Assembly (NCBI GenBank): GCA_015493745.1
Contig: WGCN01000005.1
Location: forward strand, 1 to 63,900
Source of the DNA: Calditrichales bacterium
GTDB lineage: Bacteria > Calditrichota > Calditrichia > Calditrichales > J004
DNA: 63,900 nucleotides
Direction of reading: 5' to 3'
Position numbers and translations under genes: made by a program. The notes beneath the pieces were generated by a model. The model was not told the origin of the DNA. It worked only from the letters and a program-made list of their open reading frames with translations, and did not search any database. This document shows positions 1-63,900 of this stretch, in pieces; the stretch's first letter is position 1; each line of letters opens with the position of its first letter.

Positions 1-3000
1 CAATGGCCAACACGGATCCGGAAGGATTATACCGGGCATCTCGGGCGAATTGTCCCTCCGGCGTTATATAGCGGCTGACGATTTGTCCCCTTTCCGCTAA
101 ATCGGAAAGGGTTCTCTCCGTAGCCCAAAAGCGTCCCTCTCCGTTGGAAACGGGAATGATATAGTCTTCATCCGGGTTAACAAGCTGAGTCCAGGGTGAT
201 AATGAGGAGACAATGCGGGTGTGGACATAACCGGAATGGTGCCTCTTCAAGCGATTAAAAGTCAATGTCGGGGCATCCTCCGGCAACCGCTCCAAAACGC
301 GGCCATAGGGCAAAAGCCCCAAACGGATTAAGGCCTGAAAACCGTTACAAACCCCCAGAATCAGGCCATCGTTTTTTTGCAGCAAAATATCCACGGCATC
401 ACGCACGGCAGGGTTACGGAATACCGCAGCAATAAATTTCCCGGAACCTTCGGGTTCATCTCCGGCGCTAAACCCGCCGGGGATCATTATTATCTGACTG
501 GAGACAATCTTACCGGCCAACTCCCGTAAGGACTGTTGTAACAGTTGTGGGGTTCTGTTCTTAAAAATAAAAATCTCCGCCTCGGCTCCGGCCCGTTCCC
601 AGGCATGGGCGGAATCAAACTCACAATTGGTACCCGGAAACACGGGGATGATCACTTTGGGCTTCTTCACGGATATCCGGCATTTTCGCTGCCCGCACCG
701 TCCGGGCACCTCTATCTCCGGGTCATTGGCGGCATTGTAAGCGGTAGGAAAGACCTCTTCCAAAGGCTCTTCAAAATCCTGGTTGAGTTTTTCCAAAGCC
801 AGGCGCATGGAGCCGACCCTGATCTGTGGCACCGGCAGGGTTTTACCAATTACTTTTAGGGACAATTGTTTGTCTTTTAAAAAAGAGAGCATCTTTTCAT
901 CAATCTCAAGCAAAAGCGCCCCATACTGTGGCGTAAAGGCCCCGGAACCGTCATGGGTCACTTCAAAACCGACCCGGTTGCCGAAGGCCATCTTTACCAG
1001 GGCAGCGGCATATCCCCCGTAACCCACGGCCTGCGCGGCATAAATTTTTCCCATCCGGCTTAATTCATTTACGGCTTTATAAGCCGCGTAACTCTCCCCG
1101 GGGTTTACCAGGGACTTTTCATCCCGCCGACCATACACCAGAACAATCAGATGCCCCGCGCCCTTGAGATCATTGCTGATAACCCCGGAAACCGGCATGG
1201 GAGCCAGGGCAAACGAGACCAAAGTCGGCGGCACATCCAGTTGCTTAAAGGAGCCGGACATACTGTCCTTGCCACCAATGGCGGCCCTGCCGAAAGCCAT
1301 TTGTGCCGTATACGCCCCCAATAAGGCCGCATACGGTTTGCCCCACTTTTCGGGCGAGTCCCCCAGTTTTTCAAAATATTCCTGAAAGGTAAAATAGATA
1401 TTATCCACATCAACACCGGCGGCAACCAACCGGGCCACGGAATCCAAAACAGCATAAAAACCGCCGTGAAAAGGTGACCATTGCGAAAGAAAAGGATCAA
1501 AACCCCAGCTCATGGCGGTGGCGGTATCACTCTCGGCAAAAGGCAGCCGGGAAACCATCGCCTCCACCGGAGTGCCCAGGTATTTCCCCCCCCAGGCATT
1601 CAACACATTTAAGGCGCCAATGGAGTTGTCAAACTGCTCTACCAATCCACGTTGACTGCAAACATTAAGATCGCGAAGCAGCTCCCGCCAGCTTTCCGGA
1701 TTTGCGATATCCCCGGCATGACGATCGGCCCGGAAATAATCCTGTTTTTCATCCGGCGCCTTTATTTTTACCCGGCTTTCACGGCGAAGGCCGTTACTGT
1801 CCAGGAACTCCCGGTCGATATCGACAATAAGCCGGCCTTTCCATTTCATCCGCAAACGCCTGTGAGGCGTAACCCGGGCGATCCTGACAGCTTCCACATT
1901 CTCCGCTTCCGCCAGGGATCGCAGCGCATCATAATCCCCGGCCTCAATAACCACGGCCATCCTCTCCTGGGATTCCGACAAGGCCAGCTCGGTACCGTCC
2001 AAACCGTTGTATTTTTTCGGCAGAGCGTCAAGGTCGATTTCCAAACCGTCGGCCAGCTCTCCCACGGCCACGGAAACTCCGCCCGCACCGAAGTCGTTTG
2101 CCTTTTTCACCAGCCTGCTGAATTGCGGGTTGGCAAACAGCCTCTGTAGCTTGCGCTCCTCGGGCGCATTCCCCTTTTGAACTTCGGCGCTGTTTTCCAG
2201 GGCCTTATCATCATGGGCCCGGGATGATCCGGTCGCCCCGCCGATGCCGTCCCGCCCGGTGGCGCCACCGATCAGTATCACATAATCTCCCGGAGCCGGT
2301 TTTTCCCGGCGGACCTGCTTAGCCGGAACCGCTCCGACCACGGCCCCTATTTCCATGCGTTTGGCCACATAGCCCGGATGATAAATTTCCCTCACCAGTC
2401 CGGTGTTCAGGCCAATCTGGTTACCGTAGGAGCTGTACCCCCTGGCGGCCAGGGTGGTTATGGTGCGTTGAGGCAGCTTGCCGGGTAGGGTGTTTTTCAA
2501 TGCGGCGCGCGGATCGCCGCTGCCGGTTAACCGCATGGCCTGATAGACATAAGCCCTTCCCGACAGGGGATCCCGGATGGCGCCTCCCAAACAGGTGGCG
2601 GCTCCGCCAAAAGGTTCAATCTCCGTCGGATGGTTGTGTGTTTCATTTTTAAACAGTATCAGCCAATCTTCCCGGCCATGCGGGGTTCCGATATTCACGC
2701 GTATGGTGCAGGCATTGATCTCATCGCTTATTTCCAGTTCCGGCAGTTTACCGCTCTTGTGCAATTCCTTCATACAGATGGTGGCCAGATCCATCAGACA
2801 GTCGGCGCGGCCGCTGCTCCCATACACCTTCCTTCGTGATTCCAGATAGTGCCGATAGGCTTGTTTGATAGGCTCCGCATAGCGGGCATCCTCAATCTCA
2901 ACGGATTTTATTTCCGTTAGGAATGTGGTATGTCTGCAATGATCGGACCAATAAGTATCCAGCATTTTTAATTCGGTAACGGTGGGGTCCCGTTGTTCCC

Positions 3001-3616
3001 TGTCTTTAAAATAATCGCGACAGAACTCCAAATCCTCCAGGGTCATCACCAGGCTTAGTTCCCTTTGAAAGTGAATCAGCCCGTCCTTCCCCGCGGCGGT
3101 AAAACCGGACAACACGGCCACGCTTTGGGGCTCGGCACAGGATGATCTTAATTCCCGGGGCTTCCCCAACTCCGCCTTTCGCGAATCCACGGGATTGATA
3201 CAATATTTCTCGATTTTTTTTATATCATCGGGGGTGAGCGCTCCGAAAACAGCAATTACTTTTGCACTGACCACTTTGGGTTCGTGTTCATTATCCAGAA
3301 TACGGATACATTGCTCGGCGGAATCCGCCCGTTGATCAAATTGTCCCGGCAGATAGGAAACCGCTAACAAAAACACCCCGTTCATTTCGGGCAGGTTCTC
3401 TTCATATACGTTATCCTGCACCGGATCGGAGAAGATCGTATCGCGAGCACGGGTATAAACGGCCTCTTTAATATCCTCGATATCGTAACGATAGAAAAGA
3501 CGTACATTCGTTACACGGGATAATTGCAGAAAGCCCTGAAAATCATGTAAAAGATTTTTGGCTTCGAGATCAAAGCCGCTTTTTTTTTCAATAAAGATGC
3601 GATATATGCTGGACAT
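1..3616 (-). CDS. purL: Phosphoribosylformylglycinamidine synthase, single-chain (runs off the window's left edge)
   Basis: Manual translation from ATG at 3616: MSSIYRIFIEKKSGFDLEAKNLLHDF... with TELKMLDTYWSDHCRHTTF and, in the same frame near 335-355, the glutaminase motif GVCNGFQ. Not in the ORF track because its stop lies outside the window. Confidence 0.93.
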   Translation of the reverse strand, partial: MSSIYRIFIEKKSGFDLEAKNLLHDFQGFLQLSRVTNVRLFYRYDIEDIKEAVYTRARDTIFSDPVQDNVYEENLPEMNGVFLLAVSYLPGQFDQRADSAEQCIRILDNEHEPKVVSAKVIAVFGALTPDDIKKIEKYCINPVDSRKAELGKPRELRSSCAEPQSVAVLSGFTAAGKDGLIHFQRELSLVMTLEDLEFCRDYFKDREQRDPTVTELKMLDTYWSDHCRHTTFLTEIKSVEIEDARYAEPIKQAYRHYLESRRKVYGSSGRADCLMDLATICMKELHKSGKLPELEISDEINACTIRVNIGTPHGREDWLILFKNETHNHPTEIEPFGGAATCLGGAIRDPLSGRAYVYQAMRLTGSGDPRAALKNTLPGKLPQRTITTLAARGYSSYGNQIGLNTGLVREIYHPGYVAKRMEIGAVVGAVPAKQVRREKPAPGDYVILIGGATGRDGIGGATGSSRAHDDKALENSAEVQKGNAPEERKLQRLFANPQFSRLVKKANDFGAGGVSVAVGELADGLEIDLDALPKKYNGLDGTELALSESQERMAVVIEAGDYDALRSLAEAENVEAVRIARVTPHRRLRMKWKGRLIVDIDREFLDSNGLRRESRVKIKAPDEKQDYFRADRHAGDIANPESWRELLRDLNVCSQRGLVEQFDNSIGALNVLNAWGGKYLGTPVEAMVSRLPFAESDTATAMSWGFDPFLSQWSPFHGGFYAVLDSVARLVAAGVDVDNIYFTFQEYFEKLGDSPEKWGKPYAALLGAYTAQMAFGRAAIGGKDSMSGSFKQLDVPPTLVSFALAPMPVSGVISNDLKGAGHLIVLVYGRRDEKSLVNPGESYAAYKAVNELSRMGKIYAAQAVGYGGYAAALVKMAFGNRVGFEVTHDGSGAFTPQYGALLLEIDEKMLSFLKDKQLSLKVIGKTLPVPQIRVGSMRLALEKLNQDFEEPLEEVFPTAYNAANDPEIEVPGRCGQRKCRISVKKPKVIIPVFPGTNCEFDSAHAWERAGAEAEIFIFKNRTPQLLQQSLRELAGKIVSSQIIMIPGGFSAGDEPEGSGKFIAAVFRNPAVRDAVDILLQKNDGLILGVCNGFQALIRLGLLPYGRVLERLPEDAPTLTFNRLKRHHSGYVHTRIVSSLSPWTQLVNPDEDYIIPVSNGEGRFWATERTLSDLAERGQIVSRYITPEGQFARDARYNPSGSVLAI

Positions 3617-3686
3617 GGCGCCTCACCTTTAGATGGAAGACGCCAATTTAAAAGGTTGCGGTCTTTTAAAAAAGAGATACGAAAAA

Positions 3687-4907
3687 TTAATTCCTGGAAT
3701 AGGGTGATTTTACATGCGGAAAGCTGACTATGAATTCCGTTCCTTCACCGGGGGTGCTAATCAGCTTCAGGCGGCCCTCATAATTTTCCACCAGGGACTT
3801 AACCATATAAAGCCCCAGACCGGTTCCCGTAGGTCCCTCATCCACACTGCCCGCTTTCGGTTTGGTGGTAAAAAAGGGATCGAAGATTTTCCCCTGTACC
3901 TCCTTTGAGATACCCGGACCGTTATCCCTGATAGAGAAACAGGCCCGCTGATCCTGCAGATAGGATCGTATGATAACGGTAGCGTTTTCCTGACTATACA
4001 TGGCATCAAGGGCATTTCTTAGCAGGTTCTGGAAGATTTGGTTCACTTCACCGGGAACAACCTTTACGTAAAGCAGATCATCACACAACTCAATAATCTT
4101 TTTGGTCTTGTGCTTGAACTGAAAGTCGGCCTGGAAAAATTGTATTTCCTGTTGCAACAGCTCATTAAGATTTACGATACGGGCATCCACTTCGGAATCA
4201 CTGCGCACCTTGGCCATTAAATTATTAACCATTTTAAGCATTTGCTGGTTGGCATTATGAAACTTTTGATAATACTTCACCGAAAAATCTATGAACTTTT
4301 TCCACTCGGTAACAACTTCGGGCCCGGGGTTATCATCCAGCGGCAGCAGTTCATACTTCATTTCCAACAATTGTACTCCATTGGAAATAATGGTAATGGG
4401 GTTTTTAAGATTATGGACGATTCCCTGGCTAAAGAGACTGAAAGCCGCGCTTCTTTCCGCGGTGATCAGGCTTTTGGTTCGCGCCTCCAGCAGTTGTTCC
4501 AGATTTTTATTATACTCCTCTACCTGTTCCATGGCCGCCTTCAGCTTGAGATGTGTTTTAACCCGGGCCAGCACCTCGGCGCTCTCAAAAGGTTTGGCGA
4601 TATAGTCGGCTCCGCCGGCCTCAAAGCCTTCCAGCTTGTCTTCCGTAGCGGTTTTGGCCGAAATAAACAGGACCGGAATATGGGCCGTCTGTTCATTTTC
4701 CTTGATTTTCCGGCAGACCGTAATGCCATCCATTCCCGGCATCATCACATCCAGCAGCAACAGATCCGGATTTACGGATTCCACCATCTTTAGCGCCGCC
4801 GGACCGCTGTCGGCCACGGCAATATCATAGCCGGCATCGGATAATATTTTACCCAGAACCTGAATATTCTCGCTTATATCATCCACAATCAAAATCAAGT
4901 TATTCAT
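3687..4907 (-). CDS. Receiver domain-histidine kinase fusion (REC N-terminal, HATPase C-terminal)
   Basis: ILIVDDISENIQVLGKIL...LLLLDVMMPGMDG...AKPF receiver; HNLKNPI H-box; DNGPGI and GTGLGLYMVKSLVE ATP-binding motifs. Confidence 0.9.
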   Translation of the reverse strand: MNNLILIVDDISENIQVLGKILSDAGYDIAVADSGPAALKMVESVNPDLLLLDVMMPGMDGITVCRKIKENEQTAHIPVLFISAKTATEDKLEGFEAGGADYIAKPFESAEVLARVKTHLKLKAAMEQVEEYNKNLEQLLEARTKSLITAERSAAFSLFSQGIVHNLKNPITIISNGVQLLEMKYELLPLDDNPGPEVVTEWKKFIDFSVKYYQKFHNANQQMLKMVNNLMAKVRSDSEVDARIVNLNELLQQEIQFFQADFQFKHKTKKIIELCDDLLYVKVVPGEVNQIFQNLLRNALDAMYSQENATVIIRSYLQDQRACFSIRDNGPGISKEVQGKIFDPFFTTKPKAGSVDEGPTGTGLGLYMVKSLVENYEGRLKLISTPGEGTEFIVSFPHVKSPYSRN

Positions 4908-4909
4908 TT

Positions 4910-6565
4910 CTACTTCCCGTTTTTATCTGTTAAAAGATGAAACTGTTTATTTAAAAAGCCCATGTCAAACTGTTCAACAGCATTGCTCATTCTTTCATAC
5001 CATTTTTCCAGTTCGGGCCGGTTATAATGATGGGTCAGCTCTTCAATACGCACCAACGTCTCCTTAATTTCGCTCAGCACGGGGCTATGTATGTGTTTCT
5101 CAAATCTATCCCGCAGCTCTGCCAATCCGGGGAACATCTTTAGATCGGGAACACTCTCCTCATTACTTTCCTTACTCACATCACCCGTATCATGGTTTGA
5201 GTATTGTTGCAGCATCCCGGTAAGTACCGGAAAATCAACCGGTTTTAACAGGTAGTCATCAAAACCCGCTTGACGCGCCTTTTCCACATGCATGGCATCA
5301 TTGCTGGCTGAAAAGGCAATGACAGGCACTTGTTCAAATTCTTTTATGGATTTAAACATCTTTAGCCCTTCAAAGCCATCGATCTCCGGCATGTTTATAT
5401 CCATAAGAATTAAATCCGGCCGTGTTTTGCGGGCCAGGGCCAACCCTTTTTTTACCGATGTCGCTCCCAGCACCTTTATGCCTTTTCCCTCATAATAGTG
5501 GCGCAGAAGGGTGATATTCTGTTCCGTATCATCGATAACCATAAAGGAGTTACATAACGGGTGGGTACTTTCTTCATGCTTCTCGCCGGATATGTTTTTT
5601 TCATCTTTTTGAAGGATCTTAATATCCTTGAGATGCAAGGATACTTCCGTTCCCTGCCCTTCAATACTTTGAATATCCAGATGCCCGCCCATTTCACCGG
5701 CAATCAGACGGCAGAGAACCAAACCGATACCCAATCCCTCATAATTTGTATTTGTAGCGGAAGAGGCTTTTTTGAAATAGGCCCTAATGTTTTTAAGTAA
5801 ACCGGCCGGAATACCCGAACCGTTATCGACAATCACAAAAGTAAGATTGGTGCGTTCCTTTCTGATCGGGCCAATTTTTACCTCAAACATGATACGTCCG
5901 TTCTCAGTATATCTTATGGCATTGTCAAAAAGGTGAAACAGAATACGCCGGATATGGTGAAGATCGATATACAGCAGTGGATTCTCTTTGGGGATAATTT
6001 TATCGAAAATAATATTTCTGTCCTGAAGTCTTTTACCTATCCCCTTCCAGCAACTGTTAAATATCTGATGTAAACGTACTTCTTTTTCTTCCAGAGCCAT
6101 GACTCCGGCTTCCAGCTTGCTCAGGGCGATCAGATCGTCAATCAGTGCGGAAAGGTTATTGGCCGACTTAATGATATGTCCGATATAGGCCAGGGAGGCG
6201 CTGTTTTCCTTGTTTTTTTCCTCGGCCAGGATTTGGGCAAATCCGAGAATGGCGTTAAGCGGAGTGCGTAGCTCATGGCTGACATTGGCCAAAAAACCAC
6301 TGCGGGTGGCATTGGCTTTTTCCACCAGTCCCAGGGCATCTTGCAAGGATTGATTTTTTTCTTCCAGCGCAATATGGGCTCTGTGTAAATCGGCGGTACG
6401 CTCTTTTACCAAATCCTCGAGCTGGGAATAAAATTCAAAATATTTTTGAGTGGCCTCTTCTTTTTCCCGGCGGGTTAATTCCAGCTCGTTTTCAAGATGG
6501 CGTATGCGCCTTTCCAGAAGCAGGGTTTTGTCATCCTTGACAGTAAGCTCCATCTTATAAGGCAC
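4910..6565 (-). CDS. Hybrid sensor histidine kinase (HisKA-HATPase-REC)
   Basis: FLANVSHELRTPLNAILGFAQ; DNGSGIP; GLGIGLVLCRLIA; receiver LILMDINMPEIDG...LLKPVD. Confidence 0.92.
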   Translation of the reverse strand: MPYKMELTVKDDKTLLLERRIRHLENELELTRREKEEATQKYFEFYSQLEDLVKERTADLHRAHIALEEKNQSLQDALGLVEKANATRSGFLANVSHELRTPLNAILGFAQILAEEKNKENSASLAYIGHIIKSANNLSALIDDLIALSKLEAGVMALEEKEVRLHQIFNSCWKGIGKRLQDRNIIFDKIIPKENPLLYIDLHHIRRILFHLFDNAIRYTENGRIMFEVKIGPIRKERTNLTFVIVDNGSGIPAGLLKNIRAYFKKASSATNTNYEGLGIGLVLCRLIAGEMGGHLDIQSIEGQGTEVSLHLKDIKILQKDEKNISGEKHEESTHPLCNSFMVIDDTEQNITLLRHYYEGKGIKVLGATSVKKGLALARKTRPDLILMDINMPEIDGFEGLKMFKSIKEFEQVPVIAFSASNDAMHVEKARQAGFDDYLLKPVDFPVLTGMLQQYSNHDTGDVSKESNEESVPDLKMFPGLAELRDRFEKHIHSPVLSEIKETLVRIEELTHHYNRPELEKWYERMSNAVEQFDMGFLNKQFHLLTDKNGK

Positions 6566-7442
6566 CTTTCTCCAACATTTCGGCTATTTCCAGTTGTCCC
6601 TCCTGAATAATCAGGTTTAAGGCATCCTGCTCCAGTCCCAGAGCATCCAGGCAACGGGTGTAGAGATCATCATCAAACAGAGTGGCGCGGTAATAGCCGA
6701 TCTGGGCAAAGTGACACTGAATCGCCGAAATATACATGATGGCGGCCATCTCAAAATACTCTTCCGGTGCTTCGAACGGGTTGGCATGATAGGCGATACA
6801 GTTTACAATTTCATCCGGCAGGTGCCAGTTCAGGGCAATCTCTTTGCCCAGCAGCGCATGATCAAACCCAAACACTTTTCGCTCGATCTTCGTTAGATGA
6901 TGCCCCTGAACATTGGCAATATGCAAAACCTTTGTGAAGGCTTTTCTCAAAAACTGTTCCTCGGCAATCAGACCGATTTTATGCAGCAACCCGGCGGAAT
7001 AGATGCTGTCGCCCTGTTTACCGAATTCACGCCGGTAAATCATTTTGGCAAAATGGGCCGTGGCCACGCTATAGGCCCACAGCTCGGAACGGCGGTATCC
7101 CTCAATGGCTTCATCCTTATCGAACAGTTCACACGCTTTTTGACGCAGGGCCAGCTCCCTGACGGTATTAAAACCCACCCACACGATGGCTTTGCCGACA
7201 TCGTCTATCTGGGTTTGAGCGGCATAAAAGGAGGAATTGGATACGCGTAATATTTTGGCCGTCAGGGGGGGATCAATGCTGATAATTTCCTTTAAATCCT
7301 TGGCTGTGGATTTCGGATCATTGATCAGGCGTATAATACTGCCGACAACGGATTTTATGGAAGATATATCAGAATCATTTATCGCGCTGATAATACGCTC
7401 GATACGTTCGGTTGGGCGATCCGTCTGAACTGCTGTTTCCAT
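6555..7442 (-). CDS. HDOD domain-containing protein
   Basis: Architecture and motifs of HDOD proteins: LKEIISIDPPLTAKILRVSNSSFY, GLLHKIGLIA, FGFDHALLGKEIALNWHLPDEIVNCIAYHANP. Confidence 0.88.
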   Translation of the reverse strand: METAVQTDRPTERIERIISAINDSDISSIKSVVGSIIRLINDPKSTAKDLKEIISIDPPLTAKILRVSNSSFYAAQTQIDDVGKAIVWVGFNTVRELALRQKACELFDKDEAIEGYRRSELWAYSVATAHFAKMIYRREFGKQGDSIYSAGLLHKIGLIAEEQFLRKAFTKVLHIANVQGHHLTKIERKVFGFDHALLGKEIALNWHLPDEIVNCIAYHANPFEAPEEYFEMAAIMYISAIQCHFAQIGYYRATLFDDDLYTRCLDALGLEQDALNLIIQEGQLEIAEMLEKGAL

Positions 7443-7531
7443 GATATTCTCCTGTTGCTAATAGAAAGAATATCGGAACCCGGAGCACCGACCTTTAAAG
7501 GCGTCGTCATTGTGAAAAGAATCAGCGCCTT

Positions 7532-7762
7532 TTACAAAGCCTTAAGCTCACGAAGCGTCTTTATCTCGATAGGTATGCCCTCTATTTCGGCCGCTATTTT
7601 CTCCCGCACGGCATCGGGGTGGTTTTTTACACCGATAATAATACCCGTGACACCGTGTACATTGCCGATACCAATGGACACAACATTGCTCAAAGCCAGC
7701 CATTCATGTTCATGGGCCCGCTTTACCCGCTTGGCCCGTTCCAGCGCCTGGGAGGCCTTCAT
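7532..7762 (-). CDS. Small protein similar to the N-terminal (propeptide-like) domain of the upstream trypsin-like protease
   Basis: 76 aa; NVVSIGIGNVHG...GIIIGVKNHPDAVREKIAAEIEGIPIEI parallels NVVATGIGYKYVDG...CLVCSVEHK...IPPEFDGLPTDV of the protease. ATGA overlap with the protease stop. Confidence 0.75.
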   Translation of the reverse strand: MKASQALERAKRVKRAHEHEWLALSNVVSIGIGNVHGVTGIIIGVKNHPDAVREKIAAEIEGIPIEIKTLRELKAL

Positions 7763-8790
7763 CCGGGCAGCCCTATGTTCAACAGCTCAAAGACATTTTG
7801 AATCCGGTTGATAATGGTGGAATTGGAACTACCGGCAAAAAGCAGACCGACGATTTCGTTGTTGCCGTTTAATATGGCACTGCCGCTGTCCCCGCCGGCA
7901 CTCATATTGCCGGCCATAAGCTGATCCACAAATGTGGCCGTTTTCCCCGCCCCGTAACTTACCCGTGACGTCACATCTATTTGAAGAATTTGCCCCTCGG
8001 TGAAGGCGGTGGTCCGGCCGCTCTTTTTGACATCCATACCCAAAAGGCCCTCGGCCACATCGCTGATGGTGCCGATCTCCATAATTTCCGTTGACAGATC
8101 ATCCTGGTTTATAGGTTTGGCAATGGCCGCATCCACCAGGTTTTCCGCCGCCCGGGGGGTATAGACCGCTTTTAAACGGGACTTACGCCCGGCCATGGCC
8201 GACATGGCGTTTAAAATATTGGCCGAGGCATTGGCAATGGAGCATCCGCTGCCCCCGCCTCCGTTGCCGGGATCCGAACCGTTATCAAACTCTATGGGAA
8301 CAAAGTCGCTGAGCCGGGCCAAAACATCATTTTGACGGCTGCCGCCATCCGTCGGTCCGGGTTGCAAAATATCATCGCCAAGAGTGGCGTCATTGCTGTT
8401 GGCCATCACATGGTTATTGGAAAGGATATATTTTTCACCATCCTTCATCACCGTGCAACCGAGGGTTCCGGCGGTGATGGCAAAATGGCCCAGACTTATC
8501 CCACCCACCGCGGGACGGTGACGGGCTTTGTGGTTTTGAAAAATCGAGAGGGGACCGGTGGTGTATACATCGGTAGGTAAACCGTCAAACTCCGGCGGAA
8601 TACGCTCCGCCAGGCTCAGGCTGCGCATATCCTGCTTGTGCTCCACGGAGCAAACCAAACAGAGTGTATCGGTTTTCCGGCCATCTACATATTTATAACC
8701 GATTCCCGTGGCGACAACATTTCTCTTCTCCATAAGCGTTTGCCTGACATCCTTGATCAGAGTTTGTGCTTCTTGAATTGACAAGGCCAT
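7759..8790 (-). CDS. Trypsin/chymotrypsin-like serine protease (S1-like)
   Basis: SNNHVM (His), GDSGSAI (Ser), GG-rich middle segment, C-terminal EIVGLLFAGSS strand; chymotrypsin-like fold inferred. Confidence 0.8.
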   Translation of the reverse strand: MALSIQEAQTLIKDVRQTLMEKRNVVATGIGYKYVDGRKTDTLCLVCSVEHKQDMRSLSLAERIPPEFDGLPTDVYTTGPLSIFQNHKARHRPAVGGISLGHFAITAGTLGCTVMKDGEKYILSNNHVMANSNDATLGDDILQPGPTDGGSRQNDVLARLSDFVPIEFDNGSDPGNGGGGSGCSIANASANILNAMSAMAGRKSRLKAVYTPRAAENLVDAAIAKPINQDDLSTEIMEIGTISDVAEGLLGMDVKKSGRTTAFTEGQILQIDVTSRVSYGAGKTATFVDQLMAGNMSAGGDSGSAILNGNNEIVGLLFAGSSNSTIINRIQNVFELLNIGLPG

Positions 8791-8885
8791 TACGCTTTTC
8801 TCCTGTTAAATGAAAGATTTTTCGTCAGGTAAAACAGAATCCCGGGGACGGATTAAAAATAAACATATCCCGTTTATATTAATGT

Positions 8886-10031
8886 TTATGGCACAGTGGA
8901 AAGAAGCAATTCATCCTGTCGGTCAATCTCGGCGGAATATTTTTCCATCAGCCCTGGATCGTAAAGGGAAGCAACCCGTAAATGGTTCAGCGCTTCCTTG
9001 TGGTTCCGGGTGCGATAAGCTTTGTAGGCCCGCAAATGTCCACGGGCCAGCATTTCCTTATCCGTGGGTGTGGGATGTTCAAAGGTCCCCTGCAGGGCGG
9101 GTATGGTCAGCGTAACCCCCTGGATCATAAAGTCCGGATTTTTAATCTTATCATGATTGGCTTCATATAACAACGGCCATAAATAACCATTGTCATAATA
9201 GCGCCTGGCCAGCCGCCACAGGCTCTCGCCATGCCGGGTCAGATGGCTGCGCAGGGCCCGTTTTTCAGGAGCAGCCTGCTTGTCGGGCGGTTTAGTAACC
9301 GCCTTCTCTTTGATTTTCTTCTCAACGGTCTTTTCCGGCGCGGACGGGGCTTCCATCGATGTTTGCTGAGCCTGTAACGGAGGGGAATCCTGTTGCCTAA
9401 CCGGATTCTCATCCAGGGGCCAATAGTTCATATAGGCAAAAACAAGCAACAGTATTAATAAAATGGTGGCATAGAGCCCTTTGCGGGAGGTTTGCTCCTC
9501 TTCCTGCAAATAGGAGGGAGGGGGAGGTGAAATACTTTTCTTCTTTTCGGGCTTTTGCACCAAAGTCGGCGCGTAAACCGTTTCTTTCTTCTTTTTGATT
9601 TCCGTCAGGTTTTCCGTTTTTTCCACCTTGGCCTCAATGGCGCCATCCACAAAGGAATCATTTAAAAACCGGTTGAAGGAATCCAGTTCCTTCTCTTTTT
9701 CCACGGATTTTTCCGGCACAGACAGCGGTTTTAAATGCTTGAACTGTTTATTGATCAGCTCCCTTAAACGCTTTTCCGGCTTAAAATAGACCTTGCGGTG
9801 GGCCGGGATGATGATCTCCTGGCCACTGGCCGGAGATCGCCCTCTTCTTTCGGCAATATCCCGCAGACGAAAAATACCAAGCCCCGTCAGATGAACAACA
9901 CCATCTTCCAAAAGGCCCTCACGGATCACGGCGGCCATCTCCCTCACAAAAACACGGCTGATATTTTGTGAGAACCCGCTGCGAGCGGAGATATCATGAA
10001 TCAAACTCTTGAAGGATATTTTTTCAGCCAT
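8886..10031 (-). CDS. HU/IHF-like DNA-binding domain-transmembrane-LysM fusion protein
   Basis: N-terminal HU-like MAEKISFKSLIHDISARSGFSQ...LTGLGIFRLRDIAERRGRSPASGQEIIIPAHRKVYFKPEKRLRELIN; single TM LYATILLILLLVFAYMNYW; LysM HGESLWRLARRYYDNGYLWPLLYEANHDKIKNPDFMIQGVTLTIP. Confidence 0.87.
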   Translation of the reverse strand: MAEKISFKSLIHDISARSGFSQNISRVFVREMAAVIREGLLEDGVVHLTGLGIFRLRDIAERRGRSPASGQEIIIPAHRKVYFKPEKRLRELINKQFKHLKPLSVPEKSVEKEKELDSFNRFLNDSFVDGAIEAKVEKTENLTEIKKKKETVYAPTLVQKPEKKKSISPPPPSYLQEEEQTSRKGLYATILLILLLVFAYMNYWPLDENPVRQQDSPPLQAQQTSMEAPSAPEKTVEKKIKEKAVTKPPDKQAAPEKRALRSHLTRHGESLWRLARRYYDNGYLWPLLYEANHDKIKNPDFMIQGVTLTIPALQGTFEHPTPTDKEMLARGHLRAYKAYRTRNHKEALNHLRVASLYDPGLMEKYSAEIDRQDELLLSTVP

Positions 10032-10042
10032 ACACCATCTCC

Positions 10043-10315
10043 TTATTGTACCGCTTCTTTAAATGCCCGGGCGGGCTTAAAGAAAGCGACCATCTTTCGG
10101 GGAATGGACATCTTTTTTTTGTGATGCGGATTATATCCCTGCCGCTCCTTTCGCTCCACGGTTCCGAACGTGCCCAGTTGCGGAATCGTAAAACTTTTCT
10201 GGCTTGCCAAATGATCGGTAATAACGCCCACGCTGTGCCGATAAAGGGTGCGCGTCTCCTTTTCCGGTCTGTTCATTCTTTGGGATATGCGTTTCAGGAC
10301 TTCACGGGTATTCAT
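10043..10315 (-). CDS. HU family DNA-binding protein
   Basis: 90 aa with HU-like pattern: NTREVLKRISQRMNRPEKETR...FTIPQLGTFGTVERKERQGYNPHHKKKMSIPRKMVAFFKPARAFKEAV. Confidence 0.83.
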   Translation of the reverse strand: MNTREVLKRISQRMNRPEKETRTLYRHSVGVITDHLASQKSFTIPQLGTFGTVERKERQGYNPHHKKKMSIPRKMVAFFKPARAFKEAVQ

Positions 10316-10589
10316 AGTTCTCTCATTTTATAAGAATTTCATTATAATTCATATCAAGCGGGTTGTCAAATATTAATTAAAGGTACCCGCTCACCTGCCG
10401 GGTAAAACCGGATATTGAAAGATTCGGTAATTATTCGGGAATTAACAGCCCGGCGACTTTTTTTTTGATCGACTGTCTTTTACCGCAGATATGCACTTAT
10501 GGTACGGAGTACTCCTATACGGAGCCGGAAAAATCTGTATCCGCTTTTCAATGGCAACATCAAAAAGGAAAACGGAAAGCGAGGTCTTC

Positions 10590-11900
10590 ATGGCTAAACA
10601 TATCGTAGTTATCGGCGCCGGTCCCGCCGGCATGGAAGCAGCCCGCTCCGCCGCCCGGCATGGCGCGCGGGTTACACTCATCGGTACCGAGGAACCCGGA
10701 GGTCGCGCAACCTGGCACAGCCTGCTGCCCAGCAAAAAATGGCTGATGCGCGCACAAACCCAAACCGCGGCCAGGGACACGGATTTCAGCACCTTGTTGC
10801 AGGACATCCGACAGGCCAAAAAAAGCTGGGCCGCCCACAATGTCCGGGAGCTGGGTCAGCTGGGAGTGCGCATTCTTACGGGACGCGCCAAATATATGCA
10901 TGCCGGGCGTATTGATGTGTTTAACGAAAAGCATGAAAAGCTGGAGGAACTCTGCCCCGATGCCTCCATCATTTCCAGCGGCTCCGTTCCCGTCTTCCCC
11001 GATCCTCTCAAGCCCGATGGCCGGCGCGTGATTGCTCCCCGCTTTATGAGTTCCCTGAACAAGCTGCCGGCCTCCATGGCTGTTGTGGGCGGAGGCGTTA
11101 GCGGTACGGAGTTTGCCTACCTTTTTGCCTCCCTGGGGGTAAGGGTCGATTGGTTTATAGATTCATTCGGCCTGCTACCCGGTTTTGATACGGAGATAAG
11201 TAGCATGCTGAAAACAAGCCTGGAGAGCAAGGGGATAACGCTGCACGAACCCGTAAGTGTGAAAAATATCATACGCCGGGAAGACCGTGTCATCATACAA
11301 ACCGATCGCGAAACAGAGCTAACATCGGAAATGGCCTTTGTAGCCATCGGACGTACCGCTGATGTAAACCATTTGGGTCTAAGTGTACTGGAAAAAACAC
11401 CTTCCGGCGTGGTAACCCTGAAAACAGACGCCTACGGACGTACACAATTTGAATCCATCTATGCCGTCGGGGATGTGGTCAGTCCCCAAAAAAGCGCCAA
11501 CCGGGCCATGGCCCAGGCGTACATTGCCGGGGCTCATGCCGCCGGCGCACAGACCGTTCCTTTCGATGACAACAAGATCATAGCCGCCGTATACACCGAT
11601 CCTGCCCTGGCTCAGGTGGGCACGCTAAAAGGCCGGGATATCCGTACCTGGCTGCTTCCCTATTCCCATGCCGTCATGAGCCATATCTGTAATAGCGAGG
11701 GCTGGGTTAAAATAGCCCTGAACGGGCAGGGGGATCTTTGCGGCGCGGCCGCTCTTGGCCCGGAAGCGGCCGAGGTTATCACACCGGCCATATTAATCAT
11801 GCAGGGCGCCATGTCGCCCGAAAGTTGCAAAGCCCTTTTTCCGGCCAATCCCACATACGGTGAAATCTTTTTTGAGGCCCTCCGCCATATTCCGGTCTAA
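10590..11900 (+). CDS. Dihydrolipoamide dehydrogenase-like FAD/NAD(P) oxidoreductase lacking the redox-active disulfide
   Basis: GAGPAGMEAARSAARHGARVTLIGTEEPGG; NAD-binding VVGGGVSGTEFAYLFASLG; AVGDVV. ORF opens at 10491 but MAKHIVVIGAGPAG at 10590 is the likely start. Confidence 0.87.
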   Translation: MAKHIVVIGAGPAGMEAARSAARHGARVTLIGTEEPGGRATWHSLLPSKKWLMRAQTQTAARDTDFSTLLQDIRQAKKSWAAHNVRELGQLGVRILTGRAKYMHAGRIDVFNEKHEKLEELCPDASIISSGSVPVFPDPLKPDGRRVIAPRFMSSLNKLPASMAVVGGGVSGTEFAYLFASLGVRVDWFIDSFGLLPGFDTEISSMLKTSLESKGITLHEPVSVKNIIRREDRVIIQTDRETELTSEMAFVAIGRTADVNHLGLSVLEKTPSGVVTLKTDAYGRTQFESIYAVGDVVSPQKSANRAMAQAYIAGAHAAGAQTVPFDDNKIIAAVYTDPALAQVGTLKGRDIRTWLLPYSHAVMSHICNSEGWVKIALNGQGDLCGAAALGPEAAEVITPAILIMQGAMSPESCKALFPANPTYGEIFFEALRHIPV

Positions 11901-11937
11901 TCCCGGGGGCTTCCCCTTAAAGAGGCCCTCTATACAA

Positions 11938-11966
11938 TAAGCCCGTCATTACGGCGGGTCTTTTTT
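11938..11966 (+). terminator. Probable Rho-independent terminator after the oxidoreductase gene
   Basis: GCCCG-loop-CGGGT hairpin followed by CTTTTTT. Confidence 0.6.
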
Positions 11967-12067
11967 AATATTTCTTTTTTTCCATAAGCCGGGCATTGCT
12001 TCTGAGCAAAAAACTTCCTATTATCAGCCGCTTTATTTTACCGTAAACAGAAATATCGGGTACCGCA

Positions 12068-13000
12068 ATGAAATCCATTTTATCAAAAAAAGTCATCCGT
12101 GACTATATCGCCATCTTTATCGGAGCGATACTCATGGGTATATCCATATCGGTGTTTTTAATCGATGCCAAGGTGGTGCCCGGGGGTATTTCCGCCGTGG
12201 CCATGGCTATCCATTATCTCAGCAATGAAACCATTCCGGTCGGCTTATCCCTGTGGCTGATGAACATTCCCCTTTTTTTATGGGGCGTCAGGGAACTGGG
12301 CAGTACCTTTGCCGCCCGCACGGTTTTCGGTTTCAGCGTCAGCGCCTTCAGTATCGACCTTTTTCGTGGCGCCGTGCCGGGGCTGGAATTCATTCAATGG
12401 AATAAGAGTGCCGCCATTCTCGATTTGTTGCATCATGATTTCTTTTTTCTTACCGTTATCGGCGCCGTTTTGCTGGGTGTGGGCATGGGGCTGGTGTTAC
12501 GGCACCGTGGCACCATTGGCGGCGCCGATGTAATCACCGCCATCCTGCACAAGAGATATGGCATCAAACCGGGGCAATCGATCATCTTCCTCAACGTGGT
12601 CATCATCTCCGCGGCCACGGTGGTGATTGAGCTAAAGAATCTTTCTCCGGAAAGACCGGCCCTCTCTTTGGCTTTTTATGCCTTTTTGCTTACTTTTATT
12701 CTATCACGCATCGTGGATATGTTGCTGGATGGTTTTGACTATGCCCGCTCGGCCCTGATTATATCGGATAAGTGTGAGCAAATCGGTCAGGCCATTCTCA
12801 ACGACATGAATCGCGGCGCCACCGCCCTGAAAGGCCGCGGACTCTATCACAACACGGATCGCGATATCCTGATGACGGTAATTACACGCCGGGAACTTCC
12901 GGCCTTGCAGGAAAAAATTCAGCAGATCGATCCGAATGCTTTTGTTATCATCAGCACGGTACATGAAGTGCTGGGTGAGGGCTTTAAACGCAGAACGTAG
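12068..13000 (+). CDS. YitT family membrane protein
   Basis: GAILMGISISVFLIDAKVVPGGISAVAMAIHYL; RHRGTIGGADVITAIL; C-terminal DUF2179-like domain. Confidence 0.88.
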   Translation: MKSILSKKVIRDYIAIFIGAILMGISISVFLIDAKVVPGGISAVAMAIHYLSNETIPVGLSLWLMNIPLFLWGVRELGSTFAARTVFGFSVSAFSIDLFRGAVPGLEFIQWNKSAAILDLLHHDFFFLTVIGAVLLGVGMGLVLRHRGTIGGADVITAILHKRYGIKPGQSIIFLNVVIISAATVVIELKNLSPERPALSLAFYAFLLTFILSRIVDMLLDGFDYARSALIISDKCEQIGQAILNDMNRGATALKGRGLYHNTDRDILMTVITRRELPALQEKIQQIDPNAFVIISTVHEVLGEGFKRRT

Positions 13001-13008
13001 GATGTGCC

Positions 13009-14262
13009 ATGAAACAGTACAACATGATTTTGGATGTGGCCAGCAGTATCGCCACCGCCATTATAGCCATACTATTGCCTTTGGAAATGGTGATTAAAAT
13101 TAACCCAAACCATGTCCTCTACATTTATAGCGTAACGTCCCTGATCCTGGCTCTTGATTTCATCCGCAACCTGCAAAGTTATAAACAACAAAAGGCCGAA
13201 GATGAGCCTTCGCATGTATTTCAAAAACATCATACCCCCGCTTATCTGGCCGTTGACCTGTTGGGCACCCTGCCCTTTGGTCTGTTTTCTTTTTCTCCCT
13301 ATCTGGGTATGGTGCAACTGGTTAAAATGATTCGCATCGCCCAGTATCAAAGCTACTGGAATCGGCAAACGGTGCGTTACAGCGACTATCAACGTCTGGG
13401 CTTTTTTCTTTTTTGGATTGCCATTGTCACCCATTGGCTGGCCTGCGGATGGCTGGGATTGCATCGTTTTGACGCCATAAGCGATGGCTTAACCCTCTAT
13501 ATCCGTTCCCTATATTGGAGCGTGGTAACCCTGACCACCGTGGGCTATGGCGATATCGTACCCACGAACAACCTGGAAACGCTCTATTCCATGATGGTCA
13601 TGATTGTCGGTGTGGGGGTTTACGGCTATGTCATCGGTAACGTCACTCATATCCTGGCTTCCCGCGATCCGGCCAAGGTTGCTTTTCAAAACAACATGGA
13701 ACAGTTAAAGGCCTTTGTGCGCTACCGCGATCTGCCCCATGAGCTGCAAAACAAGATCCGGGACTATTATGCCTATCTCTGGCAAAAACGGATGGGCCAT
13801 TCCGAATCCGAATTTCTCGAGGGCTTGCCCAAATCACTGAGAGCGGATGTTGAGCGTCATCTTAAGCGGAAAATACTGGATAAAATCCCCCTGTTTAAGG
13901 ATGCGGATGATAACTTCCTCGATGCCATAGCCTTTCGTTTAAAACCGGTTTTGGCCACACCGGGCGATTATATTATCCGCGAGGGGGAAGAAGGCAATGA
14001 AATGTATATCGTCATCAAAGGCAAGCTGCAGGGCTATCAGAATGCGCATCCGGAAAAGACCTTTGTTTTACGTGAAGGCACTTTTTTCGGTGAGATTGCC
14101 TTAATTCACAAGGAACCGCGGACGGCCAACATTATGGCCCTGAGCTACTGCGATCTTTATGTGCTGGAGCGGGAAACTTTTGAATTTGTACTGGAACAGT
14201 ACCCGGCCATTGCCGAACGTATCCGTAAAACCGCCGAGGAAAGAATAAAGCGCAACCGTTAA
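13009..14262 (+). CDS. Cyclic nucleotide-gated potassium channel
   Basis: Selectivity filter LTTVGYGDIVP between TM segments and a C-terminal cNMP-binding domain (PGDYIIREGEEGNEMYIVIKG...FFGEIALI). Confidence 0.9.
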   Translation: MKQYNMILDVASSIATAIIAILLPLEMVIKINPNHVLYIYSVTSLILALDFIRNLQSYKQQKAEDEPSHVFQKHHTPAYLAVDLLGTLPFGLFSFSPYLGMVQLVKMIRIAQYQSYWNRQTVRYSDYQRLGFFLFWIAIVTHWLACGWLGLHRFDAISDGLTLYIRSLYWSVVTLTTVGYGDIVPTNNLETLYSMMVMIVGVGVYGYVIGNVTHILASRDPAKVAFQNNMEQLKAFVRYRDLPHELQNKIRDYYAYLWQKRMGHSESEFLEGLPKSLRADVERHLKRKILDKIPLFKDADDNFLDAIAFRLKPVLATPGDYIIREGEEGNEMYIVIKGKLQGYQNAHPEKTFVLREGTFFGEIALIHKEPRTANIMALSYCDLYVLERETFEFVLEQYPAIAERIRKTAEERIKRNR

Positions 14263-14429
14263 AGCAGAAAACGTCTTTTGGTTTCTTTTTTGACCCTGGG
14301 ATCAATTGAACAAGCGGAACAACTGCCATGATCCACTTCCGTGAACTGTTTAATGATTCCCCTGACGGCAAACCAGGCGGCCAGGATTACAATAAGTCCG
14401 ACAACAAGATATTCATTATTCCATTCCAT
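14259..14429 (-). CDS. FeoB-associated Cys-rich small membrane protein
   Basis: MEWNNEYLVVGLIVILAAWFAVRGIIKQFTEVDHGSCSACSIDPRVKK: one TM then CSAC; immediately downstream of feoB. Start reassigned from the longer ORF 14259..14612. Confidence 0.78.
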   Translation of the reverse strand: MEWNNEYLVVGLIVILAAWFAVRGIIKQFTEVDHGSCSACSIDPRVKKETKRRFLL

Positions 14430-14431
14430 TG

Positions 14432-16579
14432 CTACCCCCACAGTTGTCCGATATGATACACGGTAAAAGAGGCCAGGTAAGCCATTGTGGTCATGTAAAC
14501 TATCATGATCAACGGCCAGCGCCAGCTGTTGGTTTCCCTTTTCACGATAGCGACGGTGGCCATGCATTGCATGGCCAACACATAATAGACCAGCAGGGAG
14601 AGTGCCGTCCATATGGTATAAAGCGGTTTACCCGTCTGCGGATCCTTGTCATTCACCAGGGCCTGTCTCAGGTCCACCGACCCTTCGTCCGCGTCTTCCA
14701 GATTGTAAATCGTGGCCAGGGTACTTACCATAACTTCGCGGGCGGCAAAAGAGGTAATCAGTCCGATACCGATTTTCCAGTCGAATCCCAGGGGTTTTAT
14801 CAACGGCTCCAGGGTTTTGCCAAAACGACCGGCATAGGTTTGTTCAATGGGGGCCTTGGTAAAGCCGTCATCCGACGGTGTTTCGTTTCGGGGAAAGGAG
14901 GCCAGAAACCACAGGACAATGGTTACGGCAAGAATTATTTTCCCGGCATCGGTAACAAAAAGTTTGGCGCGCTCATACATTTGCAGGCTGGTCCAACGCA
15001 GGGACGGGCGCCGGTATGGCGGCAATTCCATCACAAAGGATGATGGGGTTCCACCGCGCTTTAATACTTTTTTAAACACATAAGCGGAGCCTGCCGCGGC
15101 CGCAATCCCCAGCAAATACAATGAAAGCAGGGTTAAAGCGCTATAGGAAACGATACCCAGGATACGCCCCTCGGGGATAAAAGCGCCGATGATCAAAACA
15201 TACACCGGCAAACGCGCGCTGCAACTCATAAAGGGAGCGATCAGAATGGTGATCAGCCTCTCCTTCCAGTCATGAACCGTGCGCGTGGCCATAATACCGG
15301 GAATGGCACAGGCAAAGGAAGAAAGGAGAGGAATAACACTGCGCCCGGACAGACCCGCGCCGCGCATAACCCGATCCATCATAAAGGCCACCCGGGACAT
15401 ATAACCGGTATCTTCCAAAATACCCAGAAAAAAGAACAAAGCCAGAATCTGCGGCAGAAAAACCAAAACGGCCCCCACCCCGGCAATGATCCCGTCCACG
15501 ATCAAACTTTGCAACAGTCCCGCCGGGATGATATGCACAACCCATTGCCCCAGGAGACTCATGCCCGCTTCGATCCAGTTCATGGGCACTTCGGCGTAGG
15601 AAAATATGGTCTGAAAAATTCCGGCAAAAATGAGCAAAAATATAAGCGGGCCGAAAACGGAATGGGTAAGTATTTTATCCAATTTTACCGAGATATCGGG
15701 AGATACCTCATCACTGCGTGTTACACAACTAGCGAGCAGACGATCGATCCAACGGTAGCGGAGACGGGCCTCGGCCATATGCCAGTTAAAATCCAGGGAT
15801 TCCAGTTGTTTACGGGCTCCGGCTATCAGGGATTTAAAATGCGGGATATCCAATTTATCGCGCCACTCTTCCAACCAGTATTTTAAGGCATCATCGCTGG
15901 AAATAAAGCGGAGGCTTAAAGAATGCACATAACCTGGGCCATAGGCGGTCTTCTCGCGGAGATAATCACCAACAGGCGCCAGGGCTGTTTTAAATTTCTC
16001 TTCAACTTCAAGATGGCGGGCCCCGCGCGCCGCCTCTGCTATTTTCAGACTTATGATTTCCCGCTTAAGCTCATCAATACCCTTGCCTTTTTTGGCAACA
16101 ACCGGGATGACCTTTACGCCCAATTCATTTTGCAGGCAATCCCGGTCAATTTTAAGCCCGTTTCTCTTGGCCACATCCATCATGTTTAAGACTAAAATGA
16201 CCGGCTTGCCGATATCCATAATTTGTGTAAGAAGGTAAAGATTACGGTTTAAATTGGAAGCATCGGCCACCAGGACGATGATATCTATGGTGACGATATC
16301 TTGCTTTTGGTTGGTAAGAATATCACTGGCAATTTTATCATCGAGGGATTTGGGAACCAGGCTGTATAAGCCAGGCAGGTCGATGATTTCGACCTCCGTG
16401 TTCCCGGAAAGAAAGGAGCCGGTTTTCTTCTCAACGGTCACGCCGGGATAGTTTCCCACTTTTTGGTGCAATCCCGTCAGGCTGTTAAAAACGGATGTCT
16501 TGCCGGTATTCGGATTGCCTACAAGAGCAATGGTAAGCTTACGCCCGGTTGAAGAGGGTGTAGCGGACTGTTGTTTCAT
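14432..16579 (-). CDS. feoB: Ferrous iron transport protein B
   Basis: GNPNTGKTSVFNSLTG G1 motif, DLPGLYSLVPKSLDD, nucleoside/gate domains FACAIPGIMATRT. ORF opens at 16612; internal ATG at 16579 preferred. Confidence 0.95.
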   Translation of the reverse strand: MKQQSATPSSTGRKLTIALVGNPNTGKTSVFNSLTGLHQKVGNYPGVTVEKKTGSFLSGNTEVEIIDLPGLYSLVPKSLDDKIASDILTNQKQDIVTIDIIVLVADASNLNRNLYLLTQIMDIGKPVILVLNMMDVAKRNGLKIDRDCLQNELGVKVIPVVAKKGKGIDELKREIISLKIAEAARGARHLEVEEKFKTALAPVGDYLREKTAYGPGYVHSLSLRFISSDDALKYWLEEWRDKLDIPHFKSLIAGARKQLESLDFNWHMAEARLRYRWIDRLLASCVTRSDEVSPDISVKLDKILTHSVFGPLIFLLIFAGIFQTIFSYAEVPMNWIEAGMSLLGQWVVHIIPAGLLQSLIVDGIIAGVGAVLVFLPQILALFFFLGILEDTGYMSRVAFMMDRVMRGAGLSGRSVIPLLSSFACAIPGIMATRTVHDWKERLITILIAPFMSCSARLPVYVLIIGAFIPEGRILGIVSYSALTLLSLYLLGIAAAAGSAYVFKKVLKRGGTPSSFVMELPPYRRPSLRWTSLQMYERAKLFVTDAGKIILAVTIVLWFLASFPRNETPSDDGFTKAPIEQTYAGRFGKTLEPLIKPLGFDWKIGIGLITSFAAREVMVSTLATIYNLEDADEGSVDLRQALVNDKDPQTGKPLYTIWTALSLLVYYVLAMQCMATVAIVKRETNSWRWPLIMIVYMTTMAYLASFTVYHIGQLWG

Positions 16580-16593
16580 GAACGGCGCCGCGA

Positions 16594-16815
16594 TCAGTTT
16601 ACGCGTATACAACGGGCCCGGGAACGGCGCAGGGAAAGATGGTAACCCCGCACATCAATTTCAATGGGATCGCCCAAAGGAGCGCACTTGACAAACGTTA
16701 CCGTCGTCCCTTCCATTATTCCCAGTTCCATCAGATAATCCATATCCGCATCGTTTTCGGTAAAACTTTTGATGACGGCCGTTTCACCGGGCTTCAGATC
16801 ATTGAGTGTTCTCAT
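16594..16815 (-). CDS. feoA: Ferrous iron transport protein A
   Basis: 73-aa SH3-like FeoA: LNDLKPGETAVIKSF...LMELGIMEGTTVTFVKCAPLGDPIEIDVRGYHLSLRRSRA. Confidence 0.92.
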   Translation of the reverse strand: MRTLNDLKPGETAVIKSFTENDADMDYLMELGIMEGTTVTFVKCAPLGDPIEIDVRGYHLSLRRSRARCIRVN

Positions 16816-16841
16816 AAGTCATTTACGCTTGTTATATATGT

Positions 16842-16865
16842 TTAACTTATTGTAGCATAAGCTAA
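16842..16865. promoter_or_regulatory. 24-bp imperfect palindrome upstream of feoA, candidate metalloregulator operator
   Basis: TTAaCTTAT-tgtagc-ATAAGcTAA: arms TTA-n-CTTAT / ATAAG-n-TAA are exact inverted repeats; 27-50 bp upstream of the feoA start. Confidence 0.55.
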
Positions 16866-16994
16866 TTTAATAATTGAACACACAGAAATCTACCCCCCTT
16901 ACATCTTTTTTTAAGACAATCGTGTATTTAATCTCTTTGTTGACTTTTTTTTATCTTTTGCCCGGATTCCGTAAAGGGGGAAAACGGAAGTTGT

Positions 16995-19163
16995 TTACAA
17001 ATTCTCCTTCAGATAGTTGCTCATCATGGTATATAAATGCCAATAGCTGTTGGGTGCGTACAAAGCATGATTCAGACCGGGATAGACCATGAGATCAAAC
17101 TGCTTCGGAACGCGCTGCAATCTACCGACCAATTGCATGGTATTTTGAAAATGGACATTGTCATCCGCCGTACCGTGTACAATTAACAGCTTTCCTTTTA
17201 GATTCTTATAATAATTCAAGGTATTGGCCGCCTCATACCCCGCCTTGTTCTCCCCCGGCAGACCCATATACCGTTCCGTCCAGATGGTATCATACAGGCG
17301 GAAATCGGTAACCGGAGCCACGGCGATGCCCACCTTAAAATAGTCCGCCCCGCGGAACATACAGTTCAGGGTCAGATAACCGCCGCCGCTCCAGCCCCAG
17401 ATGGCGATACGCTCCTTATCCACATAAGGCAGCCCGGCCAGATATTTGGCCCCCTCGATGTGGTCTTTCACGGCATATTGGGACAAATCGCCATAGGCCA
17501 GATTTTTAAAGGCTTTTCCCCGGCCGCCCGTTCCGCGGTTATCGAGGGTAAATACAATATAGCCCTGCGCGGCCAGCCAGGAAAACCAGACTTCCCGCGA
17601 ACGTCCCCAACGGTTAACAACTATTTGCGATGCCGGACCGCCATACCCATAGATCACCACGGGATATTTCTTTTGCGGATCGAAACCGGCCGGTAAAAAT
17701 GTACGGGTATTCAGTCTCACGCCGTCGCTGGTTGTGAACTGTCCGAATTGGGGAAAGATGAAATCGTAGGCAGCCAGGTCGAGATCGTTTTCAACCAGGG
17801 CGGCTACCAGCGTACCATCGGCCGTTTTAAGCAGACTTTGATTGGGAACGCGGGCCGAAGACCAATGGTCGATAAAGTATTTGAAGTCCGGAGAAAAGTC
17901 GGCGCTATGCACCCCGGCGGCCGGAGTCAGCAACTCAATGTTGCCCGTAGCCGTTTCCAGGCGATAAATATTCCACTCGATGTCACGCTCTTTATTGCCC
18001 CGGAAATAAATATAGCCCCCGTTGCTCCCGTAAACATCCGAAACTTCCCAGCTCCCCCTGGTTATTTGCCGCATTTGTCCGCTTTGGGCATCGACCATAT
18101 AGATATGATTATAGCCCGACCGCTCGCTGGTCCAGATAAAATGATTTTCATCCACAAAGAAAAAATTATCATGGATATCCACCCAGGCCGGGTCTTCCTC
18201 TACCATCAACACCCGCGATTGCCCATTCCCGGGCCGGGCCTGCAACAGCTCCATCTTGTTTTGATGGCGGTTGAGCCTTTGCATCAACAGCACATCTTTA
18301 TTCATCCACGAGATGCGCGGGATATAGATATCCGTTTCGTCGCCGATATCCATCCATTGTGTCCCTCCGTCCGCCAGGGTAACCACGCCGATTTTCACAA
18401 AGGCATTGTGCTGCCCCGCCTTGGGATAGCGGATGGTCTCCACCTTTCCGTTCAAGGGCTCGAAATCAATCCAGCTAAAGGTGGGTTCGGGCGACTGATC
18501 CAAACGCCAGAAGGCAATGCGCTTGCTGTCCGGCGACCAGCGCCAGCCGTCGGAGATGGCAAATTCCTCCTCATATACCCAGTCAAAAGCACCGTTGATA
18601 ATATTTTCATTCCCGTCCCGGGTCAATTGAACGGTCTTGCCGCTGGAGGTATTATAGGCATATATGTTGTTTTCCTTGACAAAACCCACCCATTGCTTAT
18701 CCGGAGAAATTTTGGCATTGGCAACAAAGGGGTCTCCCTTGATCAGCGAATGAAAGGTTTTGGCAGCCACATCATAGATAAAATATTGCGCCTGGGTGGA
18801 ATGGCGCCAAATACGTTTTACATTGGCTTTGAATAATATTTTTTTTCCATTGGCCACCCATTGGTAAGAGCTGAAATTGAGGGTTTTCTCTTCACCGGGC
18901 CGGATCAAGGTTGCGCCGTCAATCAACAGACGCTCTTCCTTTTTGACAGGATCATATATATAGACGGAGCGGCTGTTTTCGCCCGTGGATTTTAAATAAG
19001 TTAAGCCCCGTCCGTCGGGCAGCCATTGTACGGCGCGGATATAATCCAGGGAAAATTCCCGTGAATGGAAAATGGTTTCCAGGGTCAGTTCTTTACTTTG
19101 CGGAGCTGCCGCCGCAACCGGCATAGAGCCGATAAGGATGAGCAAAAGACTAAGGTATTTCAT
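16995..19163 (-). CDS. Dipeptidyl peptidase IV-like S9 prolyl oligopeptidase family peptidase
   Basis: Signal peptide MKYLSLLLILIGSMPVAAAA; WVYEEEFAISDGWRWSPDSKRIAFWRLDQ; GWSGGGYLTL; HGTADDNVHFQNT. Start at 19163 preferred over ORF start 19553. Confidence 0.9.
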   Translation of the reverse strand: MKYLSLLLILIGSMPVAAAAPQSKELTLETIFHSREFSLDYIRAVQWLPDGRGLTYLKSTGENSRSVYIYDPVKKEERLLIDGATLIRPGEEKTLNFSSYQWVANGKKILFKANVKRIWRHSTQAQYFIYDVAAKTFHSLIKGDPFVANAKISPDKQWVGFVKENNIYAYNTSSGKTVQLTRDGNENIINGAFDWVYEEEFAISDGWRWSPDSKRIAFWRLDQSPEPTFSWIDFEPLNGKVETIRYPKAGQHNAFVKIGVVTLADGGTQWMDIGDETDIYIPRISWMNKDVLLMQRLNRHQNKMELLQARPGNGQSRVLMVEEDPAWVDIHDNFFFVDENHFIWTSERSGYNHIYMVDAQSGQMRQITRGSWEVSDVYGSNGGYIYFRGNKERDIEWNIYRLETATGNIELLTPAAGVHSADFSPDFKYFIDHWSSARVPNQSLLKTADGTLVAALVENDLDLAAYDFIFPQFGQFTTSDGVRLNTRTFLPAGFDPQKKYPVVIYGYGGPASQIVVNRWGRSREVWFSWLAAQGYIVFTLDNRGTGGRGKAFKNLAYGDLSQYAVKDHIEGAKYLAGLPYVDKERIAIWGWSGGGYLTLNCMFRGADYFKVGIAVAPVTDFRLYDTIWTERYMGLPGENKAGYEAANTLNYYKNLKGKLLIVHGTADDNVHFQNTMQLVGRLQRVPKQFDLMVYPGLNHALYAPNSYWHLYTMMSNYLKENL

Positions 19164-19317
19164 AAAGCATTCTCCTGATGATATGGGAGTGCTAAAATAC
19201 AATAGTGCTCTTATCGGTTCAAACTCCGGGATTGTTTTTTGTAAATTAAACAAAATTCCCCGTGCCCGGGAACGGATCCGGCAAGGTTTTAGGGTCTGAT
19301 GAATAAGGGAGAAACCT

Positions 19318-20637
19318 TTAATGGACCGCCCGGGTAAAGGCTTGTAAGCGACCCAGCATATCGCGATAATCCCGGTTATGCGGGGCCTGGGCACACAGTG
19401 CTTCAAAAACCTGTGTGGCTTCCGGAAAGCGCTGCTGCTTGATATAAATTTTCCCCAGCGTATCCAGCATGTAAAAATTGGTCGTGTCCTTTTGAAAAAG
19501 CGAACCGGCCAGCTTTTCCGCGTCCTGCCAGCGCTCGGCGGCCAGGGCGGCATCCAGGGTCTTGCGCCACAACTCGGGGGAGGTGTTGCCCCCGTTGATC
19601 ATTTCCGCCAGCAGCAAAAAGGCCTCGTCGTTCCTTCCGGCGCGGGCCAGCACCTCCGCCTCGGTATAGTTTAGCTTCTCTTCCTCAAAAACAACATCGG
19701 TGGCTATGTGCCATCCGGCGGAGCGGATCAAGCGGTTCTTCTCACGTACTTTTCGCAGCCAGTTCAGGGCGGCATCCCACTCTTTTCCGCCGCGGGCCAG
19801 TTGAAACAACATAAAATACCCCCCAACCTGATTCTCCTCCAGGTCAACGGACTCCATGGCCATGCGCCGGGCCTCCTCCGGCAGGCCGCATTTGGAATAG
19901 GTTTCGCTGAGCACATTGTAGAGTGAGGCTTTCATCTCCTTCTCAAACTGATCCAGGTTCAGGGCCTTAAGAAGATGTCTCAGGGCGTCCGTATGCCGCC
20001 CCACCAGATTATAATGCTGACCCAGGGTAAAATGGGCATAGGCGTTGTCGGGATTTTCATCCGCCATACGTTCCAGCAGCTTTTGATTGCGTGCTTTCTT
20101 GGCCGTGTCCGTTTCGGCGTCCAGGGCGTAACCCAAATGCTCCAGCGTTATGGCCGATTTACGTCTTTCCCCCCTGCCTCCGCTAAAGACAACCTGCTCA
20201 TGGATGCGTCCCGTAAAGCGGATCCCCTTATTATTGTTAAACAGGCGATAGGCCGTGGAGATATAAGCCCCGGCGTCATCCAGGGTATGATTGTTAATCT
20301 GTATCTGATAGATTACCGCCTGCTTTTCCCGGCGCAGGCTGTCACGTAGCAATTGTACCGATTCCGGTTTTAAACGTTCGTCGGCGTCCAGCCATAAAAT
20401 CCATTCGCCCCGCGCATAGCGGATGGAGGCGTTGCGGGCGGCGGAGAAATCGTCACACCACTCAAAATGATGTATCTCCGCGTTAAAGGCCCGGGCAATA
20501 TCCATGCTGCCATCGGTGGAGCCGGTGTCGACCACCACAATCTGGCCGGCCACATCCCGGATGCTCTCCAGACAGTCCTTTAAGAACCGTTCCTCGTTTT
20601 TTATGATCATGCAGACCGTAAGATCGGTTTTTTTCAT
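19318..20637 (-). CDS. Family 2 glycosyltransferase with TPR C-terminus
   Basis: LTVCMIIKNEERFLKDCLESI...VVVDTGSTDGSMDIA...LDADERL followed by TPR-like repeats. Confidence 0.88.
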   Translation of the reverse strand: MKKTDLTVCMIIKNEERFLKDCLESIRDVAGQIVVVDTGSTDGSMDIARAFNAEIHHFEWCDDFSAARNASIRYARGEWILWLDADERLKPESVQLLRDSLRREKQAVIYQIQINNHTLDDAGAYISTAYRLFNNNKGIRFTGRIHEQVVFSGGRGERRKSAITLEHLGYALDAETDTAKKARNQKLLERMADENPDNAYAHFTLGQHYNLVGRHTDALRHLLKALNLDQFEKEMKASLYNVLSETYSKCGLPEEARRMAMESVDLEENQVGGYFMLFQLARGGKEWDAALNWLRKVREKNRLIRSAGWHIATDVVFEEEKLNYTEAEVLARAGRNDEAFLLLAEMINGGNTSPELWRKTLDAALAAERWQDAEKLAGSLFQKDTTNFYMLDTLGKIYIKQQRFPEATQVFEALCAQAPHNRDYRDMLGRLQAFTRAVH

Positions 20638-20648
20638 AGTACCTCTTT

Positions 20649-22808
20649 TTAATGCAGGGAGCGCAGATCGCTGTGCTGTTCCAGGGCGTGGATAAGATTT
20701 TCCATATCGCTCAGATCGATACTGTGGCTTTCCCTGTTTTCCCTCAGCTTCAGAAAATAGGCCAGCGATTGCTCGATGCGGCCGCTGTACATACCGCCCA
20801 CGCCGGCCACATACATGGCCACATAATTGTAGGGGTTAAAGCGCAAACACCCCTCGGCATACTCCACCGCGGACTCATAGGCGCTGTTGGAAAGTTCGAT
20901 CTGGGCCAGGCGCAGGTAAATCATCTCCTTAATCTCATTGCCGATATTTCCGCCCGGGTTGCGCAGGGCCTTTTTCAGAAACTCCGCCGCGTGACTAAAA
21001 TCATTCAGCGCCTTATAGGTTTCACCCAGCTTAAACAACACATAGGCGTCGTCCGGGCGTTCCCGCAGCTCGGAACTGAGCATTTGCAGATTGCGCCGGG
21101 CGCGTTGTTCATTGTTCTTTTCATAGCCGTAATGATGGATAATGATATTGGCATCCACGATCTCCCCGCCCTGTTCCAAAATGGAGGGACCGATCTGTTC
21201 ATGCACTTTGTTTCGGTAACGAATGGAGGGTTTGTTCCTGAAAAAGCGAATTTGCCGTTCATCCAGATAGCGCACCATGTCCCCGGCTGGTTGATGGTTG
21301 CGTAAAACCACGGCCAGCCCCTCGGCGGACTGATCGAGCACCAGGCGCAGGGTTTCCCTGTCCAGCGATTCCAGTTCCTCATCGGCGTCCAGATGCAGTA
21401 TCCAGGGATGGCGGGCCTCTTTCAGCGCCAGATTGCGCATGGTGGCAAAGTCCCCTTTCCATTCAAAGCGCAACACTTTGGCGCCGTAATCCCGGGCAAT
21501 CTCCATGGTGCGGTCTTTGGAACCGGTATCGACAATGATGATTTCATCCACCAGTTCCCTTACGCTGTCCAGACAGCGGGGCAGGTTTTTCTCCTCATCA
21601 CGGGTGATCATACACAGGGAGATGGAAACTCCGGCCGGTGTGGATTCCTTTTCCGGTTCATAACGGCACCAGGAAACCAGCGCGGGATAGTTTTTCACAA
21701 TATGGTCGCGCAACGCTTCCTCATCGATCCGTGCCTTTTGAAACAGTTGCCGCCTGCGGGCCATTATCTTCAATATCTCTTCCACCGGAAGAACTTCCAC
21801 GGCCGTCCACAGCCACAGGGCGGCCACTTCCAGCTTATCCTCGTCGCTAAAGGAGATATGCGGGGCACTGATGCCCTGCTGAATATTGCGTTTGAGTATG
21901 TCATGGGCTGCGGCCGGATCGTTATCATCTATCAGTACCCGGCTCAGGGCCAGGGCCAGACGGCCGTCCTTCCAAAAACTTTTGGCGCCGATTTGCCGGG
22001 CACCGGATTTAAATATCTCCAGGCTCTCCGCCGTGCCATGCTCCCGGGCCCATTCACCGTACAAGGCCCATATGCCGATGACCGACTCACGCATCGGCGG
22101 GTTTTTATCCAGAATAAGACGCACGCTCTTGTTCAGCTCCAGACCATAGATATCCATCTCATCCAGGGCCTTATAAGTCAACAGCAGCTTATAGCGGTAG
22201 TGGAAGTTATCTTCCTCCCGGGCCACCGCCTTTTCCAAAATGGGCCGGTTGCGTTGCAACTTTAGCCGGGGATCGGTATAGCCGCTGTGTTCCAGAAAGA
22301 CGCCCGGCAGATTGGCCCAGGCCTTGCCACTGTGATTTTTTTCGGCGTAGGCCTGAATGCTGTCCATGGGATGCTCGTGGATGATGCCCCGGTAACGGAA
22401 GCCCGGCTTGTTGCGAAACAGAAGCATGCGGTGCAGGGAGGCGTATTTTTTTCCCGGCGCCACCGAACGTTCATCCACAAAATAGGCCAGGTAGGTGGTG
22501 TTTTTCAGAATCTCCCGCAGATCGATATGGGCGTCCACATGCAGAACATGGTCGGCATCCAGATTGAGCAGCCAGCGGCCGCTACATTTGGATATGGCAA
22601 AATTGCGGGCCGCGGAAAAATCATCGTTCCATTCATAGGTATAAACCCTGTCCGTAAAACGGCGGGCGATATCCTGCGTGCCGTCGGAAGAACCGGTATC
22701 GACAATGACCATCTCATCCACATGAGGACGGGCGGCTTCCAGGGTTTTCTCCAGCCGCAGGGCCTCGTTCTTAACAATCATGCAAAGAGAAATAAGCGGT
22801 TTTTCCAT
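20649..22808 (-). CDS. Double family 2 glycosyltransferase with TPR segments
   Basis: Two GT2 modules: ISLCMIVKNEALRLEKTLEAA...DTGSSDGTQDIA and ISLCMITRDEEKNLPRCLDSV...DTGSKDRTMEIA, then TPR. Confidence 0.87.
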   Translation of the reverse strand: MEKPLISLCMIVKNEALRLEKTLEAARPHVDEMVIVDTGSSDGTQDIARRFTDRVYTYEWNDDFSAARNFAISKCSGRWLLNLDADHVLHVDAHIDLREILKNTTYLAYFVDERSVAPGKKYASLHRMLLFRNKPGFRYRGIIHEHPMDSIQAYAEKNHSGKAWANLPGVFLEHSGYTDPRLKLQRNRPILEKAVAREEDNFHYRYKLLLTYKALDEMDIYGLELNKSVRLILDKNPPMRESVIGIWALYGEWAREHGTAESLEIFKSGARQIGAKSFWKDGRLALALSRVLIDDNDPAAAHDILKRNIQQGISAPHISFSDEDKLEVAALWLWTAVEVLPVEEILKIMARRRQLFQKARIDEEALRDHIVKNYPALVSWCRYEPEKESTPAGVSISLCMITRDEEKNLPRCLDSVRELVDEIIIVDTGSKDRTMEIARDYGAKVLRFEWKGDFATMRNLALKEARHPWILHLDADEELESLDRETLRLVLDQSAEGLAVVLRNHQPAGDMVRYLDERQIRFFRNKPSIRYRNKVHEQIGPSILEQGGEIVDANIIIHHYGYEKNNEQRARRNLQMLSSELRERPDDAYVLFKLGETYKALNDFSHAAEFLKKALRNPGGNIGNEIKEMIYLRLAQIELSNSAYESAVEYAEGCLRFNPYNYVAMYVAGVGGMYSGRIEQSLAYFLKLRENRESHSIDLSDMENLIHALEQHSDLRSLH

Positions 22809-22835
22809 CTGGCGGAATCCTTTTAATAAAGTGAA

Positions 22836-25800
22836 TCAGGGTGTGGCTACGCCCTGGCGCTGTTGAATTTCCTCCAGCATCTCCCGGGCGGATGCGTTAT
22901 CGGCATCTATTTCCAGCACGCGGCGGAAGAAATTTTCAGCCTGCGTCCATCGTTCCACTTCGGCATAAAAGCCGCCGATGATAAGCAAACTCTCCACATC
23001 GTCCGGATGTTGGCTCAATATTTTATTAAATACGCTAATACCGTTTTCATAATCGCCCGATTCGATCAGTGCCAGGCCATAATTCCGCTGTGCTTCCACA
23101 AAGCCGTTATCCGCCTCAATGGCCCGGGCAAAATATTTTAAAGCCTGATCCGTCATTCCGTCCTGAAAGTTGAGAATACCCATCTGGTTAAGCGCGGGGG
23201 CAAAATCCGGCCATTGCTCAATCAACTTGTTCAGCAGCATCATGGCCCGCAACTGCTGCTCCTTGCGTATGGCACACAGCACCTCGCCAAACAGGGCCCG
23301 CGGCGAGGGATTGATACCGGCGCTTTGTTTAAACAGGGTCTCGGCCTCGCTTTCATCAAAATCATTCAGCAGATCGAAGGCCTGCTCTAAAAGCCGGTCG
23401 GCCTGCTCCTTCTCCGGGGTCGCCCCGCCGTCCATTTCATATAACAGCGTCCGGGCCTCCTCGTGTTCGGGCTCCACGGTTATGATCTGTTCCAGATAAA
23501 CGCGGGCTTCGTCCAGGCGCTCCACCTCCAGGTTTACCCGGGCCATGATCATCAACGCCACCACATCCCGCGGATGGGAACGCAGCCAGTCGCTGATCAC
23601 CCGCACGCCCCGCTCATAGTCGCCCAGAGATATCAGAGCCTGGCTCAAATTGTGATGCGCCTCGGAATAGGAGGGATCGATTTTTGCCGCCGCTTCAAAG
23701 CTGTCCACCGCGTGATTCCATTCCCCCTTTTGGGCGAATATCATTCCCAACTGATTGCGCACAACGGCGTTATCGGGAAAGTGCATGCGGGCGCGTAGAA
23801 GCACGCCGGTGGCCTCATCAAGTTTTCCGGCATGGAAATGGCAGAAACTTAGTCCCAGCAGGGCTTCTCCGGAAAGGGGATTCTCGGCCAGTACCTGTTC
23901 ATAAAGCTCAGCGGCCCGCTGCGCCTCTCCCCGCTCAAGCAGGCGCGAGGCCTGTTCAACTTTCGCGGGATGGACTTCATGCAGAGGATTTTTAATTTCC
24001 CGCAGTTCGTCATAGTCCACATCCGGCCACTTTTTGCAGAAGATCTTTTCATTTTCCTTTAACGAGGCCAGCAGATCGATATTATTGGCTTTAAAGGAAC
24101 TGTGGCCGAAGTGATGGATGAATGTGCCGTCATGTACCATCAGGGCATAACCCGCCCGGCGTATTTTCAGGCTGATATCATCATCCTCAAAGTTGCCCAG
24201 GCCGTAAATTTCGTCAAAGCCGTTTATGGCCTGGTAAATTTCCCGGTTGGTCAACATGACAAAACCCGCCAGACGCCGGCGCGGCGTAACCTGTCCCCTG
24301 TGCAAGGCCCGCCACTGTCCGGCAAAGTCATAAAAACCGTCATTGTCCGTATAGGGCACATCTTTCAGTACCTGCAGGCCGCTGGCCTTATTGGTCACCG
24401 CGCTGACCATGCCTATCTTTTCGTCGCGATCAAAGGCCTCTACCAGGTCTTCCAGCCAGCCGTCGGCCACCAGCACATCGTTATTCAGCAGGCAGATGTA
24501 GTGCCCTTGCGCGATCCGCTCCCCCTGGTTGTTGCCGGCGGAAAAGCCTTTATTTTCGCTGTTAAAGATAACCCGCACATTGGGCCTGCTTTGCTCCAGC
24601 TCCCGCAGATACTCCACCGTGCCGTCCGTGGAGGCGTTATCCACCAGAACCAGCTCATAGGGGTACGCAGTGTGCGCCTCGATGGAGGCGATGGTTTGCC
24701 GGGTCATGTCCAGCGCGTTAAAGGTCAGCATGATGATCGAAGCCAGCGGCCGGTCATCCACGGTGGATGCCGTCTCTTCTCCCGGCGGGGTATAAAGACG
24801 GATCGGGCCATTCAGTTGTACCGCGCGGCCGTCTTCTTCCAGGCGAAAATCGTGTTCCACCTTACCCAGCCAGCGCCGGTGCAGGCGGCGGATATTTTCG
24901 GCCACCTTTTTAAAGCGCTCCGGTCCGCTTTTGGATTCATGGTGGATCAGCTCGGCATGGGGCTGGTAAACCACCTTATACCCCTTCTCCCGGATGCGGA
25001 AGCACAGATCCACATCCTCGTAACCATTGTAATAGCCTTCGTCAAAGCCCTTCAGCTCCCGGGCCAACCCGGCGGGCATCAGCATGCAGGCCGCGGTTAC
25101 CGCCTGAAATTCAACCATGATGTTGGCCTGGGGAAAATCCTTGGGCCGCCCGGCAAGAATATGTTGCGCCAGAAGGGGATCGCCGTTTTTGCGGTCGTCC
25201 ACAATGGCCACGCCGCCATGCTGTATGGTACCGTCGGGGAACAACAGCTTGGCGCCCACCGCGCCCACGGTAGCATCATTCCGGGCGATGGCCAGCATGG
25301 CCTCCAGCCAGTGCCCGCCCGGTTCCGTATCGTTATTCAGAAACAGCACATACTCACCGCGCGCCTGCTCCAACGCCTGATTGTTGGCGCGGGAAAAACC
25401 GGCGTTACGCTTATTGTAAATTACCCGGAGCCGGGAGTCCCCGGCCGCCTGTTCCTTCAGGTAGTCCGCGCTGCCGTCATCGGAGCCGTTGTCCACCACG
25501 ATAGCTTCCCAAGAGACGCCCGCGGTGTTTTCCCTGATCGCCTTCAGGCATTTTTTCGTGTATTCCAGCTTATTGAAAACGGGTATCAAAATGGAAACCT
25601 CGGGAGGGGCGCTCTCTTCTTTCTCCGCCGTCAAAACGATCTCCACATCCCCGTCGGGAGCGGCGTTGGAGCCAAAGGAGACATTTTGCAATACGCTTCC
25701 TTCCGTCACTTCAACCTGCAAGGCTTCCTTCTTGCGCTCCCCGCGGTCTGCATCCGGCAAAGGTTTGCCCAGCAGGGTAAAGTAGGCTTCCGCCCAAACG

Positions 25801-28800
25801 CGCCAGTTTTTTTCCAGACTGTGCCGTTCAAAAATTTCCTTTTGGGCCGTCCGGGCCATCTCCCGCCGTTGCGGCGCGTTCTCCATCATCCACTTCAGGG
25901 CCCGGTACCAGGCGTTATTGGTATTCTTTACCAACAAGCCGTTGTGTCTGTCGCGGATCACATCCCGGTAGGCGGCCACATCGGAATAGAGGGCGCTGAT
26001 ACCACAGGCGCTGTATTCCAGCCATTTAATATGCGACTTGGCTTTGTTAAAGGGGGTTTCCTTTAAAGGCACCAGGGCAAAATCGATATCCAGGCCCTGT
26101 AGTTGCCGGGCGTAATCGATATAGTTGGGCGTAAACTGCGGCCCGCGCGTCACATTGGGCAGCTCCGTCAGCTCCGGAAGCTCATTGCCCCACAACACTA
26201 GTTCTACCGCATCGCCATATTCCTTTAAAATTTTATGCAGCCCTTTTAAGGCCACACGCAAATCATCATGATGGGTCGGCGTGCCGGCAAAAAGGATACG
26301 TACCTTGTCCCCGGAAGTCCGGGGGTCTTTTTGCGGCCAAAGCCGCTCATCCAGCACATTGGGAATTACCCGGACATTTTTATTGAAGTCGCGGCAGTAG
26401 CGTTCTATGTAGGGGGTGGATACGGTCACCATGTCCGCGTTGGCCAGATAGGCCTCCAGGCGCGGTTTCATGTTCTGATAAAAATCATAGGCCAGATGGC
26501 CGCGGGGGATGGCCCAAAAGGCGTCGTCGAACTCATAAACCAGCTTCACATCGTGCTGCCGCAATAAGGGCCGCAACTGTTCCAGGGGCAGATGTCCCGG
26601 CATATTGCGCTGGACGATCAGCACATCCGTATCGGCCAGCACCTCTTGCAGGGAGGTGATATTATCCATATTCACCTGACGGTAGACGATCAGCCCTTCT
26701 TCCTTCATCCTGCCGAGCGGCGTATGCAGACGGATGTAGGGACAGGCGCGGTTGCTTTGTTCCGTGCTCAAAACGGTTATGGCCGGCAGATCGCGCTCAT
26801 GGTCGGCCCGCTCCACCGGTTGCGGCGCCGGAGCCCCGCCCTTCCGCGATTGCTTATAATGTGCCCGCCAGAAGGCGCTGTCCTCTTCCAGGGTCACTAT
26901 TTCGCTGCGGGAACGGGCGGCTTTTTCTATCAACCCCGGTTGATCGACCAGCTTTTGCAACAGCCGTCGGAGTCCCTCCTCATCGGTGGGATCAAACAAC
27001 CAGCCGTTTTCTCCGTCGCGTATGGCGTCCAGAATGCCCCCTACCGCTCCGGCGGCCACCGGGGTGTTAAGCATCAGCGCCTCGCGCACCACCATGGAGT
27101 AGCTTTCCACCATGGAGGGCAACACAACCACATCCACGCCGCTTAATATCTCGGGAAGTTGTTGCGGGTTATAGGGTCCGGCGTAACGGGCCCGTGTTTC
27201 CAGGCGGCAATAGTCCTTAACCTCGGCCACCTCCTGCGAGGCCCCGTTGCCCCAGATTTGCAGACGGATATCGCCCTTTAATCGATGGAAGGCATTCAAC
27301 AACAATCCGGGATTCTTTAAGATATTCAGATTGCCCAGAAAAGCAAAGGTCAGCGTTTTCCCTTTCTTCTTTTTGGGCAGGGGCCGCATGGGCCTCAGCC
27401 CCAGCGGCTGGACGCGCATACGTTCCCCGGCCGCCCAGCCCAGGCGCTCAAAGGTTTCCTTAACAAAACGGGAAGGCGCGCTGATCATTTCCGCGCCGGC
27501 CAGCAGATTTTTGGCCCGCATGGCCCGTTCCGGCAGGGCCGCGCTTACCACCTGCGCCTGATTGCCCCGGGGCGCTCTGTTAAAGGCATGGAAAAAGCAG
27601 GCGCTGCATTTATCCGTTGCGGGACCGTCGCATATTTTTTTCTCCCCATAGTGAAAAAGATGGTTGCGCAGACACATAAAAGTAAAGTCATGCAGGGTTA
27701 CCGCATAGGGGATATTTAATTGCCGTAACAGGGCGCCCACGGCAAAAGGCACGCCCTGCGCGTGATGGATATGCGCGTAGCTGTAATGGTTGGCTTCCAG
27801 AAATTCCCGCAACATGTTGTACAGCGGTTGGCCGCCGGAATCCAGAAAATAGTTATAGAGTTTCGGATCGTACCACATCTGAATGGTTTTTATACCCTGA
27901 TGCTCCCGGAAGCGCAGCTCGGGCGCGGCCTGATGATTATCCGCGTGCGGGAAAAGCACATGGATGTTCTCTCCCTTTTCCTGCAGGGATTTTACCAGGG
28001 ATAAAACGTAATTTTCCGTTCCCCCGTACCAAAAGGGCGGAAAATTATGCACGATATAGAGGATGGCATTATCCCCGGGGCGGGCAAGGGTTTTCTCCCG
28101 GGGCAGGATATATTCTCCGCAAACTTCGGCGTAGGCCTCCTTATAGCGTTGTCTTACCTGCTGCGCCTCGATAATCGGCGTATCTCCCCGGCGGGAAACG
28201 GTTTCATCGCTTAAATAGTAAAGGCCGACAAACTCATTCAGATGGATAAAGTCATGCTTCAGGGCGGCGCGCAGCCAAAACTCCCAATCCGCCGCCGATT
28301 TCAACGTGGTATCAAAGTAGCCCAGGCTGTCGTGCAGGCTTTTGCGCCACAGCGGATGAGGGCCGATATAACACCAGGAGTGCATGGTGCGCCGGTCGAA
28401 ATCGGGCCATACCAGGTCCTGGCTGCCATCGGAGCTGTTATTTTCAAAGGTCTCATTGGCCACGGTGGTGACCAGGGAGTTGCCATAGGCCAGAACCTTA
28501 TCGGGGCTTTCCTCCAGCAAAGCGGCCAGCTTCTCCAGGGCGTCCGCGCGCAGGCGGTCGTCGGTATTGGCGTTGGAGATATATTTACCGCGGGCCATTT
28601 TTATACCCCGGTTCCAGGCCTGGTAAACCGTCTCCCGCGTTTCCGTGCGTACATAGCGGATATGATCATATTTCCCGAGGAACGACTGCACAATAGCCGC
28701 CTCATTTTGGGGACTGTTGGCGTCGACAACGATGATTTCCAGCCGCCCCTGCTTATAGAGGCTTTGCTCCACCAGTCCCTGCAGGCAGCCGGCGATAAAT

Positions 28801-30746
28801 TTTTCGGAATTATAGGTAGAAACGATGGCCGAGACCAGATAATCCTCCCGCGAGGCCGCCGGTACGGCGCGCTGTTGCGCGGCGACGGAAGCGGGCTCCA
28901 GCCCCAGTGCGCCCAACATGGCCCGGGCTTCACCGCCGGAAACTTCGGCGGGCTGAGCGCTCAGGCTATCCACCTGACGACGCAGATGGTCGTAATCGTA
29001 ACCGAGAGCGCCGAGAATGCCGGACCCCAGGGCATCCAGATAGGCCCCGGCCAACAGCTTGTACAGGGGTTGATTCAATGTCTCACGCCATTTCTCCACA
29101 CTTTCGGCCGAGGGGGCTTTGTGCCGGACCACACCCAGCGGGTCGCCCATGCTGCCCCGGGGCGCCGGGCGACGGCCATAGTTGAGCATATCCGGTTCAT
29201 AGCTCACCCCCAAAGCGGTGCATAACTGTTTCAGGCTCCCGTCTCCGTCGGCCACCAGTTGCTCATAGCGCACGGGGATATAGCGATCCGGGTATTCCCG
29301 CATATAGGCGGCCAGCTTAAAGGGCGCGGTCATCAGGTCGTGACGGTGAAGGGAGAGGCGGTTCCAGTCCCCGTTCACCCATGTTTTTAAAATGGAAGCC
29401 AGCACGGCCAGCGGGTTGCGCAACAGGATTACGCGCCGGGCGCCGGGCAAGAGCTCGGTCAGTTCCGGTAAAACATGGTAGTAACGCGGGGTTTTATCCA
29501 AAAAGATATCCCTGCCGCTGTCCGCCAAAGCCCGGCCGTACCATACGCCGGCCATGGCCCGCAGGCCGTCCAGATAATCTTCACGTCCGCGGGGCAGGTT
29601 ATCCGTAAAATCCTTTAGGCCGATACGGGCGTCCACCGCGCTGTATTCCGTTTCAAGACCCTTCTCCTTAAGCGCGTAAAGGGGATGGAGCATAATCCAG
29701 GGTTCGGCCAGGGTATGCACCCGGGGATGTCCGGCCAGTATGCGCTGCAGCAATGTGGAGCCCGCCCGGGGCTGCGAAATGAGAAATATCAGGTTTTCAC
29801 CACGATAGTTTCCTATATCCGGGGAAAAATCAACCATGCCGTTACCCTTACTTTTACCAGATAAATATTTCTTTAATTCTCCGGCGGTTTCCGACTTTAC
29901 TGTTATATCTTTTAATGAAAGTGCTATGGGGGTCGTTTTTGAAAGACGGCTTAATGATATAAGAAGCTCATTGAGTTCATTAATAACATACCGTTGTGTA
30001 TCGATATCAAAATCGACCAACAGATGCAGATTTTTCTTTATTACAGACAATGCCGACTTATAGAGTTTGCTGTTCATCTGATGATGAATACCCTGGGGAT
30101 GATCCCTGTAAAAAACAGCATCCCGGCCGGAATAAACCACCGGATATTGCGATGTTACCCGTATTTTCAAATCCCAGTCCGGATGTACCGGAATGTTGGG
30201 ATCATGTCCAAAGGCGTTGTACACATCACGGTGTATCAATTCATTTCGGAAAACGGAGCGTCGCCCCTTGAAAAAGCGTTTGGCAAACACAGGAACAAAA
30301 ACATCTCCTTCCGGCGCCCTGTCTCCCGGATTCAACCAGCGTTCCTTTTCCCTGCCCTCGTCATCCACCAGTATGACATTGGAGTAGGCTACCCGGGCGT
30401 CAGGATTTTTTTGCAGGGCGGCCCACTCTTTTTCCAGTTTATCGGGAAACCAAAAATCATCGCCGTCCACAACGCTCATCCAGGTACCGTTTATCATGTC
30501 GCTGGCGGCCTTAAAATTGATTTGTGGCCCTGCATTTTCCTTTTGACGTACCGTTTTAATCAAACCGGGGTATTTCCGGCGATAACTTTCGATGATCTCC
30601 CAGGAGGCGTCCGTGGAGGCATCGTCGCAAATGACGATCTCCGTCGGCCGCAGGCTTTGGTTGATAATACTTTGGATACATTGATCCAGATATTTTTCAA
30701 AATTATAGGAGACGATAATTACGCTGATGTCTGCTTCTTGCTGCAT
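22836..30746 (-). CDS. 2636-aa multidomain enzyme: GT2-sulfotransferase-GT2-GT4-GT(4-like)-GT2-GT2-TPR
   Basis: Single uninterrupted ORF. GT2 at aa ~1 (ISVIIVSYNFEKYLDQCIQSI), sulfotransferase at ~304 (NLIFLISQPRAGSTLLQRIL), GT2 at ~634 (SAIVSTYNSEKFIAGCLQGL), GT4 at ~896 (ILYIVHNFPPFWYGGTENYVLSL...PSMVESYSMVVREALML), second GT4-like at ~1319, GT2 at ~1716 (VSILIPVFNKLEYTKKCLKAI), GT2 at ~2000 (ASIIMLTFNALDMTRQTI), TPR from ~2256. Confidence 0.9.
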   Translation of the reverse strand: MQQEADISVIIVSYNFEKYLDQCIQSIINQSLRPTEIVICDDASTDASWEIIESYRRKYPGLIKTVRQKENAGPQINFKAASDMINGTWMSVVDGDDFWFPDKLEKEWAALQKNPDARVAYSNVILVDDEGREKERWLNPGDRAPEGDVFVPVFAKRFFKGRRSVFRNELIHRDVYNAFGHDPNIPVHPDWDLKIRVTSQYPVVYSGRDAVFYRDHPQGIHHQMNSKLYKSALSVIKKNLHLLVDFDIDTQRYVINELNELLISLSRLSKTTPIALSLKDITVKSETAGELKKYLSGKSKGNGMVDFSPDIGNYRGENLIFLISQPRAGSTLLQRILAGHPRVHTLAEPWIMLHPLYALKEKGLETEYSAVDARIGLKDFTDNLPRGREDYLDGLRAMAGVWYGRALADSGRDIFLDKTPRYYHVLPELTELLPGARRVILLRNPLAVLASILKTWVNGDWNRLSLHRHDLMTAPFKLAAYMREYPDRYIPVRYEQLVADGDGSLKQLCTALGVSYEPDMLNYGRRPAPRGSMGDPLGVVRHKAPSAESVEKWRETLNQPLYKLLAGAYLDALGSGILGALGYDYDHLRRQVDSLSAQPAEVSGGEARAMLGALGLEPASVAAQQRAVPAASREDYLVSAIVSTYNSEKFIAGCLQGLVEQSLYKQGRLEIIVVDANSPQNEAAIVQSFLGKYDHIRYVRTETRETVYQAWNRGIKMARGKYISNANTDDRLRADALEKLAALLEESPDKVLAYGNSLVTTVANETFENNSSDGSQDLVWPDFDRRTMHSWCYIGPHPLWRKSLHDSLGYFDTTLKSAADWEFWLRAALKHDFIHLNEFVGLYYLSDETVSRRGDTPIIEAQQVRQRYKEAYAEVCGEYILPREKTLARPGDNAILYIVHNFPPFWYGGTENYVLSLVKSLQEKGENIHVLFPHADNHQAAPELRFREHQGIKTIQMWYDPKLYNYFLDSGGQPLYNMLREFLEANHYSYAHIHHAQGVPFAVGALLRQLNIPYAVTLHDFTFMCLRNHLFHYGEKKICDGPATDKCSACFFHAFNRAPRGNQAQVVSAALPERAMRAKNLLAGAEMISAPSRFVKETFERLGWAAGERMRVQPLGLRPMRPLPKKKKGKTLTFAFLGNLNILKNPGLLLNAFHRLKGDIRLQIWGNGASQEVAEVKDYCRLETRARYAGPYNPQQLPEILSGVDVVVLPSMVESYSMVVREALMLNTPVAAGAVGGILDAIRDGENGWLFDPTDEEGLRRLLQKLVDQPGLIEKAARSRSEIVTLEEDSAFWRAHYKQSRKGGAPAPQPVERADHERDLPAITVLSTEQSNRACPYIRLHTPLGRMKEEGLIVYRQVNMDNITSLQEVLADTDVLIVQRNMPGHLPLEQLRPLLRQHDVKLVYEFDDAFWAIPRGHLAYDFYQNMKPRLEAYLANADMVTVSTPYIERYCRDFNKNVRVIPNVLDERLWPQKDPRTSGDKVRILFAGTPTHHDDLRVALKGLHKILKEYGDAVELVLWGNELPELTELPNVTRGPQFTPNYIDYARQLQGLDIDFALVPLKETPFNKAKSHIKWLEYSACGISALYSDVAAYRDVIRDRHNGLLVKNTNNAWYRALKWMMENAPQRREMARTAQKEIFERHSLEKNWRVWAEAYFTLLGKPLPDADRGERKKEALQVEVTEGSVLQNVSFGSNAAPDGDVEIVLTAEKEESAPPEVSILIPVFNKLEYTKKCLKAIRENTAGVSWEAIVVDNGSDDGSADYLKEQAAGDSRLRVIYNKRNAGFSRANNQALEQARGEYVLFLNNDTEPGGHWLEAMLAIARNDATVGAVGAKLLFPDGTIQHGGVAIVDDRKNGDPLLAQHILAGRPKDFPQANIMVEFQAVTAACMLMPAGLARELKGFDEGYYNGYEDVDLCFRIREKGYKVVYQPHAELIHHESKSGPERFKKVAENIRRLHRRWLGKVEHDFRLEEDGRAVQLNGPIRLYTPPGEETASTVDDRPLASIIMLTFNALDMTRQTIASIEAHTAYPYELVLVDNASTDGTVEYLRELEQSRPNVRVIFNSENKGFSAGNNQGERIAQGHYICLLNNDVLVADGWLEDLVEAFDRDEKIGMVSAVTNKASGLQVLKDVPYTDNDGFYDFAGQWRALHRGQVTPRRRLAGFVMLTNREIYQAINGFDEIYGLGNFEDDDISLKIRRAGYALMVHDGTFIHHFGHSSFKANNIDLLASLKENEKIFCKKWPDVDYDELREIKNPLHEVHPAKVEQASRLLERGEAQRAAELYEQVLAENPLSGEALLGLSFCHFHAGKLDEATGVLLRARMHFPDNAVVRNQLGMIFAQKGEWNHAVDSFEAAAKIDPSYSEAHHNLSQALISLGDYERGVRVISDWLRSHPRDVVALMIMARVNLEVERLDEARVYLEQIITVEPEHEEARTLLYEMDGGATPEKEQADRLLEQAFDLLNDFDESEAETLFKQSAGINPSPRALFGEVLCAIRKEQQLRAMMLLNKLIEQWPDFAPALNQMGILNFQDGMTDQALKYFARAIEADNGFVEAQRNYGLALIESGDYENGISVFNKILSQHPDDVESLLIIGGFYAEVERWTQAENFFRRVLEIDADNASAREMLEEIQQRQGVATP

Positions 30747-30759
30747 ATACCGGCCTTTC

Positions 30760-31431
30760 TTATAAACGGGTCATTTTTAAAAAGGTACTGCTGTCCAGCC
30801 GGAACTTTGGGGTATCGGCCTCAATAAAGACACTGCCAGCCCCGGCGTTTTTTGTTACACGCGCTCCGGCGCCTATCAGGCAGCGTTCGCCTATGCGCAC
30901 CTCATGACCGACAACGGCATTAACGCCTATAAAGCTATAGGCCCCGATAATGCTGTGGCCGGCAATGGAAACATGCCCCGCGATGTAACAATGGTCTTTT
31001 ATCTCTGAATGGTGGCCTAGAATATTATTGCTCCACAGGGTAACATTGTTACCAATTTTACTACAGGGCTGTATGGAGCTGTTTTCCAGAATAAAGCAAT
31101 TGTCTCCTATGTCAACATTCCCCATATTTACGGCGCGGGAACTGATATAACTGACCAGTTCATAGCCCATGGCTTTGGCCTGGTCGTATTTTTCCGCGCG
31201 CAAGCGGTTTAAATTTTGATATCCAACGGCTATAAACATCTTGTATTCGCCGGGAGGATAAATTTCCTTCACGGAGCCGAATGGTACCACGGGCAATCCG
31301 AACAGGCTTTCCCTGGTTTTATAGGCTGCGTCAACGGTAAAGGCGACAATGGTATGGTCACTGTCATTACTGAAATAGTAGTAGGCTTCATCGGCAATTT
31401 TTCCAATGCCGAATATGACAACTTTACTCAC
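30760..31431 (-). CDS. Left-handed beta-helix sugar O/N-acyltransferase (NeuD/PglD-like)
   Basis: VVIFGIGKIADEAYYYF N-terminal domain plus hexapeptide repeats (VDIGDNCFILENSSIQPCSKIGNNVTLWSNNILGHHSEIKDHCYIAGHVSIAGH). Confidence 0.87.
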   Translation of the reverse strand: MSKVVIFGIGKIADEAYYYFSNDSDHTIVAFTVDAAYKTRESLFGLPVVPFGSVKEIYPPGEYKMFIAVGYQNLNRLRAEKYDQAKAMGYELVSYISSRAVNMGNVDIGDNCFILENSSIQPCSKIGNNVTLWSNNILGHHSEIKDHCYIAGHVSIAGHSIIGAYSFIGVNAVVGHEVRIGERCLIGAGARVTKNAGAGSVFIEADTPKFRLDSSTFLKMTRL

Positions 31432-32981
31432 GAGGCATTCCTTTTTTCACTAAGGTAAATTTCGGATACTTTTTTACGGTTCACCTTGCCGTTGGCATTA
31501 ACAGGCATTTGACGCACCGTATGGAATTCATTGGGAATCATGTAATCGGGCAGAAGTTTTTTCAGCCCGTCCCTTAACGCCGTCTCCGTGATATCTTCTC
31601 CACCGCAAACAACCGCCACCAAACGGCTTAATCCACGGGCGGCGCCATGAATCACCAGCGCCTGGCTTACATGATCCAACCGGCACAAAGCGGTCTCGAT
31701 TTCTTCCAGTTCAATGCGGTAGCCCATATGTTTAACCTGATTATCACGGCGTCCGAGGATATAAAGTTTTCCATCCTCCTTATCCAAACGCACCAGGTCT
31801 CCGGTTTTATACATGATTTCGGGGAAGTTCATGTTTAATGGATTATAGATAAAATGGCGCTCCGTATTGTCCGGATCGTTATAATAACCGTGGCCCACGC
31901 ATGGCCCGGTCAGGCAGAGCTCGCCGCTCTCTCCCGCGGCTGCTTCCCTTCCCTGATCATCAAGAATGGCCCAGCCGAAGTTCGGGATAATGCTTCCCAG
32001 CGGAGGAAATCCGTTCAACTCTTCAAAATCGGCGGCGCTGATCCGGTATTGTGAGCAAATGCAGGTACACTCCGTGGGACCATAAACATTGTAGAGATCG
32101 ATACGTCCTTCGAAAAGTTCGAATAGTTTTTTCAGCCGTGCCTTGGGATATCCTTCCCCACCGAAAATCATCCGCTTTAACGCCGGAAAGCTGTCGCGGT
32201 TGAGCACCTTCATAGTTTGCAAAAAAATCAACATGGTCGGTACGGAAAACCACTGTGTGCAGCCCATGCGTTCCACCACCCCTACCAGGCGCGCGGCGTT
32301 GGTAAGCCACTCTCTGTCCAAAGGTACCAGAGAGGCGCCGTTGAACAAGGCTCCATAAAGATCAAACACAGAATTATCAAAATAGAGGGGATTGACATTG
32401 GTTACGATATCCGTATGCTGAATATTAAAAGCCTCTCCGGCCCAATCGATAAAATTGAGCAGATTGCCATGAGAGATCACCGCTCCCTTGGGTGTACCCG
32501 TTGATCCCGAAGTAAACATAATATAGGCCGGGGTGTTGGCCGGAAAATCTTGCGCCCTTGTCCATTCTTTGCCTTCCGGCATATCGTTCAGTTGCAGACT
32601 AACCAGATGCGTGTCCTTTTCGAGACGTTGCGCCAGCACGGCACAGGTTTCCCTGTTGGCAAAAATCATTTTCGGCTGACAGACGTTAAATATCCTATAG
32701 AGACGTTCCATTGGGCTTTGAGGATCAAAAACGGTATAGGCAACGCCGCTTTTAAGGCAGGCAAAAATAACAGAAAAGGTAAAGAAGCTTTTCTTACCGG
32801 AAACGGCAACGACCCTTCCCCGCTCCAAACCATGCCTTTCCATAAAAGCGGCCACCCGGTTTGAGGCGACGTCAAGGTCTTCATAATACCATTGCTCGCC
32901 GTCAGGAAAACGCAAGGCGGGTTTAGTACCATATTTCTCCGATACCTGTCGGAATCGCTGTGCTAAATTAAAAACATACAT
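31428..32981 (-). CDS. Amino-acid/acyl adenylating enzyme (NRPS A-domain-like AMP-dependent ligase)
   Basis: YIMFTSGSTGTPKGAVISHGN, YFDNSVFDLYGALFNGA, NVYGPTECT, YKTGDLVRLD, GRRDNQVKHMGYRIELEEIE, NANGKVNRK. Confidence 0.9.
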   Translation of the reverse strand: MYVFNLAQRFRQVSEKYGTKPALRFPDGEQWYYEDLDVASNRVAAFMERHGLERGRVVAVSGKKSFFTFSVIFACLKSGVAYTVFDPQSPMERLYRIFNVCQPKMIFANRETCAVLAQRLEKDTHLVSLQLNDMPEGKEWTRAQDFPANTPAYIMFTSGSTGTPKGAVISHGNLLNFIDWAGEAFNIQHTDIVTNVNPLYFDNSVFDLYGALFNGASLVPLDREWLTNAARLVGVVERMGCTQWFSVPTMLIFLQTMKVLNRDSFPALKRMIFGGEGYPKARLKKLFELFEGRIDLYNVYGPTECTCICSQYRISAADFEELNGFPPLGSIIPNFGWAILDDQGREAAAGESGELCLTGPCVGHGYYNDPDNTERHFIYNPLNMNFPEIMYKTGDLVRLDKEDGKLYILGRRDNQVKHMGYRIELEEIETALCRLDHVSQALVIHGAARGLSRLVAVVCGGEDITETALRDGLKKLLPDYMIPNEFHTVRQMPVNANGKVNRKKVSEIYLSEKRNAS

Positions 32982-32993
32982 TTTCGCGTTACC

Positions 32994-33743
32994 TTAAATC
33001 ACCATACCGCCATCCAGGGCCAGCACCTTACCGTTAAAAAAATCATTCTCTATTACCGCCATCACCCCATTGGCAATTTCTTCCGCCCGGCCCAGCCGGC
33101 GCAGGGGGACTTCGGACTTAATCTGGCGCAACATATCTTCACTCAATACCTTATGCGTTGAGGGTGTATCCGAGTATCCCGGAGCAATCCCCACTACCCG
33201 TATACCCATTACCCCCAGTTCCTTGGCCCAGGTGGCGGTAAGGGCATTGACTCCCGCCTTGGCCGCCGAATAGGCCGACTGCCCGCGATTGCCCGCCGCG
33301 CTTATGGAGCTGATATTGACAATAAGGCCACGCGTTCTTTTTTGCAGCATCTTGGCGGCCACGCTGGAGGTCATGTAAAAAGTACCGCTCAGGTTAACAT
33401 CGATTACCTTTTGCCAGGAAGCGGCGTCATGCTTTTCCACCCCGCCGGGACCGAAACGCACCAACGGCTTATTAAATAATATCCCGGCGTTGTTGATCAG
33501 AATATCGATATGACCCTGTTTTTCAAACCAGCGTTCGACACATTCATCCACCTGGGTGGGATCACTGATATCACACAAATAGGTTACGCATCCGGGCAGT
33601 TCCGCGGCCAGTTGTTCAAGACCGGAAGGATTTATATCCGCAACCGCCAGACAGGCTCCTCTTTCCATAAGCTTTTGAGCTATTTCCCTACCGATGCCCG
33701 CCACCCCGCCGGTAAGCAGAACGCTTTTTTTTTCAAGGTTCAT
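32994..33743 (-). CDS. Short-chain dehydrogenase/reductase (FabG-like)
   Basis: TGGVAGIGREIA, NNAGI, SSISAAGNRGQSAYSAAKAGV (YxxxK). Confidence 0.9.
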   Translation of the reverse strand: MNLEKKSVLLTGGVAGIGREIAQKLMERGACLAVADINPSGLEQLAAELPGCVTYLCDISDPTQVDECVERWFEKQGHIDILINNAGILFNKPLVRFGPGGVEKHDAASWQKVIDVNLSGTFYMTSSVAAKMLQKRTRGLIVNISSISAAGNRGQSAYSAAKAGVNALTATWAKELGVMGIRVVGIAPGYSDTPSTHKVLSEDMLRQIKSEVPLRRLGRAEEIANGVMAVIENDFFNGKVLALDGGMVI

Positions 33744-33977
33744 TTAGTTTTTTATTCCCTTCCGTTCCAGAACTTCGCGTATAGCCTTCACACTCATCAT
33801 ATTTATAATATCCTCGGGACTTAGCTCCAGATCGAACTCATCCTCCAGGGTAACGATAAGCTCCATATGTTTTAGTGAATCCCAAACATCGCTTTCCGCC
33901 ATGGTCAGTTCATCATTAACCTGACTGCTGTCCATGCGCAGCAAGTCGGCCATCAGTGTATTCAATTTATCGTTCAT
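33744..33977 (-). CDS. Acyl/peptidyl carrier protein
   Basis: 77 aa acidic; WDSLKHMELIVTLEDEFDLELSPEDIINMMSVKAI, with DSL phosphopantetheine attachment Ser. Confidence 0.9.
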   Translation of the reverse strand: MNDKLNTLMADLLRMDSSQVNDELTMAESDVWDSLKHMELIVTLEDEFDLELSPEDIINMMSVKAIREVLERKGIKN

Positions 33978-34179
33978 CGTGATATCTCCGTCATCAATAT
34001 GATATAATTACCCCGGCAAAACAGGCAACCCGGTATTTGCTAAAGCAGATTAATCAAATATTATGCCAGAGGCCTTAATGAATGATAAACAATTAAAAAA
34101 CAGATACTTATAGTCAAATAGAGAAAAAAAAAGTGCCAATGAAGGGAAATATTTTACCCGCGGGGCGGAATATATTGCC

Positions 34180-34197
34180 CCCGGCCCAACGGCCGGG
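34180..34197. other. Perfect 7-bp GC-rich hairpin in an intergenic region of the glycan island
   Basis: CCCGGCC-CAAC-GGCCGGG; a second, partly overlapping hairpin GGGGC-N10-GCCCC lies at 34162-34181. Confidence 0.6.
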
Positions 34198-34217
34198 AAT
34201 GAATTATTTTTCCCGCC

Positions 34218-34940
34218 TTACCTGGAAATATTTAGATGAGGCATTTGCATGTTAAGTTTTTCAGGCAAATTTAAAAATTTAAGAATTTTCGAAATATCCT
34301 TCTCCCTTGTCAGGTCAATCACCAATAAACTATCCGGTCTGTTTTGAAAATATTTAATAATTTCCTTGTTACGTTCACTATAAATGCCTATCCTGTGATC
34401 CCTGTCATAGGCCCGGTTCCAGTCATATTCCAGTTCATAACCATTGACGTCCGCAATAACCATATATTTTAGCACATCATAAAAGTAATTTTCATACAGG
34501 TAGATATTTTTATTTTTGAATGACGATTCATCAAGCTGATCCAAACTTGTAATCCCCTGTCTCTTTAGAACGCCGTTTAAATGAAAACGGACCAGGCTGT
34601 CAAACCACTCTTGTGGGTCTCTTACCGTGAGGATAAATTTACTTCCGGGAAAAAGGCAATCCGCCTGGGCATAGGCAACCCCCTGGGAAAACGGCATGTC
34701 CTGAAAAGCGTCATATTGCTCACAGAACTCTCTGAGTGGTTGAAAATTTCCCAAATAAAGTTGCTTTACAATGCGCATTTCCTGCTCCCTTTGATCGGGT
34801 AGCCTGTAACCGAGAGCCCGGAGTACCAGTTCCAGTGTTGTGGTACCTGTTTTATTATAACCGATACAAAATATTTTATTAAAATCTTTTCGGGGCATGG
34901 TTTCGAGAAGAGCCATATTTCTGTATTCTTCAATATTCAT
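34218..34940 (-). CDS. Sulfotransferase family protein
   Basis: IFCIGYNKTGTTTLELVLRALGYRLP (5'-phosphosulfate-binding-loop-like); FILTVRDPQEWFDSLV. Confidence 0.83.
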   Translation of the reverse strand: MNIEEYRNMALLETMPRKDFNKIFCIGYNKTGTTTLELVLRALGYRLPDQREQEMRIVKQLYLGNFQPLREFCEQYDAFQDMPFSQGVAYAQADCLFPGSKFILTVRDPQEWFDSLVRFHLNGVLKRQGITSLDQLDESSFKNKNIYLYENYFYDVLKYMVIADVNGYELEYDWNRAYDRDHRIGIYSERNKEIIKYFQNRPDSLLVIDLTREKDISKILKFLNLPEKLNMQMPHLNISR

Positions 34941-35009
34941 ATTTTGTTCTCCGGGGACTACTTATCTATCTTCAAATAATTACTTTTCATTAACCTTTCG
35001 GTTTTCATC

Positions 35010-35723
35010 CTATGGTTTTATGATATAGGCCATGGGCATCCATCCCCAAGGAAAGGTTTTGATCCGGGCTTCGGGAAGCAATTCCTTAACGGCACGCGCT
35101 TCCCCGGGTGAAAGCTCGTGATTGAACTGATCGAGGATAAGCATCCCGCCGCTGGTAATTCTAGGCCAGAACTCGTTTATTGCGGAGTAAACCACATCAT
35201 GCATACCGGCGTCGAGGAAAACCAATTTAAACTGCATATAAGCGTTCTCCTCAAAAAAACCTTTCAGTTCATTGACCACATCCAGTTTGTGTATGTGCGC
35301 AATGTTATCGAGCCCCTGTGCTTTTACCAGTTTTTTTACGCGTCCGTAATCTTCCTTATATGAGCCTTCCAGAACATTTTTCTCTTCTTCCGTTACATGA
35401 TTGCCCTCAAACCAATCAAAGCCATGCACCAAGGTAAGAGCATTCGGTTCGAAGATTTGCAACAGCTTGGCAAAAAAAAGAGTGCAGGCCGCTTTATACA
35501 CACCCACCTCGGCAATATGACCGGCCACATCACGTACCATTTTATAGGCCTCATAGAGCACCAAAAATCGTGACAGGGTCATGTGTCCGGTAAAAGCAGG
35601 AAAATGATGGATAAAATCCTCCGGCGAATAATCCAGATCGAAAATGGTTTGCAAGCCTTCATAATAGGGCTTTTTCATGGCAGAAAACTTCTTTGTTTCA
35701 AATTGTCCTTCAAGATAGTCCAT
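35010..35723 (-). CDS. TylF/MacO-like SAM-dependent O-methyltransferase
   Basis: HIAEVGVYKAACTLFFAKLL; FKLVFLDAGMHDVVYSAINEFWPRITSGGMLILDQF. Confidence 0.72.
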   Translation of the reverse strand: MDYLEGQFETKKFSAMKKPYYEGLQTIFDLDYSPEDFIHHFPAFTGHMTLSRFLVLYEAYKMVRDVAGHIAEVGVYKAACTLFFAKLLQIFEPNALTLVHGFDWFEGNHVTEEEKNVLEGSYKEDYGRVKKLVKAQGLDNIAHIHKLDVVNELKGFFEENAYMQFKLVFLDAGMHDVVYSAINEFWPRITSGGMLILDQFNHELSPGEARAVKELLPEARIKTFPWGWMPMAYIIKP

Positions 35724-35725
35724 AT

Positions 35726-36691
35726 TTATTCTCCTGTAAGTTCGGCATAACCGAATCCTTCTTTTCCAAAATAGTTTCCGTTATAAAAAAGATAAATTTT
35801 GCCATCCACTTCCAACACATAGGGATAGGCCATCATTTCCGAATCCCAACCGGAATCACTTAGCTCCAAACCTTCGGATTCATGCTCCAATATCCATGTC
35901 CGCAAATTATCCGAAACGGCATGGGCCAGCCGATACCCCACTCCCCGGCCTTTTCTAAAGTCCAGCGCCGGGCGATAACAATACCACATGTGATATCGTC
36001 CCCCGTATCTTATCACCGTTGGCCGGTTTTGGGCCTCGTTTTCTAAACGGGTAGGGATACAAAACTCCCTTTCCCGTTCCCAGTGCACGCCGTCATTGGA
36101 AAGGGCGTGTTTTATCTGATAGACAATCTCATATCGCTCACCGGACCATAACCATTCCCGTCCGGATGCGTACCATAAATGATGACGGCCATTATCATAC
36201 ATATAAAAAGGCCCGTTTATTAGAAAGGGATCACTGTTCTCCAAGCCCAAAAAAGGGCCATCGTTATAACGCTGAAACGTTTTACCGCCATCATTACTAA
36301 AAGCTTTTCCTATGCGTGTGCAAAAAGGCACGGATTCCATCCGAGTCCACCCCGTATACCAGAGTTCGACTTTTTGTCCCTGTTGATCATATTGTACAAA
36401 TCCGGGCATTACACCGAATTCATCAAAGGTACCCGCATTACCGCAATCAAAAGAAGGCTGAGCGGCAATATCAATAATTTGTGACGGATCATGGGCCTGA
36501 ACGTCTATATATGCGGTGCGGCTGATAAAGCGCCCATCGTCATGCGCCCGGGGGCGGGTGGTAAAATAGATGCGTAATACATCCCGGCTGATGCGCATCG
36601 GCGTGGGAACCTGCGCATAGTGCCTCATAAAGGGATAGCGGTCACGGGGATCAAAAATGCGGCCTCTTTTACTCCACTTCATCTTCCACAC
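35726..36691 (-). CDS. Five-bladed beta-propeller protein, glycoside hydrolase (GH43/32-like)
   Basis: Repeated blade motifs such as ELWYTGW, HHLWYASGREW, YHMWYCYRP, YPYVLEVDGKIYLFYNGN. Confidence 0.68.
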   Translation of the reverse strand: MWKMKWSKRGRIFDPRDRYPFMRHYAQVPTPMRISRDVLRIYFTTRPRAHDDGRFISRTAYIDVQAHDPSQIIDIAAQPSFDCGNAGTFDEFGVMPGFVQYDQQGQKVELWYTGWTRMESVPFCTRIGKAFSNDGGKTFQRYNDGPFLGLENSDPFLINGPFYMYDNGRHHLWYASGREWLWSGERYEIVYQIKHALSNDGVHWEREREFCIPTRLENEAQNRPTVIRYGGRYHMWYCYRPALDFRKGRGVGYRLAHAVSDNLRTWILEHESEGLELSDSGWDSEMMAYPYVLEVDGKIYLFYNGNYFGKEGFGYAELTGE

Positions 36692-37577
36692 CTTGCTTCA
36701 GGATTTCGTTATACAGTATCTTGCCGGGGGCAGGCATTTTATCGTGGTCTGATTTTAAATGTTTCAGGGCCAGGAATTTATCCTGTTTTTTGATGACAAT
36801 GTTGTTCTGGTAGCAAAGGACAATTTCATTTTCCCTGGAGGAAAGGAAGGTTTGACGCATATAGCTATTATGTAATATGGAGGCGTCTCCAACCCGCCAC
36901 TCCCTGCCGTCATGTGTAAAACGCGCCATTTTATTGGGCGTATTAAAGGCCTTTACCCGCCGCGCAATTTCGCGGGCGCTGTCGCTAAAGTCGATTTGCA
37001 GGTGCTTTTCGCGAAAAGAGTAATAAATAGCCTTTCCCGGCTCTTTCTCTTTTTTCATGGGTGCAAATTTTCTGTGCCATGCCCTGTTAAAGACCTCTTT
37101 TTCCGCCCGAAAGGTAAGCTGGTATAATAAACCGGCATCCATTGTCGTTTCGTACTCTATCTTAATTTTACTGATAATATCTCCCGCGTCGATAGCGTCG
37201 TTCATGTAATGACATGTGGCGCCGGAGTCCCGCCCGAATAAAAGCGCTGCAGGCTGCGGATCGGCTCCCTTCAGATCCGGCAAACATGAAGGATGAATAT
37301 TGATAAACTGCTTTTCCGTATCTTTCCGCAGGCGGCTTACGGGCAATATATGCGGCAAGCCGTTGGCAATCAGAAAATCAAATGACAGCTCTTCCAGTTC
37401 ATCAACAAAATTCCTTTTCTCCGGGAGCGCTGTATATACCATCCGCTTCTCCAGTAAAGTCCTTTCCAGCCAGGAGTTGGGCACGGCATAAATTTTTATG
37501 GGCCGGACGCCCAATCGAAGCATTTCCCCCAGCACATAAAATCGATTACCGGCAAACACAAAGCCTTTTTCCAGCAT
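36669..37577 (-). CDS. Formyltransferase family protein (methionyl-tRNA formyltransferase-like fold, sugar N-formyltransferase candidate)
   Basis: FLIANGLPHILPVSRL...FINIHPSCLPDLKGADPQPAALLFGRDSGATCHYMNDAIDAGDII. Confidence 0.82.
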   Translation of the reverse strand: MLEKGFVFAGNRFYVLGEMLRLGVRPIKIYAVPNSWLERTLLEKRMVYTALPEKRNFVDELEELSFDFLIANGLPHILPVSRLRKDTEKQFINIHPSCLPDLKGADPQPAALLFGRDSGATCHYMNDAIDAGDIISKIKIEYETTMDAGLLYQLTFRAEKEVFNRAWHRKFAPMKKEKEPGKAIYYSFREKHLQIDFSDSAREIARRVKAFNTPNKMARFTHDGREWRVGDASILHNSYMRQTFLSSRENEIVLCYQNNIVIKKQDKFLALKHLKSDHDKMPAPGKILYNEILKQGVEDEVE

Positions 37578-37580
37578 CTC

Positions 37581-38774
37581 TTATTCCCGGAAACATTCGT
37601 CAGCCGTAACAAAGCCTTTTTCCCAAACCTGCCTTACAACCCCGCATACCCTTTCCACATCGGCCTCTTCCATGGCGGGATAGAGCGGCAGGCAGATCAC
37701 CTTTTGCGCGGCGGCTTCGGCCACGGGCAGATTTTCCGGCACGGCCGACGGCAATCCGCGATACATGGGGAAATGGCTGATCAGCGGATAAAAGTAGCGA
37801 CGGGCGTAAATATTACGCTCCCGCAGGGCCCCGTACAGAGCGTCCCGACCCCCCTGCTCCACAAATACCGGAAAATAGGCCCAGTTATGTTCCACTTCCG
37901 GAGCGCGGTGCAACAGGGTCAGCCCCGGCAGACCGGCCAGCAATTCCCGGTACAGACGGCTCAGTCTTTCCCGGGCGCGGATGCGCTCATCCACATATTT
38001 CAGCTGCAACAAGCCCAGGGCGGCCTGCATCTCATTCATTTTACCGTTGATGCCCGGCGCCATCACCGTGGTTTCATCGGCAAAGCCGAAATTTTTTATA
38101 TAATCAATGCGCTGCTTCAGCTTGGCGTCATTGGTTACTATGGCGCCCCCTTCCATGGTGGTAAAAATCTTGGTGGCATGAAAACTCAGCACCGAAAGAT
38201 CGCCATAGTTCAAAATACTTTCCTGTCCCTCTCTTACGGCAAAAGCATGGCAGGCGTCATAGATCACCTTCAATCCGTAAACGTCGGCGATGCGCTCGAT
38301 TTCGCGCACATTGGCGGGATTGCCGTAAACATGCACCGGCAGGATGGCCGTGGTATTTGGCGTGATCAGCGCTTCAATACGCGCCGGATCGAGATTGAGG
38401 GTCAGGGGATCGATGTCGCAGAAAACGGGCGTTATGCCGTTCCAGTTCAGGGCATGGCTGGTAGCCACAAAGCTATAGGGCGTGGTGATCACCTCCCCTT
38501 TGATGCGCAACACTTGCAGGGCCGAAAGCAGGGCCAGCGTCCCGTTGGAAAAGAGGCTGACATAACCGACCCCCAGATAGTCCGCCAGGCGTTCTTCCAG
38601 CTGCCGGTGAAAAAGACCGTTGTTGGTCAGCCATTTCCTGTCCCAGATTTTTTCCAGATAGGCGGTAAACTCCTCCAGTGGCGGCAGATCGGGCCGCGTA
38701 ACCATCAAGGCGTCGCCGGAGCTGTGCGCCGTTTCAAAGGTATTTAACAGGTCATCTTTGCTCATCGTGTCCAT
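37581..38774 (-). CDS. DegT/DnrJ/EryC1/StrS family aminotransferase
   Basis: YVSLFSNGTLALLSAL, VIYDACHAFAV, SFHATKIFTTMEGGAIV. Start MDTMSKDD at 38774 chosen over ORF start 38870. Confidence 0.92.
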   Translation of the reverse strand: MDTMSKDDLLNTFETAHSSGDALMVTRPDLPPLEEFTAYLEKIWDRKWLTNNGLFHRQLEERLADYLGVGYVSLFSNGTLALLSALQVLRIKGEVITTPYSFVATSHALNWNGITPVFCDIDPLTLNLDPARIEALITPNTTAILPVHVYGNPANVREIERIADVYGLKVIYDACHAFAVREGQESILNYGDLSVLSFHATKIFTTMEGGAIVTNDAKLKQRIDYIKNFGFADETTVMAPGINGKMNEMQAALGLLQLKYVDERIRARERLSRLYRELLAGLPGLTLLHRAPEVEHNWAYFPVFVEQGGRDALYGALRERNIYARRYFYPLISHFPMYRGLPSAVPENLPVAEAAAQKVICLPLYPAMEEADVERVCGVVRQVWEKGFVTADECFRE

Positions 38775-39013
38775 CTGTGCGTTCCATATAATGTTTATCC
38801 TTCGGGCCTTTACCCTAAACGGACGATATGAAAACTTATCTATCAATATCCGTGCCATGGAAAACGACACATGCTAAACTACTGAAAATATATAACTTAT
38901 AAATATACCATTCCCATGCGGGGGCGTGTCCGCGCCTTAACGGATGGAAAGATTTTCTGAATGGCGGGAATAAATTGCCCTTTACAAAGGCCGCGGGGAG
39001 GAAAGCCCGGTTG

Positions 39014-40027
39014 TTACAATTTTATTTTTTCCCCGGAAAGCGAATAATAGGCGGCTATGATGCGCTGCTTCTCCGTTTCCGGCAGGCGAACGGCGTTCCG
39101 GCTCTCAAAGGAATCCGGCCCGTAATAATTACTATGCAGGGTAAAGCCCAGATGATTGAATTTTTTATTAACCCCTTGCCATACCCTTTTGGGCGCGATA
39201 CAAAAATCATCATAGTCAATATCAAGCCGGCGCGCCGCGGGTAGTTGTTGCAGTTGTTCTTCTATCAGCTTATTAGTATAGTAGACCTGTCCCGCCACTT
39301 GCTTAAAAGCTGTTTGCGTAGCCAGCCGGGCGTATTGCGGGATTTTATGAGAAAACCAGCGGGTCGTATCGCCAAACATGCGCTGACGGGCTCTGTAGAT
39401 CGATTGTGCCGTATAATAAGGATGACGACGGACAAAGAAAAACAGGGCATTGGGCAGCATGGTGCTTAAAAAGGATATTTGCAGACATAACTGTATGGCT
39501 TTAAAGACAAGGGGACGATCCAGAACCGATTCGAATGCGGCCAGTTCGCTCCGGGCATAAGCCACATCCAGGCCGGCAACCTCTTCGATGCAATAATCCA
39601 GGTTTTGCGTGCGACCATATAGATGATCCCAAAAGGCGGAAAAGTCATTGGGGGCAAACAATCCGCGTGTCTGTCCCAAGTCGGATGAAAAAAAATCTTC
39701 ATTATCGGCGCCGGGCAGCATCACCTCTTCACGGAAGGATAACTCCGGATCGGTAAGCATCCTTTGGATTTTGGCCCCCAGATAGGGCGCCTTATAAAAA
39801 CGGGCGATCAGATTGCTGGGGTAACTGAACAGCCCGGTGGAGGCCAGCCATTGCATTACCAGCGTGGTGCCGCTGCCGGGAGCCCCGACGATAAAAATAA
39901 CCGGATATTTGGGATGGGCCCTTTTGCGGGCGATGGCCTCGATTTCCGTGGCGGCCAACAGACTGTTTAGATCATCAAGATACTTCTCCAGTCTGGCGTT
40001 TTTCTTAAACTCCGCGGTAAGGGGCAT
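39014..40027 (-). CDS. Sulfotransferase family protein
   Basis: PVIFIVGAPGSGTTLVMQWLASTG; FFFVRRHPYYTAQSIYRAR; RLDIDYDDFCIAPKRVWQGV. Confidence 0.83.
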   Translation of the reverse strand: MPLTAEFKKNARLEKYLDDLNSLLAATEIEAIARKRAHPKYPVIFIVGAPGSGTTLVMQWLASTGLFSYPSNLIARFYKAPYLGAKIQRMLTDPELSFREEVMLPGADNEDFFSSDLGQTRGLFAPNDFSAFWDHLYGRTQNLDYCIEEVAGLDVAYARSELAAFESVLDRPLVFKAIQLCLQISFLSTMLPNALFFFVRRHPYYTAQSIYRARQRMFGDTTRWFSHKIPQYARLATQTAFKQVAGQVYYTNKLIEEQLQQLPAARRLDIDYDDFCIAPKRVWQGVNKKFNHLGFTLHSNYYGPDSFESRNAVRLPETEKQRIIAAYYSLSGEKIKL

Positions 40028-40980
40028 TAAGCACTCCTGAACTCATCGTGTCGGTATTTTGGGAAAAAGGGACTATCCTCCTTTCCTCTCTCCTTACTTA
40101 ATCGGTCATATACCCCCGGGTTCATTACTTTTCCGCACAACATGGACGGTAAATTACCTGTTGAAAATCCCCGTTTGAATTGTGCCAGGCCATTCCCGGG
40201 ATCATCACTGTTACCGGCAACACCGCCCAGACCGGCCACGGCAATCCCCTTCCGCTTAAAAAAATGGAGCGCTTCCCACATGATGGCGTAGGTGGCACGC
40301 AGTTCATAACCTCTTTGCGATGAGGCCCCCAGATGGTAATACACCCGGTTTCCCTGTTCCAGCCACAAATGCATGGCCACGGTTTCCTCCCCTTCCCGGG
40401 CGGCAAAAAGATGCATCTCCTCCATGGCCAACTGCCGGGCAAAGGAGGATGGGGAAAACAGCGCCGCGCCGCCGATATGGTGCCGTTCGATCAGTTGAGC
40501 GTAAAGATTGATCCATTGCGAAAGACAGGCCTCTTTATCGGTGACATGATCGACGGTCGCTTTTTTTAGGGCCCGGCGCGCCTTATAACGGTGACCCGGC
40601 GATACAAAGTCTTCAATATTGCGGGAAAGATCGGCAATAAAATGGGACTTTAATTTTACATGCCGTTCGGGAAAAAGGGTAAAAAGATCATGATAGGAAA
40701 CATCGGCCAGCGGATCCGCCACCACGGTAACGGTGACAAATTTCTCCTTATCGAGGCCGGAGAAGTCATTTTCCAGCAAAGACCAGTCCCGTACATCAAA
40801 AAGCGGATAAGGAGCGGCAAGGTCAAAATATGGGGTACCTGCCAGCGGCCGTTTTATCAGCCATCCTCCGGCCCGCGCCAGGGGCAGGGCTTCGCCGATA
40901 TGATCACAGGCCGCGGCATATTCCGCACTACGGTAGCCCTCACCCGTTTGTGTGTAAGTCAATGCGGAAACGGCGCCCAT
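40027..40980 (-). CDS. GNAT/FemAB-like acyltransferase
   Basis: YKARRALKKATVDHV...LFAAREGEETVAMHLWLEQGNRVYYHLGASSQRGYELRATYAIMWEALHFFKRKGIAVAGLGGVAG, then FKRGFSTG. Confidence 0.8.
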   Translation of the reverse strand: MGAVSALTYTQTGEGYRSAEYAAACDHIGEALPLARAGGWLIKRPLAGTPYFDLAAPYPLFDVRDWSLLENDFSGLDKEKFVTVTVVADPLADVSYHDLFTLFPERHVKLKSHFIADLSRNIEDFVSPGHRYKARRALKKATVDHVTDKEACLSQWINLYAQLIERHHIGGAALFSPSSFARQLAMEEMHLFAAREGEETVAMHLWLEQGNRVYYHLGASSQRGYELRATYAIMWEALHFFKRKGIAVAGLGGVAGNSDDPGNGLAQFKRGFSTGNLPSMLCGKVMNPGVYDRLSKERGKEDSPFFPKYRHDEFRSA

Positions 40981-40983
40981 GGC

Positions 40984-41865
40984 TTATCCCAGATACTGCA
41001 GAATATTCAGATTAATGGTTTTGGCCGTTACCTGTAAGGCGGCCTGATAGGATATCTGTTCGGTTTGGAAACTGACGATCTCCTTATCCAAACGGGCATC
41101 CCGCGCCTCGGAGCGGAAACTTTCCAGATCGATATTGGTCTGCTCCAGCCGGTTGCGAATCAGGCGTAAATTGGAAGAGCGCGTACCCGCCAGCGCCGTC
41201 AGCCCCAACATTTTATCCCCCGCCGTTTTCAGGTCATCAATCGTTGCCCGGATGGCGTTCTCGTCATTGGCGCGTAAAGAGGTTATCAGATCGCTCATGG
41301 CATCAAACACACCCGTATCCATTATCGACTGACCATCCACATTGATCTCTATGCTCACATTCTCGGAGTACTGGCGCGACATGCTCTGATCGTTACCCAG
41401 ATAGGAAACCACACCGGCATTTTCCACAAAGGGGTTCTTGATTTGCGTATCGCTGCCGGCAAAAACACTTTTATTAAGATATTGAGAATTGACTATGCTC
41501 AGGGCTTCCTGCAACAGCGACTCGGTCTGATCGGCCAGGGTATTACGTATATTGGCATCCGCCTGTCCGTCAGCTCCCCGGTTAGCCATATCCTTGGCCT
41601 GGATAACCACCTCGCTCAGGGATTGCATCAGGGAAACCGTATTGTCAATCCAGGCTTCGGAGGAATCGATATTGCGCAGATACTGTTCGTTTTGGGTGAT
41701 ACGGGTGGTCATCCGTTCCGCCCGTGAGAAGGCGGTGGGATCGTCGGAAGCCTTTTGCACCCTGCGGCCGCTGGAAATACGGTTTTGGATATCATCCATA
41801 GCCTCCCGGCGCTGGCCCAGCCGGTAAAGGGCATTTCTGCTTAACATGGTTTGTGTGACACGCAT
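40984..41865 (-). CDS. flgL: Flagellar hook-associated protein 3
   Basis: MRVTQTMLSRNALYRLGQRREAMDDIQNRISSGRRVQKASDDPTAF and C-terminal SYQAALQVTAKTINLNILQYL. Confidence 0.93.
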   Translation of the reverse strand: MRVTQTMLSRNALYRLGQRREAMDDIQNRISSGRRVQKASDDPTAFSRAERMTTRITQNEQYLRNIDSSEAWIDNTVSLMQSLSEVVIQAKDMANRGADGQADANIRNTLADQTESLLQEALSIVNSQYLNKSVFAGSDTQIKNPFVENAGVVSYLGNDQSMSRQYSENVSIEINVDGQSIMDTGVFDAMSDLITSLRANDENAIRATIDDLKTAGDKMLGLTALAGTRSSNLRLIRNRLEQTNIDLESFRSEARDARLDKEIVSFQTEQISYQAALQVTAKTINLNILQYLG

Positions 41866-41888
41866 CGTTTATACCTCTACTTCCCTGT

Positions 41889-43247
41889 TTAGCGTAAACT
41901 TAACACTGTCTCTAACATTTGATCGACGGTATTGATGATTTTCGCCGCCGCCTGATAGGCCTGTTCATACTGGACAAGTTTGGTCATCTCCTCATCCAGG
42001 GAGACGCCGGCCACCTGGTCCTTTTGAGTTTGCAGATTTTGGGTAATCAGTTCCTGGCTTTCGCGAAGGAACGAGGCGTTATCGATATCGGAACCGATGA
42101 CGGAGAGCAGATTGGTGAAAAAATCCGACGGCGCCTGATTCTCCACAATGGTATCAAACTGCAAATTAAAGATGGATTCCGCCACGCTGTTGCTGCCCAC
42201 CCCTTCCGTGGCCGCGCGGGTGGCGATCAGGGTGGGGTCTTCCACGATGGCCGCGTTCATGCGAAAGGAAGAGGCCCCGCTAACACCGTCGTCAAAAAAG
42301 TTTACACCGGTGGTGCCGGCAACATTATAACCGGCGGCATGCAATTCATTTACCTTTTCGGCCACATTCACGGCCAGGGTATCCAGACTATCCAGATAGG
42401 AGGGAACTTTATTGTTAAAGGTATCCACCAGCCCGGCCAGGCTGCCCCCCTCTATTTCCGGCTCATAATTGCTGTCCTTGAAAACCACACCCACCGACTG
42501 AACGGCGCTGTCTGTGTTATAGTTAACCGATAACTCATTTTGCTTGGTATCGGAGATAAGAATGTATCCGCCAAAGAAAATACTCACCTCGCCGTTGTCC
42601 TTTTCCTTGACATTTATATTGATCATTTTGGAAAGTTCGGTGATCAACTGATCCCGGCTGTCCATCAGATCGGGATTATCGCTAACCCGCAGTTCCTTGT
42701 TGATATTGATAAGCTGTCTGCCGATACGGTTGATGTCATTGACCGTGGATGTAATTTGCGGTTTTACCTGTTGCTGGAATTGCAGGGTGCGGTTATAGGT
42801 ATTGTTCATGCTGTCGGCCAATAGCTGTCCCTTGTTTTTAACCAGGCTGCGCAGGGCATCGCTTTCGGGATCATTGGCCAGATCATTCCAGGAGTTCCAG
42901 AATTCGCTTAACACACTGCTCAGTCCGCCACTGCTGGAATCGCCAAAGATGCTTTCCACCTGTTGCAGCAGGGCTTCGGACTGTTGATATTTGGACAGGC
43001 CGGCGTTTTCACGCCACAGGGCCGTTTCGGCAAAACGCTGCCGGGTGCGCATCAGGTCGGCCGGGGCCACTCCGGAGCCCAGGCGCCCCAGAACGCCGTT
43101 GGTTTGTGTCAGGTTGCGCAAATCCACCCGGCGGCGCGTATAGCCGGGATTGTTGGCATTGGCAATATTTCCCGAAGTGACGTCGATAGCGGATTTATAA
43201 GCACTTAGTGAACGCCGCCCTATTTCAAACATGGATGATATGGACAT
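41889..43247 (-). CDS. flgK: Flagellar hook-associated protein 1
   Basis: FEIGRRSLSAYKSAIDVTSGNIANANNPGYTRRRVDL...C-terminal KLVQYEQAYQAAAKIINTVDQMLETVLSLR. Confidence 0.95.
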   Translation of the reverse strand: MSISSMFEIGRRSLSAYKSAIDVTSGNIANANNPGYTRRRVDLRNLTQTNGVLGRLGSGVAPADLMRTRQRFAETALWRENAGLSKYQQSEALLQQVESIFGDSSSGGLSSVLSEFWNSWNDLANDPESDALRSLVKNKGQLLADSMNNTYNRTLQFQQQVKPQITSTVNDINRIGRQLININKELRVSDNPDLMDSRDQLITELSKMININVKEKDNGEVSIFFGGYILISDTKQNELSVNYNTDSAVQSVGVVFKDSNYEPEIEGGSLAGLVDTFNNKVPSYLDSLDTLAVNVAEKVNELHAAGYNVAGTTGVNFFDDGVSGASSFRMNAAIVEDPTLIATRAATEGVGSNSVAESIFNLQFDTIVENQAPSDFFTNLLSVIGSDIDNASFLRESQELITQNLQTQKDQVAGVSLDEEMTKLVQYEQAYQAAAKIINTVDQMLETVLSLR

Positions 43248-43252
43248 AGTGT

Positions 43253-43672
43253 TTATCCTTCACTTAAAGCGGCCCGGGCGCGTCTGACCCGCGGGTACAT
43301 AGTGGATTGACGCCAGGCGGTATCATCGGTGGCCGACAGGTTATAGCTTTCCATAGCTTTTGTATACGTTATGCGCAGCCTTTCACGGAAGCGGTTCCAA
43401 ATCTGCTGCTCTTTTCGCGGCAACAGGGCGATAAGTTCCGGCAGAGTGGCCTCGGTGTGCCCCGGAATAAGCACGGCGTAAAGTAAAGCGGTGGCCGCCT
43501 TTCTCTTGCGGGTTAATTCCGCCGCTTTTCTTAATATCCTTTCCGTCACCATTTTCCCTTCTCCGTGATTTACCGGCCGGGTCATTATCTTATAAACCCA
43601 TCCGTAGGCGGATATTTCCTGCACTATCAAATCCAAAAGATGATCATAGGCCTCGCGCTTGAATTTTTCCAT
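43253..43672 (-). CDS. Uncharacterised protein in the flagellar operon between flgN and flgK
   Basis: Start MEKFKREAYDHLLDLIVQEISAYG inferred from ATGA-type overlap with the flgN stop (43674); ORF track extends to 43741. Helical; no family recognised. Confidence 0.7.
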   Translation of the reverse strand: MEKFKREAYDHLLDLIVQEISAYGWVYKIMTRPVNHGEGKMVTERILRKAAELTRKRKAATALLYAVLIPGHTEATLPELIALLPRKEQQIWNRFRERLRITYTKAMESYNLSATDDTAWRQSTMYPRVRRARAALSEG

Positions 43673-43673
43673 A

Positions 43674-44180
43674 TCATGCACCATAATTGACAACGGTTCT
43701 CCCGGGTGTTTTGGAAACGCCCTCACGCGTATAAAGCGCATAATCCTGACCGCTTTCCGGATAACAATAGGCCACCAGGTCCTGCATCAGGCTCAGGGAA
43801 GTGTGAATAAGCATGGTATTCTCATAGGTCAGTCTTTTCAGGGTATTTACCGCTGTTTCCAAACGCTCCTTCATGGAAAGCCATTCCGGTTGGCGCGTCA
43901 GGTCATGGTACTGAATAAAATCATTCAGGGTATTCAGTTTTTTCTCGCCTTCTTCCGGCATTAGCCGGGCGAGCAGGAGGGTTCTCAGGCCGGTAAGTTT
44001 TTCGGCACGTTTCAGTAAGGCGTTTTCCATGGAGCTAAAACGGTTAATTTCAACCGTATCACCATCCACCAGCGCCTTTTGTTTGCCGCGCGCCAGCTCT
44101 CCCAAATTTTCATAGGTGGATGTTTCCTCCAGTAATATGGAAAACAGCTCATTCATTTTAGTGTTACTCATAATCCTCAT
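43674..44180 (-). CDS. flgN: FlgN-like flagellar chaperone
   Basis: Position between flgJ and flgK; helical LFSILLEETSTYENLGELARGKQKALVDGDTVEINRFSSMENALLKRAEKLTGLR. Confidence 0.75.
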   Translation of the reverse strand: MRIMSNTKMNELFSILLEETSTYENLGELARGKQKALVDGDTVEINRFSSMENALLKRAEKLTGLRTLLLARLMPEEGEKKLNTLNDFIQYHDLTRQPEWLSMKERLETAVNTLKRLTYENTMLIHTSLSLMQDLVAYCYPESGQDYALYTREGVSKTPGRTVVNYGA

Positions 44181-44553
44181 CCGTTAAGGGGTTTAATAGC
44201 ATTGGTGTTTCAACGGCCGGCATTTGGTTCAGCAGGGACAAATCCGGACTTTCCTTATCCTTCAGGGAATTATAGATAAAATCCGCCATCCCGATCCCGC
44301 CCTGTTCGGCCATGGCTTTGCTCATAACTCCGCTAAACATCATGCTGACCATATTTTGTTTGTTATTCTCCCGGGGTACGGTCTTTTCCATCGCTTTAAC
44401 CAGAGTATTCAAAAACTGGGCTTCCATTTTCTTACTGACCTCCCGCAAACGGGCCTCTTCCTTATTAAGAGGGTCGGCAGTGGCGTCTTGTTTTAAACTT
44501 TGTGCCGGTTTATTGAGACTGACAAAAGCTGTGTCTATTTTAAAATCACCCAT
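44164..44553 (-). CDS. flgJ: FlgJ N-terminal-type rod-binding protein
   Basis: LREVSKKMEAQFLNTLVKAMEKTVP...MVSMMFSGVMSKAMAEQGGIGMADFIYNSL. Confidence 0.87.
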   Translation of the reverse strand: MGDFKIDTAFVSLNKPAQSLKQDATADPLNKEEARLREVSKKMEAQFLNTLVKAMEKTVPRENNKQNMVSMMFSGVMSKAMAEQGGIGMADFIYNSLKDKESPDLSLLNQMPAVETPMLLNPLTDEDYE

Positions 44554-44563
44554 GAGCATTCCT

Positions 44564-45703
44564 TTAGTTAATAATAAGCTGTGCCCGTAAGGCACCGGCC
44601 TGCTTAATGGCCTGGAACACAGCGATGATATCGCGCGGTTTTAACCCCAATGTGTTCAGGGCCAAAGCCAGATCGGTTACGGTGGTGGTTTCCCGGATAA
44701 CGGCGTTACGGGCTTCTTCCTCGTCCACCACGGTGTTACTGACTTCCGCCACAACCGTGTTTCCGCCGCTGCTAAAGGCATTGGGCTGGGAGATCACCGG
44801 CGTGGTACGGGTATGGATGGTCAGATTGCCGTGTGAGATCATTACCTCGCCGATGGTTACCGCTCCTCCGGCCACAATGGTGCCGGTGCGCTCATTAATG
44901 ACCACCCGGGCCTCCACATCCACCTGTACCGGCAGGGTTTCTATGGAAGAGATAAAGGTAACGGCGCCCTGATAGCTTTTAAGGGAATCGGGCAGGGTCA
45001 GCTCCACGATACCGGGCCCCAGGGCTTTGGCATACTGAGTCTCTTCCGTGGCCGTGACCTGATTGATGGCCGCGGCGATGCGGTTGGCGGTGGTAAAATC
45101 GGGTTCCAGTAAAAAGAGGCGCATGGGCTTGTTAAAATCGTAATTCTGCTTATCGGGCAGAGCGGTCAGAGTGCCGCCGTTGGGTACCCGGCCCACCAGG
45201 GCGTGATTCTTGCGCAACTTTTCCCCGGAGCGTGTTTCCACATTAAAGCCCCCGATGGAAAGCGGCCCCTGGGACATGGCATAGGGTGTGCCGCCGGGGT
45301 CCATCAACGGTGTGGGTAACAACACGCCTCCTTCCAGACTGGTGGCGTCGCCCAGGGAAGAGACAACGATATCAAAGTGGGCGCCTACCGTGCTGAAGGG
45401 TTTGAGAACCGCCGTAACCATCACCGCCGCCACATTGCGCGTTCGCAACTGCCGCCGGGGAACGGTTATACCGAAGCGCTCCAGCATGTTGCTGATGGTC
45501 TGGATGGTGAATACCGAACCCCGGTTGGTGGAAGAACGGTCTCCCGAGCCGTTCAGCCCCACAACCAGACCGTAACCCACCAGGCTGCTTTGCATGTTAT
45601 TCTCAAAGGAGACAACATCCTTTATCCTTACCTGTCCGTTCACATCCGTGGCAAACAGGGCAAGCAGCAAGGCCAGATTCAGGGTTTTCATTAAGCTTTT
45701 CAT
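44564..45703 (-). CDS. flgI: Flagellar P-ring protein
   Basis: VRIKDVVSFENNMQSSLVGYGLVVGLNGSGDRSS; VVINERTGTIVAGGAVTIGEVMISHGNLTI. Confidence 0.96.
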   Translation of the reverse strand: MKSLMKTLNLALLLALFATDVNGQVRIKDVVSFENNMQSSLVGYGLVVGLNGSGDRSSTNRGSVFTIQTISNMLERFGITVPRRQLRTRNVAAVMVTAVLKPFSTVGAHFDIVVSSLGDATSLEGGVLLPTPLMDPGGTPYAMSQGPLSIGGFNVETRSGEKLRKNHALVGRVPNGGTLTALPDKQNYDFNKPMRLFLLEPDFTTANRIAAAINQVTATEETQYAKALGPGIVELTLPDSLKSYQGAVTFISSIETLPVQVDVEARVVINERTGTIVAGGAVTIGEVMISHGNLTIHTRTTPVISQPNAFSSGGNTVVAEVSNTVVDEEEARNAVIRETTTVTDLALALNTLGLKPRDIIAVFQAIKQAGALRAQLIIN

Positions 45704-45715
45704 TTTACGGTTCCG

Positions 45716-46312
45716 TTACTTTAGTGATAAATAACCGAGTGCGGCGGCCACCATGCCCAGTCCGACCAGCTTGGTCAGTGTGCTGCCGAAGAAGCCGTCG
45801 TCTATTAAATTGGTAATGCCCCCTTTTTTGTAAATAATCTCCGCATCGGCCACATTGTAGGAGTAGACGGTATTGGCGGTGGAGATATCGCGGGGACGCA
45901 CATAGCCTTCCAGGCTCATCACGTTCTCTTCGCCATTCACATTAAGCGTCCGCTCCCCTTCTATTTTATAGGTGCCGTTTTCGGTAATCTCCGTAATGCG
46001 CACGGTGATGCGTCCGCGCAGCTTATCCTTCTGGCTGGTGCCGTCACCCGCCCGGGAATTGGTGGACAGGTTGCTGGAGGCGCCGAACAGGGGCAGAAAG
46101 GAGGTCACGTTACCGGTGGCCTTGGCCCCCAGTTTCATATCACTGGACTGGGCGCTTTTATTTTGTGATTCCCGCAAAGCATCCGCGCTTTCAATAACCA
46201 GTACCGAAAGCACATCTCCGACCTTGCGGGCCTTGACATCCGAATACAGGGATTGTGAAACGGCCATCTGCGTTAACAGGATCAAACCGGTCATGATATA
46301 TTTTATTTTCAT
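45716..46312 (-). CDS. flgH: Flagellar L-ring protein
   Basis: SLYSDVKARKVGDVLSVLVIESADA; ITVRITEITENGTYKIEGERTLNVNGEENVMSLEGYVRPRDIS. Confidence 0.95.
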   Translation of the reverse strand: MKIKYIMTGLILLTQMAVSQSLYSDVKARKVGDVLSVLVIESADALRESQNKSAQSSDMKLGAKATGNVTSFLPLFGASSNLSTNSRAGDGTSQKDKLRGRITVRITEITENGTYKIEGERTLNVNGEENVMSLEGYVRPRDISTANTVYSYNVADAEIIYKKGGITNLIDDGFFGSTLTKLVGLGMVAAALGYLSLK

Positions 46313-46320
46313 AACGACTC

Positions 46321-47010
46321 CTATCGTACAACCAGCCAGCCGGATTTTACAACGCGGGCCTGTACGGTTTTTCCGGTGGATAATTTCACTTTTATTTTTT
46401 TACCCTGAACCCCATCCTGTATGGCCCGGCCATCGGTTACCAGGGAAAGTTTTCCCGCCGTAATTTCCACCTTAACGGCATCGCCGCGGTGAATAAGCGG
46501 GATGGGCCGTAACAATCGCTTGGTGAGTACCTTGCCTTCGGCGATACTTTGCTTGGCTTCCACATTCGTCAGCGGATCATCCGTGCTCACATACTGGCGC
46601 CAGTCGCGTCCGATCTTCTTCATCACATAGCGGATATCGGCCGGGGTTACCACTTCGCCCCTTTTGATCTTTCTGCCGGCCACGGCCACTTTGCGTTTTA
46701 CCGAAACGTCGACGGTCAGCGGCAGCCGGCGTACCCGTTGCTCCTGCCAGTACAGTTCCAGCCACACGGTTTGCACACCGGTATTGAGGCGACGTTTGCT
46801 GCTGGTTACTTTCAGGGCGTCATACTTCACCGTTTTCAGTTCCGGCGGTTGTTTGCGGAAGCTAATATCCAATTCCCCGGCCGGGATATTCCATTGACGG
46901 CTAAAAAGTTCCGTTGTGGCCGCCGACAGATCGCGGGCCGGTTTTTCCCCGGCATAAAGCGCCGCCGTCAAAAACAACAACATCCGGAGGAGGTAAAAAC
47001 GTTTACTCAT
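46321..47010 (-). CDS. flgA: Flagella basal body P-ring formation protein FlgA (SAF domain)
   Basis: AGRKIKRGEVVTPADIRYVMKKIGRD...LTKRLLRPIPLIHRGDAVKVEITAGKLSLVTDGRAIQDGVQGKKIKVKLSTGKTVQARV. Confidence 0.93.
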   Translation of the reverse strand: MSKRFYLLRMLLFLTAALYAGEKPARDLSAATTELFSRQWNIPAGELDISFRKQPPELKTVKYDALKVTSSKRRLNTGVQTVWLELYWQEQRVRRLPLTVDVSVKRKVAVAGRKIKRGEVVTPADIRYVMKKIGRDWRQYVSTDDPLTNVEAKQSIAEGKVLTKRLLRPIPLIHRGDAVKVEITAGKLSLVTDGRAIQDGVQGKKIKVKLSTGKTVQARVVKSGWLVVR

Positions 47011-47015
47011 CCCAC

Positions 47016-47801
47016 CTACCTTTTTAATCCGTTGGCCAGACTCATCAGTTCATCCGCGGTACGCACGGCCTTGGAGTTCATTTCATAGGCACGCTGGGCC
47101 ACAATCAGATTGATCATCTCCTCGGCCACATCCACATTGGATTTCTCCAGATAGCCCTGCATCAGGCTGCCCATGCCCTCCTCGGCCGGATTGCCGTAAA
47201 CCGGATCACCGGAGGCTTCCGTCTGGATAAACAGGTTGCCCCCCAAGGCTTCCAGCCCGGCCGGATTCATAAAAGAGACCAGCTCGATTTGTCCCAGTTC
47301 CTGCGCTTCCACCTCGCCGTTCAGCATTACCGAAATAACACCGTTCTGTGAAATGCTGAGGCTTTGGCTGTTCTCGGGGATATTGATATCCGGTACGATG
47401 GGCAGGCCGGAGTTGGTGACGATCTTGCCCTCGGAGTTAACATTCAATGAACCGTCCCGGGTGTATGCATAGGTGCCGTCGGGCATTTCCACCTGAAAAA
47501 AGCCTTTACCGTTGATGGCGATATCCAGGGGATTGCCGGTTTCGGCCACGGTGCCTTCGCTGAAGGAACGATTGGTGGCTATGGCCCGGTTACCCAACCC
47601 CACCTGCAATTGATTGGGATTTTCCCGGCCCTTTTCACCATCGCGGTTGCCCGTCTGCATGGTTTCGTAAAGCAAATCCTGAAATTCAATGGTCGATTTT
47701 TTAAAACCGGTGGTGTTGACGTTGGCCAGATTGTTGGCGATTATATCCACATTCATCTGCTGGGCGGTCATACCCAAAGCCGCGGTTTTTAATGCACGCA
47801 T
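47016..47801 (-). CDS. flgG: Flagellar distal rod protein
   Basis: MRALKTAALGMTAQQMNVDIIANNLANVNTTGFKKS; C-terminal GYLEKSNVDVAEEMINLIVAQRAYEMNSKAVRTADEL. Confidence 0.95.
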   Translation of the reverse strand: MRALKTAALGMTAQQMNVDIIANNLANVNTTGFKKSTIEFQDLLYETMQTGNRDGEKGRENPNQLQVGLGNRAIATNRSFSEGTVAETGNPLDIAINGKGFFQVEMPDGTYAYTRDGSLNVNSEGKIVTNSGLPIVPDINIPENSQSLSISQNGVISVMLNGEVEAQELGQIELVSFMNPAGLEALGGNLFIQTEASGDPVYGNPAEEGMGSLMQGYLEKSNVDVAEEMINLIVAQRAYEMNSKAVRTADELMSLANGLKR

Positions 47802-47815
47802 CTTCTTAACTCCTT

Positions 47816-48529
47816 TTAACGGTATATTCCTAATTTATTGACGGCTGATTTATAGACGTCATCCAGGGTGCGCACCATGCGCTGCATACTCTCAAACTGG
47901 CGTTGCACCTCAATCAGTTCTATCATCTCCTGGGCCGGATTCACATTGGAATCTTCCAGAAAGCCCTGTTTAACGCCGGGTTCTTCCATCTCAAAAGGCA
48001 GGGCTCCTTTTGGGGCTTCAAAAAAATTGGATCCGGCCTTACGAAGGGCCTTGGGGTTTTCGAAAGCGGTGATCAACAGACGATCCATCAGTTCCCCGTC
48101 GGCAAAAACCTCCCCCTTTTCGGTAATGGTTATCTGCGAAGGTGTGCCGAATTCGGAGAAGACATTGATCCAGCCCCCTTCGCCCAAAACCGGCAATCCG
48201 TCACGGGTGCGCAGAACACCGTCGTTATCAATGCGGAAAGAGCCGCTGCGCGTATAAACCTCGCTGTCGCCCCGCTCCACGGTAAAAAAACCGTCACCGG
48301 AAATAGCCAAATCCAGAGGATTGCCCGTATTGCGCAAATCACCCTGGCTCATATCGGTAGCCTGCGACATGCTTTTGCTGATATCCAATTCGTCCTCGAG
48401 GGTGTGAAAAAAAGGCTCGTCCTTTTTAAAGCCGGCGGTGGTCACATTGGACAGGTTGTTGGCCACCACATTATTTCGGTCGACCTGGCCCATCATGGCC
48501 TGTTTTAGTTTTGTCAATTCAAACTGCAT
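47816..48529 (-). CDS. flgF: Flagellar rod/hook-basal body protein FlgF
   Basis: FELTKLKQAMMGQVDRNNVVANNLSNVTTAGFKKDEPFF; GDGFFTVE; C-terminal EDSNVNPAQEMIELIEVQRQFESMQRMVRTLDD. Confidence 0.88.
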   Translation of the reverse strand: MQFELTKLKQAMMGQVDRNNVVANNLSNVTTAGFKKDEPFFHTLEDELDISKSMSQATDMSQGDLRNTGNPLDLAISGDGFFTVERGDSEVYTRSGSFRIDNDGVLRTRDGLPVLGEGGWINVFSEFGTPSQITITEKGEVFADGELMDRLLITAFENPKALRKAGSNFFEAPKGALPFEMEEPGVKQGFLEDSNVNPAQEMIELIEVQRQFESMQRMVRTLDDVYKSAVNKLGIYR

Positions 48530-48565
48530 GCGCGTTTCCTTTGCTGGTTTTCCACCACAACGGAC

Positions 48566-48581
48566 TTCAACTACCGTGCCA
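48566..48581 (-). promoter_or_regulatory. Candidate sigma-54 (-24/-12) promoter upstream of flgF
   Basis: Minus strand TGGCACG-GTAG-TTGAA versus consensus TGGCACG-N4-TTGCA; 37-52 bp upstream of the flgF ATG, which is preceded by an AAAGGAAA Shine-Dalgarno-like stretch. Confidence 0.6.
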
Positions 48582-48921
48582 CAAGCGAACAGCCGGATAT
48601 AATTATATGTTTTACAGGGGGTTATGAATGTGAATTCCCGTAATGACTTACGGTTGAAAAACGGTTTCGAGGTAAGTTTTTCCCGAAAAGCGGAAAGTTT
48701 TTACCGCCCAAACGGTGGATGGGGGGGAAACGGACAAACCGCCAGGGCCTGTTGATCATCGGCACGGGTCACAAAAATTTTATATACAGGATACACTGGC
48801 GGAATATTTTGCTTTTAAGTTAGAGTTTAAACATTTAACATATGAAAAACCGGCTGACCCGGCATATCCGCGCCTGAGGGCCTGTTTACATTCAATTAAT
48901 TTAAAATAGGATTTTTATGCT

Positions 48922-49500
48922 GTGATAACCATAAAACTCTTTTCGGATATTATCTGCCCCTTCTGCTATATAGCCGAGGAGACGATCATCCCCTACCTGA
49001 AGGCGCGGCACGGGGCGGAATTTTTATATCTGGGCCTGGAGCTGCATCCGCAAACACCTCCCGGCGGAGTCCATATCAACGATCCGCGCTACGCGCCCTT
49101 TAAGGCTTATGTGGAGAAGTTTGCCGCCGCCTTTAACCTGCCGGACGTGCGCATGCCGGAGAAGACCTATAACACACGCAAGGTACTGCTGATGGCCGAG
49201 TATGCCCGCGATGCCGGACGGTTGCCGGAGTTCTGGCAGGCCACATTGCAGGCCTACTGGCAGGAGCAGATCAATCTGGAAGATGAAACGGTGCTGGCCC
49301 AGGTGGCCACCCTGTGCGGATTGGACGGTGCTCCGGCTGTGGCGGCCCTTACCAATATGGAATATCAGTTACGACTGGACAAACGCCGTTACAATGCCCA
49401 AAAACTGGGACTGACCACCCTGCCCGCCTTTATGTGGGGCAAACAAGCCATACTGGGCTGCCAGCCGGTTGACGTTTTTGATAAAGCCCTGGCAGGATAA
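48922..49500 (+). CDS. DsbA family oxidoreductase (FrnE-like)
   Basis: ITIKLFSDIICPFCYIAEETI (CPFC), C-terminal LGLTTLPAFMWGKQAILGCQPVDVF; GTG start. Confidence 0.87.
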   Translation: MITIKLFSDIICPFCYIAEETIIPYLKARHGAEFLYLGLELHPQTPPGGVHINDPRYAPFKAYVEKFAAAFNLPDVRMPEKTYNTRKVLLMAEYARDAGRLPEFWQATLQAYWQEQINLEDETVLAQVATLCGLDGAPAVAALTNMEYQLRLDKRRYNAQKLGLTTLPAFMWGKQAILGCQPVDVFDKALAG

Positions 49501-49511
49501 ACCGTAACCAA

Positions 49512-49543
49512 AAAGCTCCCACCTTGATCCAGGAAGGAGCTTT
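49512..49543. terminator. Probable bidirectional terminator hairpin between convergent genes
   Basis: AAAGCTCC-N16-GGAGCTTT perfect 8-bp stem between the dsbA-like gene (+) and the choice-of-anchor-B gene (-). Confidence 0.6.
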
Positions 49544-49571
49544 ACACCATTACGCCTTTTCTTAAAATCTT

Positions 49572-52088
49572 TTATCGCAACAAAATCATACGCCGGGTTT
49601 CCATATAACTGCCCGCGCGCAACCGGTAAAAATAGACGCCGGAGGTCAGATCCGCCGCCTGAAAGGTTACCGCATGGCTGCCCGGGCTTTGTACCCCGTC
49701 CACCAGAACCGCCACCTCCCGGCCGGCCACATCAAACACCGACAGACGCACCGCCGTTTTCCGCGCCAGGCGGTATTGAATGCGCGTGGAGGGATTGAAA
49801 GGGTTGGGATAGTTGGCCGCCAGGGTAAATCGCCCGGCCACCTTCTCCGGCGGAGGCGTCAGGGCGGAGATGTTATCAAACCAGTTGATCACATTGCCCA
49901 GTAATTTATCCAGGGCCGCCTGATTCTCATTGCCGGCGGCCACCGCCTCAATACCGAAACCGGCAAAAAAGAGCTTGCTGCCGTATTCCTCATAGGGCAC
50001 GGCCACGGCCGCGGTGTTGGCCGGGGAACCGCCATACCAGATCACACTGCTGGCCCCCTTATCGGTAAGTGCCTTCATCAGATCCGAAGAGGTCTGGTTT
50101 TGGGCCCCGCCCTCCGCATAAAGAGCGATCTGCCCGATACCGCTGCCCACGGGATGATCCCCGTCCACCCCCAGCACATTGGAGGTGGTATTGGCAAAGT
50201 AGGCCACGCGCAGCCATTCGCTTAAAAAGCTGCTGCCCGTTGCCTGTAAATATTCCGCTATATTTTGACCGGAGAGCAGCACATTGACGCCGGAGCGCAG
50301 AAAATCCTTAATCGAATCCTGGGCGCCGTTGCTTAACACTTCGTCTTCGGCATCTCCGGTTATCCAGATTACCCGCTTAACCTGCAGACGATCGGTGTAG
50401 GCCGCGCCGGGCAGGGTGCCTCGGGACGCCAGTTCATAGACGGAACCGGTAACGCCGATATTCCCCAGAGCCTGGCGGATATAGTCGCTATAGGCCCCCC
50501 GGGGATCGCCGTTGACTATCAATACCTCCGGCGTACTAAGTTGTACGACTATGTCGTTATAGGCCACATCTTCCAGGATCAGGGTGTCAAAAGAGGCATA
50601 GGTATAGGGAATATCTTGTCCGTCTGCCTGCAAAGAGGTGTAGACCGCCTCTTGCGGATCGGAAAGAGGCAGGTCTTCCAGAACGGCCAGCCCCTCCTCA
50701 TTGCTATAACCCTCATACACCCGGGGTTGGGCCAGCAAAGTGCTCTCCACCCGCAACTGTACCCGGGCCCCATAGACTCCCGCGCCCTGGGGGTCTTTTA
50801 CCCGTACACGCAGCCGTGTACGCCTGCCGCTGTTCAGCTCCACATTTACCGTATCCGGCCCCATGCTGTTCGGCTCTATAGACAACGACCGGCTCTCATA
50901 GCCGAAAGCGCTGACCCGCATGGTTTCGGTTTGTGTAAGACCGGTGGAAAAAGAATATCCGCCCCGCGGCCCGGAGTGTATATCCAAACCGGCGGAAGGC
51001 AGATGAATATGGGCCCCGGCGATAAATTCTCCGCTCTCCGCGTCGCTGATCGTACCCGCATAGGAACTGGCCCGCGCGCCGTTAAATTGCAGCACCAGCA
51101 GACCGTGGTTATCCCCGGAGAGATACATCATGCCCGACTTGCTGTGCGGATAAACACCCCAGGTACCGTTGTAATTGGCATTGTCGTCGGCCGGATAGGC
51201 ATCATAGCCCCCCACAAAAGTCATCTGATCCGGATTGTGAATATCCAGCACGGCCACACCCGATTCATAATGGGAAACATAGGCATAGTCCCCTTCCACC
51301 TGCACATTATGCGCCAGTTGGTTATTAGCCAGATATTGCCCCTTCATGCTAATATTCTGCATATCACGGATATCCCAGATCTTTACGGTTTTATGGACGG
51401 TCTCTTCCGTGCTCAGCATATAATCGCTGTTTTTGGAAAGCCAGACATTGTGAACATATCCGGCATCGGGAATAGGCAGCGACTTGATCAGAAAAACATT
51501 GCCCGGATCATTCAGATTGTATATGCCGATGGTCCCCTTGCGGCCCTGGGCGCAATAGGCGATATGGTCGCGTACAAAAACATCATGGGTTTCCGTGCCG
51601 AACCTGTAGGCAAATTTTGGATTTTCGGGATCGGCCAGAGAATAAACATCCACACCACCGGCTGAAGCGGCATCGGCCAAAAACATCTGCGCCGTGGCCG
51701 TATCGATAAAAACATTATGATATCCCGGCACATCCATCATGCGCACATGGCGCACCGAAGAAGGGACATTGCTCAAATCCAAAATGTCAAGACCGTAATT
51801 TTCATTGGTAACATAGATATAGTGTTTATAGCTTTTTATATCGCGCCAGATTGATTTATTGCCCTTGACATAGCCCACCTGGCTGATATTTGCCGGATTA
51901 CTGACATCCAGCACATAAGTGCCGCTCTCCGCTCCGATGATGGCATAATAACGCCCGTCGGGCGCGTCATAACCCCACACGTCGTTTACAAATTCACCCG
52001 GCTTCCACTGCCCCCGTTTGTCGATATTTTGAGCCTGCAATGTGAAAGTAAAAAGGGGAAGCAGTAAAAAAAACAGATATTTTCTCAT
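49572..52088 (-). CDS. Choice-of-anchor B/LVIVD-repeat secreted protein with T9SS-type C-terminal sorting domain
   Basis: Signal MRKYLFFLLLPLFTFTLQAQ; LDVSNPANISQVGYVKG, LDILDLSNVPSSV repeats; C-terminal NYPNPFNPSTRIQYRLARKTAVRLSVFDVAGREVAVL...SGVYFYRLRAG. Start chosen at 52088 over ORF start 52364. Confidence 0.87.
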   Translation of the reverse strand: MRKYLFFLLLPLFTFTLQAQNIDKRGQWKPGEFVNDVWGYDAPDGRYYAIIGAESGTYVLDVSNPANISQVGYVKGNKSIWRDIKSYKHYIYVTNENYGLDILDLSNVPSSVRHVRMMDVPGYHNVFIDTATAQMFLADAASAGGVDVYSLADPENPKFAYRFGTETHDVFVRDHIAYCAQGRKGTIGIYNLNDPGNVFLIKSLPIPDAGYVHNVWLSKNSDYMLSTEETVHKTVKIWDIRDMQNISMKGQYLANNQLAHNVQVEGDYAYVSHYESGVAVLDIHNPDQMTFVGGYDAYPADDNANYNGTWGVYPHSKSGMMYLSGDNHGLLVLQFNGARASSYAGTISDAESGEFIAGAHIHLPSAGLDIHSGPRGGYSFSTGLTQTETMRVSAFGYESRSLSIEPNSMGPDTVNVELNSGRRTRLRVRVKDPQGAGVYGARVQLRVESTLLAQPRVYEGYSNEEGLAVLEDLPLSDPQEAVYTSLQADGQDIPYTYASFDTLILEDVAYNDIVVQLSTPEVLIVNGDPRGAYSDYIRQALGNIGVTGSVYELASRGTLPGAAYTDRLQVKRVIWITGDAEDEVLSNGAQDSIKDFLRSGVNVLLSGQNIAEYLQATGSSFLSEWLRVAYFANTTSNVLGVDGDHPVGSGIGQIALYAEGGAQNQTSSDLMKALTDKGASSVIWYGGSPANTAAVAVPYEEYGSKLFFAGFGIEAVAAGNENQAALDKLLGNVINWFDNISALTPPPEKVAGRFTLAANYPNPFNPSTRIQYRLARKTAVRLSVFDVAGREVAVLVDGVQSPGSHAVTFQAADLTSGVYFYRLRAGSYMETRRMILLR

Positions 52089-52228
52089 AGGAATTCCGGA
52101 GTTGGTGTTCATGACTGAAATCAGTGATGGGCGAACATAACGGCTGACTGCGGATTTGTAAACGTTAAAAATCACAGCAAGCCGCGTTAAAAACAGAGCC
52201 GGGCAGCGGCCCGGGCGCCATAATGCCG

Positions 52229-53896
52229 TTATAGTTGTTCCCTGATGCTCTCGGCCACGCGAAAGGCATTGGCATAGATGGTGAAGGTGTAGGGCACGCT
52301 GCCCCCGGTAGGCATAAAGCTGCCGTCGGTTACAAACAGGTTGGGCGCATCGTGCATACGGCAATCCCTGTCCAGCACGGAATGGGCCGGATCGTCACCA
52401 AAGCGGCAGCCCCCGGCCTGCAGATTGGCGGGTGGCGCTCCGCTGACGCCGCTGCTGATATCACGGGCGCCCATTTCCCTAAAAAGCTTCTCCGCCCGGT
52501 CGGCCAAAAAGCGCCCCACCCTCAGATCCTGGGGGTGATACCCCACACGGAAACGGGCCACCGGATCCCCCCATCGATCCTTTTCATTGGGATCGAGGCT
52601 GACAAAGCAGTCATCCGTGGGCAACCAGTCGTTAAACACTTCAAAGCGCAGATGGCGGCTCTGCTTAAAATAGCGTTCCATTTTACGCTTCAGCGGCAAA
52701 CCGTACAGCAACTGACCATCCTGCCATTTTTGGCGGTTGGCCCGGGTAATGCCATTGGCATGGCGCCACAGGAAGTCTATGGTGCCCCCCTTGGCCCGGC
52801 CAAAAACGGGATCATCGATGGTGTACCAGTCCTGCAGGGCGCGGTTTACAAACAGGCCGGGAAGCTTTATTGTTTCAATCTGTTCATCGCTGAGGTCTTC
52901 AAAATAGAAATGGCCGCTACCCGAACCGCCGCCGGAAAAGATCAGATTTTTACCCACCTGCCCGCGGTTGTTGCCCAAACCATGCGCATGAGCCGGCCCG
53001 GGCGAGGCCAGCAGCAGCCGCGCGGTTTCTATGGCCTGGCAGGCAACAACAAAAATCCGGGCGCTCACCTTTTGCACTTCGCCCCGCCGGTCATAGTAGT
53101 GGGCCTCGGTTACCTTGCCGCTGTTATCGGAGAGGAGCTTGAACACCTTGGCCCGGTCGCGTATTTGCAGCTTACCCGTTTTCAGCGCCGGTTCCAGCAA
53201 AGCCACCCGGGCGCTGCTTTTGGCCCCGCTGGAACAGCCGTAACTGCCGCAGTAGTTGGAGTAATAGCAACTGTTGCGTTCATCCTCCGGACGGGAGAGG
53301 ATGGCCCGCGGCGTGGGTATGGCATGATAGCCCAGCCGCCGGGCGGCGGCGTCAATCCAGTGGGCTACCTCATTCACCTGCAGGGGCGGATAGGGGAAAT
53401 CGGCCGTGGAACGCGGCTCCAGCTGCGGATGGGCGACCACCCGGCCGGAAACACCGACAATCTTTTCCGTTTTGGCGTAATAGGGCTCCAGGTCGTCATA
53501 GCTGATGGGCCAGTCGGCCACGTTGGCCCCTTCAATCGGGCCGAATTCCGACAGCAACCGGAAATCCACCGGTTTCAGACGGTGGAAATAGCCGCTCATC
53601 AGGTTGGAGGAGCCGCCCACCATATTACCGTTCCAGAAATCATTGCCGCTGTCAAAAGTAGAGGTGGCCTGCCAACCGCCCTCGCCGTCCTCATCCTCAA
53701 TCACATGGCGTTCCTCGGTCAGGGAGGGGGTGTAAACGCTGCGCCGGCAACAGGCCAGTTCGTCCTTATTAAAATCTTCCGTTTTATACCAGGGGCCTTT
53801 TTCCAGCACCAGCACCTGCCGCCCGGCCCGGGCCAGTTCATAAGCCACCGGCCCGGCCCCCGCGCCGCTGCCGATTATGCATACATCAAAATCCAT
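52229..53896 (-). CDS. GMC family FAD-dependent oxidoreductase
   Basis: FDVCIIGSGAGAGPVAYELARAGRQVLVLEKGPWY...C-terminal LFVTDGSFMPTGGSVPYTFTIYANAFRVAESI. Confidence 0.92.
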   Translation of the reverse strand: MDFDVCIIGSGAGAGPVAYELARAGRQVLVLEKGPWYKTEDFNKDELACCRRSVYTPSLTEERHVIEDEDGEGGWQATSTFDSGNDFWNGNMVGGSSNLMSGYFHRLKPVDFRLLSEFGPIEGANVADWPISYDDLEPYYAKTEKIVGVSGRVVAHPQLEPRSTADFPYPPLQVNEVAHWIDAAARRLGYHAIPTPRAILSRPEDERNSCYYSNYCGSYGCSSGAKSSARVALLEPALKTGKLQIRDRAKVFKLLSDNSGKVTEAHYYDRRGEVQKVSARIFVVACQAIETARLLLASPGPAHAHGLGNNRGQVGKNLIFSGGGSGSGHFYFEDLSDEQIETIKLPGLFVNRALQDWYTIDDPVFGRAKGGTIDFLWRHANGITRANRQKWQDGQLLYGLPLKRKMERYFKQSRHLRFEVFNDWLPTDDCFVSLDPNEKDRWGDPVARFRVGYHPQDLRVGRFLADRAEKLFREMGARDISSGVSGAPPANLQAGGCRFGDDPAHSVLDRDCRMHDAPNLFVTDGSFMPTGGSVPYTFTIYANAFRVAESIREQL

Positions 53897-53967
53897 ACTG
53901 TTTTCTCTATCCGCCTAAAGGCTGTTTTGTTGTTACAATCCGCTCCCCTATTCCGGCCTTGCCGGAG

Positions 53968-54591
53968 TCAGTCGCTGCCGTAATATTTCAGTTTGTGTTC
54001 AGGGCGGGGCTGGCCGGGCACATGGGCCAGCCATTTCCAACCCACACCATCGCTATTTCCGCCGTAAATGGGATCGCTGAGCAGGGCTTCGAATATAAAA
54101 AGCAGAACCGAGGCCAGCCAGCTCTCCCCCCAGTTGTGCGTGGTCAGGTGTTCTATCAGAGCTTCCCTTTCCAGAGGCAGCATATTCACGAAAGACTTTT
54201 CCCAGCGTTCCCGTGCTTCTTCCTCCAGCCAGTCCAGTCCGTTGACCAGATAACGCCGTTCATCGGGATCCACATGATCATCCAGTAAAACCGCCTGCAG
54301 ATAGGCGGCGGCGTTGATATCCCGGGCGCCGGGCGCATCCTTTTCCGATGGGAACAAAATATCCTGCACGATTTGCAAGCGTTGGAACTGCTCCCGGGTA
54401 AGGCGGTAGCTTTCATCACCGGCGGACGCCTCTTCCATATCTTTTACGGCAGAGCCCAGTTTGTATCCGGCATAAGGCAAGGCCAGCATGGCCCCGGCCA
54501 GCCCCGCTTTTTTCAAAAAGGAACGTCTGTTTAGACTCCATTTTTTCATGTCGCGCATGCCCGGCGGCACGGGACGATTTTTATCTGTCAT
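53968..54591 (-). CDS. Gluconate 2-dehydrogenase subunit 3-like protein with Tat signal
   Basis: NRRSFLKKAGLAGAMLALPYAG twin-arginine signal; LQIVQDILFPSEKDAPGARDINAAAYL. Confidence 0.82.
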   Translation of the reverse strand: MTDKNRPVPPGMRDMKKWSLNRRSFLKKAGLAGAMLALPYAGYKLGSAVKDMEEASAGDESYRLTREQFQRLQIVQDILFPSEKDAPGARDINAAAYLQAVLLDDHVDPDERRYLVNGLDWLEEEARERWEKSFVNMLPLEREALIEHLTTHNWGESWLASVLLFIFEALLSDPIYGGNSDGVGWKWLAHVPGQPRPEHKLKYYGSD

Positions 54592-54808
54592 CTTTTGTTC
54601 TCCCCAAAAAAGACAATATGCCCATTTTCTGCATAGAAGTATTCACGAAAGTATCATATAATTGGCGAACTGTCAATTATAGCCGGTGCCGGGGACTCTG
54701 GCAAGGTTTTCCCTTTCTATGGAAGCCACGCTCAAAAGGTTCCGGTAAGCTTTTTTTTATCGCACCTTTGCGGGGGAAATAAAATATCTGAAAGAATAGC
54801 TGTATTTT

Positions 54809-55402
54809 TTGGTAAAATGGATTAGATTAGCGGTTTGTTATCATTCAAGGATAAAGACTTCTGTTTTGCAAGTGAACCGCCAGGATAAAAACATTTTAGA
54901 GCGCTGGATGCTGAAACTTAAAGGGCATCCTAAAATACAGGAAGCGCTGAACCACATCATACATCCCGACCAGAGCCCCCGGGTAAGCGCCCTGAGTATC
55001 GCCACCGGTGTTTTTATCGGCATCTTTATCCCGGTGGGCATGCAGTTGATGACGGTGATTTTGATCAGCCCGCTAAAAAAAATCAACGTGGTACTCACCA
55101 CCCTGGCCACTTTACTCTCCAATCCTTTCACGGTATTGCCTTTATACTGGCTGGGTATCACCGTTGGGGAATGGACGCTGAAGCGTAACTTTCCCTGGCA
55201 CACCTATGACACCTTTATGGACCACCCCAGCTTTCAACAGTTTTTGTCTTTTGGCGAGCAGGGTATTCTTATCCTGATGACCGGTTTGCTGGTGATAGCC
55301 ATCCCCTCGGCGTTGATCACATATTTTATCAGTTGGCGGGTGGCGGTGTCCCTGCGCCGGCGGCATCAGCCGGGGGATGAGGTTTCCAGCCAGGGTAACT
55401 GA
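54809..55402 (+). CDS. DUF2062 domain membrane protein
   Basis: SPRVSALSIATGVFIGIFIPVGMQLMTVIL...NVVLTTLATLLSNPFTVLPLYWLGITVGEW. Confidence 0.83.
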   Translation: MVKWIRLAVCYHSRIKTSVLQVNRQDKNILERWMLKLKGHPKIQEALNHIIHPDQSPRVSALSIATGVFIGIFIPVGMQLMTVILISPLKKINVVLTTLATLLSNPFTVLPLYWLGITVGEWTLKRNFPWHTYDTFMDHPSFQQFLSFGEQGILILMTGLLVIAIPSALITYFISWRVAVSLRRRHQPGDEVSSQGN

Positions 55403-56325
55403 TCCAGATCCACATTACCGCCGGTGATGATCACCCCGACCTTTTTTCCGGCAAAGCGCTCCTTGTTTTTCAATATCGCCGCCAGCGGGGCTATGGAGGA
55501 GGGTTCGATGATCAGCTTCATACGTTCCCAGGCCATGCGCATGGCGCTTATGATCTCCTCATCCTCCGTCAACAGAATATCTTCCACATAACGGCGAATG
55601 ATGTTAAAGGTACGATCGCTCAGGGCGGTACGCAGACCATCGGCAACCGTCACCGGCGGCCTTTGTGGCTGGCGTATGCCCGTTTTAAAGGATTGATAGG
55701 CATCATCGGCCAGGCGGGGTTCCGCGCCAAATACCCGAACATTATCCAGGGCTTCCCGGGCATAGACCGCCGTACCGCTGAGTATGCCGCCCCCGCCGGC
55801 GGGCACCACCACCATTTCAATATCCGGCACAGCGCGTTGGAACTCCAGCAACACCGTACCCTGCCCCGCGATCACATTGGGGTTGTCATAGGGATGAACC
55901 AGGCTCAGCCCCTTTTCATCAATCAACTTTTGACTGACGGCTTCCCGCGATTCCAGGGTGGCCTCGGAAAAGACAATTTCCGCCCCATAGTGCCGGGCTG
56001 CTTTCTTCTTGATCTCGGGAGCATTTCGCGGCATAACCACGTAGGCCTTAATCCCCCGCCAGCGGGCCGCCTGGGCCAGGGCCGCGCCGTGATTGCCCGA
56101 GGAATGGGTAATAACGCCCCGCGCCGCTTCTGTTTCCGGCAACATGAACACGGCATTGGAGGCGCCGCGGATTTTAAAGGATCCTGTTTTTTGCAGATTC
56201 TCGCATTTGAAATATATTTCCGCGCCCGCCAGACGGTTTATGTGGGAATTGGTAAACACCGGCGTGTGGTGTATAAAATCCTCAATGCGCTTATAGGCGT
56301 TTTGTATATCTTCTAATTTTACCAT
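55366..56325 (-). CDS. Threonine/serine dehydratase-like PLP-dependent enzyme
   Basis: FKCENLQKTGSFKIRGASNAVF (PLP Lys), SSGNHGAALAQAA, VVPAGGGGILSGTA. Confidence 0.9.
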   Translation of the reverse strand: MVKLEDIQNAYKRIEDFIHHTPVFTNSHINRLAGAEIYFKCENLQKTGSFKIRGASNAVFMLPETEAARGVITHSSGNHGAALAQAARWRGIKAYVVMPRNAPEIKKKAARHYGAEIVFSEATLESREAVSQKLIDEKGLSLVHPYDNPNVIAGQGTVLLEFQRAVPDIEMVVVPAGGGGILSGTAVYAREALDNVRVFGAEPRLADDAYQSFKTGIRQPQRPPVTVADGLRTALSDRTFNIIRRYVEDILLTEDEEIISAMRMAWERMKLIIEPSSIAPLAAILKNKERFAGKKVGVIITGGNVDLDQLPWLETSSPG

Positions 56326-56431
56326 CGTATTCGCTTTTCGGTTAAAACACTAAAGCTACAGCCTTCATTTCATCCGCGCAAACATTAATAGCCCTCTTTC
56401 CGGAGATTTTGCAAATTTCCGGAAGCGGATA

Positions 56432-57385
56432 TCAGGCCAGATTTAAAAGTTTTATCGCCAGCCGTTCGGACCAATAAAGTTTTTCCCTGTTAAAGGCCAC
56501 AAAGCCGACATGACCGCCGTGACGCGGCGTCAGCAAAACAAAGTTCGGGTTCTTTTCAGCCTGATCATGGGGGTAACAGGAAGGGGTGAGAAAGGGATCA
56601 TCGAGGGCATTGACTAGACAGGTGGGGTGCTCAATTTTGGGTATCTGCGACCGGCTGCTGCAGCGCGACCAATAATCGCGCGCATCCTTAAAGCCGTGTA
56701 TGGGCGCCGTATAGCGGTCATCAAAATCCAGGAATGTCCGTATGCGATTCAGCTTTTCTATATCCAGCCGACCGGGAAACCGTTCGGCCTTTTGCCGGAT
56801 TTTGCCGCGCAGATGACGCATAAAACGCCGCATGTATATCTTATTCACCGGCCGGGCCAGTTGCCGGGCGCTGGCCGCCAGATCCACCGGCACGGAAAAA
56901 ACCACCGCGGAAAGCAATTCCGGCGGTATTTTGCTTTTTCTCAATGCCAGATAGAGCAGAATCTGGTTACCGCCCATGCTGAAACCGACCAAATCGATAC
57001 GCTTATACCGCTTAAGAGAGACGGCATGGAGAATGACTGTTTCCAGGTCATCCCAGGCGCCGGAATGATAGAAGCGCAGTTGCCGGTTCATTTCCCCCCC
57101 GCAGGAACGAAAATTCCAGGCCAGGGCATCAGCGCCGGCACGGTTAACCGCCCGCACCATGCCACGCACATAAGGGCGCCCGCTGTTGCCCTCCAACCCG
57201 TGGGAAATAATGACCAGCCGGTCGCTTTGCACGGTGGCCCAATCGAGATCCAGAAAGTCATCATCCGGGGTATCGATACGTTGCCGCCAATAGGCAACAT
57301 CTTCGATCTTACGAAAGAGAGAGGGATAGATGGTAAGAAGATGCCCTCCGGATAAAAGCGCGGGCGGTCTGTATTCGGCCGTCAT
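56432..57385 (-). CDS. YheT-like alpha/beta hydrolase
   Basis: VIISHGLEGNSGRPYVRGMVRAVN, AWNFRSCGGEMNR, LVGFSMGGNQILLYL; start 57385 overlaps upstream stop (ATGA). Confidence 0.88.
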   Translation of the reverse strand: MTAEYRPPALLSGGHLLTIYPSLFRKIEDVAYWRQRIDTPDDDFLDLDWATVQSDRLVIISHGLEGNSGRPYVRGMVRAVNRAGADALAWNFRSCGGEMNRQLRFYHSGAWDDLETVILHAVSLKRYKRIDLVGFSMGGNQILLYLALRKSKIPPELLSAVVFSVPVDLAASARQLARPVNKIYMRRFMRHLRGKIRQKAERFPGRLDIEKLNRIRTFLDFDDRYTAPIHGFKDARDYWSRCSSRSQIPKIEHPTCLVNALDDPFLTPSCYPHDQAEKNPNFVLLTPRHGGHVGFVAFNREKLYWSERLAIKLLNLA

Positions 57386-58146
57386 TGTAACGGTTGCCAG
57401 CCTTTCCACTCCACCAGGGTGATGGTCACCTTACCGATAAAAACTTCCAGAAAGGAGAGCAGCGGCACATGGGAAGGATCCCTGCTAAAATAGGCTGAAA
57501 ACGGCCCGCTGACCCCGGCGATCCCGCTGAGGTTCAGATGGCCCTTAAAAAAAATGGTGCCGATGCCATCAGGAAGAACATCCGTTTTGGTATGGGTGTG
57601 CTTGTTTAAAAACTCAAAAATCACATCACCCGATTTGTTTTCTATGAAAGTATAAACCGTATCCTTCTTTTTACTTTCCACATGGGCCCGGGCAAAAAAG
57701 ATTAGACTGATGCCGTCGATCATATCCTTTTTCAGCGGCAGGGTGTCCACGGTTTCCCGGCCCGGCGCATCCAGGGCGATCAATTTGCGATACATCAGGC
57801 TGTCCTTGTAATTGAAACTGTATTCCGCCTTATAGGTCTCGCCATCTATCTTTTCATTGGAAATAAAACGATGTACCCGGAGATTTTTATCGATATAACT
57901 GTCATAAACGCTTTGATTATCCACCCAGAACAGGAGGGGGTTGGATTCGATGGTTAAATGAATATGGTAGAGCGAATCGCCGCCGTTAACTTCCCGGTTA
58001 ACCTTCATGGTAATCTCACCAAGATTGAAAAAGGAATAGTCCACCCGGAAGGTCAGCTCTTCACCATCGACAAAATTAAAAACCGGGGCTTCCTGCGCCT
58101 TTCCGAAGGAAAGAAAGAGTATGAATATTAGAATAAGTCTTTTCAT
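57382..58146 (-). CDS. DUF3108 domain-containing exported protein
   Basis: N-terminal signal KRLILIFILFLSFGKAQ; GEELTFRVDYSFFNLGEITMKV. Confidence 0.82.
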   Translation of the reverse strand: MKRLILIFILFLSFGKAQEAPVFNFVDGEELTFRVDYSFFNLGEITMKVNREVNGGDSLYHIHLTIESNPLLFWVDNQSVYDSYIDKNLRVHRFISNEKIDGETYKAEYSFNYKDSLMYRKLIALDAPGRETVDTLPLKKDMIDGISLIFFARAHVESKKKDTVYTFIENKSGDVIFEFLNKHTHTKTDVLPDGIGTIFFKGHLNLSGIAGVSGPFSAYFSRDPSHVPLLSFLEVFIGKVTITLVEWKGWQPLQ

Positions 58147-58305
58147 TGGTTTCCGTGTATATGTCCAAAAGATCGACTATTTTAGAAAAGGATTTATTTT
58201 CGTACAATATTATTTTGACAAAAGAAGTTTAGCGGGGAAAAAAGTAATTGCATAGGACAAAAGTCACAGCGGGAGATGCGGAAGTGATGAAAAGAACCAT
58301 TTCTT

Positions 58306-60081
58306 TTATAAGTCTACCGGAAGATAAATGCTAAAGCAACTGCCCCGCCCCATCTCCGACTGCACATCTACATGACCGCCGTGAACCTGGGCAATATGTT
58401 TGACGATGGCCAGCCCCAGCCCCGTTCCGCCCAGCTTACGGCTGCGCGCCTTATCCACCCGGTAAAAACGTTCGAATATGCGGGACAGATGTTCGTCGGG
58501 GATACCGGCGCCTTCATCCTTTACACAAATAACAACATGTTTATCCTTCTTTTCGGCCAGGATGTCGATATTCATATTCTCGGGGCTGTATTTTATGGCA
58601 TTGTCGATCAGGTTGATCATGGCCTCCTCAATGAGCGGGCTGTTCATACGCACCACCAGATTGCTGGGGCATTTCAGGCGTAAACGGATATTTTTCTTTT
58701 CTGCGTTATACATGCAGATTTGCTCGGCGTTTTCCAAAATACTTTTCAAATTTTCCTTGCGGAACTCGACTTCGTCCAGTTCACCTTCACGCTCCAGGCG
58801 TGAAAGCGTGAGCAAATCTTCGAGAATGGATATCAGCCGGTTCGTCTGGCGATATATGATTTCCATAAAGCGCCGGGCATTTTCCGGTTCGTCCAGGGCG
58901 CCTTCATACAGGGCCTCCACAAAACCTTTTATGGAGGTAAGCGGGGTACGCAGCTCATGGGACACATTGGCCACAAATTCCCGCCGGCCCCGTTCCAGAT
59001 TGCGTAACCGTGTGATATCATTCAAAACCATCAGGGCCCCCAGGGTTTCCGATTCCTCATCCTGCAGGGGACTGACGCGCACCGTTAATATTTGCTCATT
59101 GGGCAGGTTAACCGCCAGCTCGCTCTCCTGAGGCAAACTGGTTTCCAATACGGCAATTACCAGGTTCTCCAGAGCCTCATTTTTAATAAGCTCTCCCAGA
59201 AACTTGCCGTTCACCTCATTGGGGTCAACATTAAGCAGCTTACCGCCCGCTTTATTCATGCTGATCACATGGCCGCTGTTGTCAAAGGCGATGACCCCTT
59301 CGGTCATGCTTTCCAGCACCGATTGCTGCTCATTTTTTTGCCGTTCAATCATCTCTATCTTTTCATCGATCTGGTCGGCCATGGTATTTAGCGCTTCGGA
59401 AAGACGGGCCATTTCCAGGGTGTGTGGCTTGGGAAGACGCCGGGAGAAATCACCGCCGGCATACCGTTCCACCTGCTGGATGATATTGAACAAGGGGTGA
59501 GTAATGCGGCGGGACATAAACAGGCTGGCCACGGCGGTCAGCACGGCCATAAAGATACCGGCAAAGAATATCCTCCGCTGCATGCCGGCGATGGTTTGTT
59601 CCACCATGGCAATATCCCGCGCTGTACGCACGAAACCGGCCAGTGTCTTTTCCTGCCAGATGGGAATGGCCACATACATCATGTCGCGCTTTACCGTTTT
59701 GCTGAAGCGGATAGATGTGCCATAGGGTTTATTTATAGCCTGAACGATTTCCGGCCGCTGCAGATGATTGTCCATCAGGGCCGGGTCTTTCTCCGTATCC
59801 GCCAGTACCCGCCCGCTTGGCAGGATGAGGGTGATACGGGTAGAATCACCGATCTGAATGTTTTTCAGCTTGTTTTGTAATTCCTGCTCATTTTGTTGTA
59901 ATAAATCATCATGCACCAGCTTATCGATCAGCTCGGCACGCACGCGCAGGTTCTCCCGGGCCTGTTCCCGGAAAAAGTCCCGGCCGATACTGGACGCATA
60001 CCAGGTAACGGAAAGGAGGGCAAAAACGGTAATGAGCAGGGAGGTAACAAATATTTGCCAGGATATACGTATGTTTTTCAT
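58306..60081 (-). CDS. Membrane sensor histidine kinase, PhoR-like (HAMP-PAS-HisKA-HATPase)
   Basis: FVANVSHELRTPLTSIKGFVEAL; DEGAGIP; GGTGLGLAIVKHI; HAMP region after second TM. Confidence 0.92.
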   Translation of the reverse strand: MKNIRISWQIFVTSLLITVFALLSVTWYASSIGRDFFREQARENLRVRAELIDKLVHDDLLQQNEQELQNKLKNIQIGDSTRITLILPSGRVLADTEKDPALMDNHLQRPEIVQAINKPYGTSIRFSKTVKRDMMYVAIPIWQEKTLAGFVRTARDIAMVEQTIAGMQRRIFFAGIFMAVLTAVASLFMSRRITHPLFNIIQQVERYAGGDFSRRLPKPHTLEMARLSEALNTMADQIDEKIEMIERQKNEQQSVLESMTEGVIAFDNSGHVISMNKAGGKLLNVDPNEVNGKFLGELIKNEALENLVIAVLETSLPQESELAVNLPNEQILTVRVSPLQDEESETLGALMVLNDITRLRNLERGRREFVANVSHELRTPLTSIKGFVEALYEGALDEPENARRFMEIIYRQTNRLISILEDLLTLSRLEREGELDEVEFRKENLKSILENAEQICMYNAEKKNIRLRLKCPSNLVVRMNSPLIEEAMINLIDNAIKYSPENMNIDILAEKKDKHVVICVKDEGAGIPDEHLSRIFERFYRVDKARSRKLGGTGLGLAIVKHIAQVHGGHVDVQSEMGRGSCFSIYLPVDL

Positions 60082-60770
60082 GGGACCTGCCTGAAACGAT
60101 AGCCCACGGCACGTACCGTTTCGATATATTTTCCGGCATCACCCAGTTTTTTTCTCAGCCCCACCACCTGGACATCAATGGCCCGTTCGGTAACGGGGTA
60201 ATCCGCCCCGCGCAAGGCATCCACAATCTGATAGCGGCTGTAAACCCAGCCCGGATGCCGGGCCAGAAATTGCAGTAGCCGGAATTCGGAATAGGTCAGG
60301 TTAACGGGCTTACCGTCAACGGTAACCGTATGCCGGCCGGGATGTATGACAATATTAAAGATACGGATGATATCGGTTTCGCTGACCTCTTTCTCACTTT
60401 TACGCCGCAACATGGCCTTGATCCTGGCCAGCAAAACACTGGAGTTAAACGGTTTGGTTATATAGTCATCGGCCCCAAGCTCCAAACCGCTGACGATGTC
60501 GGCGTCTTCCCCCTTGGCCGTTAACATGATTATGGGCACCTCTTTCAGGTCATCATCTTTTTTTAAGGATTTACAAACATCCAGCCCGTCAATGCCCGGC
60601 AGCATCAGATCCAGCAACAGCAAATCGGGCTTTTCCTTTTGCATGGCCGCGATAACATCCTCTCCGGTCAGGAACCGCTTAACCCGGTATTTTTCCTTCC
60701 CAAGGATATATTCAACCAGGTCAAGAATATCTTCCTCATCATCCACAATATATATTTTTTCTTTAAGCAT
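60078..60770 (-). CDS. OmpR/PhoB-family response regulator
   Basis: REC LLLLDLMLPGIDGLDV...KPF and winged-helix YSEFRLLQFLARHPGWVYSRYQIVDAL. Confidence 0.93.
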   Translation of the reverse strand: MLKEKIYIVDDEEDILDLVEYILGKEKYRVKRFLTGEDVIAAMQKEKPDLLLLDLMLPGIDGLDVCKSLKKDDDLKEVPIIMLTAKGEDADIVSGLELGADDYITKPFNSSVLLARIKAMLRRKSEKEVSETDIIRIFNIVIHPGRHTVTVDGKPVNLTYSEFRLLQFLARHPGWVYSRYQIVDALRGADYPVTERAIDVQVVGLRKKLGDAGKYIETVRAVGYRFRQVP

Positions 60771-60956
60771 GAGGGGTCCTCATTTGTTTTCGCTCAAAAT
60801 ATAACAACCGGGTAAGTTAATTGTTAGTATTATGTTAGGAAAGTGTTAGCATGCCCAGGCGGATTGTTCCCGGCGGAAGTGTTAAATATCATTGAATTTC
60901 AAAATCTTTATATCTATGTTTTGGCATCAATCAGAAAAAGGCAGGATATTATTCTC

Positions 60957-62555
60957 GTGCACAAAGACTCCAAATCCGCAACCCGCCAGATATTTTCAGC
61001 AAAGACCGGCTGTTTTTCATGGTTAGGGAATGCCCTCCTGTTATCCACCCTGTTTCTGGCCCTGGGCTGCGCATCAAGCCAACATATACCGTATCCGGAT
61101 GAGAACACCGATTTCTGCAAACAAATCCATCGTGATACCACCACCAGCCTGAGTGAGCAACTGGCACCGGTAGCCGCGCTGATGGCCGAAAAGACCGGCG
61201 TTTTTAGTCTGGAAGAGGGGGATCTGGCGCTCGTATCCCGTGCCTGGCTGAGTGAATATGCGGAGAAAAGCATAGACATACAGTATTTCATTTTTTCAAC
61301 GGACAATGTCGGCCTGATTGCCGTGGACTACCTGTTAAGGGCGGCGGAACGGGGTATTAAGGTGCGGTTACTGCTGGACGACCTGTTGATTGAGGCGGAT
61401 GCCAGGGAAATCGTCGAGCTTGATATGCATGAAAATATTGAAATCAGAATTTACAACCCCAGTGCCAATATCGGAAAGAATATCGTTTCAAAAATCGTTA
61501 ATATTACCACCAATTTCCGCGGCGTTAACCAACGCATGCACAACAAAACCTTTATCGTCGACAGCAAAGTAGCCATCACCGGCGGCCGGAACATTGCCGA
61601 TGAATATTTTGATTATGACCATGAATATAATTTCCGGGACCGGGACGTCCTGTTAATCGGTGGTATTACGCCGGAAATCCAGAGTTCCTTTGATCTTTTT
61701 TGGAACGATCCCCTCAGTCGGCCGATAGCGGAACTGGTTGATGTTGACAAAATGGATGTTAATCCGCAGAGAATGTATCGTTGGCTGCATCAGTATGCCT
61801 GCAATCCGAAGAATTTTTGGCCACAGGTGCGGGACAAGATAAAGAATATTCCCAACGGTTTTAAAACCATCCGGGAATCGGGTGATCTGCAATGGCTGGA
61901 CAGTGTCTATTTCGTATCGGATCTCCCGGGAAAAAATGACGGAAAACAGGGACTTGGCGGCGGCGGTCTCTCTACCGATGCGCTGATCGAACTTATAAAA
62001 AACGCCCGGGACTCCATAACCATCCAGTCACCTTATCTGGTCACAACAAAGCTAAGCCGTAATCTGTTCCGGGATGCCATTGCCCGCGGGGTTAAGATTC
62101 GCATTTTAACCAACAGCCTGGCCTCCACGGATAACCTGGAAGCCTTTAGCGGCTATCAGCGCAACCGCAAGGATTTACTAAAGCTGGGGGTGCGGATATT
62201 TGAGTTCCGCCCCGACGCGGCGGTGCGTTATAAGGTTATGACCAGCGCCCTGCAAAAAGAGATAAATTTCACCCCCATATTCGGTCTGCACTCCAAATCC
62301 ATGGTGGTCGACGGCCGGATTGCCGTAATCGGAACGTTTAACCTTGATCCGCGTAGCGCCAACCTCAACACGGAATGTATTGTCGTTATCCACTCCCCCG
62401 TGGTGGCCGGGAAGTTGCAAAAGGTTATGAATGAAGAGTTCCGGAAGGAAAATGCCTGGGAAACCACGCTGCGGTTTAACCCGGACGCGGAAGCGGGCTG
62501 CTGGAAACGGTTTAAAACATGGACGCGACGGATTATACCCAAAAGCATTTTATAG
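60957..62555 (+). CDS. Phospholipase D/cardiolipin synthase-like lipoprotein (ClsC-like)
   Basis: Two HKD motifs: HNKTFIVDSKVAITGGRN and HSKSMVVDGRIAVIGTFNLDPRS; lipobox-like LFLALGCASS. GTG start at 60957 preferred to ORF start 60843. Confidence 0.85.
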   Translation: MHKDSKSATRQIFSAKTGCFSWLGNALLLSTLFLALGCASSQHIPYPDENTDFCKQIHRDTTTSLSEQLAPVAALMAEKTGVFSLEEGDLALVSRAWLSEYAEKSIDIQYFIFSTDNVGLIAVDYLLRAAERGIKVRLLLDDLLIEADAREIVELDMHENIEIRIYNPSANIGKNIVSKIVNITTNFRGVNQRMHNKTFIVDSKVAITGGRNIADEYFDYDHEYNFRDRDVLLIGGITPEIQSSFDLFWNDPLSRPIAELVDVDKMDVNPQRMYRWLHQYACNPKNFWPQVRDKIKNIPNGFKTIRESGDLQWLDSVYFVSDLPGKNDGKQGLGGGGLSTDALIELIKNARDSITIQSPYLVTTKLSRNLFRDAIARGVKIRILTNSLASTDNLEAFSGYQRNRKDLLKLGVRIFEFRPDAAVRYKVMTSALQKEINFTPIFGLHSKSMVVDGRIAVIGTFNLDPRSANLNTECIVVIHSPVVAGKLQKVMNEEFRKENAWETTLRFNPDAEAGCWKRFKTWTRRIIPKSIL

Positions 62556-62749
62556 ACATAAGGCCGGCGGAGGAATATCCGACCGGAACAAAGCTGGATT
62601 TATAAAACCTCTGAAATTTGATTGCAATTAAACCGATACCTTCAAAATATCATCAAGCCCAATCGGAGGATGATTTGAAAAGCCGGCGCTTCAACAACAT
62701 GGATTTATTTACCTGCAAAGCTACGATATTATTTTCATTGTGGCCCCCG

Positions 62750-63900
62750 CTATTTGATCAGTAAAGTTTTAATTATTTGTTGCTTGTTATCGCTTTCAAG
62801 TTTTATATAGTAAACGCCGCTGGATACGGGTCGGTTGTTTTGATCAGCGCCATTCCAGATGACTCGATGATAGCCTGATTGTTTATCGCCATTAAATAGT
62901 TCTTTTACTTTTTGTCCGATAGCATTGTAAACTATGATTTTTACATGGCTTTTTGCCGGGAGTATAAAAGATATCATAGTGATACTATTAAAGGGATTTG
63001 GAAAATTTTGAAATAGTTTAAATCGATCCGGTCTTTTTTCCGGTATATTCTCAATACCTGTTACCACTTCCCCAAGCTTCCCGTCTTTGCTTACTTGTTG
63101 TGCAAAAACACCAACGGGTGATGAATACCGGTCCCAGACCTCTATAAATCCATGCGCATCATCCCTAATGGTTGCGGCATTTTCATGGTTTTTCCTTGAA
63201 TACAAAACATCTCTTTCACCCCATAGCCGTTCCATTTTCTTATTAAATTTTTGGCAGTACCACTCAAAGTGGTCATCATTATAATCGATCCATGTAAGTA
63301 TAAAATTTGTTGAGTTACCTGGAATAATTTCTATACCTGCAACATTTGCCGTAGAGTTGGATATAGATATACTGCTATCGGGAAATTGAAGACTACCATC
63401 ATCATTTATTATTTGAATAAAAGTTTTATAATTTGGCAATGTTGGATCTTTGGGATAATACACTATTAGTGTGTTATCACTCAACACATTAGATTTAACA
63501 CCACTTTGGACGGCAACATTGTTTTCAATAACCAAACCGCTGTCACTCCACATCAGGTTACCTTCACTATCCATGCGGTTGGCTATAATTTTATCAACGT
63601 ATTTAGTAGCCCATAAACCAACTCCGTCAGTTAGTGGGATTGGCTTGCCATACCAGTTGTTAATTTTTTTCCATTTTTCACTTCTGTCAGGATTAATACT
63701 TTCAAGGGTCAATCCAATATCTTTTCGCGGATATCGGAGAAAAAGTCCATCGGGTAAACGATTATTGATATAGGGCTTTACATAATAATTTTGCGGCGCT
63801 TTATAAACATACCTACCGGAATCCCCCCACATTCTTTGGCCTTCATAGGAGATACGCTGCAAGCGTATAATCATGGAATCCGGGTCACTCCATACAGGGA
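62750..63900 (-). CDS. Secreted protein with T9SS-type C-terminal sorting domain (probably continues beyond the right edge)
   Basis: C-terminal LFQNFPNPFNSITMISFILPAKSHVKIIVYNAIGQKVKELFNGDKQSGYHRVIWNGADQNNRPVSSGVYYIKLESDNKQQIIKTLLIK. The track's Met at 63874 is not a convincing start. Confidence 0.75.
   Translation of the reverse strand, partial: PVWSDPDSMIIRLQRISYEGQRMWGDSGRYVYKAPQNYYVKPYINNRLPDGLFLRYPRKDIGLTLESINPDRSEKWKKINNWYGKPIPLTDGVGLWATKYVDKIIANRMDSEGNLMWSDSGLVIENNVAVQSGVKSNVLSDNTLIVYYPKDPTLPNYKTFIQIINDDGSLQFPDSSISISNSTANVAGIEIIPGNSTNFILTWIDYNDDHFEWYCQKFNKKMERLWGERDVLYSRKNHENAATIRDDAHGFIEVWDRYSSPVGVFAQQVSKDGKLGEVVTGIENIPEKRPDRFKLFQNFPNPFNSITMISFILPAKSHVKIIVYNAIGQKVKELFNGDKQSGYHRVIWNGADQNNRPVSSGVYYIKLESDNKQQIIKTLLIK

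Follow-up and report, generated by a model that had tools for sequence, protein, structure and literature searches.

A giant glycosyltransferase-sulfotransferase-TPR protein encoded in a flagellar operon of a Calditrichales bacterium: a candidate assembly line for flagellin glycosylation and sulfation

Flagellin glycosylation islands are known from several bacteria. In Pseudomonas, the flagellin glycosyltransferase (GT) genes lie within the flagellar cluster, with fgt1 and fgt2 upstream of fliC in a flgL-fliD cluster; these islands vary between strains and encode large GTs (Fgt1/Fgt2 and VioT, the latter of 1173 aa) (PMC3927599). In P. syringae, the flagellin glycan is capped at its non-reducing end by a modified viosamine, an N-acylated and methylated 4-amino-dideoxysugar made by vioA, vioM, vioS, vioB, vioR and acp (PMC3927599). 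The enterobacterial islands are located at fliC and hold one to three GT genes, some of them fused to methyltransferases, within highly variable cassettes of GT2s, aminotransferases, formyltransferases, acyl carrier proteins and CoA ligases (PMC4875605; the word stem “sulfo” is absent from this paper). FlmG of Caulobacter is a cytoplasmic flagellin O-glycosyltransferase of 596 aa, which joins an N-terminal TPR domain to one GT-B domain; the TPR domain binds flagellins, is required for their glycosylation and sets the substrate specificity (PMC7591256). In OGT and SPINDLY, a TPR superhelix likewise docks protein substrates, there beside a GT-B (GT41) catalytic domain that adds a single sugar. 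Sulfation of a motility filament has been described in the archaeon Halobacterium salinarum, in which a sulfated N-linked oligosaccharide, present on archaellins among other proteins, depends on separate, dedicated sulfotransferases (PMC11980604, PMC6591318).

Herein we analysed a 63,900-nucleotide stretch (“the window”) from the 221-contig, 3.7-Mb draft genome of a bacterium of the Calditrichales, which belong to the poorly known Calditrichota. The open-access literature yielded nothing relevant on flagellin glycosylation in Calditrichota, and only archaeal examples that connect flagellins with sulfotransferases, absences that constitute weak evidence.

Architecture of the giant protein

The gene at 22836-30746 is a single minus-strand ORF of 2636 codons without a stop, encoding a giant GT/sulfotransferase/TPR protein; the plus-strand reading of the same interval contains 30 stops, and the chance of 2636 stop-free codons at the GC content of the window is ~1e-53. 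The uninterrupted ORF seen in the preliminary description is thus real, and its inventory of four GT2 modules, two GT4-like modules, a PAPS-type sulfotransferase and a TPR array agrees with Pfam run module by module, where all modules scored above the curated cut-offs. The order from N- to C-terminus is GT2 / Sulfotransfer_3 / GT2 / GT4 / GT4-like / GT2 / GT2 / TPR:

29973..30746, minus strand: module 1, GT2a (aa 1-258; GT2 6.5e-29; DGDD at 94-97, DWD at 190-192)
28977..29801, minus strand: module 2, Sulfotransfer_3 (aa 316-590; 1.6e-28)
28092..28850, minus strand: module 3, GT2b (aa 633-885; GT2 6.3e-25)
26862..28070, minus strand: module 4, GT4a (aa 893-1295; Glycos_transf_1 3.1e-25; EX7E glutamates E1214/E1222)
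25767..26789, minus strand: module 5, GT4-like, GT4b (aa 1320-1660; 5.9e-10; single-glutamate KWLEYS motif)
24861..25613, minus strand: module 6, GT2c (aa 1712-1962; GT2 4.7e-28)
24003..24755, minus strand: module 7, GT2d (aa 1998-2248; GT2 7.3e-31)
22839..23981, minus strand: C-terminal TPR superhelix (aa 2256-2636; TPR_19 6.2e-41)

A draft in 221 contigs raises the concern that so long an ORF arose as an artefact of assembly or sequencing, a reading to which we assign a negligible probability. In G003, a genome of the same genus, the gene has 97-98% DNA identity to that of the window and lies on two contigs that overlap at aa 991-1043 and together cover every module junction, while G004 (on a 1.29-Mb contig) and G016 carry independent, unbroken single-frame orthologues of 2868 and 2882 aa with an equal module order. 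Assembly fusion, which the preliminary description had asked to be checked along with the occurrence of the same domain order elsewhere, is excluded by these contigs and orthologues. The dN/dS of the giant gene against G003 is 0.23, and is low in each module where it could be measured, indicating purifying selection. A scan with GT2d retrieved relatives among Calditrichota MAGs, including one with 98% identity to the query (L073) and one, from a record labelled Caldithrix abyssi isolate HyVt-577 (L077), that carries the full architecture. The orthologue of G005 (L061, 4865-12583) is in two frames, with the break inside GT4a.

Sequence motifs are kept in the orthologues for GT2a (DGDD/HxDWD), the sulfotransferase module (SQPRAGSTLLQR with RNPLAVL), GT2b (NTDDR/AADWEFWLR), GT4a (ESYSxVxRE, that is EX7E), GT4b (NRAKSHIKWLEY), GT2c (NNDTE/GYEDVD) and GT2d (NNDVL/EDDD/HHFG). 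The check on DxD and PAPS motifs therefore came out in favour of the modules with the exception of GT4b, in which one of the two EX7E glutamates is missing.

Flagellar context and the TPR tail

The giant gene stands at the end of an operon-like run on one strand, in which the flagellar genes are followed by sugar genes, the giant GT-TPR gene and GT2-TPR genes, with gaps that are mostly <150 bases:

40984..48529, minus strand: flagellar operon flgF-G-A-H-I-J-N-K-L, running on into the glycosylation genes
20649..22808, minus strand: GT2-GT2-TPR protein of 719 aa, directly downstream of the giant gene (SunS-like 9.4e-38, below cut-off)
19318..20637, minus strand: GT2-TPR protein of 439 aa, last gene of the exchanged block

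Between flgN and flgK, a 162-aa protein (43253-43741) has no Pfam match. The glycosylation genes lie directly downstream of flgL, in keeping with Pseudomonas-type islands, where they are found beside flgL or fliC. The 1.29-Mb contig of G004 has a collinear arrangement of flagellar genes, sugar genes, the giant gene and two GT2-TPR genes, and in the single-contig genome G006, probably of Caldithrix abyssi, a giant GT-TPR gene of 1852 aa comes directly after flgL. In all, flgKL are followed by a giant GT-TPR gene in G004, G006, G007, G010, G015, G024 and G027, as well as, in the scan by GT2d alignment, in Neomarinimicrobiota (L086, L088, L098, L099, L101, L109 and L111) and, also beyond Calditrichota, in one Brocadia (L114) and one Nitrospirae MAG (L150). 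GT2d is the module common to giant GT-TPR proteins across phyla; viral contigs scanned with it held 18 relatives with 30-40% identity. The architecture, which had been called unusual, is less singular than assumed, since several phyla commonly have giant GT-TPR proteins beside flgKL, and two sulfotransferase modules occur in some orthologues.

Across 40 genomes of the class, a match to the giant GT was present in 26 of the 27 that have flagellin (G032 being the exception) and in none of the 13 that lack it (Fisher p 1e-9, with the relatedness of the genomes uncorrected), a pattern that may in part reflect shared ancestry and that a Pseudomonas-type island would be expected to show. The flagellin gene itself (fliC, 273 aa) is on another contig (C23), outside the island, in a locus with fliD-like genes and no GT beside fliC. 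No Maf-type protein (PF01973) was matched in the genome, and Maf-type flagellin glycosylation was rejected as an explanation. The position of the giant gene in a flagellar operon, which the preliminary description had not recognised, makes flagellin the most likely acceptor. At only 273 aa (L171, 8344-9165), this flagellin probably forms a filament without outer D2/D3 domains, whose surface the glycan could form.

In a structural model of GT2d with the TPR tail (pLDDT 93.8), the GT-A domain leads into a long TPR superhelix, for which OGT and SPINDLY, with their TPR domains, give the best PDB fold matches. By analogy with these proteins and with FlmG, the TPR tail probably acts as a dock for the acceptor, as had been suggested beforehand, and we infer that it docks flagellin; alternatively, its ligand may be FlgK, FlgL or some other protein.

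The sugar cassette and its exchange

The interval that separates flgL from the giant gene encodes the following proteins, with assignments to a viosamine-type role made at the family level:

40027..40980, minus strand: FemAB/GNAT-like acyltransferase
39014..40027, minus strand: separate Sulfotransfer_3 protein
37581..38870, minus strand: DegT/DnrJ aminotransferase (DesI/VioA/PseC-like), in whose gene one edge of the swapped cassette lies
36669..37577, minus strand: sugar N-formyltransferase-like protein
35726..36691, minus strand: conserved protein without Pfam or NCBIfam match, with two versions that track the cassette type
35010..35723, minus strand: TylF-type methyltransferase (presumed VioM-like role)
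34218..34940, minus strand: separate Sulfotransfer_4 protein
33744..33977, minus strand: acyl carrier protein, 77 aa (PF00550, 29.3 bits, cut-off 20.8)
32994..33743, minus strand: FabG-like short-chain reductase (VioR-like)
31428..32981, minus strand: AMP-forming adenylation enzyme (amino-acid adenylation domain, DltA-like; TIGR01733, 343.4, cut-off 317.4)
30760..31431, minus strand: NeuD/PglB/VioB-family sugar acyltransferase (VioB-like; TIGR03570, 160.9, cut-off 160.8)

Counterparts of vioA (DegT), vioM (TylF-type), vioB (TIGR03570), vioR (FabG-like) and acp (PF00550) are thus present as family-level matches; vioS, the 3-oxoacyl-ACP synthase III, is absent from the cassette and an AMP-forming ligase takes its place. 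A dTDP-glucose dehydratase is encoded elsewhere in the genome. By analogy with the Pseudomonas pathway, the product would be an N-acylated 4-amino-4,6-dideoxyhexose similar to viosamine.

Comparison with related genomes revealed a recent between-species exchange of the glycosylation block (19350-30179). The DNA identity of the window to G003 and G002 is 67-77% beyond the island and 82-87% across the flagellar genes, while the identity to G003 is 97-98% from ~19350 to 30179, a stretch that covers the GT2-TPR genes and the giant gene, and the glycosylation block is 92% identical to G002 up to a contig end. The identity to G003 breaks off sharply within the giant gene, at codon 189 (30179), and picks up again at 37636, where 18 codons of the aminotransferase gene are left; between these positions, the two genomes have different genes:

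30180..37635, no strand: swapped cassette, without homology to G003 (L176, 2564-6577) between two sharp edges

The cassette was therefore swapped as one block with the first 189 codons of GT2a. Cassette A, found in the window, G001 and G004, includes the adenylation enzyme, VioB-type acyltransferase and reductase, and cassette B, found in G003, G005 and G020, has an epimerase, the second version of the family-less protein and a sulfotransferase-like protein. Across these six genomes, the donor half of GT2a matches the cassette type, with identities over aa 5-188 of 54-69% within the first group and 62-64% within the second as against 45-52% between groups, whereas in its C-terminal part the GT2a of the window shares 90% identity with that of G003. 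GT-A enzymes bind the nucleotide sugar with their N-terminal half and the acceptor with their C-terminal half. The simplest reading of these sequence patterns is that GT2a transfers the sugar made by the cassette, and that a lineage switched its sugar by exchanging the cassette genes together with the donor half.

Sulfotransferase module, proposed function and comparison with known systems

The Sulfotransfer_3 module scores 100.9 bits against a cut-off of 27 and has both PAPS-binding loops, which are kept in the orthologues and align to TPST2 and to PKS sulfotransferases:

29736..29783, minus strand: PAPS 5'-phosphosulfate loop LISQPRAGSTLLQRIL (aa 322-337)
29388..29432, minus strand: PAPS 3'-phosphate loop VILLRNPLAVLASIL (aa 439-453)

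R327, E348, K418 and R443/S451 align to positions of tyrosylprotein sulfotransferase 2 that we take to be catalytic or PAPS-binding. The AF2 model of the module (pLDDT 79) matches the folds of 4gox, 4gbm and 3ap1, and by both fold and sequence its nearest solved relatives are PKS-embedded sulfotransferases, followed by tyrosylprotein sulfotransferases. This module occurs within a giant GT frame in 7 of 40 genomes in the phylum. The orthologues of G001, G004 and G016 have an extra, different sulfotransferase (Sulfotransfer_1; 1.5e-13 in G016) between GT2a and the Sulfotransfer_3 module (L077, 1342-2316; L045/L046 in G004; L174); it is absent from those of G003, G005 and the window. Apart from the giant gene, the island holds two more sulfotransferase genes, and an APS kinase encoded in the genome would serve the supply of PAPS. 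Elsewhere, contig C29 (17827-81890, L008-L012) holds a large NRPS/PKS cluster with a stand-alone sulfotransferase (52135-53082) between NRPS genes; a frame of 2968-2978 aa with a sulfotransferase match on C29 was considered as a paralogue and rejected, being unrelated and part of the NRPS cluster. The end of the same contig (98830-99294, L012) encodes MCIRDR and looks like a sequencing-adapter remnant.

We consider it likely that the giant protein works in the cytoplasm as an assembly line, holding flagellin by its TPR tail and adding sugars and sulfate to it, which is in line with the earlier suggestion of assembly-line synthesis of a defined, modified oligosaccharide. The acceptor, the order of action, the sugar identities and the sulfation target in the following scheme are those that we infer. 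The TPR superhelix would dock flagellin ahead of export, and GT2d, which adjoins it and is the most conserved module, probably puts the first sugar on serine or threonine. Chain extension would fall to GT2c, both GT4-type modules and GT2b, the embedded PAPS-dependent sulfotransferase would sulfate a sugar near the outer end of the chain, and the N-terminal GT2a would cap it with the viosamine-like cassette sugar. The viosamine-type sugar is terminal in Pseudomonas, which suggests that GT2a is the last enzyme and GT2d the first. This terminal sugar would be exchangeable, with lineages swapping the cassette and, along with it, the half of GT2a that binds the donor. More tentatively, and with somewhat less than even confidence, the protein may be a single-chain line, collinear from C- to N-terminus, that makes a sulfated O-glycan on a bacterial flagellin and whose outermost sugar is changed by exchange of cassette and donor half, while the acceptor half and the other modules are kept.

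The main alternative concerning the acceptor is that the product is a cell-surface polysaccharide (capsule, EPS or O-antigen), the flagellar neighbours of the gene being a coincidence. Polysaccharide loci often encode multi-GT proteins that combine GT2 and GT4 modules, and single modules of the giant protein match EPS-family models, all below cut-off; however, no exporter, flippase or polymerase is encoded in the interval from flgL to the GT2-TPR genes, and the giant protein has no membrane segment (Kyte-Doolittle, 19-aa segments, maximum mean 1.53), and thus no transmembrane channel of the kind found in membrane synthases of chitin, hyaluronan or cellulose. The adjacency to flgKL in several phyla and the tracking of flagellin also argue against chance, and we regard such a polysaccharide enzyme as improbable. 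The framing of the protein in the preliminary description by reference to chitin, hyaluronan and capsule polymerases accordingly found no support.

Other alternatives leave flagellin as the glycosylated acceptor or concern the share of modules at work. The kinship to PKS-embedded and tyrosylprotein sulfotransferases makes an acceptor other than sugar possible for the sulfotransferase module, and sulfation of a protein tyrosine would suit a module that belongs to a protein presumed to bind a protein and that has tyrosylprotein sulfotransferases as its second-best relatives. Its best relatives, however, are PKS sulfotransferases that act on small acyl chains, and it is flanked by two GT modules, one of them the presumed terminal-sugar module, so that we give tyrosine sulfation a small probability. 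It is appreciably less improbable, although still unlikely, that only part of the modules are active and the others serve as scaffolds. GT4b, with its incomplete EX7E motif, would be an example, whereas the remaining motifs are intact and kept across genera, and selection has held dN/dS low in every module measurable.

If the assembly-line reading is correct, the glycan would be the first sulfated one on a bacterial flagellum as far as we know, and the protein would be a rare case of a whole glycan programme in one chain, with the module order readable as sugar order. This reading would also link a large number of giant GT-TPR genes, unannotated and spread over several phyla, to flagellin modification. 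The half-module swap is, in addition, a ready natural experiment on which half of a GT-A enzyme picks the donor.

Compared with the systems described above, the locus has most in common with the Pseudomonas islands, with which it shares GT genes within a flagellar cluster, large GTs, the kinds of genes needed for an N-acylated, methylated 4-amino-dideoxysugar cap, and variation between relatives. It differs from them in that six GTs, a sulfotransferase and a TPR tail form one protein, an AMP ligase stands in for vioS, and the flagellin gene is located elsewhere; we know of no sulfotransferase in the Pseudomonas flagellin islands, nor of any earlier sulfated glycan on a bacterial flagellum. The enterobacterial islands resemble it in their variable cassettes and in having some fused GTs. 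As in FlmG, a TPR domain is joined to a GT, but here it is C-terminal and neighbours a GT-A (GT2) module rather than a single GT-B domain, with six more catalytic modules in the chain; OGT and SPINDLY share the TPR superhelix beside a GT and differ in the same GT-B respect. The PKS-embedded sulfotransferases (CurM, olefin synthase; 4gbm, 4gox) also reside inside a megaenzyme, although theirs are polyketide-type lines in which acyl chains rather than sugars are sulfated. The Halobacterium system offers the likeness of a motility filament with a sulfated oligosaccharide, in an archaeon, with N-linkage and separate enzymes. While flagellin glycosylation islands as such are known, what is distinct here is the fusion of GTs, sulfotransferase and presumed dock, and the swap of a cassette together with half a GT module.
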